Source: Zygnema cylindricum (lineage: Eukaryota > Streptophyta > Zygnematophyceae > Zygnematales > Zygnemataceae). Taken from it: a stretch of DNA of 64,000 bases. Each line of letters opens with the position of its first letter. Positions within the stretch are counted from its first letter, which is position 1. The notes beneath the pieces were generated by a model. That model made no database searches. It was not told the origin of the DNA and saw only the letters and a list, made by a program, of their open reading frames with translations. Location: positions 62,001 to 126,000 of the forward strand of contig JBBHKE010003209.1 in the NCBI GenBank assembly GCA_037447655.1, read 5' to 3'. A program made the position numbers and the translations under genes. Positions 1 through 64,000 of this stretch are shown here, in pieces.

Positions 1-766
1 ACTCCCGGAGTTACTTGCAACTCCCGCAGTCACAAAACAAAAGTACAGCAAAATTTGCATGTATATTATATATATTTTTTAAAACAGTGAAAAGTCCATG
101 AGACCACTACAGGAACAAAGTACAAGGGTAAACTGAATTTAAATATAAAGATATAAAGTGAAATACAACGCAGCCGCGCAGACATTCAATATTATTTTGG
201 AAGAGATCAATTGACATCTCCTAAAAAAGAGAGAGCGACTGTGACAGAGGGAACCTTCTGACACAGAATTATCAAAAGTAGCTCTCCATTTCAGAATATC
301 AACTGTAAGACTTTAAAACTCAAAAACTAACTAACTTCTATACCAAACTCAACAAGTTAAAAACAAAAAAACCCCTAAAAAAAACATTTGACACTACCTC
401 ACGAATCACAAATCTAAAAAATTAAGCGATATTTCCCCTAAGGCTGACGTTAATAGCCATTCTCGAGTATTGTGCTATTCCTCAAGCATCAACTCCATTT
501 TCTAAAACAAGAATGGAAAAAAAAAAAAAAGGACCTTTTCTGACTCCAGGTTATAAGATAAATAACTCTGTCACACTTTAACAAGATTTCACAAGGACAT
601 AATCAAACTAAAATTTCTCAAGAAAGGAAAAGATAAACAATTTAAAGACGAAGAAAAAATCTACCGCCTTCTTTCTGCTTCAACAAATTACATGACTACC
701 TCTGCTTCACTTCTAACAAACAATAATAATAATAATAAAAAGAATCACTAGACACAAAAAGAAGAC
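1..766. other. AT-rich stretch, no gene seen
   Basis: No open reading frame, RNA gene or repeat boundary can be supported here. It lies downstream of the minus-strand F-box gene, so it may hold that gene's 3' untranslated region. A short AAT trinucleotide run occurs near 720-740. Confidence 0.5.
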
Positions 767-861
767 CTAAAAAACCTCCACACTCTCTCTCCTCCAGACT
801 CTCTCTCCAACTCCTGCAACTCCTGCAACTCCTCCCTTTCCTTTCTCCGATCTTTTTCTTC

Positions 862-2660
862 TCAGTCTCCCAGCCTCAGTGCCACGTGTCGCCCAGCCAG
901 ACGACTTTGCAAAGTCATCAGTCCTTCTCTTAGTGCCAGCTGCTCCTGCGAAACACCTCCCGCAGAGTTGCAAAAGTTGACTCTCACAACCCTAAGAGCC
1001 GGACACAGTTTAATCAACTGCAACACATCATTTGCCGAACAAACCGACTTCGTAAACACAATTTCCTCGAGCTCGCGGTGCATCACAGCATCCCAGGTTT
1101 GTGGAACTATCAATCCTGGTTTGGCTCCAACTATTTCGAGTCTCCGAAGAGTATAACACTTCTTCAAAGCCATAAGATCTTCCATTTGCAGGCTTCCACA
1201 GTGAATCTTGAGACTGGTCAGCTCTCGCCAAGCGATGACGATAAGATAAATCGATTGCTTTGTAACTGAATTATGACAAGAACAGGAGAAGTTCCGTACG
1301 TTTCGGAAACCAGCCGTGAGATACCACATGGCTTTGTTTTCCAAGAAACCGAAGGTGCCTTCTCGACCGTCGGAGGTCAATTTAATAGTTTCCACTCCTT
1401 TGCAGTATAAACTGCAGACAAAAAATACAAGAGGATATTGAGAGTAAGTTTCTGCTTTCACTCCATAACAACACAAAACTGCAAAAAAAAAGTTCTTTAA
1501 ACAGTACAGCTTTTAGTACAGCTTCTGCTATGTTCATATTTCGTGAAGAATTGGCATTAGCAGTTTCCTGCAATTCTTTTCCACAGTGAATCAGTAATCC
1601 TCAGAACCTAAAAAAATAAAAATGATTCAATTGCTATCAAAACCTAAACCGTAAACTTGAGCCCCCCCCCTCCTCCCTCATCCCTCCCTCCCCTCCCTCC
1701 CTCCCTCCCTCCCTCTTTCCCTCCCTCCCCCCCTCCCTCCCTCCCCCCCCTCCCTCCCCCCCTCCCTCCCCTCCTCCCTCCCTCCCTCCCTCCCTCCCTC
1801 CTCACCTTATAATCCACAGTATACTGCATATACTCGCCTCGTTCCTACTCGTACTGTCCCTGTCACAGTCTATCTCCACCCCCCTCAGCGCCCCCCCCCG
1901 CCGCCACTATGATCGGGTGCAGCGTGTGCAGCTCGCACCGCGGGTCCTCGATCCTGAGCTCCGCCAGCCAATGGCAGCGCGGCGCCACACGCTCGAGGCC
2001 GGGTCTGAGGCAGGCGGGGGAGAGGACCACGCGGCGCCACATGGCGCGGGAGTAGCAGAGTTTCTTCCAGAGGGGGGAGACGCAGGCCATGCGGGAGAGG
2101 CCGGCGACGCCGGAGGAGAGGGAGGCGAGGTGGAGGATGCGGGAGAGGAGGTCGTCGGAGAGCTGGGAGAGGGAGGGGGGAGAGGAGGGGGAGGGAGAGG
2201 GGAGGGAGGGGGAGGGGAGGGGGGAGGGGGGGAGGGGGGAGAGGAGGGAGGAGGGGAGGGAGGGGAGGGGGGAGGGGAGGGAGGAGGAGGAGGAAGAAGG
2301 GGGAAAGGGGGAGGGAAGAAGGGAGGAGGAGGGGAGGGAGGAGGGAAGAGGGAGGGAGCAGGAAGGGGGGAAGGGGGGAGGAAGGGGGAGGGAGGACGGG
2401 AAAAGAGGAAGAGAGGGGAAAGGAGGAAGGGAGAGGAAGGAGGGGACAGCTGGCACGGGAGAGGTAGAGGAAGGGGAAGGGGAGGATGAAGGTTCTGAAA
2501 GAGAGATTGACAGACGCGGGCGTTTGGGGGAGGGGAGGGAAGAGTGCGAGGAAGACGGTGAAGAAGGGGAAGGGGAGTGAGAGGAGGAGAGGGAGGAGGA
2601 GGGAGGGAGGGGATCCATGGTGGGAAGAGGGAGAGAGTGATATGGTGGAAGACAATCCAT
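862..2660 (-). CDS. F-box / leucine-rich-repeat protein, probably two exons
   Basis: Probable substrate-recognition subunit of an SCF ubiquitin ligase. The 5' exon (about 2660 down to 1880) encodes roughly 170 residues of Ser/Pro/Leu low complexity. A recognisable F-box follows: LSDDLLSRILHLASL, then a Cys-x-Ser-x-x-Trp-K core and a WRRVVL end. The start of an LRR region comes next (LAELRIEDPR). That frame stops at about 1863. A second minus-strand segment (about 1410 down to 862) continues with LRR-like text (LTSLKIHCG, LRRLEIVG, LRVVRV). A CTGCAG acceptor lies near 1410, and GGT donors lie near 1875-1880. I infer an intron of about 470 bp holding the CCCT microsatellite. Met 2660 is the first start in frame; a second Met lies 14 codons later. 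The F-box is seen directly. Exon borders, total length and target are inferred. Confidence 0.7.
1662..1803. repeat. CCCT/CCTC polypyrimidine microsatellite
   Basis: Almost pure C/T on the plus strand, dominated by CCCTCCCT units. It sits inside the inferred intron of the F-box gene, so the transcript would carry a long GGGAGG purine tract that could fold into G-quadruplexes. Confidence 0.85.
2150..2640. repeat. Purine-skewed low-complexity tract in the coding exon
   Basis: About 490 bp of nearly uninterrupted purines on the plus strand (GGGAGG/GAGGAA). On the minus strand this encodes the Ser/Pro/Leu-rich N-terminus of the F-box protein. Lack of stops in several frames creates large artefactual ORFs on both strands. 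Confidence 0.85.
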
Positions 2661-3060
2661 CGAGGAAGTCGGAAAAGAAACTTAGGGGTGAAGGGAAGGG
2701 AACAGTAGCAGGCTGTAAGGGAGAGGGTCGCTTGGAGGAGAAGGACGTAAGATAGAGGATGGATTCTGAGGTAAGAATTTTGGCATCTGATCGGATTGAC
2801 ATCCCTTGGAACTTTGGACGGCCGCGGCAAGCTTGTTTCGTGGATGTACGGAGAAATTGTACAAAAGGTGTACGATATAATGTACGAACTGGAAATGGTA
2901 TCGTATTCGGGGACGGCGGCCGCCGGTACAAGGTACGGAATTCTGCCACCTGTATGCTAAGTCGTCCGGAAGAAAGTACGTGAGAGTAGTTGAAGAACAG
3001 CAGTCGCATGGAACTCGCACAGAATCTGAGATCGGATCTTGGAGAGACTAAAGGCAAAAA

Positions 3061-4114
3061 GAGGATCCGGAGAAAAATGGGAAGACGGCTGTATGGCGAT
3101 ATCGCACGGCACCGTCGTACGACTCTATTGATGATGACGTAGTCATGAGAAAAGGTCCAGTGCGCTACAGTGCCCAGTGACGTTTTTGTGTAGGTTGATT
3201 CAGTGCAGTTTTCGATCGCAATCGGTTGCTTGATTCGGTGATGTACTTTTTGAGGGTCGTTTTATTGTACGAAATTGTCAAAGTGACAAAGAGCTGTACG
3301 AAACAAGTGTAAAGTGTTATTTTTTACAACCTACTTTTTGGGGAAAAAATATTTAGCTCAGTGGAGAATCACGATTTGATCGACAACTTTGACGGGAAAA
3401 ACGGATTTCATTGGCTTGACGTCACAAGAGTACAAAGCAGAGGACTAAAGATCGGACAGCTGGCGATTCTGTAAGATATGATTTTGATTTGGACGGTCGC
3501 TATGATGCGACGGCGTGCGAATCCCAGAAATCGTGATTGTTCGTTACTTTTTACTGTTTGACAAATGGCATGGCCCCTGTGGGAAATAATATCAGTAGGA
3601 AACTTGACATATCTGACACTAGTTATGACGAATGAATACGCTTGAAGTGCACGTTGTAATAATTCTCATTTTCCGTACACAATCGTGGAGGACACGTGCC
3701 TAATCATGACTCCAAGAAAAGTTGGTGCCAACGCGACATAAAATCTCTCATTATTTTCTGTAAGCTCTGCCAGCGCGACTCGAGATCTTAGCTCGCGGCG
3801 TACACCTGCCAAATAACTCCAAGATCTGACAACCAGCTTTTAGACTGGACAAGAGGGGAGGACTCCACGCTGAGCTCGAAGTGCTGATTGGTTCTTCACT
3901 TCAGCTCAACGAACTGCAGACATGCGCGTGTGTGGTGAAGTGCTTATTGGTACGCTAGGATTGCCAAACAAATTTACTAATAAATGCTCAACCTCTTTTG
4001 GTGACCGCCCCTAGAGGTCACGAAAAGGCGGAAAGGTGGAAGGGCGGAAATGTGGAATTAGGGCTAAGCTCCAGCAGGGCACTTTTCGGGGGGGGCTTTA
4101 GCCCTATCGGAGCA
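3061..4114. other. No recognisable gene
   Basis: Non-coding by inspection, between the F-box gene and MITE X1. It would hold the F-box promoter if transcription starts upstream of 3060. No confident TATA box or regulatory site was identified. Confidence 0.4.
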
Positions 4115-4122
4115 CTTTTTTC

Positions 4123-4699
4123 CATAGTTCAAAAGTAGGCGCTTTTATGGTAAGCCTTTGGTAAGCGCACAAAGCTTGGCACAAAACTCGCGCAACGTAG
4201 GCATACTATGTGTGTGTGCTGTGCACACCCCTGTACGAGCGTACGAATCTGACGTATGCTCATAGTACAGCGCACGCCGCCGAACGAATTTTTTTAGCGA
4301 GCTGACACGAAGTAGGATGGCATTGCGCGGGAAAAAAAAAAACCGGGAAAAAAAAAAAACAGCGGACGAATCTGACGATAGTCCTGTCATAAGTTGTGTT
4401 ATGGGCTTTTCATGTGATCTTCTTAAATCGCTACCTTCATCAACGACCGTTAGATCGTCCAAATCTGACGGTTTAAATAAAAAGTCGCTCAAAACTCACA
4501 GAAAAAGAATTTTTTGTCGGTTTTTTTTATCAAATATAGACATGACGTTTAATTCTCTATCGAACCATGTACAACTCAACCATGTTGCTATTTTATTTCA
4601 TTTTGCGGCCAATACAATATGGGTCTTAAGGTAGTATTGTAAAATTTACGTACAATATGCTTATTGTATGGGTGTACTGTCACCTACTTTGGAACTCTG
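4123..4699 (+). mobile_element. MITE family X, copy X1 (hAT-like, 577 bp)
   Basis: Non-autonomous DNA transposon with short terminal inverted repeats: CATAGTTCAAAAGTAGGCG at the left and an imperfect inverted match ending GGAACTCTG at the right. A perfect 8-bp target duplication CTTTTTTC flanks it (4115-4122 and 4700-4707), which points to the hAT superfamily. It has no coding capacity. Two further copies, X2 and X3, lie at 15828-18370 and 18404-25419. Confidence 0.85.
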
Positions 4700-4707
4700 C
4701 TTTTTTC

Positions 4708-7700
4708 GCGCAAAAGTCGTAGGGTTCCCTCCACTAGCAATAACTGGTAGCGTAAAGATTTAGCTGCAACTGGACGTGACAGTTCTGTACATTGAAAGTG
4801 CGACTCTCGTACAATGTCGAGTTGTACATTTGGAAAAAAAAATGTACAGTGCAGTAAAAAGGTGCCACGCGTCTTGCCTAAAATGGTACAGATCGAACGT
4901 TGGAAAGCTTTTCGAGTAACAGCACAAAATGACGAGATTCCAGAAGTACACATGGCTAGCGCACACCAATAAATGGACAGCAGTAGCAAAGCGTTAGAAA
5001 GGACGACCATTACGAAATAAGAAGTTTTTATTTTGACCAATGGATAAAATGGTAGCACGTGTGTGAAGGTTAGAAGTACACTGTGAATCGCTATTAGTAT
5101 TAAATGTTTTTTTGCCGCTTATAACATCATTTATCCGTACACACATGTCGGATTGTGGATCTGACGGCTGTGATTGAAAATTAAAATTCTCACCTTCCCA
5201 TTGACGGTCTCCATGTAGAACTCGAGCAAGTGTGTACGGATAAAAAATGTTTTAAGTGGCGAAAATGTTAACACTAATAGCAATACACGGTGTAATTTCC
5301 TCAGATAACTTCCCAAGACGCGTTGAGCGAATGATAATTAAAAAAAGTTTGTCGACAAAAATGTTTATTTCTTGTTGCTTTCGCGATGTGGAAACCGTAC
5401 TTTGCCCATCTAGTCCTTTTCTGTATGTACGGCCACGTGAACAGTACGCTGGCCGGGAAAACCATACTACATATATCTAACTTTCATATTCCTTACGTTC
5501 CGATGTGGCACTCTTTCTCTGCAATTAGGTGTACGGTATACGTACAAAGACATTTTTTAAGGGAATTGATCATGACACTGACTGTTTTGGTTGAGCACAG
5601 TCACTTACGTCATTTTGTCAAAAATTGTACGTTTGAAGTACACATTGGTACAAATAAAACACCGTTGAGTACAAATTTGACGGTCAATCTGTTGGACAAC
5701 TTTGACTTTCAAAATACGGTTTCAACCGCTTAAAATTTTGTCGCGCTTGCGAACGTCGACCGTCATAATAAAATTAGCAATTCACACGGCCGACGAACGT
5801 TTACGGTAACAAAATTGCGGCAACCACATGTAAATAAAAGTGTTGCAGACAGTCACTTTTTGTCTTTACGTGAGCTCCACGGTGAGAGCACTTAGCCTCA
5901 AAATTGAAATTGAATCGTCTAAGCGTTACATTGAACTTAGACGCAAATTGAAACGAAACCTTTTTAAACTAAACTAAACTACACTAAGTATTGTACGGAA
6001 ATATTAAAACGCACGAAACGAAATTTTGTTGTCAATGTAAGAATGTTGATTCGTAGATAGTTTGGCTCGATTTCGTCGCGCGTGACGACGCGCATTTTTT
6101 TTCATTTAATTTCAAATTATATTTTTATGCCGGTTCGTTCTATTATTATAGTGTACAAAGTTTATTTCGTTTCTTGCGTTTTCCACGGAGGACTCTCGAG
6201 TCACCCTGGCGGGGGGATCTTGTCCGGACGCTGAGACTCGCCAGGTACTGACGGACAGTAGAATCACACGGCGAAGGATACCTAACGGTCGTCAAAATGC
6301 CTGGAGACATGTCACGGCCGCTTGAAAACTTTTGGAAAATGTTACAATCATCTTAGGGAAAATTTCCATCGTAGCATATTTTGATGTGCTAAGTTGTAGG
6401 GACATTAAAAGTTCAGCTTCCAACATAAAAAATTACGAAATTTTGATACGTTTTATTAAAAGTTACAAAGGAAGACGGCGGAATGTATATAATTACGATC
6501 GGAAGGAAAGTTCTCATTATTGGAGGTCTGTCCAAAGACGATCTCTCATTTAAATTTAAGAAATTAAGAAGTCGCCTTACAACTCACCATCACCCTGTAT
6601 TTTTAAATTTGTACCTTTTTTTGGTATTTGGTCGGGCCTTTGCCCAACCTTGGTGTTTCTCAAATATTTTTGACATCCGTACTTGGCATAAAATTGTGTG
6701 TTTTCAAAGGCGTGGGTATTGTAATCCTTTGTTGGTCACATTATTTAAGATTCATTTGTTTTTCTTTTACTTTGACCCTAATGGCCCATACTATTCTCAA
6801 ACCAACCGCTTTTTAGTTTTCCATTTTAATTGTTACTCACACAGTTGTTTATATATAGTAAGTGCTCCGTTGAAATTCACTTAAAGCATTCTGCACTACT
6901 TGTTGTTCTCTATACTACTTTTAGGGTCCTATTTGCTACGCTATCAATCTAGTACTTAGGTCTAGTACTCTGGTTTAGCGTTCTCTACTTTATTTAGTGG
7001 AATGTTCATACCTTTATTATAATTGATGACTCTTACATAGGATTCCTTTTACTGTAACTAGTTGTACCTTCCTAAGTTATGCTCTATATTAGATGTACCT
7101 TTTAGAGCCTTTTCAGCTACCTCTTACTTCGTCTTATTATAAGACTCTCTTGTGCCGTTATGTAAATTACTTAATAAAAAAGACACTCAAACGACACACC
7201 TTTCACTTCTTCTCTTGTTTGTCGTTACTCATTTCCTGTCTTCTCTATCTTGGCCTTTTCTTCTCTTTCGGCCTATCTTTATATTTTGTCATATTAGTCT
7301 TTTCGGCCTTTCATGGCCTCTCATTCAATATGCTCTTGGAACTTCAATGGGCAAACATTTAAAACATTAGATCGTCATCTCGTTTTCAAACTTCCATTGC
7401 ATCAATAAGTAGACTTATTAATCTATTGAAATCAATTTTATGTGCAAGTAAAATGACGAGCTTAAAAAAAAAAAAACATAAAACGATGAATGTTATTTAA
7501 TATGTGTCAAGAAAAACAAAACATATTCAATAAGGAGCATGTTACATCGCGCATCGCTTATAATGTTAACAACACTAAATCCACACTCTTACATTTTCAG
7601 CTCGAACCTAAAATGGAATTTATAATACTAATTTATCCCTTACGTTAAAAAAAGAATGGTTTAATTAAAGTAAATTATATGGATATTTTTAAAACAGTAT

Positions 7701-7905
7701 GTTGTGCGAAACGTGTCACTCTCTACAAAACTTGTTCGCAATTTCGTATAAAATTAAAAAAATGTGTAAAAAAACAGTTTCGACATAAGAAAGTGAGTGA
7801 TATCGAAAAGGGAAAGTGCACTCAAATTCAATTATCAGTAGTAAAGTTGGGGGAAGTGGTGCGAACCTATTCTCACATGTTAAAAATTTGACTATAAGAA
7901 CATAC
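4708..7905. other. No recognisable gene apart from one MITE
   Basis: AT-rich DNA with many short ORFs but no protein I can recognise. T-rich stretches at 6590-7370 give hydrophobic-looking translations that are probably compositional. One small TA-flanked MITE lies at 5079-5292. Confidence 0.4.
5079..5292. mobile_element. Small TA-flanked MITE (214 bp)
   Basis: Degenerate terminal inverted repeats (CACTGTGAATCGCTATTAGT against the reverse complement of ACTAATAGCAATACACGGTG) are flanked by TA on both sides (5077-5078, 5293-5294). It resembles the Tc1/mariner-like MITEs at 13906-15259 and 59378. A second internal inverted pair built on CCGTACACA is visible. Confidence 0.6.
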
Positions 7906-7913
7906 GCTATAGC

Positions 7914-8848
7914 TAGTGTTGTGTACCGGTAAAAACGTTATCGCGATAACACCGATACCAATAGTTATCAGTTATTGAACGGTCAAAAGTCCCGATATAT
8001 CGCTCCGAGACCAACAAACTCCATATCGGCGATAACTTTATAAATATATAGTACGCATACTATAGTACCTTACTAATATACTGTATTATAATATTTACAT
8101 TATACAGCGTGGCATGCCACGTATACAAATGTGTTCCGTAACTATTTAACTGAAAACTATTACGGACAGCGCAACAAATAAAATGTAGACAAATTTAAAA
8201 TAATACGTTATAGTTATAAAACTATACTACCGAAACGAAAAAAATAAAATACATTGAAAAATTTGTGAATCAATATTTTTTTCAAAAAAAGACGAACAGA
8301 CGTACAGACGAACGCATCTGTCAGACTGCCGCCATTTACAGCCACCATATTTTTGAACCTGCTATAACCAGGCAACACTTATTTGAGGAAAAACTAGTTT
8401 TTTATAAAATAGTAAAAAACTAAAATTATATATTTATTCATTCTAATGGATTATCAGGAAATTGTAGGAGGAGAGGAAGATGGGACACATATTTTGAATA
8501 TGATGGATTTGAAAATTTAAAACATTGATAATTTAAAAATTTGATTTTGATAATTTTGACATGACAAATTTTTAGAGATTCAGATTTTAAAAGGTAGGAA
8601 TTGCAGAATTTTGAGATTTTGGATATGGTGGATTTGGAAATTTAAAACATTGATAACTTAAAAATTGGATTTGGCAAGATGTAAAGTATTGAGATTTTGG
8701 GAATTCAATTTTTAACATTATGACATTTAATTCATTATGTATGGTGGTGAATTGAGGCATCAAAGACTTGTATGTTAACGCCTCTAAGCTGGACTAGAAA
8801 TAGGACGAAAAAATATCAAATATGTCTTAAACAACGCCATGTACAGAA

Positions 8849-8918
<70 letters not shown>

Positions 8919-9392
8919 CTGCGATAATAACTCATAATCGTCCAACTTTCAAGCTATGCATGTATTTTGCCCGACCTTATTTCAGATTGTTTGTAAAATG
9001 GAATGAAAATGAATTAACTTAAAAAACAACAGTAAAAAGGAATTTGAGGAAGGGTATGGGAGCGTGGAACTGAAGCAAAACCCCCTTAAATTATAAATAA
9101 TTAAGGAAAAATTGCCATTTTTTACCGAAATCGGGGGGAAGGTGGTCCGCGGCGCGTCTGGGGAACATGACGTACACTTGAGTGTACGGACCGTACATTT
9201 ATCTGTACGGTCCGTACATATATCGCCAATAGTTGTGGATATCGGTGTTTTTGCCGATAATAACTGACAAATATCGGTTATTTATCGACGATATCACTGA
9301 TAACGATATATCGTACCAGTATATCGATTATCGCCTACCCGAAAAAAAGCCCATATCGGCTATCGACAAATCATTACCGATACACAACACTA
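7914..9392. mobile_element. hAT-like non-autonomous element T1 (1479 bp)
   Basis: Terminal inverted repeats TAGTGTTGTGTACCGG and CCGATACACAACACTA have the YAGNGTTG form typical of hAT elements. Flanks GCTATAGC (7906-7913) and GCTATAGA (9393-9400) are a 7/8 matched 8-bp target duplication. No transposase ORF is present. Both ends are packed with TATCG/CGATA motifs, and a perfect GGACCGTACA inverted pair lies near 9188-9214. The right 160 bp is shared, inverted, with the element at 12968-13850. Confidence 0.85.
8851..8914. repeat. (TA)n microsatellite
   Basis: About 32 TA dinucleotides flanked by AGAATCT/AGAATCT, inside hAT-like element T1. Confidence 0.95.
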
Positions 9393-9400
9393 GCTATAGA

Positions 9401-9761
9401 AACTACACTATGTGAATGTTTATTCAAAGTAGTGTCATGTGAATTAGAGTTAAAGTTTTGTTATCTCGAGGTCATGAACTTATTATAGCGTAACACCACT
9501 ATTTTATTATTCATACTGACAATTTTTTAACATTTAAGCGATTCACGATATTAGTCTATAGACAAGACGCGACACCTTTAAATCATCGCTAGTGAAATAA
9601 ATTAGTAACGTAATACAAATGGAAGCTTTTAGCAACCATTAATGCCACGCAGGTTGCCAATTCGACCCGCTTTATGGTGTGGGTTTTGAGTTTGTATGTA
9701 TCAAATTCGATTCATACAGATAAAACTAATAAAAGCGTTGACTATATGAACACGGGCCTTG
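9401..9761. other. No recognisable feature
   Basis: Spacer between two hAT-like elements. No ORF or repeat boundary seen. Confidence 0.4.
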
Positions 9762-9893
9762 GTGCCTATTAGTGTTGTGTATCAAAGGCGATTTGCCGAT
9801 AATCGATATGATCTAATTTTGGGGACTCAATAATTGTTTAATCGCTTTAATATATGGAGGAGCTTAATATAGCGATATTTAAAAAAAATAAAT

Positions 9894-9941
9894 AAGAGGC
9901 TTCCTGAATTCTGTAGTCCAATGGAGGACACAGAATTGCAC
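9894..9941 (+). mobile_element. 3' tip of a copia LTR
   Basis: Matches the last ~45 bp of the copia B-type LTR (GAGGCTTCCTG ... ATTGCA), including the conserved ATG 20 bp before the LTR end. It is followed almost immediately by the pol tail, so nearly all of the 5' LTR, gag and pol are missing. Confidence 0.75.
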
Positions 9942-9950
9942 TATCTTTAT

Positions 9951-10155
9951 TGCAGCTAATCCGAAACATCACTTCAAAGCTAAACATATGGATATAAGAC
10001 TGAGCTTTGTCAGAGAGAAGGTTGAAAATAAAATTATTAAACTGGTTCAAAAAACTGATAGAGAAATGATTGCAGACATGATGACAAAACCAGTGCCTTC
10101 CCCTAAGTTGATTTATTGCAGAGAAAACTGTGGAGTAAAACTAAAAAGTGACTAG
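9951..10155 (+). pseudogene. Copia RNase H C-terminal remnant
   Basis: Translates to the end of a Ty1/copia polyprotein: ANPKHHFKAKHMDIRLSFVR, then MIADMMTKPVPSPK, closing at a TAG at 10153. The same tail occurs in elements A and B. It is followed by the polypurine tract AATTAAGGGGAG and an LTR at 10169. The rest of the polyprotein is absent, so this is a dead fragment. Confidence 0.85.
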
Positions 10156-10168
10156 GAATTAAGGGGAG

Positions 10169-11056
10169 TGTCGAAAAGAGGTAATTATTAGTTCACTTCT
10201 CTGTTTTAGTTTTACTTTAAAGAAAGAGAGTAAGGATCAAAGGCACGCCATGGCTGCCGCCATATTTAGAGAGTGGCAGATTTTGAAGTAGATGATATTT
10301 TACTATAATGTTGCCTAAGTCCAGATTTGAACCTGGGTCTGTGGACTTCTATATAGTCGTACGTCTTAACCACTAAGGCGTTATCGAAACGATACACGTG
10401 ACGGGTTTCAAAGATATATAAACATTTACGTAACAACTAATTAACAGCAGACTAACCAAAAGGAGCAATTCATGCATGTACACGAGTCTAAACCGTGTAA
10501 AATATGTTTTGATCGGACAACCGCCATTATAGCCGCCACGCGAAGTGAGCTTTTGGCGGCATACGGAAAAATCGTCACGCGGTGCCACGTGGCGCCACAT
10601 TATTTGATACCGGAGAAGATGGGAGGAGGAACCATGGCTTCCGATTTGATAGGTGTCACCTTGTAGACCTTGTCGTACAATGGGCGTACAATAAGTACAT
10701 CGTCCATTGTACCTTCTTGTACTATATAGTATTCCTATTGGACTAGGGTTTAGTAGTAGGTGGTCGTGAGTAGGCAGACCAAGACTTAGTAATATTTAGG
10801 TACCTCTCTCTAAGAGAGCTTGTAACTATAAAGGTCATCTTTGACCATCCATAACTTACTACTCAGGGGAGCAAATTCTGTGATTCTTTTTGCGTTTGAC
10901 TCAGGGGAGTCTTGTCCTCACACGAGTGAGGGTGGTAAGAATTCTTTTGTGCCAGGGCGGCGCTTATTCAGTGGGAAAGTGGAAGGGGCAAATGTTATCC
11001 TAGAGGCTTTACATAGGCTGCTCATTCTGTGGGTGAATGGAGACCACGAAATTTCA
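10169..11056 (+). mobile_element. Copia LTR (888 bp) of the remnant inside T2
   Basis: Starts TGTCGAAAAGAGG directly after a polypurine tract and ends GAAATTTCA. It carries the copia-group modules: antisense tRNA-like segment, GTAC-rich hairpin and inverted CCAAT, tandem AGGG-loop hairpins near 10855-10915, and an ATG 20 bp before its end. Flanks no longer show a clear target duplication. Confidence 0.8.
10321..10386 (-). ncRNA. tRNA-like sequence, antisense in the LTR
   Basis: On the minus strand: A-box-like ACGCCTTAGTGGTTAAG, a GACT/AGTC stem around a 7-nt loop ATATAGA with T at position 33, and a strong B box GGTTCAAATCTGG. No T-run follows closely in this copy. No convincing acceptor stem was found. 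It is homologous to the copy at 28825-28895. Confidence 0.6.
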
Positions 11057-11151
11057 GATTTATCGAAGCCTTTAAGAGATCAATAATCGATACATCGAAT
11101 ATTGATTTTATCGCGATATGATTTTACGGGATACACAACATTAGTGGCTAC

Positions 11152-11639
11152 ATTATGGGAATGAGTGTGTAAGGGTAACGTTCAATCAGGCGAAAAGTGG
11201 GGAAGTTTACAGAAATCCGCGACTCTCCGACCAAATCGTACCGCCAATTTTGTTTTTATACAAAAAATAACATTACAAAGAATCTTGCCAATACTCTCTA
11301 AAGGTCTTGGAGGTAATAATGGCCGTTTGATGTTCATCTGCTACGAGTTCGCTTCATTTTTCTTTGTAACTCTCAACCCACCTTGAGGAGGTGGGTTGGC
11401 AGATACAAAAAAAAAACGTGACATGCAAGAAAATTAAGCTACGTGTCATGATGTTAAACCAACGAAAAATCTTAAGATTTGCACATGACACGCGCTTTCC
11501 AAAATATAACCAAAAATAAAAACGAAATTTTGTAACATTCCTTAGTCACGCTATTTTTTGTAACTTTTGTTCTTCACACTATTTTTCTCAAAAGACTTTC
11601 GTTATATTTTCGAAAATAAAAACCCTAAAAAATGAGCTC
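11152..11639. other. No gene; one strong hairpin
   Basis: Only notable item is a perfect 10-bp hairpin at 11374-11398 (CAACCCACCT, loop TGAGG, AGGTGGGTTG). Function unknown. Confidence 0.5.
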
Positions 11640-11644
11640 GCGTA

Positions 11645-12640
11645 TGTTGAAGTCACTAGATTTAGGGGAGGTATTTTCTAGGTCTTAATTTATTAAAATA
11701 GCTCATTGAAAAGCGTAGGCAGCCTGCCTCCACCTTCTCTCTCTAGTCCCCATACTTGTTGTAGTCACTGAAGGAGAGAGAGGGCGGTGGAGCCATGGCT
11801 ACCTCAGCTCCATAGGAAGGACTACAGAGTGACCTAAGTAACTCTCAACAAAAGGTTGAGTCTGGCAGGACGCGAACCTCCGACCGGTAGAGCAAGGCAT
11901 AGCCGTCAGCTCTTACCAGTCTGTTGTTGTAGTCAGTTAGGATACATAGGGTGTGATAACTAATTAAACATTACTAGGGTCATCAATCCGTTTAACGGAA
12001 TAACAAATAGAGGACATAGAAGCTAGTTGGAATTTAGTGCGCACGAAACAAATGTACCGGACATTTGTTTTTGAACTGCGAGCAATTAAAGTCGGTTTGG
12101 ATCATACGGTCCACATCATCGCCGAGACCCCGGAATGACCGCTTTGGCGGTTCTTGGATGTGACATGACCTGGCTACACTTAGCAATATGTCATCTGGAA
12201 GCATGAAACCCGGAGAGCGTGAGGACGAGTCCAGAGTAGACAGACGTCCACTCCATGGCCTTGTCGTACCCAAGCAGTACAGAAAGTACATCGGCCTTAG
12301 TACCTTTCTGTACTGTACAGTCTTCTGATTGGTTAGGACATTAGTAGATAGGGGTTGTGAGAGGGGTTTATGACTTAGAGGATTGATGAGGAAGCCGCCT
12401 CTCTCCCAACAAGCTTGTTTACATGTTGGCATCTTTTCCACTTTGTAATTAATCGCCTGGTTAGGCGTTTTCAGTGATTCTTTTTGTTGTGGACTTAGGG
12501 GAGTCCAGACTACAAAGGGGTGCTGTCAGATTGTCTATTTGCCTACTACGGTAGCAACAACTCTAGTTGAAAGTGGGTTAGTCAAAAACTACCTAGAGGC
12601 TTCCTGAATTTTGCAATCCAATGGGGGACACATAATTGCA
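11645..12640 (+). mobile_element. Solo copia LTR (996 bp)
   Basis: Starts TGTTGAAGTCACTAG and ends CATAATTGCA. It aligns along its length with the copia B LTR, including the TATTTTCTAGGT block, antisense tRNA-like segment, GTAC hairpin and inverted CCAAT. Flanks GCGTA (11640-11644) and GCCTA (12641-12645) match at 4 of 5 bases. No internal sequence is attached, so this is a solo LTR left by recombination. Confidence 0.8.
11861..11922 (-). ncRNA. tRNA-like sequence, antisense in the solo LTR
   Basis: Minus strand reads GACTGGTAAGAGC (D-arm/A-box-like), then B box GGTTCGCGTCC, then CCTTTTG at 11849-11855 as a possible Pol III stop. It sits about 216 bp from the LTR start, as in other families. 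Confidence 0.6.
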
Positions 12641-12645
12641 GCCTA

Positions 12646-12959
12646 CAGACTGTCGTCTGCAAAAAGTATAAAAGTGATTACTTCGTACGCTGGTACATGG
12701 TACGAAAGTGAAGTTTTGAAGTTAAGTTTGTCGGTGCTAAAAATTTGAAACATATTCAATATCGCATAGTAGCTTGCGTGGCGCCACTCAATATACAACA
12801 CGTGGCTTACAGACTCTTCGTGATGGAACATTGACTCAATCTACCCGGTCTGTAGAGTTGGCCATACAATTACACAAACGTTTGATGGAACTTCACCCTA
12901 AGTTTGTGTTTCGTGTGTTCATTAACGTTAATGTTTTGTTGCCCTTTGGTTCTCGGGCC
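12646..12959. other. No recognisable gene
   Basis: Between the solo LTR and a hAT-like element; nothing supported. Confidence 0.4.
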
Positions 12960-12967
12960 CAAAATAG

Positions 12968-13850
12968 TAATGTTGTGTATCGGTAAAAAATTGTCGATAA
13001 CCGATATGGGCCTTTTTTCGAGTAGGCGATGATCGATATATTGGTACGATATATCGTTATCGGTGATATCGCCGATAATTAACCAATATTTATCGGTTAT
13101 TATCGGCGATAACACCGATATCGATAACTATCGTGGATGTATATATGGACCGTACAGATAAATGTACGGCCAGTTCACTCAACTGTACGTGTTATTCCCT
13201 CGACTCGCCCTACTCACAACCCGTATCTACTGAGGTGCCTACCAATCAGATCATTTGTACACGCCGAAAGCACAGTAGCCGACATAAGACATGTACGACT
13301 TTAGTACGGCTCCACTTAAAACGATGTACCTTTCACATCCGACGCCATGGCTTTGTCCCTTTCTTCCTTGGGATCCACTAAGAACTTGCCACGTGTTAAT
13401 CCGTCGGCTTTTTTGGCATAAGCCGCCAAAAGTGCCATTCCGGGATGCCGACTCTCACGCTGGTCTTCCGCTCGTATTTTCTTATTGAATGTCGCCCGGT
13501 CGATTCCGGTGGCACTCAGAATGTTCTTTTGCGTCCGTTGTTCTTTGCGTCCGCCGTCCTTTTACCTTTCCATGATCATCAGTTTGTCCGCACAATGCCG
13601 TACGTTCCCGTAAAATTTATGTTCAGTTAATCGGCGAGAAAGTACTACAAAGTGCAACGTATTTATAAGTCAAAGTCCGTTCATTTCACATAAAACACTG
13701 TACATTTCCCGTAAAATTGCCGTTCAGTTTACCGGACAAAAAGTACTCCGGACAGAAAGTACAGATATACCGGGACCTCTGACCGTTTGATAACCGATAA
13801 CTATCGGTATCGGCGTTATCGCGATATTATTTTACCGATACACAACACTA
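12968..13850. mobile_element. hAT-like non-autonomous element T3 (883 bp)
   Basis: Ends TAATGTTGTGTATCGG and CCGATACACAACACTA, with a perfect 8-bp target duplication CAAAATAG (12960-12967, 13851-13858). It is in inverse orientation to T1 and shares its TATCG-rich end and GGACCGTACA palindrome. No transposase is encoded. Confidence 0.9.
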
Positions 13851-13905
13851 CAAAATAGCGTTATTAACACTTTTTTTCTCATTTCCTAAATAATTCTCTA
13901 CACTA

Positions 13906-14445
13906 CACCGCGAATGGTTATTAGTGTCAAAGTCACTAATTTGGGTTCTTAAAATTTTGATTTTTTTTTTCAAATAGGATACATGATTTTAATTTTTCCT
14001 TGACGTTAATTAAGGTGCTGTACAAAATAAAGTAAAGCCTTAAAGTACAATAAAATATAAATAGTGTGGTGTACGGTCGATGTCAGACCGTACATAACTG
14101 TACCTTTTCAAGTCAAAATTTACAAAAAATGAATTAAATCAGACGCGCACGCATGGGAACGTGCGCTCAAAAAAACGTGACTTGTCTGACACGTAAATTA
14201 GTATAGCATGTACGGATATTTTAGATTCGCGTTGGCGTACGATTTCTAATATTTTGTACGGATCCATATATTACTGTATATAATCGTACGACAAATATTC
14301 CATTTTTGCTGTTCCCAAATTAGCATAAACGCCGAAATTATAGTATACCTTTTTTTTGAAGATTTTCAAATTCTTTATTAGTATCAATTACGGTATATTT
14401 TCTTCAGCACTATTTAAACTTTGACACTAATATCGATTCGCGGTG
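13906..14445. mobile_element. TA-flanked MITE family Z (540 bp)
   Basis: Terminal inverted repeats CACCGCGAATGGTTATTAG and CTAATATCGATTCGCGGTG are flanked by TA (13904-13905, 14446-14447), suggesting a Tc1/mariner-type (Stowaway-like) MITE. Related sequence recurs at 17629-18050, 25505-25690 and 59378-59595. Confidence 0.75.
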
Positions 14446-14450
14446 TAGTA

Positions 14451-14649
14451 CACCGTCGATCGTATTTAGCGTGTTGAACACTAATTCGGCGCCCCTAAAT
14501 TTTGACCCTAGAACCTTAAATAGAATAATTGACGCTATTTCAGGACGTGGACCATAATTTGCCACGTCTCTTGGCACTGAATTAGAATTGATGACGCTAA
14601 TTTTTTCTTTACTCTAATAATTTCTACACGCTAAATACGATCGACGGTG
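14451..14649. mobile_element. TA-flanked MITE W (199 bp)
   Basis: Perfect inverted repeats of about 22 bp beginning CACCGTCGATCGTATTTAGC, flanked by TA on both sides. It begins 5 bp after MITE Z ends, so the two abut. Confidence 0.85.
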
Positions 14650-15059
14650 TAGTGACTCACGCTGTCGTATGGAATCAGGAAAAGACAAAAGGTTAACTGA
14701 TACACGGGATTATGTACGGTTTTGGTATCTTATGCCATTCGGCCACCGCCAGGAAAGTATTGCGGAGGTTTTTATTCGTACGCTATTAACCTATTTCGCC
14801 GCTGAAAACTTGCATTTTTTTTTAGGATCTGACCTTGAGATGCGGGAGGCCAAAGTACACTGTACGAGAGAATCCCGAAAAATCGAGACTGAATTACTGG
14901 CTGTACAACGAGGACGTACGTCAGAACAAATGTGACAAGTGATGTGTTTCTTTCCATGATTTCAATATCTATTTTTGCCTTTCTCTTTTGATTTTCAGAT
15001 TTGCGCATTGATTTTTGCCTCTATATTTTTGTCCCCTTGAATTAGATACGTGTTAGGTA

Positions 15060-15259
15060 CACCTTGAATCGTTATTAGCGTTTAGAAATTATTAGTGTAA
15101 AGAAAAAATTAGCGTCATTCGTTCTAATTTAGTGCCAGGAGACGTGGTAGATTATGGTCCACGTCCTTAAATAGCGTAATTTATTATATTTAAGGTATCA
15201 ATGTCAAATTTTTTGGGGTGCCGATATAGAGTACATAAGGCTAATAACGATTCAAGGTG
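15060..15259. mobile_element. TA-flanked MITE V (200 bp)
   Basis: Perfect 20-bp inverted repeats CACCTTGAATCGTTATTAGC with TA flanks (15058-15059, 15260-15261). Third member of a local cluster. Confidence 0.85.
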
Positions 15260-15261
15260 TA

Positions 15262-15819
15262 GATATGCTATTAGGTTATTGTAACATTTTGTTAACAACC
15301 AACTGGGGGAACACTATTTAGCTTGGGTGATACTCGGCATTTCGGCCGACAAATTTGACGAGATAACGAATTATTATTGGCTGACGTGAAATGGCGACCA
15401 AACGGAGGACCAAGAATCAGACAGCTGGTGATTCTATAGGATCTGATTATGATTTGGACGGTGACGGAGAATTGCACACGGCAAGAATATTGGCATTTAT
15501 GAGAGTTCGTTACCCGCTGTTTGACAAATGGTGTGAACAACTTGAGAAATAATATCTGTACGAAATCTGATATTTGAGACGAATAATGACCCACTAAATA
15601 CGATTTCAGTGCGTACTATAAGCGCGATTTGCCAGTGAGACCTAATAGTCTAATACTGTCGGTTTCGGTGTACGGATGCAAAAAATTAACGAATCCGAGT
15701 GCACGCCTCCCCGCCCGTCAAGAAATTCACTCGTAGAAGTCCCTGGAGTTTGGGCCGTACTGTAGAGAGAATAACAAAATGCACACTGTACGGACCCACG
15801 ATTTCATTTTATCTTTGGT
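15262..15819. other. No recognisable gene
   Basis: Nothing supported; partly resembles 3290-3600 in wording (dispersed older repeat). Confidence 0.35.
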
Positions 15820-16217
15820 TTTCTGACCACAGTTCAAAAGTAGGCTTTTTTATGGTAGGCCTTTGGTAGGCGCACAAAACTTTGCACAAAACTCGTGCAA
15901 CGTAGGCATACTGTATGTGTGTGCGTCGTGCACACTCGTGTACGAACGTCCGAATCTGACGTAAGATCAAAGTACTAGTGTTGGGTATCGGGTAAATTCA
16001 TATCGCGATAATCTCGATATTCGATATATCGAATATCGATCGAGGAGAATCCTCGATATATCGTACCGCGACCAACATAAATTATCGCGATATCTATCGC
16101 GATATATAGTATTTTTTAAATTTAATATTTTTATTTTTTTATATAATATGTTATTTTTGCGAAAAAGTCAAATTGTCTAATACGCCACGTACGCCGTGAT
16201 TTTCGTTCCGTGACTTA

Positions 16218-16951
16218 GGGTGACGTTCCATTAGGCGGTCCCAGTAAATGTACGGAAAAGTCTACTGGCAGCATTTACTGGAAGTCCACTCCATTGTGTC
16301 GGCCTAGTAACAAACCTTACTCAAATATGATTGGCGCCACGTAGGTTAGAGTTCAGATTCTAAAAATCTTTAAAAAATCTACAAACGGAATATCTGTACG
16401 AAATTTCTGTACCACCGGAGGTAATTAATGATTCGTACATAAAGTTTTTGGCTAGATTTTGATTTTGAAAATGGAAATCAAAATTTCGAAACGGAATGGC
16501 AAAAAGACGCGACAAACCTTGAAGGTCGCGGCAAACTTTGAATGTCGGTAGATGTCAAACGGAGCGTGCGAGGATTTTTTCACCTGACCTGCATTCAACG
16601 TGGCAGGAGGCACATGGCATGTACGACGTGCACGCTTGTGATCGCTTGTACAACGTAGATTTTTTTTCTACTTTTCACATGTACCAATGGAAATCATCTA
16701 GTGGGCCCCAACTCTCCTCGGCGAGGAGAGTTGGGGCCCACTATATGATGTGCTCAATTGCTTCGCGGATCTCAAAATGTGAAACATCCAACGGTCAGAA
16801 ATTACGCCTACATCATTGGGGCTTCCCGACAGCTTTCCAGTAATGATGTTTCGTCTGACAAAAAAAAAATGGTACGACTCTGTACGACACTGCACAAAAA
16901 CGTACGGCGTCCAGTAACGAATCCCACTTTTCGCCTAATGGAACGTCACCC
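16218..16951. mobile_element. Harbinger-like MITE (734 bp) nested in T4
   Basis: About 20-bp perfect terminal inverted repeats (GGGTGACGTTCCATTAGGCG and its complement), flanked by TTA on both sides (16215-16217, 16952-16954). A 3-bp TTA duplication is the PIF/Harbinger signature. A long palindrome lies near its middle. No transposase is encoded. Confidence 0.8.
16699..16743. repeat. Perfect 22-bp-arm palindrome
   Basis: Arms TAGTGGGCCCCAACTCTCCT(CG) and its exact reverse complement are separated by a single G at 16721. GC-rich, unlike its surroundings; would form a very stable cruciform or hairpin. Confidence 0.95.
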
Positions 16952-17628
16952 TTAATGGTAGACGCCGCAAAATGTAACCGACAAAAAGTACTAATTCTGT
17001 AATTCTAATGATTGCTTTTTTGGGGTATGGTTACACGAGGAGGTCTTTGTAATAGTACGGACAGCAAAATTTATGTATTACAGAAGCATCGGGTACATCG
17101 CGTATCGTTTCTAAATAAGTTTTACATACGTGTTCTGATATGAATGGTTCCACGTAAGCTGACTATCAAATCTCATAAATCATCAAACATCTAGTAACTG
17201 ACCTTTTTCGTATGGAAAATCGTACTTGCGTTTGACGTACGTATACTTCACAAGTGTACCTCGTCAATGTACCTCAGAGATCTCTTCACTCCGCTGACTT
17301 TCAGGAGAAAACCATATTTCTTTCCGGCAAAGATTTTACAGTCACTTTGTCCGAAGTCACAAGGCTTTGAAAACCTGTGGGATTTTTTTTATTTTTTTTT
17401 TTTAGCTTCGATATATCGACGATACGATATATCGGCGATACATCGCGATAATTTGAAATTCGATATATCGAAGCGATATATCGAATATCGGGTACCTGAA
17501 ATTCGATATATATCGAATATCGGCAATGGGTCCTCGATACCCAACACTACAAAGTAAAGCGCACGCCGCCGGACGGAATTTTTTAGCGAATTGACACGGC
17601 GTAGTTCCGTGGGAAAAAAAACCGGGAA

Positions 17629-18050
17629 AATTCTCAGTAGCGTAGTTTATTCTATATTTTTCATTACTCTAATTAGGGCTATTTTCCAAGTACCGCAAAA
17701 AATGAAAGTACGTTGTCTCTTATATAGAGTGGTGTACGGTCAGTGCCAGACCTTACATAAATGTATCTTTTTAAGTTAAAAAGTACAATGAATTAGTTTT
17801 AGTAACCGCGGACGCATGAGAATATGTGTTCTAAAAAGGGAAAAAAACCATGTCGTAAAAAATCCCGTTCACACATATTCGTCTGACAGCCGCGTTTCGA
17901 CCGAGTGAACGCCAACGGGGTTGGTCCGTAGGTTTTGGTAATTTTTTTGGCAGTGTGGTATTTTTCTTTTATCGTCTCACACTACCTGGTTGGTCAATTT
18001 GAGGCTTTATTTAGTGTGGCCCTCAAAATTGCAGACGCTAATATGACAGA
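17629..18050. repeat. Z-related insertion in X2
   Basis: Interrupts X2 between CCGGGAAAA and the AAGTTGTGTTATGGG block. Its middle (GTGGTGTACGGTCAGTGCC) resembles the interior of MITE Z at about 14070. Ends were not resolved. Confidence 0.45.
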
Positions 18051-18812
18051 TTGTCCTTTCGTAAGTTGTGTTATGGGCTTTTCATGTGATCTTCTTAAAT
18101 CGCCTACTTTGATCAGTGACCGTCCGATCGTCCAAATCTGACAGTTTAAATAAAAAGTCCCTCAAAACTCACAGAAATAATTTTTTTTGTCCGATGTTTT
18201 TTCAAAATTTAGACATGTCGTTTAATTCTCTATCGATCGATGTGCAACTCAACCCTGTTCCTATTTTATTTCATTTTGCGGCCAATATAATATGGGTATT
18301 AAGGACATTGTATGTTTTGCGTACAATAGGCATATTGTATGGGCGTACAGTCACCTACTTTTGAACTATGTTTCAGACCCATCGAAGGCCCAAGAGCTCA
18401 AACCATAGTTTAAAAGTAGGTGAAAATAGGCCTATACGATATTCCTATTGTACGCAATACCTATAACATGGCCTTAAGACCCATATTGTATTGGTCGCAA
18501 AATGAAAAATAATAGTAACAGGGTTGAGTTGCACATCGATCGATAGAGATTTAAAAGTCATGTCTAAATTTTGAAAATCATTCGGACAAATTTTTATTTT
18601 TCCGTGAGTTTTGAGATATTTTTTATTTAAACCGTCAGATTTTGACAATCGGACGGTCTTTGATCAAAGTAGCGATCTAAGAAGATCTCATGAAAAAGCC
18701 CATAACATAACTTACGATAAGACTTACGTCCACGTTTTTTTTTTCCGTGTTTTTTTTTCTCGCGGAATGTCATCCTACGCCGTGTCAATTCGCTACAAAA
18801 TTTCGTACGGCG

Positions 18813-19858
18813 TGTAGAAATTAATGGTTTTTAAGTATTTTCTAGGTCTGAATAGAAATAAAGAAGCCGAGGCAGTCTACCTCTAACTTCTCTCTCCAAC
18901 TCTCAAACTTGTCGCAGTCACTGAGAAATTGGAGAGGAAGCTAGAGCCATGGCTACCTAGGCTATCCTGAGGTTTACGGGAAATTTATATTAGTCAAGGG
19001 ATTAATTACTAAAAGGTATGTGCCGGCGACAGGATTTGATCCTGGTACCTGCCGGCCGTCAGAGAGTAGATAGCCGGTAGCCTTAGCCGTTAAGTCTAGA
19101 AGTAGTCTTACATAGTATATAGTACGATAATGATTTAAACATGTACACGTAGGATAAATCATTTAACTATAACTGTTAACGGGATACATAGATATGGTAG
19201 TGTAAAAGTACGAATTGCGGTACGGATAAGAAATCAATACCGCGCATTGATTTCGTAGCGAAACAAATACCGCGCATGTATTTATTACGGCTACGATCAA
19301 ATGCGAGTTTAATCGGACGGCCGGAATTAGCGCCGAGATCGCGGAAGAAGAATTCGGCGGTTTGTGGGCATCGCCACATCGGATGACACGTGGCGATGTT
19401 ACATTGGAGTGCGGCATCTCCGAGGATTAAAAGAGCGAATCCGGATATTCCACGTGTGGACATTTAGGCCATGTCGTACAATGTCCGTACATAAAGTACA
19501 TCGGCAACTGTACTTTTGCGTACGGAATGTATTCTGATTGGTTCCGTACATCAGTAGATAGAGTCTGTGAGAGAGATAGGACTTAGAAAAATTAGAAGAT
19601 AGGACCCTCTCTCCCAGAGAGCTTCTGTACAAAAGGTCAACTTTGACCCTCCATAACTTACTGCTCAGGGGAGCAAATTCAGAGATTCTTTTTGCTATCG
19701 ACTTAGGGGTGTCTTACCTTCACATGGGTGTAGGTGGTCAGAGTTTTTGTCTGCCAGGGTGGCAGTTATTTTTGCTTAAACACAAAGGGGTCAGGATTAT
19801 CCTAGAGGCTTCTTAGAAGTTGTCCACTCTGAGGACTTATGGAGGTCTCAGAGTTTCA
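18813..19858 (+). mobile_element. Copia A 5' LTR (1046 bp)
   Basis: TGTAGAAATTAATGG ... GAGTTTCA. Modules in order: CTCTCCAA/TTGGAGAG inverted pair near 18890-18930, antisense tRNA-like segment, GTAC-rich hairpin and inverted CCAAT near 19475-19545, GCTC-AGGG-GAGC hairpin near 19665, and an ATG at 19839 that starts gag. Confidence 0.9.
19022..19096 (-). ncRNA. tRNA-like sequence, antisense in copia A 5' LTR
   Basis: Minus strand: GACTTAACGGCTAAGGC (A-box-like), then B-box-like GGATCAAATCC, then ACCTTTTAG (19010-19018) as a possible Pol III stop. No clear acceptor stem. Confidence 0.55.
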
Positions 19859-22800
19859 GGTTATGGGCCCACCCTCTAGGGTACCAATCTTTAATGGAAC
19901 TGGCTTCATATACAAGGAAAGTATGATGATAGGAGCTCTATGCGAAAAAAGGTTTTGGGGGATAGTGAGTGGACGATTTGGGCGTCCATCAAGTCTTGGA
20001 ATTCCTCCAGGGATTGGAGGAAGCAGATTCACCAGGAAAGAGGATTCACCTTCAACGGAGGAAACAAAGGAAAGAGAGGTGGTGGACAAAGGAAAGGAGA
20101 AGGAGGCGACCACACCAATAGCAACTGGTTTAGCATTCATGTCACCTATTCCGAGGAACGAGGAGAATGATACTGAAACCTGGGACTTCAACAATATGGC
20201 GGCAAGGCACTTCATCCTACCCCATCTCACTCAAGGACTTGCATGTCCTCATTTGCATGTAGAAAGGACATCCGATCTTTGGATGGCTCTCATAGAGATG
20301 TACCGAAGTGGTACGATTCAGCAACAACAGTTGGCTGATCAGAAAGTTAAGGAGTATGTATACAAAGGGGGAAATATGTTGGATTTTTGCAATGAGCTTG
20401 CCACACTCTTCATGGAGCTACAGAGTGCGGGAAAAGATTTTAGTGAAAAAGAAAAGGTTAACTGTTTACTGATGAAGTTACCTGATGAGTTCGAGAACAT
20501 AGACAACTGTGTGCAGGACTTGCCTGACTCAAGGTGGATATGGAACTCAGTGGTAGGGATGATTCTCGTTCGAGAGAATACGATTGAGATCCAAAGGGGA
20601 GGAAAGAGTGGCCAAGCCTTGGCAACAGCGACCGATTGGAGGAACAAGGATTCCCGGAAACCAGTCGAAAACCATGGGGGTAGGGAGCAGAAAAAACAGG
20701 TTGAAAAGTTTGAACCTAGGGCTTCCAAAGGTTTATGTCATTTTTGTAAGAAACCGGGGCACTATATGGCAGAGTGCACTAAGCTAACCGAGCTTCGGTT
20801 AAAGGAGGGGCAGACCGGTGGTACCCCGAGAGGAAAGAAAAAGGCCCTTGTCACACAGGTACTTGAGGCGGAATCCGAAGACGAGGACGATGAGCTCCTT
20901 TTGGATGAGGAGTTGGAGGCGAAAACTGAGGTTGAAATTCCACGAAGGCAGAAATGTGCTTACGGTGGATTGAAAGGTGAAGCATGCTGGATTATAGATT
21001 TAGGTGCCTCAATGCACATGTGTAAGGATATGCACCTGTTCACTAAGATAAGAAAGATTCCCACTGTAGAGATAGAGTACGGGGATGGGAGGATAGTCAC
21101 CACTACTCTTGTAGGATCGGTAGATCTGAAAGTGTTAGTAGAAGGAAAGACATCCATATTAACATTCTCCGATGTATTGTTTATTCCGGAGCTGAACCAA
21201 AACCTTATCTCTACATCTGTATTAGATGATAAGGGTTTTTTCACTAGCACTAGGGAAGGAGTCTTTACTGCAAGTTTTGAGGAGGATGTCTATTTCATTG
21301 CTGAGAAAGGTAGCCATGGGATGTTTAGGCTGATCTTAAGTAATGAAATAAAGAATCTTTATTATGCTGGTGTTCATGATATTATGATGTGGCATAAGAG
21401 GCTTGGGCATGTGATTCTAAATAAGTTAAGAGAGATTAAAAAGATGGGAGTGGTGGAAGGGATTCAGTTCAGTGAGAGTGATGATATAAGTGATTGTAGT
21501 GGGTGTGCTCAAGGTAAAGCACACAGATTACCCTTTCCTAAAACAACCACCTATAAGGGAGAAAAACTTCTAGATCTAGTACACACACATATTTGGGGAC
21601 CGACTAGAGTGCCCTCACCGGGGAGGAAGAGATTTATGATGACTATAACTGATGATTGGTCTCGGTATTCCCGGGTGTATTTTTTGAAAAACAAGTCAGA
21701 AGCTGAGGATTGTTTTAGACAATATAAAGCATGGAGCGAAAAACTCCATGAAACTCCAATCAAGAGAGTAAGGAGTGACAATGGTGGAGAGTATACTTCT
21801 AACCAGTTTGGGGATTTTTTGAGGGAAGATGGGGTCCAACACCAAAAGACAGTTCTAAAAAATCCGGAACAGAATGGGGTAGCTGAAAGGTTAAATAGAA
21901 CACTAAGTGATAGTGCTAGAAGTATGTTGTCAGATAAAAAGATAGGAAATAGATTTTGGGCAGAAGCAATGAACTGTGCTAATTATCTCAAAAATAGAGT
22001 TCTTACTTCAGCTATAAAAGATCAAACACCTTATGAGAGATAGACTGGCCCGAAACCAGACATATCTCACTTAAAGGTTTTCGGCAGTCAAGTATTCAGT
22101 CTAGATACTGATCGGTCCAATTGGAAGCTAGACCCTAAAGGAAAACCGGGATACTTATTAGGATATGATGAGGTTGTTAAAGGATATAGAGTTTATGATC
22201 TAAAAAGGGAAGATATAATCTTAGTAAAGCATCTAGTAGTTATGGATGAAAGAAAGTCTGTGGATCCCTTCAAGTATACAAAGTCAGTAAAAATCAGATT
22301 TGAGTTAGAAAATTCTGATGACTTTGAGCTTCCTAACTATCCAGGTTTTAGAGAAGATGACATTCTTGCAGATACAAATCAGACCGAAAAGGACTCGGTT
22401 GTGGAAACTCCACTGTCAACTCTACCCGAAGCGGAAGACGTGGTGGAAATTGATTCGGAATCAAGGGATAGGGGAGAAGTCGAGTTTGTTCGATAGAATC
22501 CACGAGAACCATCTATTTCGACCTCAGATTTTGAGGGGGGAAGGAGAAGTAGCAAAAGACTGCAAGAAAAACAGGTTAATAACAAGGTAACTAAACTATC
22601 TTATCAAGATGAACCTCAAACTTATGGAGAGGCGATGACTTGTCCAGAAAAAAATCAGTGGAAGACAGCCATCAATGAGGAGATTTCCTCAATTATGGCA
22701 GCCGATACTTGGGAGCCGGTGGATTATCCACCTAACCGAAAACCAATCGGTTGTAAGTGGGTTTTCAAATTAAAACTGAACCCATATAACACAATCGAGC

Positions 22801-24198
22801 GCTACAAGGCCCGACTAGTGGCAAAGGGGTTTACACAAAAGGAGGGAATTGACTACGAGGAAACCTTTGCCCCGGTGGTCAGATTTCCCTCAGTCCGCAT
22901 ACTTCTCAGCGTGGCAGCAGCGGAAGACATGGAAGTGCACCATATGGACATCAAAACAACCTTTTTGCATGGAGAATTGGAAGAGGAGATCTTCATGCGA
23001 CAACCCGAAGGGTTTGTGGAAGAAGGAGAGGAGAGTAAGGTTTGCCGGCTGATTAAATCTCTTTATGGTTTGAAACAGGCGCCTCGACAATGGAATTAGA
23101 AGCTTGATGAGTTTCTTGCCGGTCAGGGATATATTCGGATCAGCTCAGATCACTCAATCTATGTTTTCGAAGATGAGGAAGGTTTTATATTTATTGCAAT
23201 TTATGTTGATGATTTGTTTGTTTTAAGTAAATCAATGGAAAAAATTAATAAACTGAAAACCAATCTTAAGGGGAGATTTGGAATGAAGGATATGGGGGAA
23301 GCGAAATATATTTTGGGAATTTAAGTGCAGAGAGACCGAAAAAGGAAAATTATCAGATTGACTCAAAAGGAAGAAATAGGGAACATGCTTGAAAAATTTC
23401 AAATGGATAGAGCTAATAGTTGTACAACTCCAATGGAATTGAAGAAGGGAAGTGAGGGGAGTGAGGAAGAAAGAGTCATAGTCTTAGACGAGGAATTATC
23501 TCCTGAAGAACAAAAGTTCATGCAGACTATTCCTTACAGGCAAGTAGTGGGAAGTCTAATCTATTTTATGAATTGTACCCGGCCGGATTTAGCTGCAGTT
23601 GTAGGAGTGCTGAGTAGAAGTCTAAATGCTCCCACTAAGAGGGATTGGGAGGCAGCTAAGAGAGTCCTTAGATACTTGATAGGAACTAGGGATCTATGGT
23701 TGCATTTGGGTGGGGAGAATACTGACATCACTACTTGGAGTGATGCCAGTTATGGTGATGCTCCGATGAGGAGATGCACTTCTGGATATGTATTATATGT
23801 GGGTGATGGGGCTTGCTGTTGGAGTAGCAAACAGCAAAAGGTTATTGCTCAGTCCACCATGGAGGCTGAGTATATGGCCTCTTGCTCTGCTGTAAAAGAA
23901 TTAATGTGGGTCAAGTCTTTACTTGGTGAACTTGGTCATCTTAAGAGTGGTGTGCAGAAAATATTTTGTGATAATCAGGCAGCAATTGCTATTTCTGCCA
24001 ATCCTAAACATCATTTTAAAGCCAAACATATGGACATTAGACTCAGCTTTGTTAGAGAGAAAGTAGAAAATAAAATAATCAGTTTAGAGTACTGACCAGA
24101 TAGTGAGATGGTAGAAGATATGATGACCAAACTTGTGCCTTCCCCTAAGCTAATTTTCTGCAGGGAGAAGTGTGGTATGAAATTAAAGATTGACTAGA
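19839..24198 (+). pseudogene. Copia A Gag-Pol polyprotein, broken
   Basis: Order: Gag; zinc knuckle CHFCKKPGHYMAEC (~20737-20778); protease; integrase zinc region (HKRLGH ... CSGCAQGK) and core; RT; RNase H; ending at a TAG at 24195. Compared with intact copia B it has stops at 22041 (Trp position), 22494, 23097 (Lys position), 23322 (Gln position) and 24093 (Arg position). The protease reads DLGAS where B has DSGAS. The integrase first catalytic Asp is His (LVHTHIWGP against LVHTDIWGP). The second Asp (SDNGGEY) and the Glu (GVAERLNR) remain. The ATG lies inside the 5' LTR. Element A cannot make an active protease or integrase. Confidence 0.95.
19857..19874 (+). other. Primer-binding site, anticodon arm of initiator tRNA-Met
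   Basis: GGTTATGGGCCCACC (19859-19873) follows the LTR end. Its reverse complement GGTGGGCCCATAACC equals the anticodon stem-loop of plant initiator tRNA-Met as I remember it, including the CAU anticodon. This implies a cleaved half-tRNA primer, as known for Drosophila copia. Confidence 0.8.
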
Positions 24199-24210
24199 AA
24201 ATAAGGGGAG

Positions 24211-25257
24211 TGTAGAAATTAATGGTTTTTAAGTATTTTCTAGGTGTGAATAGAAATAAAGAAGCCGAGGCAGTCTACCTCTAACTTCTCTCTCCAACTC
24301 TCAAACTTGTCGCAGTCACTGAGAAATTGGAGAGGAAGCTAGAGCCATGGCTACCTAGGCTATCTTGAGGTTTACGGGAAATTTATATTAGTTAATGGAT
24401 TAATTACTAAAAGGTATGTGCCGGCGACAAGATTTGATCCTGGTACCTGCCGGCCGTCAGAGAGTAGATAGCCAGTAGCCTTAGCCGTTAAGTCTAGAAG
24501 TAGTCTTACATAGTATATAGTATGATAATGATTTAAACATGTACACGTAGGATAAATCATTTAACTATAACTGTTAACGGGATACATAGATATGGTAGTG
24601 TAAAAGTACGAATTGCGGTACGGATAAGAAATCAATACCGCGCATTGATTTCGTAAGCGAAACAAATACCGCGCATGTATTTATTACGGCTACGATCAAA
24701 TGCGAGTTTAATCGGACGGCCGGAATTAGCGCCGAGATCGCGGAAGAAGAATTCGGCGGTTTGTGGGCATCGCCACATCGGATGACACGTGGCGATGTTA
24801 CATTGGAGTGCGGCATCTCCGAGGATTAAAGGAGCGAATCCGGATATTCCACGTGTGGACATTTAGGCCATGTCGTACAATGTCCGTACATAAAGTACAT
24901 CGGCAACTGTACTTTTGCGTACGGAATGTATTCTGATTGGTTCCGTACATCAGTAGATAGAGTCTGTGAGAGAGATAGGACTTAGAAAAATTAGAAGATA
25001 GGACCCTCTCTCCCAGAGAGCTTCTGTACAAAAGGTCAGCTTTGACCCTCCATAACTTACTGCTCAGGGGAGCAAATTCAGAGATTCTTTTTGCTATCGA
25101 CTCAAGGGAGTCTTGCCTTCACAGGGGTGCAGGTGGTTAGAGTTTTTGTCTGCCAAGGTGGCAGTTTTTTTTGCTTAAACACAAAGGGGTCACGATTATC
25201 TTAGAGGCTTCTTGGAAGCTGTCCACTCTGAGGACTTATGGAGGTCTCAGAGTTTCA
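24211..25257 (+). mobile_element. Copia A 3' LTR (1047 bp)
   Basis: Direct copy of the 5' LTR, one base longer (TTTCGTAAGCG against TTTCGTAGCG), with scattered substitutions. The downstream flank restores X3. Confidence 0.9.
24421..24494 (-). ncRNA. tRNA-like sequence, antisense in copia A 3' LTR
   Basis: Counterpart of 19022-19096. The B-box-like core is changed (CTTGTCG side) but the A-box-like GCCTTAGCCGTTAAGTC complement and the downstream T4 are kept. Confidence 0.5.
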
Positions 25258-25427
25258 CGGCGACGTGCGTTGTACTATGATTATATGTCAGATTTGTACG
25301 TTCGTACAAGAGTGTGCACAACGCACACACATAAAGTATGCTTACTCTACGAGAGTTTTGTGCCAAGTTTTGTGCGCCTACCAAATGCCTACCATAAAAA
25401 CGCCTACTTTTGAACTATGGCTCAAAC

Positions 25428-26784
25428 CTTATCCGATGTATTCGGTCAACTGTTCATTACAATGTATCGCAAATCTTCCAAATAGTATTTTAAATATAGT
25501 AGCCAATATGTCGCGAATCGTAATTAGTGTCAATGTTTAAATAGGGTTTAAGAAAGTTTACCGTAATTGATGCTAATTAACAATTATATTTTTTTTTAAA
25601 AAGATGTGTATCCTAATTTCAGCGTTTATGCTAATTTGGGAACAGCAAAAATGGAATATTCGCCTTACGATTATATACATTAATATATGTATCCGTACAA
25701 AATATTAAAAATTGTACTACTTCGCCAAATTAAGTATCAGTACCGGTTAGACTTATTTACGGCGGTTACCTGTCAATGCTAGACCCCGAAGCGTAAACTT
25801 TAATATCATTTTTTTTTATGTTTAACGTTTACAAAAGGGACGATTACGCCATGCCGTTTCTTTAAATAAGTTGGACGTACGTCCGTTGTTCCGTTCGTCC
25901 GTCTATAATGTAATCTTATAACGTCACGTTTGGGAAGTTTTACTAGAATTCAGTTTGCTAATATGTGTCTTAATTGTAGTGTTTTTTCGTATGTCTCTAA
26001 GACGTGTGACCTGTATTACGGTTAATGTTGTCCTGTATTAGAGTAAATCCAAATAGTACATGCTTACCAACTGATTTATCTTTTGCATAATGTGATTGGT
26101 CGCCTAAAAATACACGTGTCCAATTTCTTATCCACGCAAACATTATGGCTCTATTACAATGCAACAAAACCTGTCTGTCCTACCCGTTGCCTTTCCAAGA
26201 ACAGTTCGTACATTCAATGAGCTGCCATGTTTTCCCACGCCTCTTTAATGAAAAACGTCCATTGTCAACCATAGGCATACCCCCACGTTCAAAACTGGCG
26301 CAAATTTTAAACTTTCCCGCTATCAGCATGTCGTTTTGATAATCAAAATATTTGACTATCTAACAAATTATTTCATTTAAATTGGTGAATGTTCAAAATT
26401 TGGCGAAGGTTTTCCCTCCTTTTTTTCACAAGAACTTACCTTGCCTCTCTATACATACTAATCGTTCACTCCAACAATGACACTCTTTTCCCTCCCTTTG
26501 CATCTACCTTTGTTGTTGCATCTTTCTTTCGTTGCTCACATTTATTTTTGTCCAATAGGCGTGAGTATTTTGAGAAAATATGAGGCCCATTACCACCTTT
26601 TTTGCGGCAAAAAACACACCTCCCGCTCAAATTTTCCTACCTTCGGTTGAGGAGATGGAGTGGGGCGAGAGAGGGGGAGAGGAAAAGGCAAATGAAGGGA
26701 TAGGATCACCAAATGACGACGCGTTCATTAATGGCGGTACGGCCGATTTTGGCTCACCTCCAAACTCACCACCGGACTCACTGT
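25428..26784. other. No gene; one Z-related fragment
   Basis: About 25505-25690 resembles the interior and right part of MITE Z in inverse orientation (GCGAATCGTAATTAGTGTC, AATTTCAGCGTTTATGC). The rest, including small ORFs at 26145-26879, matches nothing I recognise. Confidence 0.4.
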
Positions 26785-26930
26785 TGTCAAGTTCGTGTGC
26801 TTTTCAAGCACACCTTTATATCCTTAATGATTTTCAGGTCCTTTCTCCCTTGTACGGTCCCCAGAGTACGGAGGATTGAGTGCACAAAGCCGGATCAGCT
26901 CCTTGGATTCTCTAAACTGATTTCCTTGCA
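26785..26930 (+). mobile_element. Gypsy LTR fragment
   Basis: Aligns with part of the gypsy LTR at about 40960-41100 (GTGTGCTTTTCA.GCACACCT ... CCTAAACTGA). It joins directly, without a recognisable element end, to minus-strand copia C coding sequence. Confidence 0.75.
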
Positions 26931-28157
26931 CATATGCATCGAGGCCCCTGAGTCTATGATCCACCCATCCTCAGGTGGATCCCTCTTACCTCCGAAAGCA
27001 CAATTTTGTCTCCGTAGAATATCTGCATGCTTCTCAGTGGTTTTCGGTTTAAGAAGAAGCTCCTCGAGCTCCTCTTCGAGTTCCGTTTCCTCATCATGAA
27101 CTTGAGTCAGAAAAGCCTTTTTCTTTCCTCTAACTCTTGAGGAACCTTGTCCATCTTTCAGTCGCAGATATGCAAGCTTGACACACTCTGCCATATAATG
27201 TCCCGGTTTCTTGCAGAAGTGACATAGTCCACCTCGAGGAGCTCCTCTCCCTTATCGATCAAATCTGCCACCTCCTTGTCCTCTTCCTCCAAAGTTTCAA
27301 TAGGGATCCTTTCCCTTTTCCTCATCACGCTTCCGCCAATCAGATCTTGCAGCCAATGCTTAAACACTCGGACTTCCTCTCTCAAGTTTTATGGTACTCT
27401 CTTTCACTAAAATCATCCCCACTGTATCATCCCAATTCCATTTGCTATCACCTGGATCCTGCAACCGATTAATGATATTCTCATACTCTACAGGTAGTTT
27501 CATTATTAGTGTATTTACTCTTTGTCTCTCACACCATGAGTTACGTACACTCTCTAGTTCTCCAAATAATGCTCCTAAATCATTGCAATAATCATTCATA
27601 CTTCCTCCTTTGTAAGTATAAGGTGAAATCTTATTTTCTGCCTGCTATTCTTATTGCAATGACCCACTCTTTTATTTGTTTACAAGAGATACCCAAATCT
27701 GAGAGGAAGATCTAACATGCATAAAGGGAATGGCAATACCCTTTACTACAATTTTAGAATTAGTAGCTTAGCCACCTTGTCCTTTATAGTTCCAATTTTC
27801 ATTTTTTGACCGTTCGGTCTGACTCTTTGTCACCATTGCTGGTGGTGCTGCAGCCGGTATCGTCTTTGATAATGGAGTCCCTTGAGAAGCAACTCCTCCC
27901 TTTTCTCCTTCAATGATTATCTCCTCCCCTTCCTCGTCATCGTTCGTGATGGTGGCTGTGGTGGTGGAGGCGCCAGAAAAACGTGTTCCTCCAAACCCAG
28001 GTGGAGGTGGACATGGAATTTGCTCGGACACTATACCCCATAGGTACTTCTCAAAAAGTTCTCCCTCCATCATCATTTCCCAATTAAGAAATTCAGATCC
28101 ATTAAATATGGTCACCCTAGAGGGTGGGCCTATAACCTGAAATTCTGTGGTCGCCAT
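26895..28157 (-). pseudogene. Copia C Gag-protease fragment, broken
   Basis: Pieces in order on the minus strand: Gag N-terminus with the group signature QVIGPPSRVTIFNG (28157-27768), middle Gag MNDYCNDLGALF (27599-27360), zinc knuckle CHFCKKPGHYMAEC (~27220-27180), and protease WIIDSGASMHMC (~26960-26930). Several stops or frameshifts separate the pieces. No integrase or RT remains. Confidence 0.9.
28117..28137 (-). other. Copia C primer-binding site
   Basis: Reads GGTTATAGGCCCACC, one base off the initiator tRNA-Met anticodon-arm match: the ATG facing the anticodon is ATA here. Confidence 0.75.
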
Positions 28158-29078
28158 TAACCCACAAAATTAGCAGCCTATGTAAAGCCTCTTCAATAAT
28201 ATTTTCCCCCTTCACTTTCTCACTCAATAAGTGCCGCCCAGGCACACAAATATTTTGACCACCCTCACCTCTGTGAGGACAAGAATCCCTTGAGTCAAAC
28301 GCAAAAAAAGTCACTGAATTCGCTCCTTTGAGCAGTAAGTTATGGCTCGCGAAAGATGGCCTATAAATACAAAAGGTCACCTCGAGAGAGGCGCCTCAAA
28401 TACGCTAAGTCCCTTAACTCCTACTCATAACTACCTACTACTCTACCCTAGGCCAATCAAAAGAGTGTAAAGTACAAGAAGGTACAGTGGCCGATTGTAC
28501 TTCTTGTAGAGCCATTGTACAACATGGCCTTCTGGTTGACACTTGTCAACTTGGGAGCCATCGTTCCTCCTCCCATCTTTCTCGACGTCTAATGATGTGT
28601 CGCCACGCGGCAAAGCGCGCCCCGCTGTCTGAAATCTGCCAAAGATTCATTCGGGTTTGGCGAGGGCGACGACGTCCGTCCGATCATGTATTTTAGATGG
28701 TTAGATTCGCGTCTGCAAGCGCCGTTTGACTTTAGATGCGTTTCGTCGATTTTGGTCTGTTTAAGTCAAAGTGACGTTTCTATAACACTTTAATTAATTA
28801 CCGAACCACATATTTGTATCGTTTCGTTAGCGCCTAATTGGTTAAGGCGTACGTCTACATAGTACTCCGTAGACCGATGTTTAAATCCTACCAAAGGCAA
28901 CATTTTGGTAATCTATCAATCTCTCTGATTGCCTCATTGTCTGCCTGTTTCTTTCTGACTATTGCCTGCCTATCTGCCTGTTTCTTTCTGACTATGGCGG
29001 CAGCTATGGTGACTCTCTCTCTCTCTCTTCATTATAGAGTCTAATTAAGAGTTAAATATTAACTACTTCTTTTCAACA
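28138..29078 (-). mobile_element. Copia C 5' LTR (941 bp)
   Basis: On the minus strand TGTTGAAAAGAAGTAG ... AATTTCA. Related to the LTR at 10169-11056. Contains the tRNA-like segment and the shared promoter modules. Confidence 0.85.
28825..28895 (+). ncRNA. tRNA-like sequence, antisense in copia C LTR
   Basis: Plus strand: A-box-like TAGCGCCTAATTGG with a CGCC/GGCG D stem, a GTCTAC/GTAGAC stem, degenerate B box GTTTAAATCC, then ATTTTG (T4, 28903-28906). The most tRNA-like D arm in the set. Homologous to 10321-10386. Confidence 0.6.
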
Positions 29079-30370
29079 CCGGTCATAGGTGGAAGCACTG
29101 CACCCGGAAACTTAAACCGGAGAGTGCCTTGAAGCTAAAGGAATGGGAGAAAGAACGTGCAGAAAGAACACGAAAGCAATAAGAAAGGATCAAAGGGGAA
29201 GGAGGGGGGGAGAAGGTGCCAGTAACTAATGACACTTACCGTCCGACTCCTCGAGGAGAAACCGCTAAAATATCGCAATCCCAGGTGCGACAAATCAAAC
29301 TTCCAAAGTTTGATGACGCCAAGATCTCAAATGAAATCCGCAGTAAATACACCTCCAAAGGAACAAAATGCGAGGCTTGTGGTTTCCTCGGGCATAAAGA
29401 AACGGAATGCTTCCGAAAGAATGGAGTTCTTAAAGAAATGATGCAGTCGCCTTATTCACTAGAGAAGGAGAAATTGCGTTAACCCTCTCCCACTTCAACT
29501 CCTCTATCCTTAGGGACGCCAAGTTTTGCTTACCCAGGAAGAACCGGAGCGAGCACCGGTGGCTACCACAAGACTTACCCCGAAAGTCATCATTCAGCAG
29601 CAGAGTCAACCGTTATGGCTGCAGAGTTGACTGCCCTCCGCTTGGGATCTTCTTCTCGGCTTGCTCCGCTCACGGCAGCGGAACGACTCCAAAAATAGAA
29701 ACAGAAGTAGTTACAAAAGCTCGCGGAGCTTGAGCTTCAAAGCACCGCGGGTGCTAATGATGCTGACTTATTAGGTTGGGATCTGGAACGCCCAAATGCC
29801 CACCATGCTCAAACTTTCCATTCCGGAGCTTGGAATGTTGGGGTGGGAGATAGCCGCCGCCAACTCCGCAATTCCACCTCGATGCAAAGACAAGACATGC
29901 ACAAAATGGGTCAGATGGACCACAACCGAAAAGCTACCCGTCCTTTGTCCTTTACTCCCCGAGAAGTAATGCTGAACAACCACATTGGCCTCAAAATCAA
30001 ACCCACTCATCCGCCATCTCTTCCTCCCAAACCTAAATTGCCTCCCGGTTTCGAGAACTACCTGAGCAAGAAACAATAACGAGAAAAGGAGTCGCTGGAA
30101 CGAGAGAAAAAAGACAATCACGTCTGGTTTGAGAGATACATGGCGGAACGTCAGAAAATGACACTGCCCAAACTCCGCCAATCCCAGAGTCGGGCCGCGA
30201 GAATGACGAGGAAGAAGGACAGAATAAGGATCCGCAGAAATCGGATTCACTCCCATCTTTACCGAAAGCTACCCTTCCTTCCTCCAAACCAGCTGTCATG
30301 CTAGTCTGACACCTCATGCCATTCGCCCTCACCCACGTAAAGACTCTAGTATCCTCTCAAAACTTGCCCG
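29079..30370 (+). pseudogene. Gypsy G1 Gag, C-terminal part
   Basis: Begins inside the first zinc knuckle (GHRWKHCTRKL), colinear with G2 at about 48204. A highly charged stretch follows, then a second CCHC knuckle CEACGFLGHKETEC (29369-29410). A region alike in G2 (ALRLGSSSR, QKLAELELQST) continues toward the protease. Nucleocapsid function is expected from the paired knuckles. In-frame stops (for example 29480, 29697) and frameshifts interrupt it. Confidence 0.8.
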
Positions 30371-30390
30371 AAGAAATCCTTATTTAAGTA

Positions 30391-31020
30391 TTGGGAGAAG
30401 AAATCCACTCTCGAAAAGGGAGAGTCAACGAGGCCACTTCGCTAACTGCACTCTTTTTGTCCACATATCCGAAAACCCCTATAAAGGATAGGGACTATAA
30501 AGCCTTATCAGTGGCTCTTATACTGAACAGAACAGGAAACTTCAAGCTCAACGCGTACGGTGGATACGAGGACGTCGTGGTCGACACTAGAGCGCTACCC
30601 AATCTCATCACCACCTGTGCGTTGCAAAAAATGCCCAAGGAACTCTGACCTGAAATCTGCCCAAGCAATATCGGCACTCAACCCGTCTATGGGATTATCA
30701 AGGCCATGGAAATTGAGTTTTCGGATGATGGAGGCCAAAGGGTGAAAATTGAGCATCCCTTCTTAGTGGTGGAAGGAACTCAATTCGAAATTCTGTTGGG
30801 AATGGCTTTGTGGACCCGGCTAAATATGAGTTTAAGTGTGTGGAAAGAGCAATGTACCGTTCGAGACCATGGGAATCCCGAAGGAACCAAATTGGTGGTT
30901 CCTTTGGATTTATGGAATCGGGGGAAGACAAATGTCCCTGTGTCTGGTTGCTACCCGGTGTATACTTCATCCTCTACGACGGAACTGTTTGGCAGTTCCA
31001 AAGATATAGCCTAAGAAATC
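30391..31020 (+). pseudogene. Gypsy G1 aspartic protease
   Basis: Retropepsin-like: YGGYEDVVVDTRALPNLITT (about 30556-30615) where the active site should read DTG, and the C-terminal FEILLGMALWTRLN (about 30786-30828). The Gly of DTG is Arg, so this copy is dead. G2 retains DTG. A stop lies at 30646. The linker after it leads to the methyltransferase. Confidence 0.8.
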
Positions 31021-31205
31021 TAGCAATTCCGCATTTCTAAGCGGTGGGAAGAGGAATACAAGAATAAATTATTACTAGTGTCGAAACTCCGCTGGGGAGT
31101 GGATCAGACTTTCTCGCCTGTACCAATAAAGGTAGTCGTTACTACACCCTTGTCTAATGCTTCCGAACCGAGCTCCGACAATAAGGAAATCAACCGACAG
31201 TTGGT

Positions 31206-32185
31206 GTGATTGACAATCCCAGATTCCGACTCCGAATTTTATCTATATTTTATGGAATCAGTTCGGATTTAGAGGTTGTTCTAAAAACAGGATATCAAGT
31301 AGAGTCATATACAGCCGTTGAGATATCACTAGAAGCACGGGCAGTCAGCGAACACCGCACTCACCAACTTCACACCCTATATCCTCAACAGCTCCTAGTG
31401 TTTGCCTTTTCCAAAACTCACCGGAGTCCTCAACAGAATATAGAAAACATTATGAAACCCCATCTAGCCAGTTTGAAAAGAATAGATTTGGTGATGGCAG
31501 GATGGCTTTGTAAGTGATACTCCCTAACGAGACAAGGCAGGGGGCATCAAGACCGCAGGAGTTGGACATTTTATCGGATGATCAAATTAATCTCGTGGAT
31601 TTAACAACTCCAAAACACACCGGTTGGGTACGTTTTGGAAAATGTCCACCCAGGGGATGACAAATGAAAATAGGTTGCGGACAGCTGGAATCAGATAACC
31701 TGAATCTAAGGAGCTCCTTTGGTTTTTGACGCCGCACAGATGGGATTAAGAGCACACAGAGTCAGGGCATATTGCACCATTATGATCCGCTTCTTGTTCT
31801 CCGGCTGCTATTGGATAAACAGATCCCTGACCTGAACAATTCGGTGCAGCAAATACTTGGGTAAGGTAGAATGGCCACGCTCGTGACACGACCCAACCGC
31901 TCCCCCTTCTTTCGGTGCAATCCACCAGTATTCCTATGGAAGGCACTTCCCACATTGGTTTCTTTCCCACACAGCCACGTATATAGAAAGGGAGCAGCGA
32001 AAATGATTTTTGATAGCAAATTGGGTATCTAGACGCCACTGACAATTGCAAAACGGGAAAAAACAATGGGATTTCACAAAGGCACAACGGTAGCATTAGG
32101 TATTTTAGACCTCCAGAGATGCAACCTAATTGGACAAAGTATGGATTTGAATTCGATCACATGGGTACTCAAGCATGCACTCGCC
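31206..32185 (+). pseudogene. C5 cytosine DNA methyltransferase domain inside gypsy G1
   Basis: The conserved C5-MTase motifs appear in order over about 315 codons. Motif I: ILSIFYGISSDLE (31236-31274), the AdoMet loop. Motif II acid: AVEIS (~31315). Motif IV: DLVMAGWLCK, with the catalytic Cys codon at 31509-31511 (Pro replaced by Leu here; PC in G2). Motif VI: YVLENV (ENV at 31638-31646). Motif VIII: AHRVRAY (31751-31770). Motif IX: AKREKTMGF (~32048-32076). Motif X: LIGQSMDLN (~32125-32151). Stops at 31515, ~31600, ~31668 and elsewhere, plus frameshifts, show decay. It lies between protease and RT, and G2 has it at the same place, so it belongs to the element. I recall retrotransposon-borne methyltransferases being reported from a charophyte alga and dinoflagellates. 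Confidence 0.85.
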
Positions 32186-32319
32186 TTTTCCAATCTCAAG
32201 TCCCCGGAATCAAGGGCTATTTATCTTTAAGCTCCTCAGTTGTTAGCGATGCAGGAAACTTTGCAGCTTGAGGGGGGGAGAGAAAGGAGAAGAAAAATTC
32301 ACATTTCACCACCGCAGGT

Positions 32320-33346
32320 TGCAATTCTGTGTCCTCCATTGGACAACATAATACACAAAGCCTCTAAATAGCCTCTAAATAGTGTTTAACTAACCCACTT
32401 CAAGCCACAATCACTGGTGCCTAAGAAGGCAAACTGTCAAATTGACTACACACTTATGCAACTTGGACTCCCCTGAGTCCGTAGCAAAAAGAATCACGAA
32501 AAACAGCCAACTAGCCGATAAGTTAAGAGTCGGCAAAGATGCCAATTTATACAAATCTCCCAAGGGAGAGGTGACTGTCTAAAAATATTCTAAGTCCTAC
32601 ATCTCTCTCACAAACCCTATTTACTAAAGTACGCTCCAATCAGGATACTGTAAAGTACCAAAGATTACTGTGGCCGATGTACTTTATGTACGGCCTCTGT
32701 ACGACAAGGCCATTGAGTGGACGCATGTCGCCGTTTAAATCGTCTTTATGTCGTTCGAGATCCCCGCTGCTCAATTAAATCCTTCCACGTATCGCTAGGT
32801 CACGCCACGTTACGCCACGTCTGAAAAACCGCCAAAGTGACAATTTCGGGACCTCGGCGATGATAAGCGCCGTCGGATGAAGACCGGCTTTTGATGTACG
32901 CCGTTAAAATAAATGTCCGACTCATTTATTTCGTGTGGCGGATTAGATGTACGCATTGAATCTGCTACGTCTCTAAGTTTCCTTTTCACAGTAAAGTTAA
33001 TCGGATTAGTGTTTTGTTCAATGTTTAAATAAATGTCGTACCCCATATAATGTAACGAACTCCTACGACAGACTAGTTAGAGCTGACGGCTACGCCGCGC
33101 TTTGCCGGTCGGAGGTTCGAGTCCTGCCAGACTCAATTTTTTGTTGAGAGTGACTTAGGTCACTCTTAAGTCCTGCCTATGGAGCTGAGGTAGCCATGGC
33201 TCCATCACCCTCTCTATGTTTTAGTGACTACAACAAGTATGGGGGGTAGCAAGAAGAGGTGGAGGCAGGCTGCCTGCGCTTTTACTTTTCCTGTTTTTAC
33301 TAATAAATTCAGACCTAGAAAATACCTTATAAATCTGATAATTTCA
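32320..33346 (-). mobile_element. Copia D 3' LTR (about 1027 bp)
   Basis: Minus strand, starts about TGAAATTATCAG and ends GAATTGCA. The first few bases of the LTR seem lost at the deletion joint with RT. Confidence 0.85.
33069..33134 (+). ncRNA. tRNA-like sequence, antisense in copia D 3' LTR
   Basis: Plus strand GACTAGTTAGAGC, then a perfect B box GGTTCGAGTCC (33114-33124), then six Ts (33137-33142), a good Pol III terminator. The best B box plus terminator pair in the window. Confidence 0.7.
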
Positions 33347-36314
33347 TGGAGCAAAGGTCTCCTCATAGTCAATCCCCTCCTTTGGGTGAACCCCTTCGCT
33401 ACCAATCGAGCCTTATATCTCTCAATGGTATAATCTGGGTTCAGTTTTCGTTTAAATACCAATTTACACCCAATAAGTTTTTCTGTCTAGGGGACAATCA
33501 GCTAGTTCCCAAGTATTTGCTTCCATGATAGAGGCCATCTCATCATTTATGGCTCTAATCCATCTTTCTTTCTCTAGACTATTCATTGCCTCCGAGTAAG
33601 ACTGAGGCTCATCTGGGTGAGATAGCTTATTTACCTTATGACCGACCTGTTTTTCCTGTATCGTTTTGCTACTCCTTCTTCCTCCCTCAAACTCCGAAGC
33701 TGGAATGGATGGAAGTCTTGGATTTCTCCTCAGTGTCTCATCGGCTCCCTTGTCTATGGAAGTCGGTTCTGGTCCCACTTCTTCTATCTCCTCGAAGTCC
33801 ATAGGAGTATGTGAAGTTTCCGGTGAACCTCCTCTATCTTGGATCTCCCTTGAGTCTACAATCACGGTTTCACTCATGTTCCTTTTGGGAACGACCGAGT
33901 TCTCCTCAGTTTCGGACTCAAATTTGATTTTTATCTTCTTTGTATATTTGAAGGGGTCAAATGACTTCCCTTCATCCATGACAACTAGGTGTTTGACTTG
34001 AATGATATCTTTCTTTGCTAAGTCATAGACTGTATACCCCTTAACATCCTCATCATATCCCTCAAAGTATCCTGGTTTTCCCTTAGCATCTAGTTTCCGG
34101 TTTTTCTTATCCGTGTCAAGACTATAAACTTGGCTACCGAACACTTTAAGGTGTGAGATATCTGGTTTCCTTCCCACCCATCTCTCATAAGGTGTCACTC
34201 CCTTTACAACTGAGGTACGGACTTCATTCTTAATGTTGTTGGCACAGTTCATTGCCTTTGCCCAAAATCTCTTTCCTATTTTCTTGTCGACCAATATACT
34301 GCATGTTCTATCTCCAAGTGTTCAATTCAACCTCTCAACTACCACATTTTGTTCCGGGTTATATGGTACAGCTTTTTGGTGCTGCACTCCCTCATCTCTC
34401 AGATAATCCTCAAACTGGTTAGAGGTATATTCCCCCCCATTATCACTTCTTATTCTCTTAATGGGGGTTTCATGCAACTTCCACTCCAGGCTTTATATTC
34501 TTTGAAGTAAGTTGATGTTTCAGACTTTGTTTTTAGGAAATACACTCTAGAGTATCTAGACCAGTCACCGGTTATTGTCAACATAAACCTCTTTCCTCCA
34601 ACCGAAAGTACATTTGCAGGTCCCCAAATATCTGTGTGGACCAAATCTAGTACTTTCTCACCTCTATATGTGGCGGCTTTGGGATAGGGTAGTATGTGCG
34701 CCTTACTTTGAGTAGAACCACTACAATCATCCATCATTTCATTATCCCAAGTTGAATGTCTTCTACTGCCCCAAGCTTTTTCATTTCCCTCAACCTATCA
34801 AAATGCACATGTCCCAATCGTTTATGCCAAATCATCAACTTAGGAACAACAACACAGTAAGCATTCACTTTTTCATTACTCCGGTGAAGCGTAAACATTC
34901 CTTGGCTAGCCTTATTCCGTGAAGTAAACTTCATCCCCATACTTAGCTGTAAAGACTCCCTTTCTAGTGAAAGTATCTAACAGACGTAGAGACAAGATTT
35001 TTACTCAATTGAGGAATGTAGAGTACATCTAAGAATTTGAGTATAGAAGTCTTACCCTCCACTAAGACTTTCAGATATAATTACCCCACTAGATATGTAG
35101 TAACCACTTTTCCATCCCCATACTCTATCTCTACAGTAGGGATCTTTCTTAGCTTAGTGAAGAGTTCCCTATTACGACACATATCCATGGATGCACCTGA
35201 GTCGATGATCCATCCTTTTTGTGGAGCTTCCCGAATTGCTCTAAGGGCACACTTTTGTCTCCAAGGGATCTCCTTCTCCTCCAGACTCTCGTCAAGAAGA
35301 AGCTCCCCATCCTCCTCAAAAGATTCGTCCTCGGTTTCTCCTGTCACTATTGTAACCACAAGTGCATTTTTCTTCCCTCCGAAAGAACCCCCTCAACGGT
35401 TCTCTTGGAGCCTCAGCTTTAATAGCTTGACAAAATCCGCGATAAAGTGTCCCGGCTTCTTGCAAAAATGACAAAGGCCCTTTCGAGGCCTTGGTCCTGC
35501 CGGCTGATCTCTTCCCCCTTTGTACAATTTCTTCGGGTCCTTCCCCCATCGATCTTCTTGAGCAGCTAGAGCTTGAATGATTTTTCCTCCTCTCCTAATC
35601 TCCATTCGGTTTTCCTGCACAAGTATCATCAGGACCACTGTATTCCACTTCTATGAACTATTAGTCATTTCTTGTACTCGGTACACTATGTTCTCGTACT
35701 AATCTGGTAACTTCATAATGAGAGTGTTAACTTTCATCTTCATTGTACCTGTCCACCGGACACTTTCCATCTCCATATAGAAACAAGAAAGATCATTACA
35801 ATAATCTAACATCTTTCCTCCTTTGTAAGTGTAACTCACTAGATTTTGCTCAGCCAACTGGAGCTCCTGAATAGTAACACCTCTATAGATCTCCACCAAA
35901 CTCACCCACAACTCCTTGGCCTTGTAAATGTGAAGAAGAGGAGTGGCCAAAGCTTGCGCGAGGTGCCTTAGAATGAAGTTTTTGGCAGCCATGTTCACGT
36001 CTTCCCACATTTGAGTATCGTTCTCCACGGTCTTCACGGCCGCCGCTCTTGGTGCTGTGGCAATAGGAGTGAGGGGTTTCTCCTTCCCTTTCTCCTTTTC
36101 TAACACACTGTTATCCCCATTACCTGCCTGCTCCGCGGAAGTAGTCGATGCTGCTCAAAACCTTACTCCAAATCCTGGTGGAGTTCCCAAAGGTGGACGT
36201 TTCACTTGTTTACTGACTATACCCCAATATCGTTTTTTGCACAAAGCTCCTATCATCATGACTTCCTAATAGATGAACCCAGATCCATTGAAGGTGGGAA
36301 CCCTAGAGGGTGGG
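33347..36314 (-). pseudogene. Copia D Gag-Pol, truncated and broken
   Basis: Minus-strand pieces: Gag with MGPPSRVPTFNG start (~36312), middle Gag (36106-35699), zinc knuckle CHFCKKPGHF (~35480), protease WIIDSGASMDMC (~35190), integrase zinc region and VHTDIWGP (~34640), SDNGGEY (~34440), then RT to GFTQ ... DYEETFAP (~33350). Multiple stops and frameshifts. RT stops before the catalytic YVDD. The upstream LTR-encoded ATG is closed by a TAG right at the LTR end, leaving only the ATG inside the PBS. Confidence 0.9.
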
Positions 36315-36323
36315 CCCATAACC
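36309..36323 (-). other. Copia D primer-binding site
   Basis: GGTTATGGGCCCACC on the minus strand, identical to elements A and B and complementary to the initiator tRNA-Met anticodon arm. Confidence 0.85.
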
Positions 36324-37342
36324 TACAATTCTTTATCCTCCATTGGACAACAGAATACAGGAAACCTCTAGATAGTGTTTAACTAACCCGATTCAAGCCA
36401 CAATCACTGGTGCCCAAGATGGCAAACTGACAATTTGACTGCACCCCTTTGCAGCGTGAATTCCCATGAGTCCGTAGCAAAAATAATCACTGAAAACGGC
36501 CAACGAACCGATAAGTTATGAGTTCGCAAAGATGCCAATTTATACAAAGCTCCCAAGGAAGAGGTGACTGTCTAAAGATATTATAAGTCCTACATCTCTC
36601 TCACAAACCCTATTTACTAAAGTACGCTCCAATCAGAATACTGCAAAGTACCAAAAAGTACTGTAGCCGATGTACTTTATGTACGGCCTTTGTACGATAA
36701 GGCCATGGAGTAGACGCCTATCGCCGTTTGAATCGTCCTTATGTCGTCCATGATCCCTGCTGCTCAATACAATCCTGCCATGTATCGCTAGGTCACTCCA
36801 TGTCACGCCACGTCCGAAAACCGCCAAAGTGACCATTCTGGGACCTCGGCGACAATTAGCGCCGTCGGATGAAGACCAGTGTTTAATGTAGGCCGTTGAA
36901 AACAGATGTCCGACTCATTTATTTTGTTAATTGGATGTGATGTTTGTACTGAATCTGCGATGTCTTTATGTTTCCTTTTCACAGTTATGTTAATCAAATT
37001 AATGTTCTCTTTCATGTTTAAATAAATATCATACCTCATGTAATGTAAGGAACTTCACTGACAGACCGGTTAGAGCTCACGGCTACGCAATGCTCTGCTC
37101 GTCAGAGGTTCGAGTCTTGCCGGACTCAACCTTTTGTTGAGAGTGACTTAGGTCACTCTTAAGTCCTGCCTATGGATCTGAGGCAGCCATGGCTCCACCA
37201 GCCTCTCTATCCTTCAATGGCTACAACAAGTATGGGGGGGAGAGTGAAGAGGTGGAGGCAGGCTACATGCGCTTTTGCTTTTCCTGTTTTAACCAATAAA
37301 TTCAGATCTAGAAAATACCATATACATCTAACTATTTCAGCA
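36324..37342 (-). mobile_element. Copia D 5' LTR (1019 bp)
   Basis: Minus strand TGCTGAAATAGTTAG ... AAGAATTGTA. It diverges clearly from the D 3' LTR, so D is older than A or B. Confidence 0.9.
37062..37128 (+). ncRNA. tRNA-like sequence, antisense in copia D 5' LTR
   Basis: Plus strand GACCGGTTAGAGC, B box GGTTCGAGTCT (37107-37117), then T4 at 37132-37135. Confidence 0.65.
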
Positions 37343-38498
37343 CAGGTTTTCCCAATGGGGGGGGGCGGCGGTTCAGATGGTGATAGCTTAGCGGAAGTTG
37401 TCAGCGGTAGTGTCCTAGCTAGAGGGGTAAGGGGAGATCCACCGGTAGGGTTGGAATTTGACATCAACCTCCGAGGTAGACCGCCGGAAGCTTGGGTTGT
37501 CGTAGAGTTAGGGAAAATGGATTGGATGTGGGGGAGCAGTTAGACCGTCAGCAGAAGGCTCGGCTTTCCGAAATGTTGGCCGAAAACAAGCAGGTTCTCA
37601 TGGTCAGAAACAGATGTCAGTATCTACAAAGGGACCCCTTTCCGAATCGATTTGATCGACGAGACGGCTACTGTTTGGCAGAAGCAGTATCCTCTCAGCT
37701 TCAAGGAAAAGGAATTCATCACGGCTAAAGTCCAAACTTTGGTGGAAGCCGGATTGGTTCAGGAAAGTACAGGACTTCATGGGTTCGCCTCCGCGATAGT
37801 CCTCCCTCCCAAAAAGGACTCGGTCCGAGAAAACTGTAGATTTCCGGATGTGTGGAGATTATCGCATGCTGAACACTGCCACCATTTCTGACCGGTATCC
37901 GATGCCGACCCCGAAAGACGTATTTGACTCCGTTGTTGGTGCCACTATCTACTCCAATCTGGACATAAAAAATGGTTTCCACCAGATTGCTATGGAACCA
38001 AAGCAAGGGGATAGAACGACCTTTTGGGCAGGTTCCCGGCTTTATGAATGGATTAACATGCGATTCGGGCTTAAAAATGCGCCGGCCAAATTCCAACGGG
38101 CCATGGACAAAGCACCCCGAGGAATTGATTGTGTCTGGTGCTATATTGATGATGTGATCATCTTCTCAAAGACCTTTGAAGAACCCTTGGACCATATCCA
38201 AATCGTCCTCCGGGCCCTTCAAGCTGCGGGCTTGAAATGTCACCCGAGCAAAGGTATTTTTGGTGTACTGGAAATCATTTACCTCAGACATGAGGTGACT
38301 CCCGGGACTGTGGGTCCCCACATGGTCAAGGTAGCAGCCTTTGACGCTCTTCCCCCACCGCAGGACATCTCAACCCTTCGTACCTTTCTGGGTCTAGCCA
38401 ACTACTATCGGCGGTTTATCCCCAAGTTTAGTAGTCATGCTCAACTTCTCAACCACCTATTGCTGAAGGACCAAGGATGGCAGTTGGGCGAAGAATAA
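37343..38498 (+). pseudogene. Gypsy G1 reverse transcriptase
   Basis: Ty3/gypsy RT: EKEFITAKVQTLVEAGLVQ, DYRMLNTATISDRYPMPTP, DIKNGFHQIAM, the catalytic YIDD box (CYIDDVIIFS, ~38140-38170) and the thumb FLGLANYYRRFIPKF. The frame shifts near 37850, and stops occur upstream near 37542. The 37343-37540 part joins the methyltransferase end to RT across the copia D insertion. Confidence 0.9.
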
Positions 38499-39001
38499 CA
38501 GATCGCCTTCCAGTTTTTGAAGGATGCTCTATAGCAGCAACCCGTGCTCTGGATGCTTGATCATCAGAGGCCTTTCCTCTTTTATAATGATTGGAGCAGG
38601 TTTGGAATGGGAGCGGTTTTGGCTCAAGTCGATGCTGCCAGAGTTGAATATGTGGTAACCTACGCTAGCCGGAACAACAACAGATCTAAGGGAATTATAG
38701 CAGTTACCACGAAGAGCTACTCACAACGGTTTGGGCAATCCAGCATTTCCGACCTTATTTGTACGGGGTCCATTTCACCCTGATCACAGATCACCATCCC
38801 GTGAAATGGATCATGGAAAATAGTAAGTTAACCGGCAAACCCGCTAGATGGGTTCTTATCCAGCAAGAATATGATTTCGACATTGTTCATAGAGCAAGGG
38901 AAGTCCAAGGGAATGCCGATGGACTTAGCCGGAATCCAGATCCCTCCACCATGGATTCTACTGGGGCTCGGCATGATGAGGACCCTGAAATCAGCCTGTG
39001 A
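38499..39001 (+). pseudogene. Gypsy G1 RNase H
   Basis: Follows RT: PFLFYNDWSRFGMGAVLAQ gives the first acidic site, FTLITDHHPVKWI the TDH motif, and NADGLSR the C-terminal Asp. A frameshift lies near 38760, with stops at 38496 and 38532. Confidence 0.88.
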
Positions 39002-39195
39002 CTCATCCGGGCATCCTCCGCTTTCATCTGGCTTCCCCAATCTGGGGGGGAACTGTCAACTTTTTCGGTTGACGTGGAGGGGCAGGCCTCCATAGGGATC
39101 GGACGCAAGGATATCTAGATCAACCCAGATTCTCTCTAATCTACCCAGCAGGGGTCGCCTCTTCCCCACTTGATTGGAATCTTATTATCCTGAGT

Positions 39196-40100
39196 GTAGA
39201 CCCGGATGGCTGCGTATGATTGGGACAAAGGCGTTCTCCTCCGAAAACGGTCAGACGGCACGAGGAGAGTGGTTCCACCCCCCTCGAACCGAGAAACTGT
39301 GATTTCCAATCTCATCAGTGTGGACATTTCGAGCAAAAGCGGACCACTTCTCTTGTGGCGGGCTCTTATTAATGGCACGGATTGCGGACCCAAGTAAACA
39401 AAATTGTCGCTCCTTCTGCGATCGAGTAAAGAAAGCCTTTGACAAGAAAGGCGGAACTGAACTCCATTCGCTTCCAATCCGGGGGGTGTTTTATCGGTGG
39501 TCTTTATATCTTTTGGGACTTCTTCCGACCAGCCGGCGAGGAACCGCTTGTGCTGGTCATGAAATAACATTTTTCCAAGTGGATCGAATTGGTGGTTTTG
39601 CCCCTCAAGGAGTCGAAGGCCATTGCAGATGTTTTTTTGCAAAGGGTTTTAGCACAATTTGGAGCGCTCGCGGAAGTTCTAACGAACCAAGGCTCCGAAG
39701 CCGAAGAATTTTCTAACCTCTTGGAAAAATGCCTAGTCGACCAACCGCTGACTACTCGTGACCACCCGCAAGCCGACGGTTTCGCAGAAAGATGCGTACG
39801 GACAGTGAAGCGGTCACTACGGAAAAATGCTGTTGAAGAAGATTTGGGGGAGTGGGACAGAAGGGTGCCTTGGATTGCTATGGGCTACAGATTCAGTAGC
39901 CAGGCTTCTCTCCACTCATGCAACCCTTATTTTATTCCATTTAGACGACATCCCATCTTGCACGGGACTGCATCAGCCTAAGCTGTGGTCCTCCCGGAGA
40001 TGGATGACTAAGGGACAGTCGAAAAACTAATCGCCAACAGAGCCAAGATATTTCACCGAGAGATGCCACTCGCCATGGGAAATTTGCAGGCAGCTCAGCT
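39196..40100 (+). pseudogene. Gypsy G1 integrase, catalytic residues lost
   Basis: Zinc-binding region in two frames (39270-39430). The core follows: YRWSLYLLG (~39495) has Tyr where the first catalytic Asp belongs. TNQGSEAEEF (~39690) has Asn for the second Asp. The Glu survives in GFAERCVRTVKRSL (~39780-39820). The terminal SH3-like part is at 40155-40330. Frameshifted in several places, so inactive. Confidence 0.85.
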
Positions 40101-40552
40101 TGTGGTATTCTCACCGCCCGCTCCGCCTGAGCGGGAATTATGTGTCTCGACAACGACGTTTTATGCCGGGAGACTTTGTATATCGGATGCAACAGAAGAA
40201 GGACAGGCTGTATATTTTTGTAGGGAGAGTAATTTTGAAAGTGGTCAAAGTTTCCAACAAGGGGGTTCTTACATTGGAGGGAAAGGATGGTCGAAGAATT
40301 AAAGACAATCAGATCTATGTGGCCCCTTGCCATCTTCGGGGATTGGAAGACGAGTCCACTTTCCACTTAACTTACTTTGCCAATCCTCCTTCCTGCTCAT
40401 CAACGTGCAATCATTCCTCTCAGCTGCACGAGATATTGGTCTGCAATCAATGTGGTCAGTGTTTCCATTTAGCCTGTGTCCCATCCTCTTGGGAGCCACA
40501 CCCTCTACCCTCCAACACCTGGTTTTGTGGGAACTGCGAATGGGGCGGGTGA
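40100..40552 (+). pseudogene. Gypsy G1 integrase C-terminus with PHD finger
   Basis: One open frame of 150 codons: FMPGDFVYRMQQKKDR and VVKVSNKGVLTLEGKDGR (integrase C-terminal beta domain), then a zinc module at 40394-40536. The Cys/His spacing is C-x3-C, x11, C-x2-C, x4, H-x2-C, x15, C-x2-C, with Trp (NTWFCGNC) two residues before the seventh Cys. This is the C4HC3 pattern of a PHD finger, with x3 instead of x2 in the first pair. Many PHD fingers bind the histone H3 tail. It occupies the place where chromoviruses have a chromodomain, so a targeting role is likely by analogy. The stop at 40550 ends the polyprotein. Confidence 0.75.
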
Positions 40553-40593
40553 TTTTATGTCTTAGTCACGGTTGAGTTAGAAGGGGGGGATAT

Positions 40594-42121
40594 TTGGATA
40601 TCAGCCGAGTACCGAGACCCAAATCCCTTTCCCTGTCCCGGGGGGGGGGGGGGGGGCGGGGGGGGGGAGAAAGTGAGGGGGAGGGGGTAACCTTCGCCTT
40701 CCCCTGTACTCCTCCCTATTCCGTGTCGGAGCTTCTCTCCTATTTTGCATGCATATCTATGGGAGGGATGTGTACTCCTCCCTATTCCCTGTCGGAGCTT
40801 CTCTCCTATTTTGCATGCAAATCTATGGGAGGGATTTGGGCAGTAGTGGGCATGATAATCATTCTGGGAAGCATTCACATTTTAAGGTTACTTGCAAAAC
40901 TCCAATGTCGATTATCCCGAGCTGTGGGACCTCCTTTAATGTTCCTAAGGCACGTTCGGCACCTGTCAAGCTCGTGTGCTTTTCAGGCACACCTGTATAT
41001 AACCAAGGATTTCCGGGCCCTTTTTACCCTGTACGGTCTTCAGGGTACGGAAGAAAGAGTGCACCCAGCCAGACGAGATACATTTATTTCCTAAACTGAG
41101 CGTAACACACTTTATTTCACGCCTAACGGAGGTCGGAGGACAAAGTTCTACCGTCTCAAAGATAGCAATTCCGTAACATGGGACCAGTTTCCACCAGTCC
41201 CCGTGGGGGGTACATTGTGGATAGCCACGTAATTTCCCGGATTTGCATCTAGATTATACTGTAAGCTGTCCGTAGGAATTTAGTTCAGGCTCAGCTGACC
41301 TTCGGTCCATTAATTAGGTCAGGTCAAAGTCTGGCAAGTTAGTGTCATTTTCAGGACTTTGTATTATAATAATGGACCAAATAATTATTTCCGGCCGCGT
41401 ATCTAGCTGCAGTCCGGAGCAGAACTTTTTGCCCCAAGTGTTGTACGGATTGTTTTGTTTTATGTCAGTTCCATTACACTTGCTTGTCGCTTATTGGTTA
41501 ATAGCGTAGCTTTGACTTTTGGACTTGCAATTTGAAAAGCTTTCATGTATAAGGCACTTGGGGTCGAAGGAGACATGTTGCTTTTTAGTACCGTCTCCTG
41601 TTAAAACTCTCAGAAATTCAAAAAAACCTTTTTTTGGAGAATCTTTATTTTGTTTGACTCTATTGCCATCTTGGTTTTGGATCTGTCTTTTGTGGGAATC
41701 ACAGTCTGGGTGGGTGGTTGGCACTATTTGCTTTTTGGGTGATTTTCGGACTTTTGCTATTTGAAGTTGAGAAGAGTCTTGTCGGTTCAGAGCTAAGGAC
41801 ATCGGAGGTTGAAGTAGCACCATACCTATTTACAATACTATCGAGACCTTTCTCCCGTTGTCGTCGTTTATTGCTGGGGTAGGTTAAGCTTGCTTCGCTA
41901 TATTTCACATTCTCTTTCTTTTATTCTCTTTTCTTGTTAAATTTGGAAAGCCAATCCTATGACATATATATATTTCTACATGGTAGTGCATTCGTGTCTT
42001 CATCTGGAGTTCTCTTTGCTTTGGAGTGACCCTCCCGGAGTAAACTGAAACCCCCTGGATCAGGACAGTGGGTTTTGAGGGAACAAGTGCGATCGACTTC
42101 TCGTAGAGAAAGCACTGAAAT
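40594..42121 (+). mobile_element. Gypsy G1 3' LTR (~1.53 kb)
   Basis: Preceded by polypurine GAAGGGGGGGA. Starts TTGGATATCAGCC and ends AGCACTGAAAT, where G2's LTR begins without spacer. Contains a long G-run (40638-40670) and a 66-bp tandem duplication (40705-40770, 40771-40836) that other copies lack. Confidence 0.8.
40705..40836 (+). repeat. 66-bp tandem duplication in gypsy LTR
   Basis: Two near-identical units beginning TGTACTCCTCCCTATTCC and ending GGGAGGGAT. The same segment is single in the LTRs starting at 42122, 58342 and 60026. Confidence 0.9.
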
Positions 42122-42413
42122 TGGGATATCAACCGGGTACCGAGACCCAAATCCCTTTTCTTGTCCCGGGGGGGGGGGAAGTGAGGGGGAGGGGATAACC
42201 TTCGCCTTCCCCTGTACTCCTCTCTATTCCCTGTCCGAGCTTCTCTCCTATTTTGCATGCATATCTATGGGAGGGATGTGGGTAGTAGTGGGCATGATCA
42301 TCATTCTGGGAAGCATTTACAATTGAAGGTTACTTGCAGTTGTCCGATGCCGATTATCTAGGGCTGTGGGCCCTCCTCTAATGTTCCTCAGGCATGCTCG
42401 ATATGTGTCAAAT

Positions 42414-42810
42414 TGTTAGCCATGTTGTACAATGGTCGTACAGAAAGTACACCGGCACCTGTACCTTTTTGTACGACACAATATTATGATTGGCGCCGTA
42501 CTTCAGTATATAGAGGTTTAGAGAGAGATAGGACTTAGAAAAATTTTGGTAGACAGGACCCTCACTCTGAGATAGCTTTTGTACAAAATGTCAACTTTGA
42601 CCCTCCATAACTTACTGCTCAGAGGAGCAAATTCAGAGATTCTTTTTGCTATCGACTCAGTGGAATCTCGCCTTCATAGGGATGGAGGTGGTTAGAGGTT
42701 TTGCTTGCCAGGGTGGCAATTATTTGTTCTGAAACACAAAGGGGTCAGGGTTATCCTAGAGGCTTCGTGTGAGTTGCTTACTTTGAGGGCCAATGGAGGT
42801 CTGAGAGTTA
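42414..42810 (+). mobile_element. Truncated A-type copia LTR
   Basis: Matches the last ~400 bp of the copia A LTR, from the GTAC hairpin to GGAGGTCTGAGAGTT. Its 5' part, including the tRNA-like segment, is gone. Confidence 0.85.
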
Positions 42811-44147
42811 AAAACAACAAAACAACGATAAATAGGACAAAACACGAAGGTTCAAATTGTATATTCACGTAACTTAATTTTGTTGTTGGATGTACGGATA
42901 CAATTTTAGATATTGCATTTGGAATCTTTGACATGCTCGTCGTCAAAGCATGAACCTACGTGCATCCAATCGAAAGAAGGCACGTACGCGATAGATTTCT
43001 TGCTGACAAGACCTGATGGAGAAGTGAACGAAATATTACTACCAGTAAACGAATTGTACGATTACTGTCGGCGCATGATGGAGAAGAGGCCTAAGGGTAC
43101 GTCCCCGTGTAAGCGATACTTTGAAATAGTATTTTGGACTATAGTGAAGTGTTTCGTACTACTTTGAAAAGCGTCCCAATGTGCGAAAATGAAATCTAAA
43201 CTTTGAAATGTGATGGTTGTAGACATAGGTACAACTTTTTGACAGTTGAAGACGACAACCAAACTTCCGACAATTGGTGACGCCAACAAAATCAGCGACG
43301 GTTGTAGACGTTTCGGTTTTTGTAATTTTGTGACATGGTAGATGTTGAGGGTTATGTGACATTGTGACGCAATGCTCACTAATGACAACGTCGACGTCAC
43401 AAAATTCGAGAACTTTCTGCCATTGCTATCCGATTTCGTTTTTCCGACTTTTCTCACTTGATTTGCCATAAAAATATACATAAAGGTAGTCAAAAAAATT
43501 ATTTTTTATATATCTTTCATTTAATACCAGTTTTGTCGTGCCTCATTCTAAAAAGTGAGGGATAAAAGCGATAGTGTGAGAGGGAGAGAGGAGAGGCGAC
43601 GATGGCGCAAAATTTTGCAAAAGACCTATGAACGAAAGTGGAGGTCCGAGACCCTTGCAGATTTTTTTCCGTACATGCTCGTCTTTCCGTACATGCACGT
43701 GACGGACAGGGAGAAAAAGAGTGAGTGCTCTCCTTGTACTAAAATTTTCCCACTTGTGTGGCACGTGCTTGGACCATTTTTCATTCGTTGTTTGGGTGGT
43801 ACTTTCCCTAAAATCCAATCGCGAGGTAGTTTGTGATGAAGTGTTTTGACGGGCTGGATTCTCTNNNNNNNNNNCCTGCCATGACTTTTTCGTTGGACAG
43901 AGGAAGCTGGGGTTCACGGAATATGTAGTTTCAAACAGTTTAACGTCCAGGTTTTCAGTTTCGATGCGATAATTGGTTATTCGCCGTTCGTTCACATTAC
44001 CTTGACTGTATTCTGTTTTGTTAGGCATGATGTGAACCCCGTTTTTCAAGACGAGGTCTGACGCCGATCTATGCGCCGGCTTTTATTAATAAACCAGGTA
44101 ACAATATTATGTTTCAGGACTTTTACTGTGATTGAACGGTCTGAAAT
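42811..44147. other. Unidentified insert in gypsy LTR, with assembly gap
   Basis: About 1.3 kb of non-LTR sequence. An 84-codon ORF at 42913-43167 (plus) starts MHLESLTCSSSKHEP and contains a DFLLTRPDGEVNEI stretch; I do not recognise it. A run of 10 Ns lies at 43865-43874. No terminal repeats were found. Confidence 0.4.
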
Positions 44148-45022
44148 GTCCGTAGGAGTTTAGTTCAAGCTCAGTTGACCTTCGGTCCATTAATTAGGTC
44201 AGGTCAAAGTCTGGCAAGTTAGTGTCATTTTCAGGACTTTGTATTATAACAATGGACCAAATAATTATTTTCGGCCGCGTATCTAGCCGCAGTCTGGAGC
44301 AGAACTTTTTGCCCCAAGTGTAGTACGGATTGTTTTGTCTTATGTCAGTTCCATTACACTTGCTTGCCGCTTATTGGTTAATAGCGTAGCTTTGACTTTT
44401 GGACCTGCAATTTGACAAACTTTGATGTATAAGGCACTTGGGGTCGAAGGAGACAGGTTGCTTTTTCAGTACCGTCCCCTGTGAAAACTCTCAGAAATTC
44501 CAGCAAACCTTCTTTTGGAGAATCTTTATTTTGTTTGAATTTATTGCCATCTTGGTTTTGGATCTGTCTTTTGTGGGAATCACAGTCCAGATGGGTGGTT
44601 GGCACTATCTCATTTTTCGGTGATTTTTGGACTTCTTGCTGTTTGAAATCGAGAAGAGTCTTGTCGGTGCCGAGCTGCGGACACCGGAGGTTAAAGGAGC
44701 ACTATACCAATTTACGATACTATCGGGACCTTTCTCCCGATGTCATCGTTTATTGTTGGGGTAGGAAAAGCTTGCATCCCTATATTTCACATTCTCTTTC
44801 TTTTATTCTCTTTTCTGAGACAAGGTGATATTGTTAAATTTGGAAAGCCAATCCTATTACATATATATATTTCTACTTGGTAGTGCATTTGTGTCTTCAT
44901 CTAGAGTTCTCTTTGCTTTAGAGTGACCCTCCCGGAGTAAACTGAAACCCCTTGGATCAAGACACTGGGTTTTGAGGGAACAAGTGTGATCGACTTCTCG
45001 TAGAGAAAATACAGTACTGAAA

Positions 45023-48000
45023 AGCCACCCTGTCCGCTCGGATTAGAGGGGATAGGAGTTTTGACTTTGGAAGCTCTCTCTTTGGAATTGAGTTCCGGCT
45101 ACATTCATTACATTTTCTCTTGTTACCACAATCATCATTGAAGGAGAAGAGACTCCGGATAACGGATTTGGAGGGCAGGGTAAGCAACCCGTACACGAGG
45201 AGAAGTCTCAGATGTCCGAGGAGTCCGTACCCCTGGAGTCTGTCTTTGATTCTCCAACCAAAGAACCAGCTGGTGCTTCTTCTCCTCCTCCTCCTCCCAA
45301 TCTGACTCTCTAATATTATCCTTTCTTGGCGGAGGCCGCTAGGACCTTTGCTGAGGAAAGGAAAGAATCTCGGGCTCAGGCCCAGGAAAGGAACTGAGTG
45401 TCTTCAGGGCCCGGCCAAAGCGGCAAGCTCAAAGGGAGACCCATTTGGGCCCTCTTCCGGAGGTCGGGCTTCACACAAGATCCAAGATTCCCCGGCCTGA
45501 GATCCAAATTGACCTCGCGGTTTTGACGGATCCACATGGCTAAGGTCGTAAGGAACTCCGTCCCCTTCATGACCTCTATGAGTTGAAGGTGAAGAAGGAG
45601 TTGGTGCAGAGAGTGGCTCAGACAGATCGAGTCAGGGTGGTTAGACCCGTGGGAGGGGTGGTGGAGATTTTGAGAAGTTCTTCGAAGAGCAACTCTTCAC
45701 AGTCGGTGCCGGACTGATTACAGAGAGTTCCTTATTCTCGCCCTCCTCCATCTTCTTCTCAAAAAACAGCAGCCTGCAGACCCTTCGGGGGCGCACCTTC
45801 TCGAGGCCTCATAGAGGAGAAGGGGGTTGCGAGAGGGAAGCTTGAGATACCTTGAGGGGAAAGAGGTTTGATTACAAGGACACCAAGGGGAGATTCGCAC
45901 CTCTTTCCAAGGAGGAGACATCCCCAACTCCTGTGTCAGCCTCAACCGAGAGACCTTTTTCTACAATAACTCGTGTGCGCCTAAAAGAAGGGCTATGGCG
46001 ATCAAAACCTATTGATCCAAAGGTTCCGGCCACGGGCCCTGAAGATTTGTCCGAGGGAGGGTGGCGGACCTGACCCTATGACCCCGAAATTCCGGGGATG
46101 GAGAGAGCGAATCTTACCAAAGTAGTCGAAAAGGCCAAGGAATTAGTGGAAGTTCTACAATCACAAGGCAAGGCTACGGCGGGGACCGGACTCGTCACTA
46201 TAGATTGGGAAGCCTTAGAGGTAGAAAGGCGGAAACTATGGGAACATGAATTGGAACTTATTCGGGAAGCTAGGCGTAGATCTAGTTGGATTCTCAGTGG
46301 GCAGATTCCTCCTGCATCAAGGAATGAGCTGCATCTTGAAGCGCCAGCTCAAGGGACTTCTGCTCTCGCAAGCCCCAGCCAAAGGTTCCTTCCTCGGATA
46401 CTAGCCTAAAGCCTCCTCTTCGGCGGGTAGGGGGGAGGAACATTAAACCTAACATGAAGGGTTTGGGTGCAGATTTACCTCCTGAGATTGTTTCTCTTCC
46501 CGGGAAGAGCCTACCTTTATATCGGTGGAGGTTGCTTCCGCCGTGGAGGCTTTGGTGGAGTTACGACCAGGCGAGAGGATTCACATTCCCTTGAGGCCGC
46601 TAAAACCCCCTTCACCATCTCTCGGAATATCCCTAGATCTCCCATCTTCTCCTCCTCTATCTTTTCACCTCTCGGGTCCTACAACAGAGCTCCGGGACGT
46701 TCCCGCCTCCTCTCCCTCTTCATCCTTTTCTTCAATTGCGGCGGTCCGTGGGTCACCAGATCCGCTTGTCTTACCCTACAAACACGACGTTTACTCACCA
46801 CCTCACCGGCGTTCCCCATCCTCTAGCTCAGGAACACCTCCTCCTGAGTCCTCCCGAAGGCGACCAAAGAGACAGACGCCATTCAAGAGACAGACATCTT
46901 CTCCTCAAAACCTCCAGTCATCCCTTTTTGCGCCACCACCCATTCCCCAAGAACCTCCTTTGAACAGACCTTGCCTCCACATCCCATCGGTGGAGCAAGT
47001 TCGCAGGGAAGATCAATACTCTCTTGGATATAGAGGAGTAGTGGGGAACATCCTTCCTCCAACAATACTTTCTGTGCAGGTACTTTCTTTGTGGGAGGGG
47101 GATCCACACCTTCCAGGGCAGCTCCTCGTATAGGAGGAGGAGACTGTTCCGTTCCCGAGGGAGAGGACACTGGAGTCATCTCTTGTGCTCAGTTTGTCAG
47201 TCCTACAGTGCCTTCCTCTTCCCATTTCACCAATCCTATAGAGGAAGAAATGGAAATGGGGGATTTTCGGATTTTTACAGGAGATAGCTCGCGATCGTAT
47301 TTTCAAATTTCGAATTGTTGTGGAAATCCTTCACACAATCTGAGATCAACTAATACAGGGGAGGAGTCATGCTGGATGACTTTGAAACTACCCTCTTTCC
47401 AATGCTGGTCAACTACCTTTTTGGAGGGGCGTTGGCGGATTACAAAGAGCGACAACCACTCTTGATGGCTTCAACATCAAGATCTCGGATCCAGCTCTCG
47501 ACGTCGTTGTTTTACAAGCAGAGGCTGACTTGGCTGCAGTGGCTGCAACACTTGTGACTTCTACCTTCATAGATGACATGAAACTACAAGCAGAAGGAAT
47601 AGGTTATGTTAACCAGCTACAAGCCATTTAGGGGGCCCGGGGGGCAACCCGCATGGTTGCCAACCCCAACCCTTATACTACTCTGCTGAATATCTGGAGG
47701 CTCCTCTACACCGAGAGGAACGAGTCTGCGATCAAGGAATTTATGGAACGAGACATGTTTGATGAACGAGACTCCGCAAACCCTTTTTAACGACTCTCTT
47801 GCCTATGTCAGAAAACAAAGTTGTCCACTATTGATCTTCCGACGATGGCCACCAAATATTTCATTGCCGTTTGTAATTCGTTCCAGCCAACAGGGCAGAC
47901 TGCCCTAGATAATTAGATTGCTGGACAGGCACTTCAGGACATAAATCCTTCGGCCAAGGAAATTTGGCGATGAAGTTGTACGACCACTTTGTCCACAATG

Positions 48001-48366
48001 AGGCAAACGAGAAGGTCGTAACCGGCAAGACCCACCCAAATTTTGCAAGATTCGCCAGGGAGACCTCCTTGAGTGAGGCGGAACAGGCTGAACTTCAAGC
48101 TTTGCGGTATCTTAAAGGGAAACAAGTAGCTGACAGCGGGTCAGAACCACCAATTGGAGCAGATGAGCGAGTGTTTGTCTATAATTGCATGAATTGTAAA
48201 CAACTAGGTCATAGGTGGAAGCACTACACCCGGAAACTGAAATCGGAGTTGGCCTTGAAACTAAAGGAATGGGAGAAAGAACGTACAGAAAGGATCCAGA
48301 GGCACCAAGAAAGGCTTAAAGGGGAAATGGGGGGAGAGAAGACGCCCGTGACAAAGGACACTTAAC
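45023..48366 (+). pseudogene. Gypsy G2 Gag, first part
   Basis: Gag appears to begin near Met 45211 (MSEESVPLESVFDSPTKEPA). A proline/serine-rich and charged section follows (45850-47130), then a probable capsid region (about 47370-48180). The first zinc knuckle CMNCKQLGHRWKHY lies at 48186-48227; its last Cys is Tyr here but still Cys in G1. A Lys/Glu-rich stretch ends at 48365, where copia B is inserted. Stops at 45302, 45396, 46072 and others, plus frameshifts, mark it as decayed. The assignment as capsid is by position only. Confidence 0.7.
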
Positions 48367-48573
48367 TGTTGAAATTTATAGATTTCTAGAGTATTTTCTA
48401 GGTTTAAATATGGTTTTATAAAAGGAAAAAGAAAAAGGACGGACAGCCTGCCTCCACCTCCGCTCTCTAGCCCCCATACTTGTTGTAGTCACTGAAGGAA
48501 AGAGAGAGAGGTTGATCCATGGCTGCCTTAGTTCAACAGACAGCTATTTTTAGTAGGTTACTAAAAATATACT

Positions 48574-48651
48574 TGACGGACCAGAGATTTGATCCCGGTA
48601 CCTGCGGTTCGTCAAATCGACCGGTAGCGGTCAGCTTTATCCTAATAGACT
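48574..48651 (-). ncRNA. tRNA-like sequence, antisense in copia B 5' LTR
   Basis: Minus strand AGTCTATTAGGATAAAGC (A-box-like), then GGGATCAAATC (B-box-like), then ATTTTTAG (T5, 48561-48568). Degenerate as a cloverleaf. Confidence 0.5.
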
Positions 48652-49187
48652 AGGACCAATGCTAAGTGCTATGGTATGTGATAGATATATATTTAGTTCG
48701 AAAGGATAAAGTTCATTTAACTAAAACTGTTTACGGCGTACATATATACAGTTTTATAAAGTACGTCGTACGACGCTAATTCAAAACGGATACCACGCAT
48801 TTTACTTCTACATCGGAACAAATATCGCGCAAGTATTTATTCCGGCCAAGATTACGTTTCGCATATAATCCAACGGCGCACATCATCGCCGAAATCCCGG
48901 AGTGGTCACTTTGGCATTTAGTGACGTGGCATCACCTGGCGCCACGTGGGGAGACATCATTCGGTCGCGGGAATTCCGAGGAACGTACGGATGAGTGGAA
49001 AGTATACACGCGTCCACTAATGGCCTTGTCGTACAGAGGCCGTACAGAAAGTACATCGGCAGTAGTACTTTCTAGTACTATACAGTTTTGTGATTGGTTC
49101 GTACAGGCAGTAGATAGGAGCTGTGAGAGGGAATTAGGAAAAACTAGGACTTAGGAAAATTTAGGTAGATAGTCCTCTCTCTCAGAG

Positions 49188-49202
49188 AGTTTGTATAAAT
49201 TG
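49188..49202 (+). promoter_or_regulatory. Candidate TATA box of copia B
   Basis: GTATAAATTGGCA lies 100 bp downstream of an inverted CCAAT and 200 bp before the LTR end, a sensible place for an LTR promoter. Not tested. Confidence 0.4.
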
Positions 49203-49394
49203 GCATCTTTGCCACCCTATAACTTATCGCCTGGTTGGCCGTTTTCAGTGATTCTTTTTTCTACGGACTCAGGGGAGTCCAGGCTACACAGGGGTGCAGT
49301 CAAATTGTCAGTTTGCCTTCTTGGGCAGCAGTGGTTGTGGCTTAAAGTGGGTTAGTTAAATACTATCTAGAGGCTTCCTGTATTCTGTGGTCCA

Positions 49395-52300
49395 ATGGAG
49401 GACACAGAATTGCAGGTTATGGGCCCACCCTCTAGGGTGCCCACCTTCAATGGATCTGGGTTCATCTATTGGGAAGCCATGATGATGGGAGCTTTGTGTG
49501 AAAAACGATACTGGGGTATCGTCAGTGGACAAGTGAAACGTCCACCTTCAGGAACTCCACCAGGATTTGGGGGAGTAAGGTTTCCTGCAACAACGGCTGC
49601 CTCGGCGGAGGAGGCAGATGATGGGGACAGCAGTGTGTCTGAAAAGGGGAAAGGGAAGGAGACACCCCTTACTCCTATTGCCACAGTATCGGGAGCGGCA
49701 ATTGTGAAGACCGTGGAGAACGATACTCAAATGTGGGAGGATGTAAACATGGCTGCCAAGAACTTCATTTTGAGGCACCTCACTCAAGGTTTGGCCACTC
49801 CTCATCTTCACATTTACAAGGCAGAGGAATTGTGGGAGAGTTTGGTGGAGATTTATAGAGCTGGAACTATTCAGGAGCTCCAGTTGGCTGAGCAAAAGCT
49901 ATTGAGTTACACTTACAAAGGAGGAAAGATGTTAGATTACTGTAATGATCTTTCTTGTTTGTATATGGAAATGGAAAGTGCCGGGTGGACAGGTACAATG
50001 AAAATGAAAGTTAACACCCTTATCATGAAATTACCAGATGAGTTCGAAAACATAGTGTACCGAGTACAAGGAATGCCTGATAGTTCATGGAAATGGAACA
50101 CAGTAGTCAGGATGATACTTGTGCAGGAAAACACAATGGAGATTAGGAGAGGAGGAAAGAGCATTCAAGCTCTAGCAGCAGGAGGGGACCGATGGGGGAA
50201 GGATCCGAAGAAACCTTATAGAGGGGAAAGAGATAATTCTGGGGGACAGAGGCCCCCAAAGGGTCTTTGTCATTATTGCAAAAAGCCGGGACACTTTATT
50301 GCAGATTGTGTCAAGTTGTCAGAGCTGAGGCTCCAAGAAAACCGTGGAGGGGGTTCTTCCGGAGGGAAGAAAAAGGCACTTGTGGTTACAAAAGTGTCAG
50401 GAGAAATCGAGGATGAGTCATCTGAGGAGGATGGGGAGCTTCTTCTTGACGAGAGTCTGGAGGAGAAGGAGATCCCTCGGAGGCAGAAGTGTGCCCTTGG
50501 AGCAATTCGGGAAGCTCCACAGGAAGGATGGATCATCGACTCAGGTGCATCCATGCATATGTGCCGTGATAAAGAACTCTTCACTAAGCTACGAAAGATT
50601 CCTACTGTAGAGATAGAGTATGGGGATGGGAGAGTGGTTACTACAGATCTAGTGGGATCAGTAGATATGAAAGTCTTAGTGGAGGGTAAGACCTCTATAC
50701 TTACATTCTCAGATGTACTTTACATTCCTCAGTTGAGTAAAAATCTTGTCTCTACGTCTGTGTTAGATGACAAAGAGTTTGATACCTTCACCAGGAAGGG
50801 AGTCTTTACAGCTAAGTATGGGAATGAAGTTTACTTCACAGCAGATAAAGGTAGCCAAGGAATGTTTAGGCTTAACTTGAGTAATGAAAAGAAGAATGCT
50901 TACTATGTTGGTGTTCCTAAGGTGATGATTTGGCATAAGCGTTTGGGGCATGTGCATTTTGATAGGTTAAGGGAAATGAAAAAGCTTGGGGTAGTAGATG
51001 GCATTCAGTTTGGGGATAATGAAATAATGGATGATTGTAGTGGTTGTGCTCAAGGTAAGGCTCACAGACTTCCCTTTCCCAAAGCCGCCACATATAGAGG
51101 TGAGAAAGTGTTAGATTTGGTCCACACAGATATTTGGGGACCTGCAAAAGTACCTTCGGTTGGAGGAAAGAGGTTTATGATGACAATAACTGATGATTGG
51201 TCTAGATACTCTAGAGTCTACTTTCTGAAAAATAAGTCTGAAGCATCCACTTACTTCAAAGAATATAAAGCTTGGAGTGAGAAGTTGCATGAAACCCCTA
51301 TTAAGAGGATAAGGAGTGATAATGGGGGGGAATATACCTCTAACCAGTTTGAGGAATATTTGAGAGATGAGGGAGTGCAACACCAGAAAACTGTACCATA
51401 TAACCTGGAACAAAATGGGGTAGCTGAGAGGTTGAATCGAACACTAGGAGATAGTGCATGTAGTATGTTGGCAGACAAGAAAATAGGAAAGAGATTTTGG
51501 GCAGAGGCAATGAACTGTGCCAACTATATTAAAAATAGAGTCCTTACCTCAGCTGTAAAGGGAGTGACACCTTATGAGAGATGGGTTGGAAGGAAACCAG
51601 ATATCTCACACCTTAAAGTATTTGGTAGCCAAGTTTACAGTCTTGACACGGATAGGAAAAACTGGAAACTAGATGCTAAGGGAAAACCTGGATACTTTGT
51701 GGGATATGATGAGGATGTTAAGGGATATAGAGTCTATGACTTAGCAAAGAAAGATATCATTCTGATCAAACACTTAGTTGTCATGGATGAAGGGAAGTCA
51801 TTTGACCCCTTCAAATATACAAAGAAGATAAGGATCAGATTTGAGTCCGAAAGTGAGGAGAACTCAGTCGTTCCCGAAAAAGACATGAGTGAAACTGTGA
51901 TTACAGATTCAGGGGAGATCGAAGATACAGGAGACTCACCGGAAACCTCACATACTCCTATGGACTTCGAGGAGATGGAAGAAGCAGGACAAGATACGGT
52001 TTTTATGGACAGGGGAGCCGATGAGATAGTGAGAAGAAATCCAAGACTTCCATCCATTCCAGCTTCGGAGTTTGAGGGAGGAAGGAGGAGCAGCAAAAGG
52101 ATACAGGAAAAACAAGCTGCCCATAAGGTAACTAAGCTATCTCACCCAGATGAGCCTCAGTCTTACTTAGAGGCAGTGAATAGTCCAGAGAAAGAAAGAT
52201 GGATTAGAGCCATAAATGATGAGATGGCTTCTATCATGGAAGCAAATACTTGGGAACTAGCGGATTGCCCTCCAGACAGAAAACCTATTGGATGTAAATG

Positions 52301-53744
52301 GGTATTTAAACTAAAACTGAACCCAGATAATACAATTGAGAGGTATAAGGCTCGATTGGTAGCAAAGGGGTTCACCCAAAAAGAGGGGATTGACTATGAG
52401 GAGACCTTTGCTCCAGTTGTTCGGTTCCCATCGGTAAGGATTCTCCTCAGTCTGGCCGCAGCGGAAGACATGGAAATTCACCAGATGGATATTAAGACTG
52501 CTTTTCTTAATGGTGAGTTAGAGGAAGAAATTTTTATGAGGCAACCCGAGGGGTTTGTGGAAGAAGGAGAAGAGAGCAAAGTGTGCAGGCTCATAAAGTC
52601 CTTATATGGACTGAAACAGGCTCCGCGACAGTGGAACAAGAAACTAGATGAGTTTCTCACCGATCTGGGATACATCCGGTTTAGCTCTGACCATTCTATC
52701 TATATGTTTGAAGATGAGAATGGTGTCATTTTTATTGCAATTTATGTGGATGATCTGCTTGTGTTAAGTAAGTCTTTAGATAATATCAATAGGCTAAAGA
52801 AAGATCTTAGGGGCAGATTTGATATGAAGGATTTAGGGGAGGCAAAATATATTTTGGGGATCCAAATGGAGAGAGATAGAGGGAAGAAGATTATCAGACT
52901 TACTCAGAAAGAAGCAATAGGTAATATGCTTGAGAAATTCCAGATGGAAAATGCTAACAGTTGTACCACTCCCATGGACTTGAAAAAAGTAAGTGATGGG
53001 AGTGTAGAAGGAGGAGTGATGATCTTAGACGATCAGATGAGTCTAGAGGAGAGAGAGTTCATGAAGTCTATTCCTTATAGACAGGTCGTAAGAAGCTTAA
53101 TCTATTTTATGAACTGTACCAGGCCGGACATAGCGGCAGCAGTTGGAGTACTCAGTAGGAGTCTTAATGATCCTAGGAAGAGAGATTGGGAGGCAGCGAA
53201 GAGAGTCATGAGATATCTGGTGGGAACTAGAGAGTTATGGTTGCATTTGGGAGGGGAGCATACTGATATCACCACTTGGAGTGACGCCAGTTATGGGGAT
53301 GCACCTATGAGAAGATGCACTTCTGGATATGTTTTGTATGTGGGGGAAGGTGCTTGCTGTTGGAGCAGTAAGCAACAAAAGGTGGTTGCTCAGTCTACTA
53401 TGGAGGCTGAGTATATGGCGTCGTGTTCTGCTGTAAAAGAACTAATGTGGGTGAAATCATTGTTACAAGAACTGGGATTTATGAAGGAGGGAGTGCATGA
53501 AATCTTTTGCGATAACCAAGCTGCAATTGCAATTGCAGCCAATCCAAAACACCATTTCAAAGCAAAACATATGGACATAAGATTAAGCTTCGTAAGAGAA
53601 AAAGTTGAAAATAAAATTCTAAATCTTGTGTATAGACCTGATGAAGAAATGGTGGCTGACATGATGACCAAACCTGTGCCCTCTCCTAAACTAAAATATT
53701 GTCGGGAAAAATGCGGGTTGAAAGAAAAATTAAAATTAGACTAG
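49395..53744 (+). CDS. Copia B Gag-Pol polyprotein, intact
   Basis: Single 1449-codon ORF, as in many Ty1/copia elements. Zinc knuckle CHYCKKPGHFIADC at about residue 291. Protease WIIDSGASMHM at ~378. Integrase zinc region HKRLGH ... CSGCAQGK at ~514-557. Integrase triad: LVHTDIWGP (~576), RSDNGGEY (~640), GVAERLNR (Glu 36 residues after the second Asp). RT with KTAFLNGELEEEIFMRQPEG and the catalytic YVDDLL at ~1117. RNase H with WSDASYGD (~1294), AQSTMEAEYMA and FCDNQAAIAI. Every catalytic residue I can check is present. The ATG is 20 bp before the LTR end, so the start codon is LTR-encoded; the next in-frame ATG is inside the PBS. The ORF stops 13 bp before the 3' LTR. Confidence 0.97.
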   Translation: MEDTELQVMGPPSRVPTFNGSGFIYWEAMMMGALCEKRYWGIVSGQVKRPPSGTPPGFGGVRFPATTAASAEEADDGDSSVSEKGKGKETPLTPIATVSGAAIVKTVENDTQMWEDVNMAAKNFILRHLTQGLATPHLHIYKAEELWESLVEIYRAGTIQELQLAEQKLLSYTYKGGKMLDYCNDLSCLYMEMESAGWTGTMKMKVNTLIMKLPDEFENIVYRVQGMPDSSWKWNTVVRMILVQENTMEIRRGGKSIQALAAGGDRWGKDPKKPYRGERDNSGGQRPPKGLCHYCKKPGHFIADCVKLSELRLQENRGGGSSGGKKKALVVTKVSGEIEDESSEEDGELLLDESLEEKEIPRRQKCALGAIREAPQEGWIIDSGASMHMCRDKELFTKLRKIPTVEIEYGDGRVVTTDLVGSVDMKVLVEGKTSILTFSDVLYIPQLSKNLVSTSVLDDKEFDTFTRKGVFTAKYGNEVYFTADKGSQGMFRLNLSNEKKNAYYVGVPKVMIWHKRLGHVHFDRLREMKKLGVVDGIQFGDNEIMDDCSGCAQGKAHRLPFPKAATYRGEKVLDLVHTDIWGPAKVPSVGGKRFMMTITDDWSRYSRVYFLKNKSEASTYFKEYKAWSEKLHETPIKRIRSDNGGEYTSNQFEEYLRDEGVQHQKTVPYNLEQNGVAERLNRTLGDSACSMLADKKIGKRFWAEAMNCANYIKNRVLTSAVKGVTPYERWVGRKPDISHLKVFGSQVYSLDTDRKNWKLDAKGKPGYFVGYDEDVKGYRVYDLAKKDIILIKHLVVMDEGKSFDPFKYTKKIRIRFESESEENSVVPEKDMSETVITDSGEIEDTGDSPETSHTPMDFEEMEEAGQDTVFMDRGADEIVRRNPRLPSIPASEFEGGRRSSKRIQEKQAAHKVTKLSHPDEPQSYLEAVNSPEKERWIRAINDEMASIMEANTWELADCPPDRKPIGCKWVFKLKLNPDNTIERYKARLVAKGFTQKEGIDYEETFAPVVRFPSVRILLSLAAAEDMEIHQMDIKTAFLNGELEEEIFMRQPEGFVEEGEESKVCRLIKSLYGLKQAPRQWNKKLDEFLTDLGYIRFSSDHSIYMFEDENGVIFIAIYVDDLLVLSKSLDNINRLKKDLRGRFDMKDLGEAKYILGIQMERDRGKKIIRLTQKEAIGNMLEKFQMENANSCTTPMDLKKVSDGSVEGGVMILDDQMSLEEREFMKSIPYRQVVRSLIYFMNCTRPDIAAAVGVLSRSLNDPRKRDWEAAKRVMRYLVGTRELWLHLGGEHTDITTWSDASYGDAPMRRCTSGYVLYVGEGACCWSSKQQKVVAQSTMEAEYMASCSAVKELMWVKSLLQELGFMKEGVHEIFCDNQAAIAIAANPKHHFKAKHMDIRLSFVREKVENKILNLVYRPDEEMVADMMTKPVPSPKLKYCREKCGLKEKLKLD
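49415..49429 (+). other. Copia B primer-binding site, overlapping gag
   Basis: GGTTATGGGCCCACC directly after the LTR. Complementary over 15 bases to the initiator tRNA-Met anticodon arm. It is translated as part of gag (Q-V-M-G-P-P). Confidence 0.85.
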
Positions 53745-53757
53745 AAAATAAGGGGAG
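53745..53757 (+). other. Copia B polypurine tract
   Basis: AAAATAAGGGGAG immediately before the 3' LTR, expected plus-strand primer. The same AAGGGGAG tract occurs before the LTRs at 10169 and 24211. Confidence 0.9.
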
Positions 53758-54805
53758 TGTTGAAATTTATAGATTTCTAGAGTATTTTCTAGGTTTAAAT
53801 ATGGTTTTATAAAAGGAAAAAGAAAAAGGACGGACAGCCTGCCTCCACCTCCGCTCTCTAGCCCCCATACTTGTTGTAGTCACTGAAGGAAAGAGAGAGA
53901 GGTTGATCCATGGCTGCCTTAGTTCAACAGACAGCTATTTTTAGTAGGTTACTAAAAATATACTTGACGGACCAGAGATTTGATCCCGGTACCTGCGGTT
54001 CGTCAAATCGACCGGTAGCGGTCAGCTTTATCCTAATAGACTAGGACCAATGCTAAGTGCTATGGTATGTGATAGATATATATTTAGTTCGAAAGGATAA
54101 AGTTCATTTAACTAAAACTGTTTACGGCGTACATATATACAGTTTTATAAAGTACGTCGTACGACGCTAATTCAAAACGGATACCACGCATTTTACTTCT
54201 ACATCGGAACAAATATCGCGCAAGTATTTATTCCGGCCAAGATTACGTTTCGCATATAATCCAACGGCGCACATCATCGCCGAAATCCCGGAGTGGTCAC
54301 TTTGGCATTTAGTGACGTGGCATCACCTGGCGCCACGTGGGGAGACATCATTCGGTCGCGGGAATTCCGAGGAACGTACGGATGAGTGGAAAGTATACAC
54401 GCGTCCACTAATGGCCTTGTCGTACAGAGGCCGTACAGAAAGTACATCGGCAGTAGTACTTTCTAGTACTATACAGTTTTGTGATTGGTTCGTACAGGCA
54501 GTAGATAGGAGCTGTGAGAGGGAATTAGGAAAAACTAGGACTTAGGAAAATTTAGGTAGATAGTCCTCTCTCTCAGAGAGTTTGTATAAATTGGCATCTT
54601 TGCCACCCTATAACTTATCGCCTGGTTGGCCGTTTTCAGTGATTCTTTTTTCTACGGACTCAGGGGAGTCCAGGCTACACAGGGGTGCAGTCAAATTGTC
54701 AGTTTGCCTTCTTGGGCAGCAGTGGTTGTGGCTTAAAGTGGGTTAGTTAAATACTATCTAGAGGCTTCCTGTATTCTGTGGTCCAATGGAGGACACAGAA
54801 TTGCA
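53758..54805 (+). mobile_element. Copia B 3' LTR (1048 bp)
   Basis: Same length as, and no difference seen from, the 5' LTR. Followed by target duplication TTAAC and the rest of gypsy Gag. Confidence 0.95.
53965..54042 (-). ncRNA. tRNA-like sequence, antisense in copia B 3' LTR
   Basis: Identical copy of 48574-48651. Confidence 0.5.
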
Positions 54806-56100
54806 TTAACGTTCAACTCCCCCAGAGCGAAACCTCTAAGATGTCCCAATCTCAATTGCGGCAAATCAAACTTCCAAAGTTTGATGACGCTCAAATCTCC
54901 AACGAGATCCGGAGTAATTTTACCACCGAGGGCGCTAAGTGTGAAGCTTGTGGTTTCCTGGGGCACAAAGAAAGGCAATGTTTCCGGAAGAACGGAGTTC
55001 CCAAAGAAATGATGCAATATGCTTTGTTTACTGGAGAGGGAGAAACGACCGTTAACCCTCTCCCACTTCAACTTCTTTACCCTTTAGGGCAACAAGTTTT
55101 GTCCACGCCAAAGATACCTGAGCGGGCATCTGCTGTTCCGGCAGGGCTAGCACCGAAGATCATCATACAGCAGCAAAGTTAGCAATTGGCCGTAATGGCT
55201 GCAGAATTGGCTGCCCTCCGCTTGGGATCTTCTTCCCGACCCGCTCCTCTCACGGCAGCACAACGACTCCAAAATCAAAAACAGGAGTTGTTACAGAAGC
55301 TCGCGGAGCTTGAACTTCAAAGCACAGCGGGTGCTAATGATGATGACTTATTGGGCTGGGATTTGGAACCCCCAAATGCCTACCATGCCGGAACCTTCTT
55401 GTCCCGAGCTTGAAATGTTGGGGTGGGAGACAGCCGACCCCAACTCCGCAATTCCACCTTGATGCAAAGACAAGACCGGCAGAAAATGGGTCAGAGGGAT
55501 CACAAGTGGAAAGCTACCGATCCTTTGTCATTTACTCCCAGGGCAGTAATGCTAAACAGCGACATTGACCTAGAAATCAAACCCAATCACACGCCATCTC
55601 TTCCTTCCAAACCTAAATTGCCTCCCGATTTTGAAAACTACCAGAACGAGAAACAACAGCGGGAGGAGTCAGTTGAATGAGAGAAAAAAGACAATCAAAA
55701 CTGGTTTGAGAGATACATGGCAGAACGCCTGGAGAATGATACTCCCCAAACACCTCCAATCGCAGATTCCTGATACGAGAGTGAGAGAGAATGACAAGTT
55801 CAGGATATGCAAGAACCGAATTCTTCTCAACCTTCACCGAAGGATACGCTACTTTCCTCCTAATTGGCTGTTATGCTAGTCCGGTACCTCATGCCATACG
55901 CCTTCATACACGTGAAGACTCTGCCATCCTCCCACAACCTGCCCGAAGACATCCTCATTCAGGATTTAAGAGAGGAGATCCACTCTGGAAAGGAGGGGGT
56001 CAACAGGACAACCTCGCGAACCGTAGTCTTTTTGTCCACCGATCCGAAAACACCTATAGTGGATAGGGACTATAAAGCCTTATTAGTGTCTCTTATACTG
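54806..56100 (+). pseudogene. Gypsy G2 Gag, second part
   Basis: Continues Gag after copia B: SQLRQIKLPKFDDAQISNEI, second zinc knuckle CEACGFLGHKERQC (54940-54981), GLAPKIIIQQQS, stop at 55180, then LRLGSSSRPAP and QKLAELELQSTAG. Stops and frameshifts follow. Colinear with G1 29220-30400. Confidence 0.85.
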
Positions 56101-56640
56101 AACTGAACCGGCAACTTCAAGATCAACGGGTACGGGGGATACCACGACGCTGTGGTCGACACCGGAGTTCTCCCCAAACTCATCACCACCTCCGCTTTGC
56201 AGAAAATGCTCGAGGAACTCTGGTCCTAAATCTGCCCAAGCAATATCTGCTTAAGCATCCTAAGCAGCGGCAGTCAGCCAGTCCATGGAATAATCAAGGC
56301 CATGGAAATCGAGTTTTATGATGACGGAGGCCAACGGGTGAAAATCGAGCTTCCCTTCTTGGTGGTGGAAGGAACTCAATTCGAAATTTTGTTGGGGATG
56401 GCCACTTAGACCCGGCTCAATATGAGTTTGAGCGTGAGGAAGGAACAATGTACCGTTCAGGACCCCGAAAATCCCGAAGGAACCAAAGTAGTGGTTCTTT
56501 TGGATTTATGGAACCAGGGGAAGACAAATGTCCTAGTGTCTAGTTGCTACCCGGTTTATGCTACATCATCTCCAACGGAACTGTTTGGCAGCTCCATAGA
56601 TATCGCCAAAGAAATCTAGCAATTCCCAATTTCCAAGCGG
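56101..56640 (+). pseudogene. Gypsy G2 aspartic protease
   Basis: YGGYHDAVVDTGVLPKLITT (from about 56130) keeps the DTG active site that G1 lost. EFYDDGGQRVKIELPFLVVE and FEILLGMA follow (to ~56405), then a linker ending SIDIAKEI. Stops at 56226 and 56407 break the frame. Confidence 0.82.
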
Positions 56641-56819
56641 TGGAAAGAGGAATATAAGAATTAGTTAATTGCAGGTGGCAAAACTCCGACGGGGAGTGGA
56701 TCGGATATTTTCGGCATTATCGCTAAAGGAAACAGTCTTTTCACCCATGCTTGATGCTTCAACACCCAAGCACGGTAATGTGGAGTTCAATCGACAAGTG
56801 GTGTCATTGGCAGTCCTTG

Positions 56820-57228
56820 ATTCTGGACTCCGTATTTTATCTTTTTTTTTGGGAATTAGTTCCGATTTGGAAGCGGTTTTGAAAACAAGATATTCTGGTG
56901 GAGTCATACACAACCATGGATATATCACCCGAGGCGCGGGATGTCAGCGAACCCCGCCTCCACCAACGTCATCACCTATATCCTCAACAACTTCCGGTGA
57001 CCGCCTTTTCCAACTCTCACCGGAGTCTTCCCCAAAATGTAGAAAAAATCATGGCGACCCATCTAGCCAGTTTGGGAAGAATGGATTTGGTGTTGGCAGG
57101 CTAGCCTTGTCATGGATACTCCCTAGCAGGACAAGGAAAAGGGCATCAATACCGCAGAAGTGGAACATTTTACCGGATGATCGAACTAATCACGAGGCTT
57201 CAACAACTTAGCGAAAGTTGTTAGCGGT
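56820..57228 (+). pseudogene. Gypsy G2 C5 cytosine methyltransferase, N-terminal half
   Basis: Second copy of the domain at 31206-32185. Motif I region LRILSFFLGISSDLEAVLKT, motif II YTTMDISPEARDVSE, motif IV PCHGYSLAGQGKG with the Pro-Cys pair intact (catalytic Cys codon 57108-57110), then RRSGTFYRMIELITRLQQL. A TAG at 57102-57104 lies just before the Pro-Cys, at a Trp position in G1. The match ends at about 57211, where a deletion removes motifs VI-X, RT, RNase H, integrase and most of the PHD region. Confidence 0.85.
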
Positions 57229-58285
57229 TGTAGAAATTAATGGTCATTTTTTAAGTATTTTCTAGGTCTAAATAGAAATATAGAAAGAAGCCGAGGCAAT
57301 CTACCTCTAACTTCTCTCTCCAACTCTCAAACTTGTCGCAGTCACTGAGAAATTGGAGAGGGAGCTAGAGCCATGGCTACCTAGGCTATCCAAAGGTTTA
57401 CAGGAAATATATATTAGTTAGGGGTTTATTTACTAAAAGGTATGTGTCGGCCACATGATTTGATCTTGGTACCTACCGGACAACAGACAGCCGGTAGGCG
57501 GTAGCCTTAGCCGTTAAGTCTTTAACTAGAGTTACGTTCTATATGGTTTGATAATTAATTAAACATTATCAGGTAGGATAATTCATTAAACTGTAATTGT
57601 TTACGGGATATATAGATCCAGTAATGTAAAATTACGGATTACGGTACGGATAAGAAACAAATACCGCGCATTTATTTCTTTAATGAAACGAATACCGCGC
57701 ATGTATTTATTACGGCTACGATTAAATGTGAATTTAATCAGACGGCCGCAATTGACGCCGAGATCGCGAAAGAAGATTTCGGCGGTTTGTGGTCAGCGCC
57801 ACATCGAATGACACGTGGCGGAATGTCTTTGGATCGCGGCATCTCCGAGGGATTAATGGAGCAAATCCGGACATACCACGTGTCGACATTTAGGCCATGT
57901 CGTAAAGTGTCCGTACAGAAAGTACACCGGCAACTGTACTTTTGTGTACGGAAATGTAATCTGATTGGCTCCGTACATCAGTAGATAGAGTCTGTGAGAG
58001 AGATAGGACTTAGAAAAATTAGGAGATTGGACCCTCTCTCCCATAGAGCTTCTCTTCAAAAGGTCAACTTTGACCCTCTATAACTTATTGCTCAGGGGAG
58101 CAAATTCAGAGACTCTTTTTGCTATCGACTCAAAGGAGTCTTGCCTTCACAGAGGTGAAGTAGGTCAAAGTTATTGTCTCCCAGGGTGGCAGTTGTTTTT
58201 GCTGAAACACAAAGGGGCCAGGGTTATCTTAGAGGCTTCTTGGAAGCTGTCCACTTTGAGGACTTATGGAGGTCTCAGAGTTTCA
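57229..58285 (+). mobile_element. Solo A-type copia LTR replacing gypsy G2 pol
   Basis: TGTAGAAATTAATGG ... GAGTTTCA, about 1057 bp, alike to the copia A LTR. The flanks GCGGT and TGGAG do not match. The left flank corresponds to the G1 sequence before RT (TAGCGGAAGTTG) and the right flank to the end of the PHD region, so about 3 kb of G2 is missing at this LTR. Confidence 0.85.
57447..57520 (-). ncRNA. tRNA-like sequence, antisense in A-type LTR
   Basis: Minus strand GACTTAACGGCTAAGGC, then AAGATCAAATC (weak B box), then ACCTTTTAG. Confidence 0.45.
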
Positions 58286-58341
58286 TGGAGCGAGTAATTA
58301 TTTTTATATCATAGTCAAGGTTGACTAAGAGGGGGTAGAAT

Positions 58342-60025
58342 TGGGATATCAGCCCGATTACCGAGACGGAAATCCCTTTCCTCGCCCAAGGGGGGGGAAA
58401 GAAGGGGGAGGGGATAACTTTCGCCTTCCTCGCACTCATCCCTATTCCATGTCCAAGCGTCTCTCATATTTTGCATGAATTTCTATGGGAGGGATGTGGG
58501 CAGCATTGGGCATGATCATCATTCTCATAAGCATTCGCATTTGGGGGTTATTTTTAGGACTCCGATGCCGACGACTCCGGGATGTGGGCCCTTCCCTCAC
58601 GTTACTCAGGTATGCTCGACAATTGTCAAGCTCTTGTGCTTTTAAGGCACACCTGTATTTCACCATGGATTTCCGGGCCTTTTTTACCCTGTATAGTCTT
58701 TAGAGTACGGAGAAGGGAGTGCACCAAGCCAGATGAGATCCTTATATTTCCTAAACTGAGCGGAACGCATTTTATTTCGCGTCTAACGGAGGCCCAATGA
58801 CCAAGTTCTACCGTTTCAAAGCTAGCAATTACATTACATGGGACTAGTTTCTGACAGCCACTGTGGGGGGTACATTGTGGATTGCCACATAACTTTTCGG
58901 ATATGCATCTACATTATGCTATTAGCCGTCTATAGGAATTTAGCTCAGGCTCAGCTGACTTTTTGTCCATTAATTACATTGGGTCAAAGTCTGGCTAGTT
59001 AGTGTCATTTTCAGGACTTTGTCTTATAATAGTGGACCAAATAATTACTTCCGGCCGCGGATCTAGCCGCAATCTGGAACATAACTTTTTGCCTTAAATA
59101 TAGTACGGATTAGTTTGTCTTATATCAGTTCAATTACACTTGCTTGTCGCTCATTGGTTAATAGCGTAGCTTTCACTTTTAGACCTGCAATTTGACAAAC
59201 TTTGATGTATAAGGCACTTAGGGTCGAAGGAGATAAATTGCTTTTTAGTACTATCTCCTGTGAAAACCCTCAGAAATATCAACAAACCTTCTTTCGGAGA
59301 ATCTTTGTTCTGCTTTGACTTTATTGCCATCTTGGTTTTGGATCTGTCTTTTGTGGGAATCACAGTCCGGGCGGGTACACCGGGAATTGTTATTAGAGTA
59401 TATAACTCTAATTAGGGTTCTTAAAATTTTGATCTTTTTCCGCAATTAGTACACATGATTTTTGTAATTAAATTAGCAACGCTAATTAAGTACGTGGACC
59501 ATAATCTGCCACGTTTTTGGCACTAAATTAGAATCAATAACACTAATTATTTTTTTACGCTTTATAAACTTTGATACTAATAACGATTCTCGGTGTAGTT
59601 GGCACTATCTACTTTTTGGGTGATTTTTTGACTTTTTGTTGTTTGAAACCAATAAGAGTGTGGTCGGTTCCAAGCTGCGGACACCAGAGGTTGAAGGAGC
59701 ACCATACCTATTTACGATACCATCGGGAGAGGGGTCGCTTTTCTCTCATTGTCATAGTTTCTTGCTGGGGTATGTTAAGCTTGCTTCGCTATATTTCACA
59801 TGTTTTTTCTTTTATTCTCTTTTCTGGAGCAAGGTTATATTGTTTAATATGGAAAGCCAATCCTAGTACCTATATATTTCTACGTGGTAGTGCATTTGTG
59901 TCTTCATTTGGAGTTCTCTTTGCTTTGGAGTGACCATCCCGGAGTAAACTGAAACCCCCTGGATCAGGACAGTGGGTTTTGAGGGAACAAGTGCGATCGA
60001 CTTCCCGTAGAGAAAGCATTGGAAT
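58342..60025 (+). mobile_element. Gypsy G2 3' LTR, carrying a MITE
   Basis: Preceded by polypurine AAGAGGGGGTAGAA. Starts TTGGGATATCAGCC and ends AAGCATTGGAAT. Interrupted by the 218-bp MITE at 59378-59595; without it about 1465 bp. Directly followed by another LTR start. Confidence 0.82.
59378..59595. mobile_element. TA-flanked MITE Z1 (218 bp) in gypsy LTR
   Basis: Inverted repeats CACCGGGAATTGTTATTAG and CTAATAACGATTCTCGGTG with TA on each side (59376-59377, 59596-59597). The empty site is visible in the G1 LTR (GGTGGGTGGTTGGCAC), confirming insertion at a TA. Confidence 0.9.
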
Positions 60026-60183
60026 TGGGATATCAGCCCGATTACCGAGACCGAAATCCCTTTCCCCGGCCAAGGGGGGGAAAGGAAGGGGGAGGGGATA
60101 ACTTTCGCCTTCCCCTTGCGCTCATCCCTATTCCCTGTCCCAACATCTCTCCTATTTTGCAGGTATATCTATGGGAGGGATGT
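60026..60183 (+). mobile_element. Start of another gypsy LTR, truncated
   Basis: TGGGATATCAGCCCG ... CTATGGGAGGGATGT, the first ~158 bp of a gypsy LTR, cut by the copia E insertion. Confidence 0.8.
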
Positions 60184-61216
60184 TGTTCTACAACCACTGT
60201 TGCAGGCGGTTAACCAGCAGTAGTAGTGGAAGTAGACATGAAAAACAGCAGAAACTATCAAAGTACCTACTCAACAGCCAACTTAGATCTGACACAAAAT
60301 ATAACTCAGAAAGCCAATATGCTTCAAATTTGCCACAGGGATACACAATACAGCAAAGTGACAATTCCCAAAATTGCAGCCAAAATGACCCAGTAAACCA
60401 TAAGATATGATGTCTAGAAGTTTCCCAAAAATTGCCCTTAGAAAATCATATTCCCAAAACTGGATACTACAAAATTGTCTAAGTTCTAAGTTATATACTC
60501 ACATTGTGTATCTACTGATCTACACTAATTCGGGTAACCGTTACTACGGTTATTATCCTGACTAACGACAAAGCATCCAACCTGTACGTTACTGTACTTT
60601 TAAAAACCTAATTACTATTTCTAAAACCTGATTAACGGAACACTATTTTTTATCACACTAAACTACAAACTAATGTTATTCAGATATTTACAAAAATTGA
60701 ACCGTACACATAACGTTCTAACCGTACACAAAACGTTCCAAATGCTTAGTCAGCAGTGACCGCTAAAGTCCAGCCCAATGTGGTCATGTAGTACGAAGCA
60801 CCTGAGTGCTTCGTCACTTGTGGTCCCACGCGAATCACGCTTGTGGTCCCTCGTGAATCGCGCTTGTGGTCCCAGGTGAATCGCGTCCGCTGGAACGAAT
60901 TCGATCGACGATGGTACTGTCGAGATGTACCACATGTTTCCGGAATACTCGAGGCAGATCCTGTTCGTCCGATCATGTGAATCGCATCGTCAACTTTTTG
61001 ACGCGTATGGATGATTGTCGACGCTACTCCAAAAACCTGCATACATTATTTCGCCGACCCGTGTCCCTGCAAAAGTACGATACAGTACGATACACTCTAC
61101 TGTACCTCTTGCTACTGTAACACTAATTAAAGTAAGTCTTATAGTAGACTACTAGAAAAAATATCCTAAGTTATTTTTACCCCTATTGACTGAATAAAGA
61201 TTTATAAATTACAACA
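60184..61216 (-). mobile_element. Copia E 3' LTR (1033 bp)
   Basis: Minus strand TGTTGTAATTTATAAATC ... GGTTGTAGAACA, with polypurine ATTTAGGGGAG just upstream. A different family from A-D: no tRNA-like segment found. It has its own upstream repeats, three 23-bp units at 60817-60885 and a 9-bp-arm hairpin at 60793-60814. The sequence before it at 60179-60183 is GATGT; the other flank is outside the window. Confidence 0.88.
60817..60885. repeat. Three tandem 23-bp units in copia E LTR
   Basis: Units CTTGTGGTCCC(A/T).G.GAATC(A/G)CG repeated three times with 1-4 differences. Placed like the enhancer repeats of LTR promoters. Confidence 0.9.
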
Positions 61217-61239
61217 CTCCCCTAAATCTTTAGACTCAG

Positions 61240-64000
61240 TTACTCACTTAGTCCAATAGCATCTCTGCAAAATTGTAACTTAGGAGCAGGAAGGGCTTTT
61301 GTTAACATGTCAGCCACCATCTTCTCATCTGGTAAATAACACAATTTAACGACTTTTGCAAGTACTTTTTCTCTAACAAAATGTAGTCTAACATCCATGT
61401 GTTTGCTCTTAAAGTGATGGCTGGGGTTAGAGGCAATAGCTATGGCAGCTTGGTTGTCACACCAGATAGCTTGAGGGCCAATTTGCATATACCCAAGTTC
61501 TTGTAAAATGGACTTGACCCATAGGAGCTCCTTGAGGGCGGAAGCTGCTGCCATATATTCTGACTCCATTGTGGATTGAGCTGTAACCTTTTGTAATTTG
61601 CTACTCCAGCAGCAAGTTCCGTCTCCAATCTTCAGAACGAAGCCGGTTGTAGATTTCCGGCTTGGCATGTCCCCATAGCTAGCATCGCTCCACGTCTGGA
61701 TTTTCACCTCTCCTCCTCCGAGAACAAGCTTGAGATTTCGAGTACCTGCAAGATATCTCAACACTCTTTTCGCTGCTTCCCAGTCTGCCCTTTTAGGATT
61801 CTGCAGACTTCTACTCAAGACTCCCACAGCTGCTGCAATGTCGGGTCTCGTACAATTCATAAAATATATAAGACTTCCAACTACTTGTCTATATGGCTTT
61901 GAAGCCATAAACTCTTCCTCCCCTGTCTCTAAACTCTCACCGACAATTATGCCTGAATCTGTATCCATTCCTTCTAATTTCTGCCTGAATTCCATGGGAG
62001 TTACGGATCCTTTCACATCTTTCATTTCAAATCTTTCTAGCATATTACCTATTGCTTCTTTCTGAGTCAACATAATCAGCCTCTTGTTTCTGTCTCTTTC
62101 TACCTGTATTCCTAAAATGTATTTGGCCTCACCGAGGTCCTTCATCTCAAACCTAGACCTTAAAGCCGCTTTAATGCGGTTTATTTCATCCATTGACTTA
62201 CTTATTAATAATAAGTCATCCACATATACAGCAATGTAAAGTATCCCATCCTCCCCTTGTAAGACATATACAGAATGATCTGAGCTAATTCTCTTAAATC
62301 CCTGCCCAGTCAAAAACTCATCTAACTTCAAATTCCACTAACGCGGGGCTTGTTTTAGCCCATACGAAGATTTCATCAATTTACACACTAATTCTTCCTT
62401 TCCCTTTTCAACGTACATTTCAGGTTGTTTCATATAAATGGTTTCTTCTAACTCTCCATGCAAGAAAGCAGTTTTAACATCCATCTGTTGTATTTCCATA
62501 TTCTCTATAGCAGCTAGACTTAGCAAAATTCTAACAGTGGGAAATCTGACAACAGGAGAGAAGGTTTCCTCAAAGTCAATACCTTCTTTTTGATTATACC
62601 CCTTGGCCACTAGTCTCACCTTATATCTTTCGATTGTGTTGTCCGGGTTCAGCTTCACCTTGAATACCCATTTGCTGCCGATGGCTTTTCTGCCTGGAGG
62701 AAGATCCACCAGCTCCCATGTCTGTGCCTCCATAATAGACTTCATTTCATCGTTTACCGCCTCGATCCACTGATTTCTCTCAGGTGATGAGAAGGCCTCC
62801 TGGATCGTTAGAGGCTCCTTTGTAGCTGCAGAAAAAGAAAAGTGAGAGCTTGATTGCAGACGGCTACTAGATCTCTTTCCCCCCGGAAATTCTGAGGCTG
62901 AGATCGCCGGCAACCTCTGATTTTTCTGTTTTGGTTGAACCGTAACTTGATCCTGTACAAAGTCTGTAGTAGTTCCTTCCACTCGAGGGGTATCTTGTTG
63001 CGATGCATCCTGTAAAGGCACCAGAGGAACTGGAGAAAGAGGTGTCGCACTTGCCGGTGGAAAGTAGACTCGCTGAGTATGGTGAAAAATGACATATTCT
63101 TTCTTTTCCTCCGCCGGTTGATCTGGCACTTTAAAATGGTCAACCGAATCCTGTTCATCTTTAATCTGGATATTCCTAGAAATAATTACTTTCTGTTTCT
63201 CAAATACAAAAACCCTATATCCTTTTGCGTTATCATCATACCCCATAAAAATTCCAGGTAAGCCCTTAGGCTCCATTTTCCATCTATCCTGTGAAGTATC
63301 TAGAATAAAACACTTGCTGCCAAAGATTTTAAATTGGCTAACATCAGGTTTCTTTCCTGTCCAAAGCTCATAAGGTGTGGTGCTAACAGATCTAGAAGCA
63401 ATTCTATTCTTAATATAAACAGCATAGTTTAGTGCTTCAGCCCAGAATTTCAAATCTAGCCCTTTATCTGCAAGCATGGACCGAGCACTCTCTGTCACTG
63501 TTCTATTTAATCTTTCAGAAACACCATTCTGTTCTGGTGTGTAAGGAACAGTAAGATTGTGACTAATACCTTCTTGAATGAGGAATTCTTCGAATTCCTT
63601 TGATGTGTATTCCCCCCCATTGTCCGATCTCAACGCCAAGATTGGAACTCCATAAAGCTTTTCCGCCCACGCTTTGTAATGTTTAAAGTGAGTGAACACT
63701 TCACTCTTATGTTGCATGAAGTAGACTTTAGTGTACCTCGAGTAGTCATCTGTGAATGTAACCATATAGTGGACGCCTCCAGCTGAAGCCACTTGTGAGG
63801 GACCGAGAACATCAGAGTGTATTAGTTGTAGAACTTTCTCCGATCTGTTGTCCGTTTCCTGTGGAAGTGGCAATTTGTGAATCTTGCCAAGTGAGCAACC
63901 ATCACATGATTTTATAGGATGGGAACTGAGAGAAACTCCCTCGACTTTTCCCAAATTCACCATTTTCTTAAGACTATCATAGTTCATATGTCCTAATCTT
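61240..64000 (-). pseudogene. Copia E Pol, one nonsense mutation, runs off window
   Basis: Minus strand, open from the window edge. Integrase zinc region ([10 protein letters not shown] ... CDGCSLGK), triad in [17 protein letters not shown] and GVSERLNR, then RT ([47 protein letters not shown] near 62220) and RNase H (WSDASYGD, TAQSTMESEYMA, WCDNQAAIAIA), ending GLSE at 61240. The only break visible is an in-frame TAG at about 62337 in QAPR-stop-WNLKL, where copia B has Gln. Gag and protease lie outside. It is otherwise a well-preserved element of a second copia lineage. Confidence 0.92.

What the first reader, a model, noticed from the sequence alone, without database searches (positions are those of the whole stretch)
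31206..32185. A Ty3/gypsy retrotransposon family carries its own C5 cytosine DNA methyltransferase between protease and RT
G1 shows motifs I, II, IV, VI, VIII, IX and X in order over ~315 codons, flanked by its own protease and RT. G2 (56820-57228) has the same domain in the same place with an intact Pro-Cys. Two independent copies at one position mean the enzyme was part of the mobile element. DNA methylation normally silences retrotransposons, so an element-encoded writer may allow self-methylation, disguise of new copies, or protection from excision or rival systems. I recall such captures reported in a charophyte alga and in dinoflagellates; whether this lineage and the pairing with a PHD finger are known I cannot tell.
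Basis: partly seen in the sequence, partly recalled or inferred. Interest (0 to 1): 0.95.

Follow-up and report, generated by a model that had tools for sequence, protein, structure and literature searches.

The report
Retrotransposons carrying a DNA methyltransferase
A family of jumping genes in an unnamed photosynthetic organism carries its own DNMT3-type DNA methyltransferase and a histone-reader-type PHD finger; one such case was already published in a green alga, but this family adds new parts and belongs to a lineage found in several green algae and a liverwort.

Summary
Confirmed. Window 31206-32224 is a decayed C5 DNA methyltransferase (8 stops, a frameshift) between protease and RT of a Ty3/gypsy element (G1); G2 keeps the first ~40% of the same domain. 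Both are dead, but the unnamed 353 Mb genome lists at least 209 such places, some in long open frames (one of 2395 aa: gag-PR-MTase-RT-RNaseH-IN-PHD). Sequence and predicted fold are DNMT3-type; among 90 relatives the catalytic Cys is kept in 89 and the motif VI Glu in 87; copies are under purifying selection. The kind is known: KnitGypsy-Dnmt3 of Klebsormidium nitens (de Mendoza 2018), whose odd A-coding-B-A-B repeats this family shares. Not found in my literature searches: the PHD finger; a conserved in-frame TAG-CAA-TT between protease and MTase in one subfamily, suggesting readthrough; relatives in Closterium, Marchantia and Haematococcus; and a sister lineage with the MTase between RNase H and integrase. 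Best reading: the MTase travels with RT and methylates the element's new DNA while the PHD finger guides integration. That is inferred; activity, target and benefit are untested, and CpG depletion is no stronger than in two neighbouring copia-like stretches.

The parts
29081..32311 (+). G1, first part: end of gag, protease, methyltransferase
   Evidence: 65% DNA identity to L033 2524-5750
30508..30990 (+). G1 protease region (approximate ends; catalytic motif decayed, second motif ILLG readable; same region in G2 reads DTG)
   Evidence: read from the sequence against L033/L034 frames; not a Pfam hit
31021..31023 (+). in-frame TAG followed by CAA TTC, between protease and methyltransferase of G1
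31206..32224 (+). G1 DNMT3-type C5 cytosine methyltransferase, decayed
32312..37342 (-). element inserted in G1 (reads as copia by eye; not scanned)
   Evidence: gap in the match to L033; minus-strand frames
37763..38390 (+). G1 reverse transcriptase
   Evidence: Pfam RVT_1 E 1.9e-22; 80% identity to an open copy
38690..39001 (+). G1 RNase H part
   Evidence: Pfam RT_RNaseH E 1e-16
39316..39894 (+). G1 integrase, decayed (3 stops)
   Evidence: tblastn E 6.4e-69; stops; Pfam integrase hit only weak
40403..40537 (+). G1 PHD finger at the C-terminus of Pol
   Evidence: Pfam PF00628 E 4.7e-7, 30.2 bits over cut-off 24
40589..42212 (+). right end of G1: repeats B (40589-40772), A (40774-42111), B (42117-42212); last boundary inferred
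   Evidence: arrangement supported on other copies
42213..45008 (+). left repeat A of G2 (42213-42411 and 44147-45008, with an insert between)
   Evidence: boundary inferred
46135..48292 (+). G2, first part: gag region in pieces
   Evidence: matches L033 473-2609
48367..54803 (+). element inserted in G2 with identical 300-base end repeats (reads as copia; not scanned)
54829..56616 (+). G2: end of gag and protease
56617..56619 (+). in-frame TAG followed by CAA TTC in G2
56804..57206 (+). G2 methyltransferase, first 134 of 340 residues, decayed
58339..60183 (+). repeats B, A, B read as the right end of G2 (A interrupted at about 59376-59595)
   Evidence: assignment to G2 inferred

Best explanation
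G1 and G2 are dead members of a recently active Ty3/gypsy lineage whose Pol polyprotein includes a DNMT3-type C5 DNA methyltransferase and a C-terminal PHD finger. Shown from sequence: domain order, DNMT3-type sequence and predicted fold, kept catalytic residues, purifying selection, many copies, recent copies, B-A-B right ends with A at the left end, and a conserved stop between protease and MTase in one subfamily. Inferred: ribosomes read through that stop, so the MTase heads the minor Gag-Pol product and is packed in the particle with RT and integrase. There, or in the integration complex, it methylates the new double-stranded cDNA, so a new copy arrives already marked. The PHD finger, placed after the integrase like the chromodomain of chromoviruses, steers integration by reading histone H3. 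The likely benefit is tolerance: copies methylated early harm the host less and look less foreign.
Against: No activity, expression or methylation data for this family. The published K. nitens domain did not methylate yeast DNA, which its authors call inconclusive. CpG observed/expected is 0.62-0.94 in eight elements, not below two copia-like stretches at 0.55 and 0.65. The MTase changes faster than RT. In 43 of 90 relatives the residue before the Cys is Glu, not Pro. The PHD finger is below Pfam's cut-off in L033 and L034 and was not seen in 22 of 34 U-type proteins, some of them incomplete. Dinoflagellate elements with and without DNMT expand alike.
Confidence: 0.45

Rival explanations
1. 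The MTase is active but acts on host chromatin at or after integration, guided by the PHD finger, marking the neighbourhood (for example against rival elements or recombination) rather than the cDNA in the particle.
For: DNMT3 type and a PHD finger in the same polyprotein; animal DNMT3 also carries a PHD-like ADD domain (ADD named; its PHD likeness recalled).
Against: The MTase sits next to protease and RT, not next to integrase and PHD, in the window's lineage; nothing shows that it reaches chromatin.
Confidence: 0.25
2. The domain is kept for another task: methylation of RNA (genomic RNA or primer tRNA) or a structural role in the polyprotein.
For: No excess CpG depletion; Glu-Cys variants; inactive, though inconclusive, K. 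nitens domain in yeast.
Against: Closer to DNMT3 (2.1e-21) than to the tRNA enzyme DNMT2 (1.2e-5); catalytic residues kept.
Confidence: 0.2
3. The MTase is a passenger that hitch-hikes without benefit.
For: Faster change than RT; dead copies common; 3 of 122 rows of the RT clade had room for the domain but no match.
Against: pN/pS well under 1 with saturated synonymous sites; catalytic residues kept across deep branches.
Confidence: 0.07
4. A chance fusion: a host methyltransferase gene lies beside the element.
For: Only two decayed copies lie in the window.
Against: Single open frames join MTase and RT; fixed spacing genome-wide; same union in named species.
Confidence: 0.01

Closest known systems
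KnitGypsy-Dnmt3 of Klebsormidium nitens (de Mendoza et al. 2018, PMC5890265; parts 1-3 of 7 and passages read)
   Same: DNMT3-type MTase inside the Pol of an LTR Gypsy element, purifying selection, repeats arranged A-coding-B-A-B; a K. nitens protein (P0035) is a direct relative with the MTase before RT.
   Different: Other host, at least 209 MTase places, two subfamilies, a PHD finger (not in the paper's main text; figure not held), a conserved stop before the MTase in one subfamily, Glu-Cys enzymes in the other.
SymbioDIRS-Dnmt3 and SymbioLINE-Dnmt of dinoflagellates (same paper)
   Same: Retrotransposon-encoded DNMT, partly of DNMT3 type; SymbioDIRS domains were active on CpG in yeast.
   Different: DIRS and LINE elements, with tyrosine recombinase or endonuclease instead of a DDE integrase.
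Chromoviruses (Ty3/gypsy with chromodomain)
   Same: Chromatin-reader type of domain after the integrase.
   Different: PHD finger instead of chromodomain in the frames scanned; one relative, P0038, lists both.
Animal DNMT3A/3B
   Same: Sequence and fold of the catalytic domain.
   Different: Encoded in a retrotransposon polyprotein; no PWWP or ADD domain seen; Pro-Cys or Glu-Cys in motif IV.
Orchid Ty3/gypsy elements with an m6A RNA demethylase domain (PMC9289625; listing only)
   Same: Ty3/gypsy element with a captured nucleic-acid-modifying enzyme.
   Different: Other enzyme, acting on RNA.

Membership tests
Ty3/gypsy retrotransposon | Pol order protease - RT - RNase H - integrase (rve) | tested here: met
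   L031 frame; G1 pieces
KnitGypsy-Dnmt3 | DNMT3-type MTase inside Gypsy Pol | tested here: met
KnitGypsy-Dnmt3 | repeats A-coding-B-A-B as in DIRS | tested here: met
   left end A only in L031; B twice at one end in 8 contigs, spacing 0.95-1.23 kb (40 of 222 candidates scored)
KnitGypsy-Dnmt3 | MTase under purifying selection | tested here: met
KnitGypsy-Dnmt3 | direct relatedness to the K. nitens element | tested here: met
   P0035 37% identity over 92%, E 6.9e-49; same side of the MTase and RT trees of 26, but with the other side in the 146-row RT tree
KnitGypsy-Dnmt3 | whether the K. nitens element has a PHD finger | tested here: inconclusive
   P0035 is partial and ends before that place; figure not held
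DNMT3 methyltransferases | closest to DNMT3 in sequence and fold | tested here: met
DNMT3 methyltransferases | motifs in linear order (not rearranged as in DRM) | tested here: met
DNMT3 methyltransferases | grouping with DNMT3 in a tree of all DNMT families | not tested
   no reference set of other DNMT families was at hand
DNMT3 methyltransferases | de novo DNA methylation activity | not testable with these tools
   -
Chromovirus | chromodomain after the integrase | tested here: not met
   none at E 0.1 or better in the L031, L033 and L034 frames, which run to the end of Pol
DIRS retrotransposon | tyrosine recombinase | tested here: not met
   rve integrase instead; no phage integrase listed for L031, L033, L034 at E 0.1
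UAG readthrough signal of tobamovirus type (UAG-CAR-YYA, recalled) | the full hexamer after UAG | tested here: inconclusive
   TAG-CAA-TT in 16 of 18 distinct segments, but the next base is C or G, not A

The most novel reading that the evidence does not exclude
One ancient capture of a DNMT3 enzyme, in an ancestor of green algae and land plants, founded a PHD-bearing Ty3/gypsy clade that has kept a working DNA writer and a chromatin reader ever since: a self-propagating epigenetic system that marks its own copies. The MTase later moved once, between the place before RT and the place after RNase H, and about half of the sampled enzymes took a Glu-Cys active site. Such elements could have shaped the methylomes of algae and liverworts.
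Probability: 0.3. Interest if true: 0.85.

Novelty: new variant of a known kind. Interest (0 to 1): 0.6.

Why it matters
DNA methylation is the classic host weapon against transposons, so an element that keeps its own writer under selection is a paradox. The published Gypsy case was one alga, which by its authors' words has fewer copies than the dinoflagellates. A genome with at least 209 MTase places, relatives in several green lineages, two positions in Pol and a paired reader domain makes the question testable: is new cDNA methylated, in which context, and does that help the element or tame it? It also warns that DNMT and PHD gene counts in algal genomes may include such elements.

Tried and rejected
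Chance fusion with a host gene: rejected by single open frames and genome-wide spacing. DRM-type (rearranged) enzyme: rejected, motif order is linear. MTase-free copies of subfamily b: looked for by protease-to-RT spacing. Of 150 RT places, 63 have a listed protease within 6 kb upstream; none shows the roughly 1.3 kb expected without the domain. Of the 20 without a listed MTase, 18 lie at 2273-2398 bases, one at 1755, one at 3347. What fills the slot in those 20 was not seen, and 87 RT places had no listed protease. The MTase list in that script was the 124 rows plus 33 rows chosen.

Plain LTRs: the B-A-B end fits better, though one contig (C1234) has two B places 10.9 kb apart, unexplained, and most of the 40 places have no listed partner. 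CpG depletion as a trace of self-methylation: not found, with only two copia-like stretches as controls. RbcL to name the organism: no match in the assembly. Host DNMT1 domain (PF12047): not completed. Search for free-standing relatives: 50 proteins, mostly metagenome pieces, none named as an organism's host gene (only the 7999 candidates sharing most words were scored). Stops at the protease/MTase or RNase H/integrase junctions of subfamily a (L039, L043) have other contexts and look like decay. Host name: 352.8 Mb in 2689 contigs is near Zygnema cf. cylindricum SAG 698-1a (359.8 Mb, 3,587 scaffolds, Copia 29.8%; passages of PMC9915684); this is a guess.

Full report
OBSERVATION. The window lies in an unnamed eukaryotic assembly of 352,776,454 bases in 2689 contigs with chlorophyll a/b-binding genes (88 matches, best E 1.3e-48), so the host is photosynthetic. 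Stop-masked translation of G1 gives Pfam DNA_methylase at E 2.4e-4, just under the curated cut-off, and of G2 at 2.5e-5, above it. Against an open copy elsewhere in the genome, G1 matches residues 5-194 and 206-340 of 340 (E 7.6e-104), and G2 residues 1-134 (E 1.9e-39). G1 carries 6 stops, a frameshift and 2 more stops there. G2 has Pro-Cys but a stop directly before it and a frameshift, and is cut at about 57208.

ANATOMY. G1 is 29081-32311 plus 37343-40589, split by an inserted element that reads as copia. G2 is 46135-48292 (in pieces) plus 54829-57208. G1 goes on with RT (Pfam E 1.9e-22), RNase H (1e-16) and a PHD finger (4.7e-7); its integrase is decayed and shows by tblastn (6.4e-69). G1 and G2 are 79% identical over 2411 aligned bases, so they are old, separate copies.

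THE FAMILY IN THIS GENOME. A Pfam search scored 123 of 782 candidates. I fetched 20 longer stretches of the 123 places. L031 holds one frame of 2395 aa with zinc knuckle and protease (both below Pfam's cut-off), MTase, RT, RNase H, integrase and PHD; L033 and L034 hold frames of 1525 and 1520 aa from MTase to a PHD finger that is below cut-off. By tblastn a PHD region is present in 15 of the 20 stretches; the other 5 are truncated or end earlier. There are two subfamilies, a (L031) and b (L033, to which G1 and G2 belong); their MTases are 42% and their RTs 52% identical. Of the 150 best RT places (3501 candidates), 70 have a listed MTase 0.5-2.6 kb upstream on the same strand and none downstream; together give 209 distinct MTase places on 184 contigs. 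The lists hold only the best candidates, so counts are lower bounds. A protease search (150 of 875 candidates scored) tests for MTase-free copies: 63 of 150 RT places have a listed protease within 6 kb upstream; spacing is 2291-2404 bases in 41 of 43 with a listed MTase, and 2273-2398 in 18 of 20 without. None shows the spacing expected if the domain were missing.

SELECTION AND AGE. Stop-free copies give pN/pS medians of 0.18 (a, 26 pairs) and 0.36 (b, 6 pairs) for the MTase, against 0.05 (25 pairs) and 0.13 (6 pairs) for RT; synonymous sites are mostly saturated, and pairs with pS of 0.02 or less were dropped. An earlier run, which kept copies with stops, gave dN/dS 0.18-0.42 (a, 6 pairs) and 0.12-0.38 (b, 6 pairs). 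So the MTase is under purifying selection but changes faster than RT. L031's end repeats are identical over the 420 bases seen, which means a recent insertion.

A CONSERVED STOP. In subfamily b the protease and the MTase are in one frame but separated by a stop. In 18 distinct 42-base segments found in the window and the fetched loci, the stop is TAG in 17 and TAA in 1; TAG-CAA-TT stands in 16 of 18. G1 and G2 share it. UAG-CAA-UUA is the tobamovirus readthrough context (recalled); here the last base is C or G. I infer that Pol, led by the MTase, is made by readthrough. L031 has no stop there; that of L039 has another context.

REPEATS. De Mendoza et al. state for KnitGypsy-Dnmt3 that repeats are arranged as in DIRS (A-coding-B-A-B) with Gypsy domains (legends). 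Here L031's left repeat begins with A: its match to the right repeat starts at base 15, and the 14 bases before it do not match. A genome search with B finds 40 places (40 of 222 candidates scored): 8 contigs hold pairs 0.95-1.23 kb apart, and in 8 of 8 the first, in the query's direction, starts at query base 1-7 and the second at 14-19, after the G-tract; on C1344, the contig of L031, no B is listed at the left end. The window reads coding-B-A-B-A-coding-B-A-B, as two such elements side by side; the boundary between them is inferred.

RELATIVES. A first protein search gave 42 hits, including Marchantia polymorpha (44% identity) and K. nitens (37%). An RT search (120 of 133 listed) added Closterium sp. 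NIES-53 and NIES-54 and Haematococcus lacustris. Of 143 proteins with RT, the MTase lies before RT in 34 (U), between RNase H and integrase in 35 (D), and was not seen in 74; of these 74, 66 were too short or irregular to tell and 8 had room. PHD was seen in 12 of 34 U, 29 of 35 D and 48 of 74 others. Named U hosts are Closterium, Marchantia and K. nitens; the one named D host is Haematococcus, whose two gene models hold MTase pieces (domain E 1e-21 to 1e-25 in one-sequence searches) and no PHD. With 26 proteins, U and D are each one side of a branch in the MTase tree (100/100) and the RT tree (99/97). In a 146-row RT tree (quick method) all 37 U and 35 D rows fall in one 122-row clade (SH-aLRT 96) with 47 undecided rows and 3 with room but no MTase; there the K. 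nitens-type U rows go with D. In a 62-row MTase tree 26 of 27 U rows form a clade (99) with 4 Marchantia rows, one long-branch Closterium row excepted; D as one clade is not rejected (p-AU 0.716). One capture followed by a move within Pol is the simplest reading; two captures of related enzymes are not excluded.

MECHANISM. Domain order, selection and repeats are shown; readthrough, packaging, cDNA methylation and PHD-guided integration are inferred. Against strong CpG self-methylation, CpG observed/expected in eight elements is 0.62-0.94, and in G1 and G2 pieces 0.61-0.75, not below two neighbouring copia-like stretches at 0.65 and 0.55.

LITERATURE. Read: PMC5890265, parts 1-3 of 7 and passages. 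Passages only: PMC12344493, which says that some DNMT3 members are embedded in LTR and DIRS elements, as reported in streptophytes and dinoflagellates; PMC6338049; PMC8226300; PMC9915684; PMC11096116. Searches for DNMT-bearing retrotransposons, PHD-bearing Ty3/gypsy, readthrough, and Marchantia, Closterium, Zygnema or Haematococcus cases listed, by titles and abstract starts, no second report of a Gypsy-Dnmt3 element, of a PHD pairing or of a stop before the MTase; the library lacks most subscription papers and all figures.

VERDICT. The kind is known; this family adds a reader domain, a likely recoding signal, scale, wider green-lineage spread and a second position in Pol. Interest 0.6.

Noticed in passing
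window 48367-48666 and 53758-54057; 19257-19556 and 24656-24955: Two pairs of identical 300-base direct repeats, 5391 and 5399 bases apart: likely end repeats of two recent copia-like insertions, the first inside G2.
   Followed up: no
G000:C961:71707-72342 (-): A family RT (93% identity) lies in an open frame of 5743 aa, far longer than the 2395 aa of L031.
   Followed up: no
L031 2774-9841 and L032: The two copies are 99.87% identical from L031 base 2774 on but show no match upstream of it inside the fetched stretches, as if the 5' part had been exchanged.
   Followed up: no
G000 contigs C519, C2590, C1116, C610, C1077: Clusters of chlorophyll a/b-binding genes on both strands.
   Followed up: no
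window 32845-32936: ARAGORN calls a tRNA-Phe inside the element inserted in G1; not checked.
   Followed up: no
P0038: A relative with MTase between RNase H and integrase that lists both PHD and chromodomain.
   Followed up: no
P0191: A plainly eukaryotic element of this clade is filed under a bacterial metagenome genome (Minisyncoccia); probably contamination.
   Followed up: no
Zygnema cf. cylindricum SAG 698-1a (literature, PMC9915684): The preprint reports a PHD class at least 9-fold larger than in other Zygnema strains; retrotransposon PHD fingers like this one could explain it, if that alga carries the family.
   Followed up: no
G000:C1234:89821-90076 and 100715-100957 (-): Two B repeats 10.9 kb apart instead of about 1.2 kb.
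   Followed up: no
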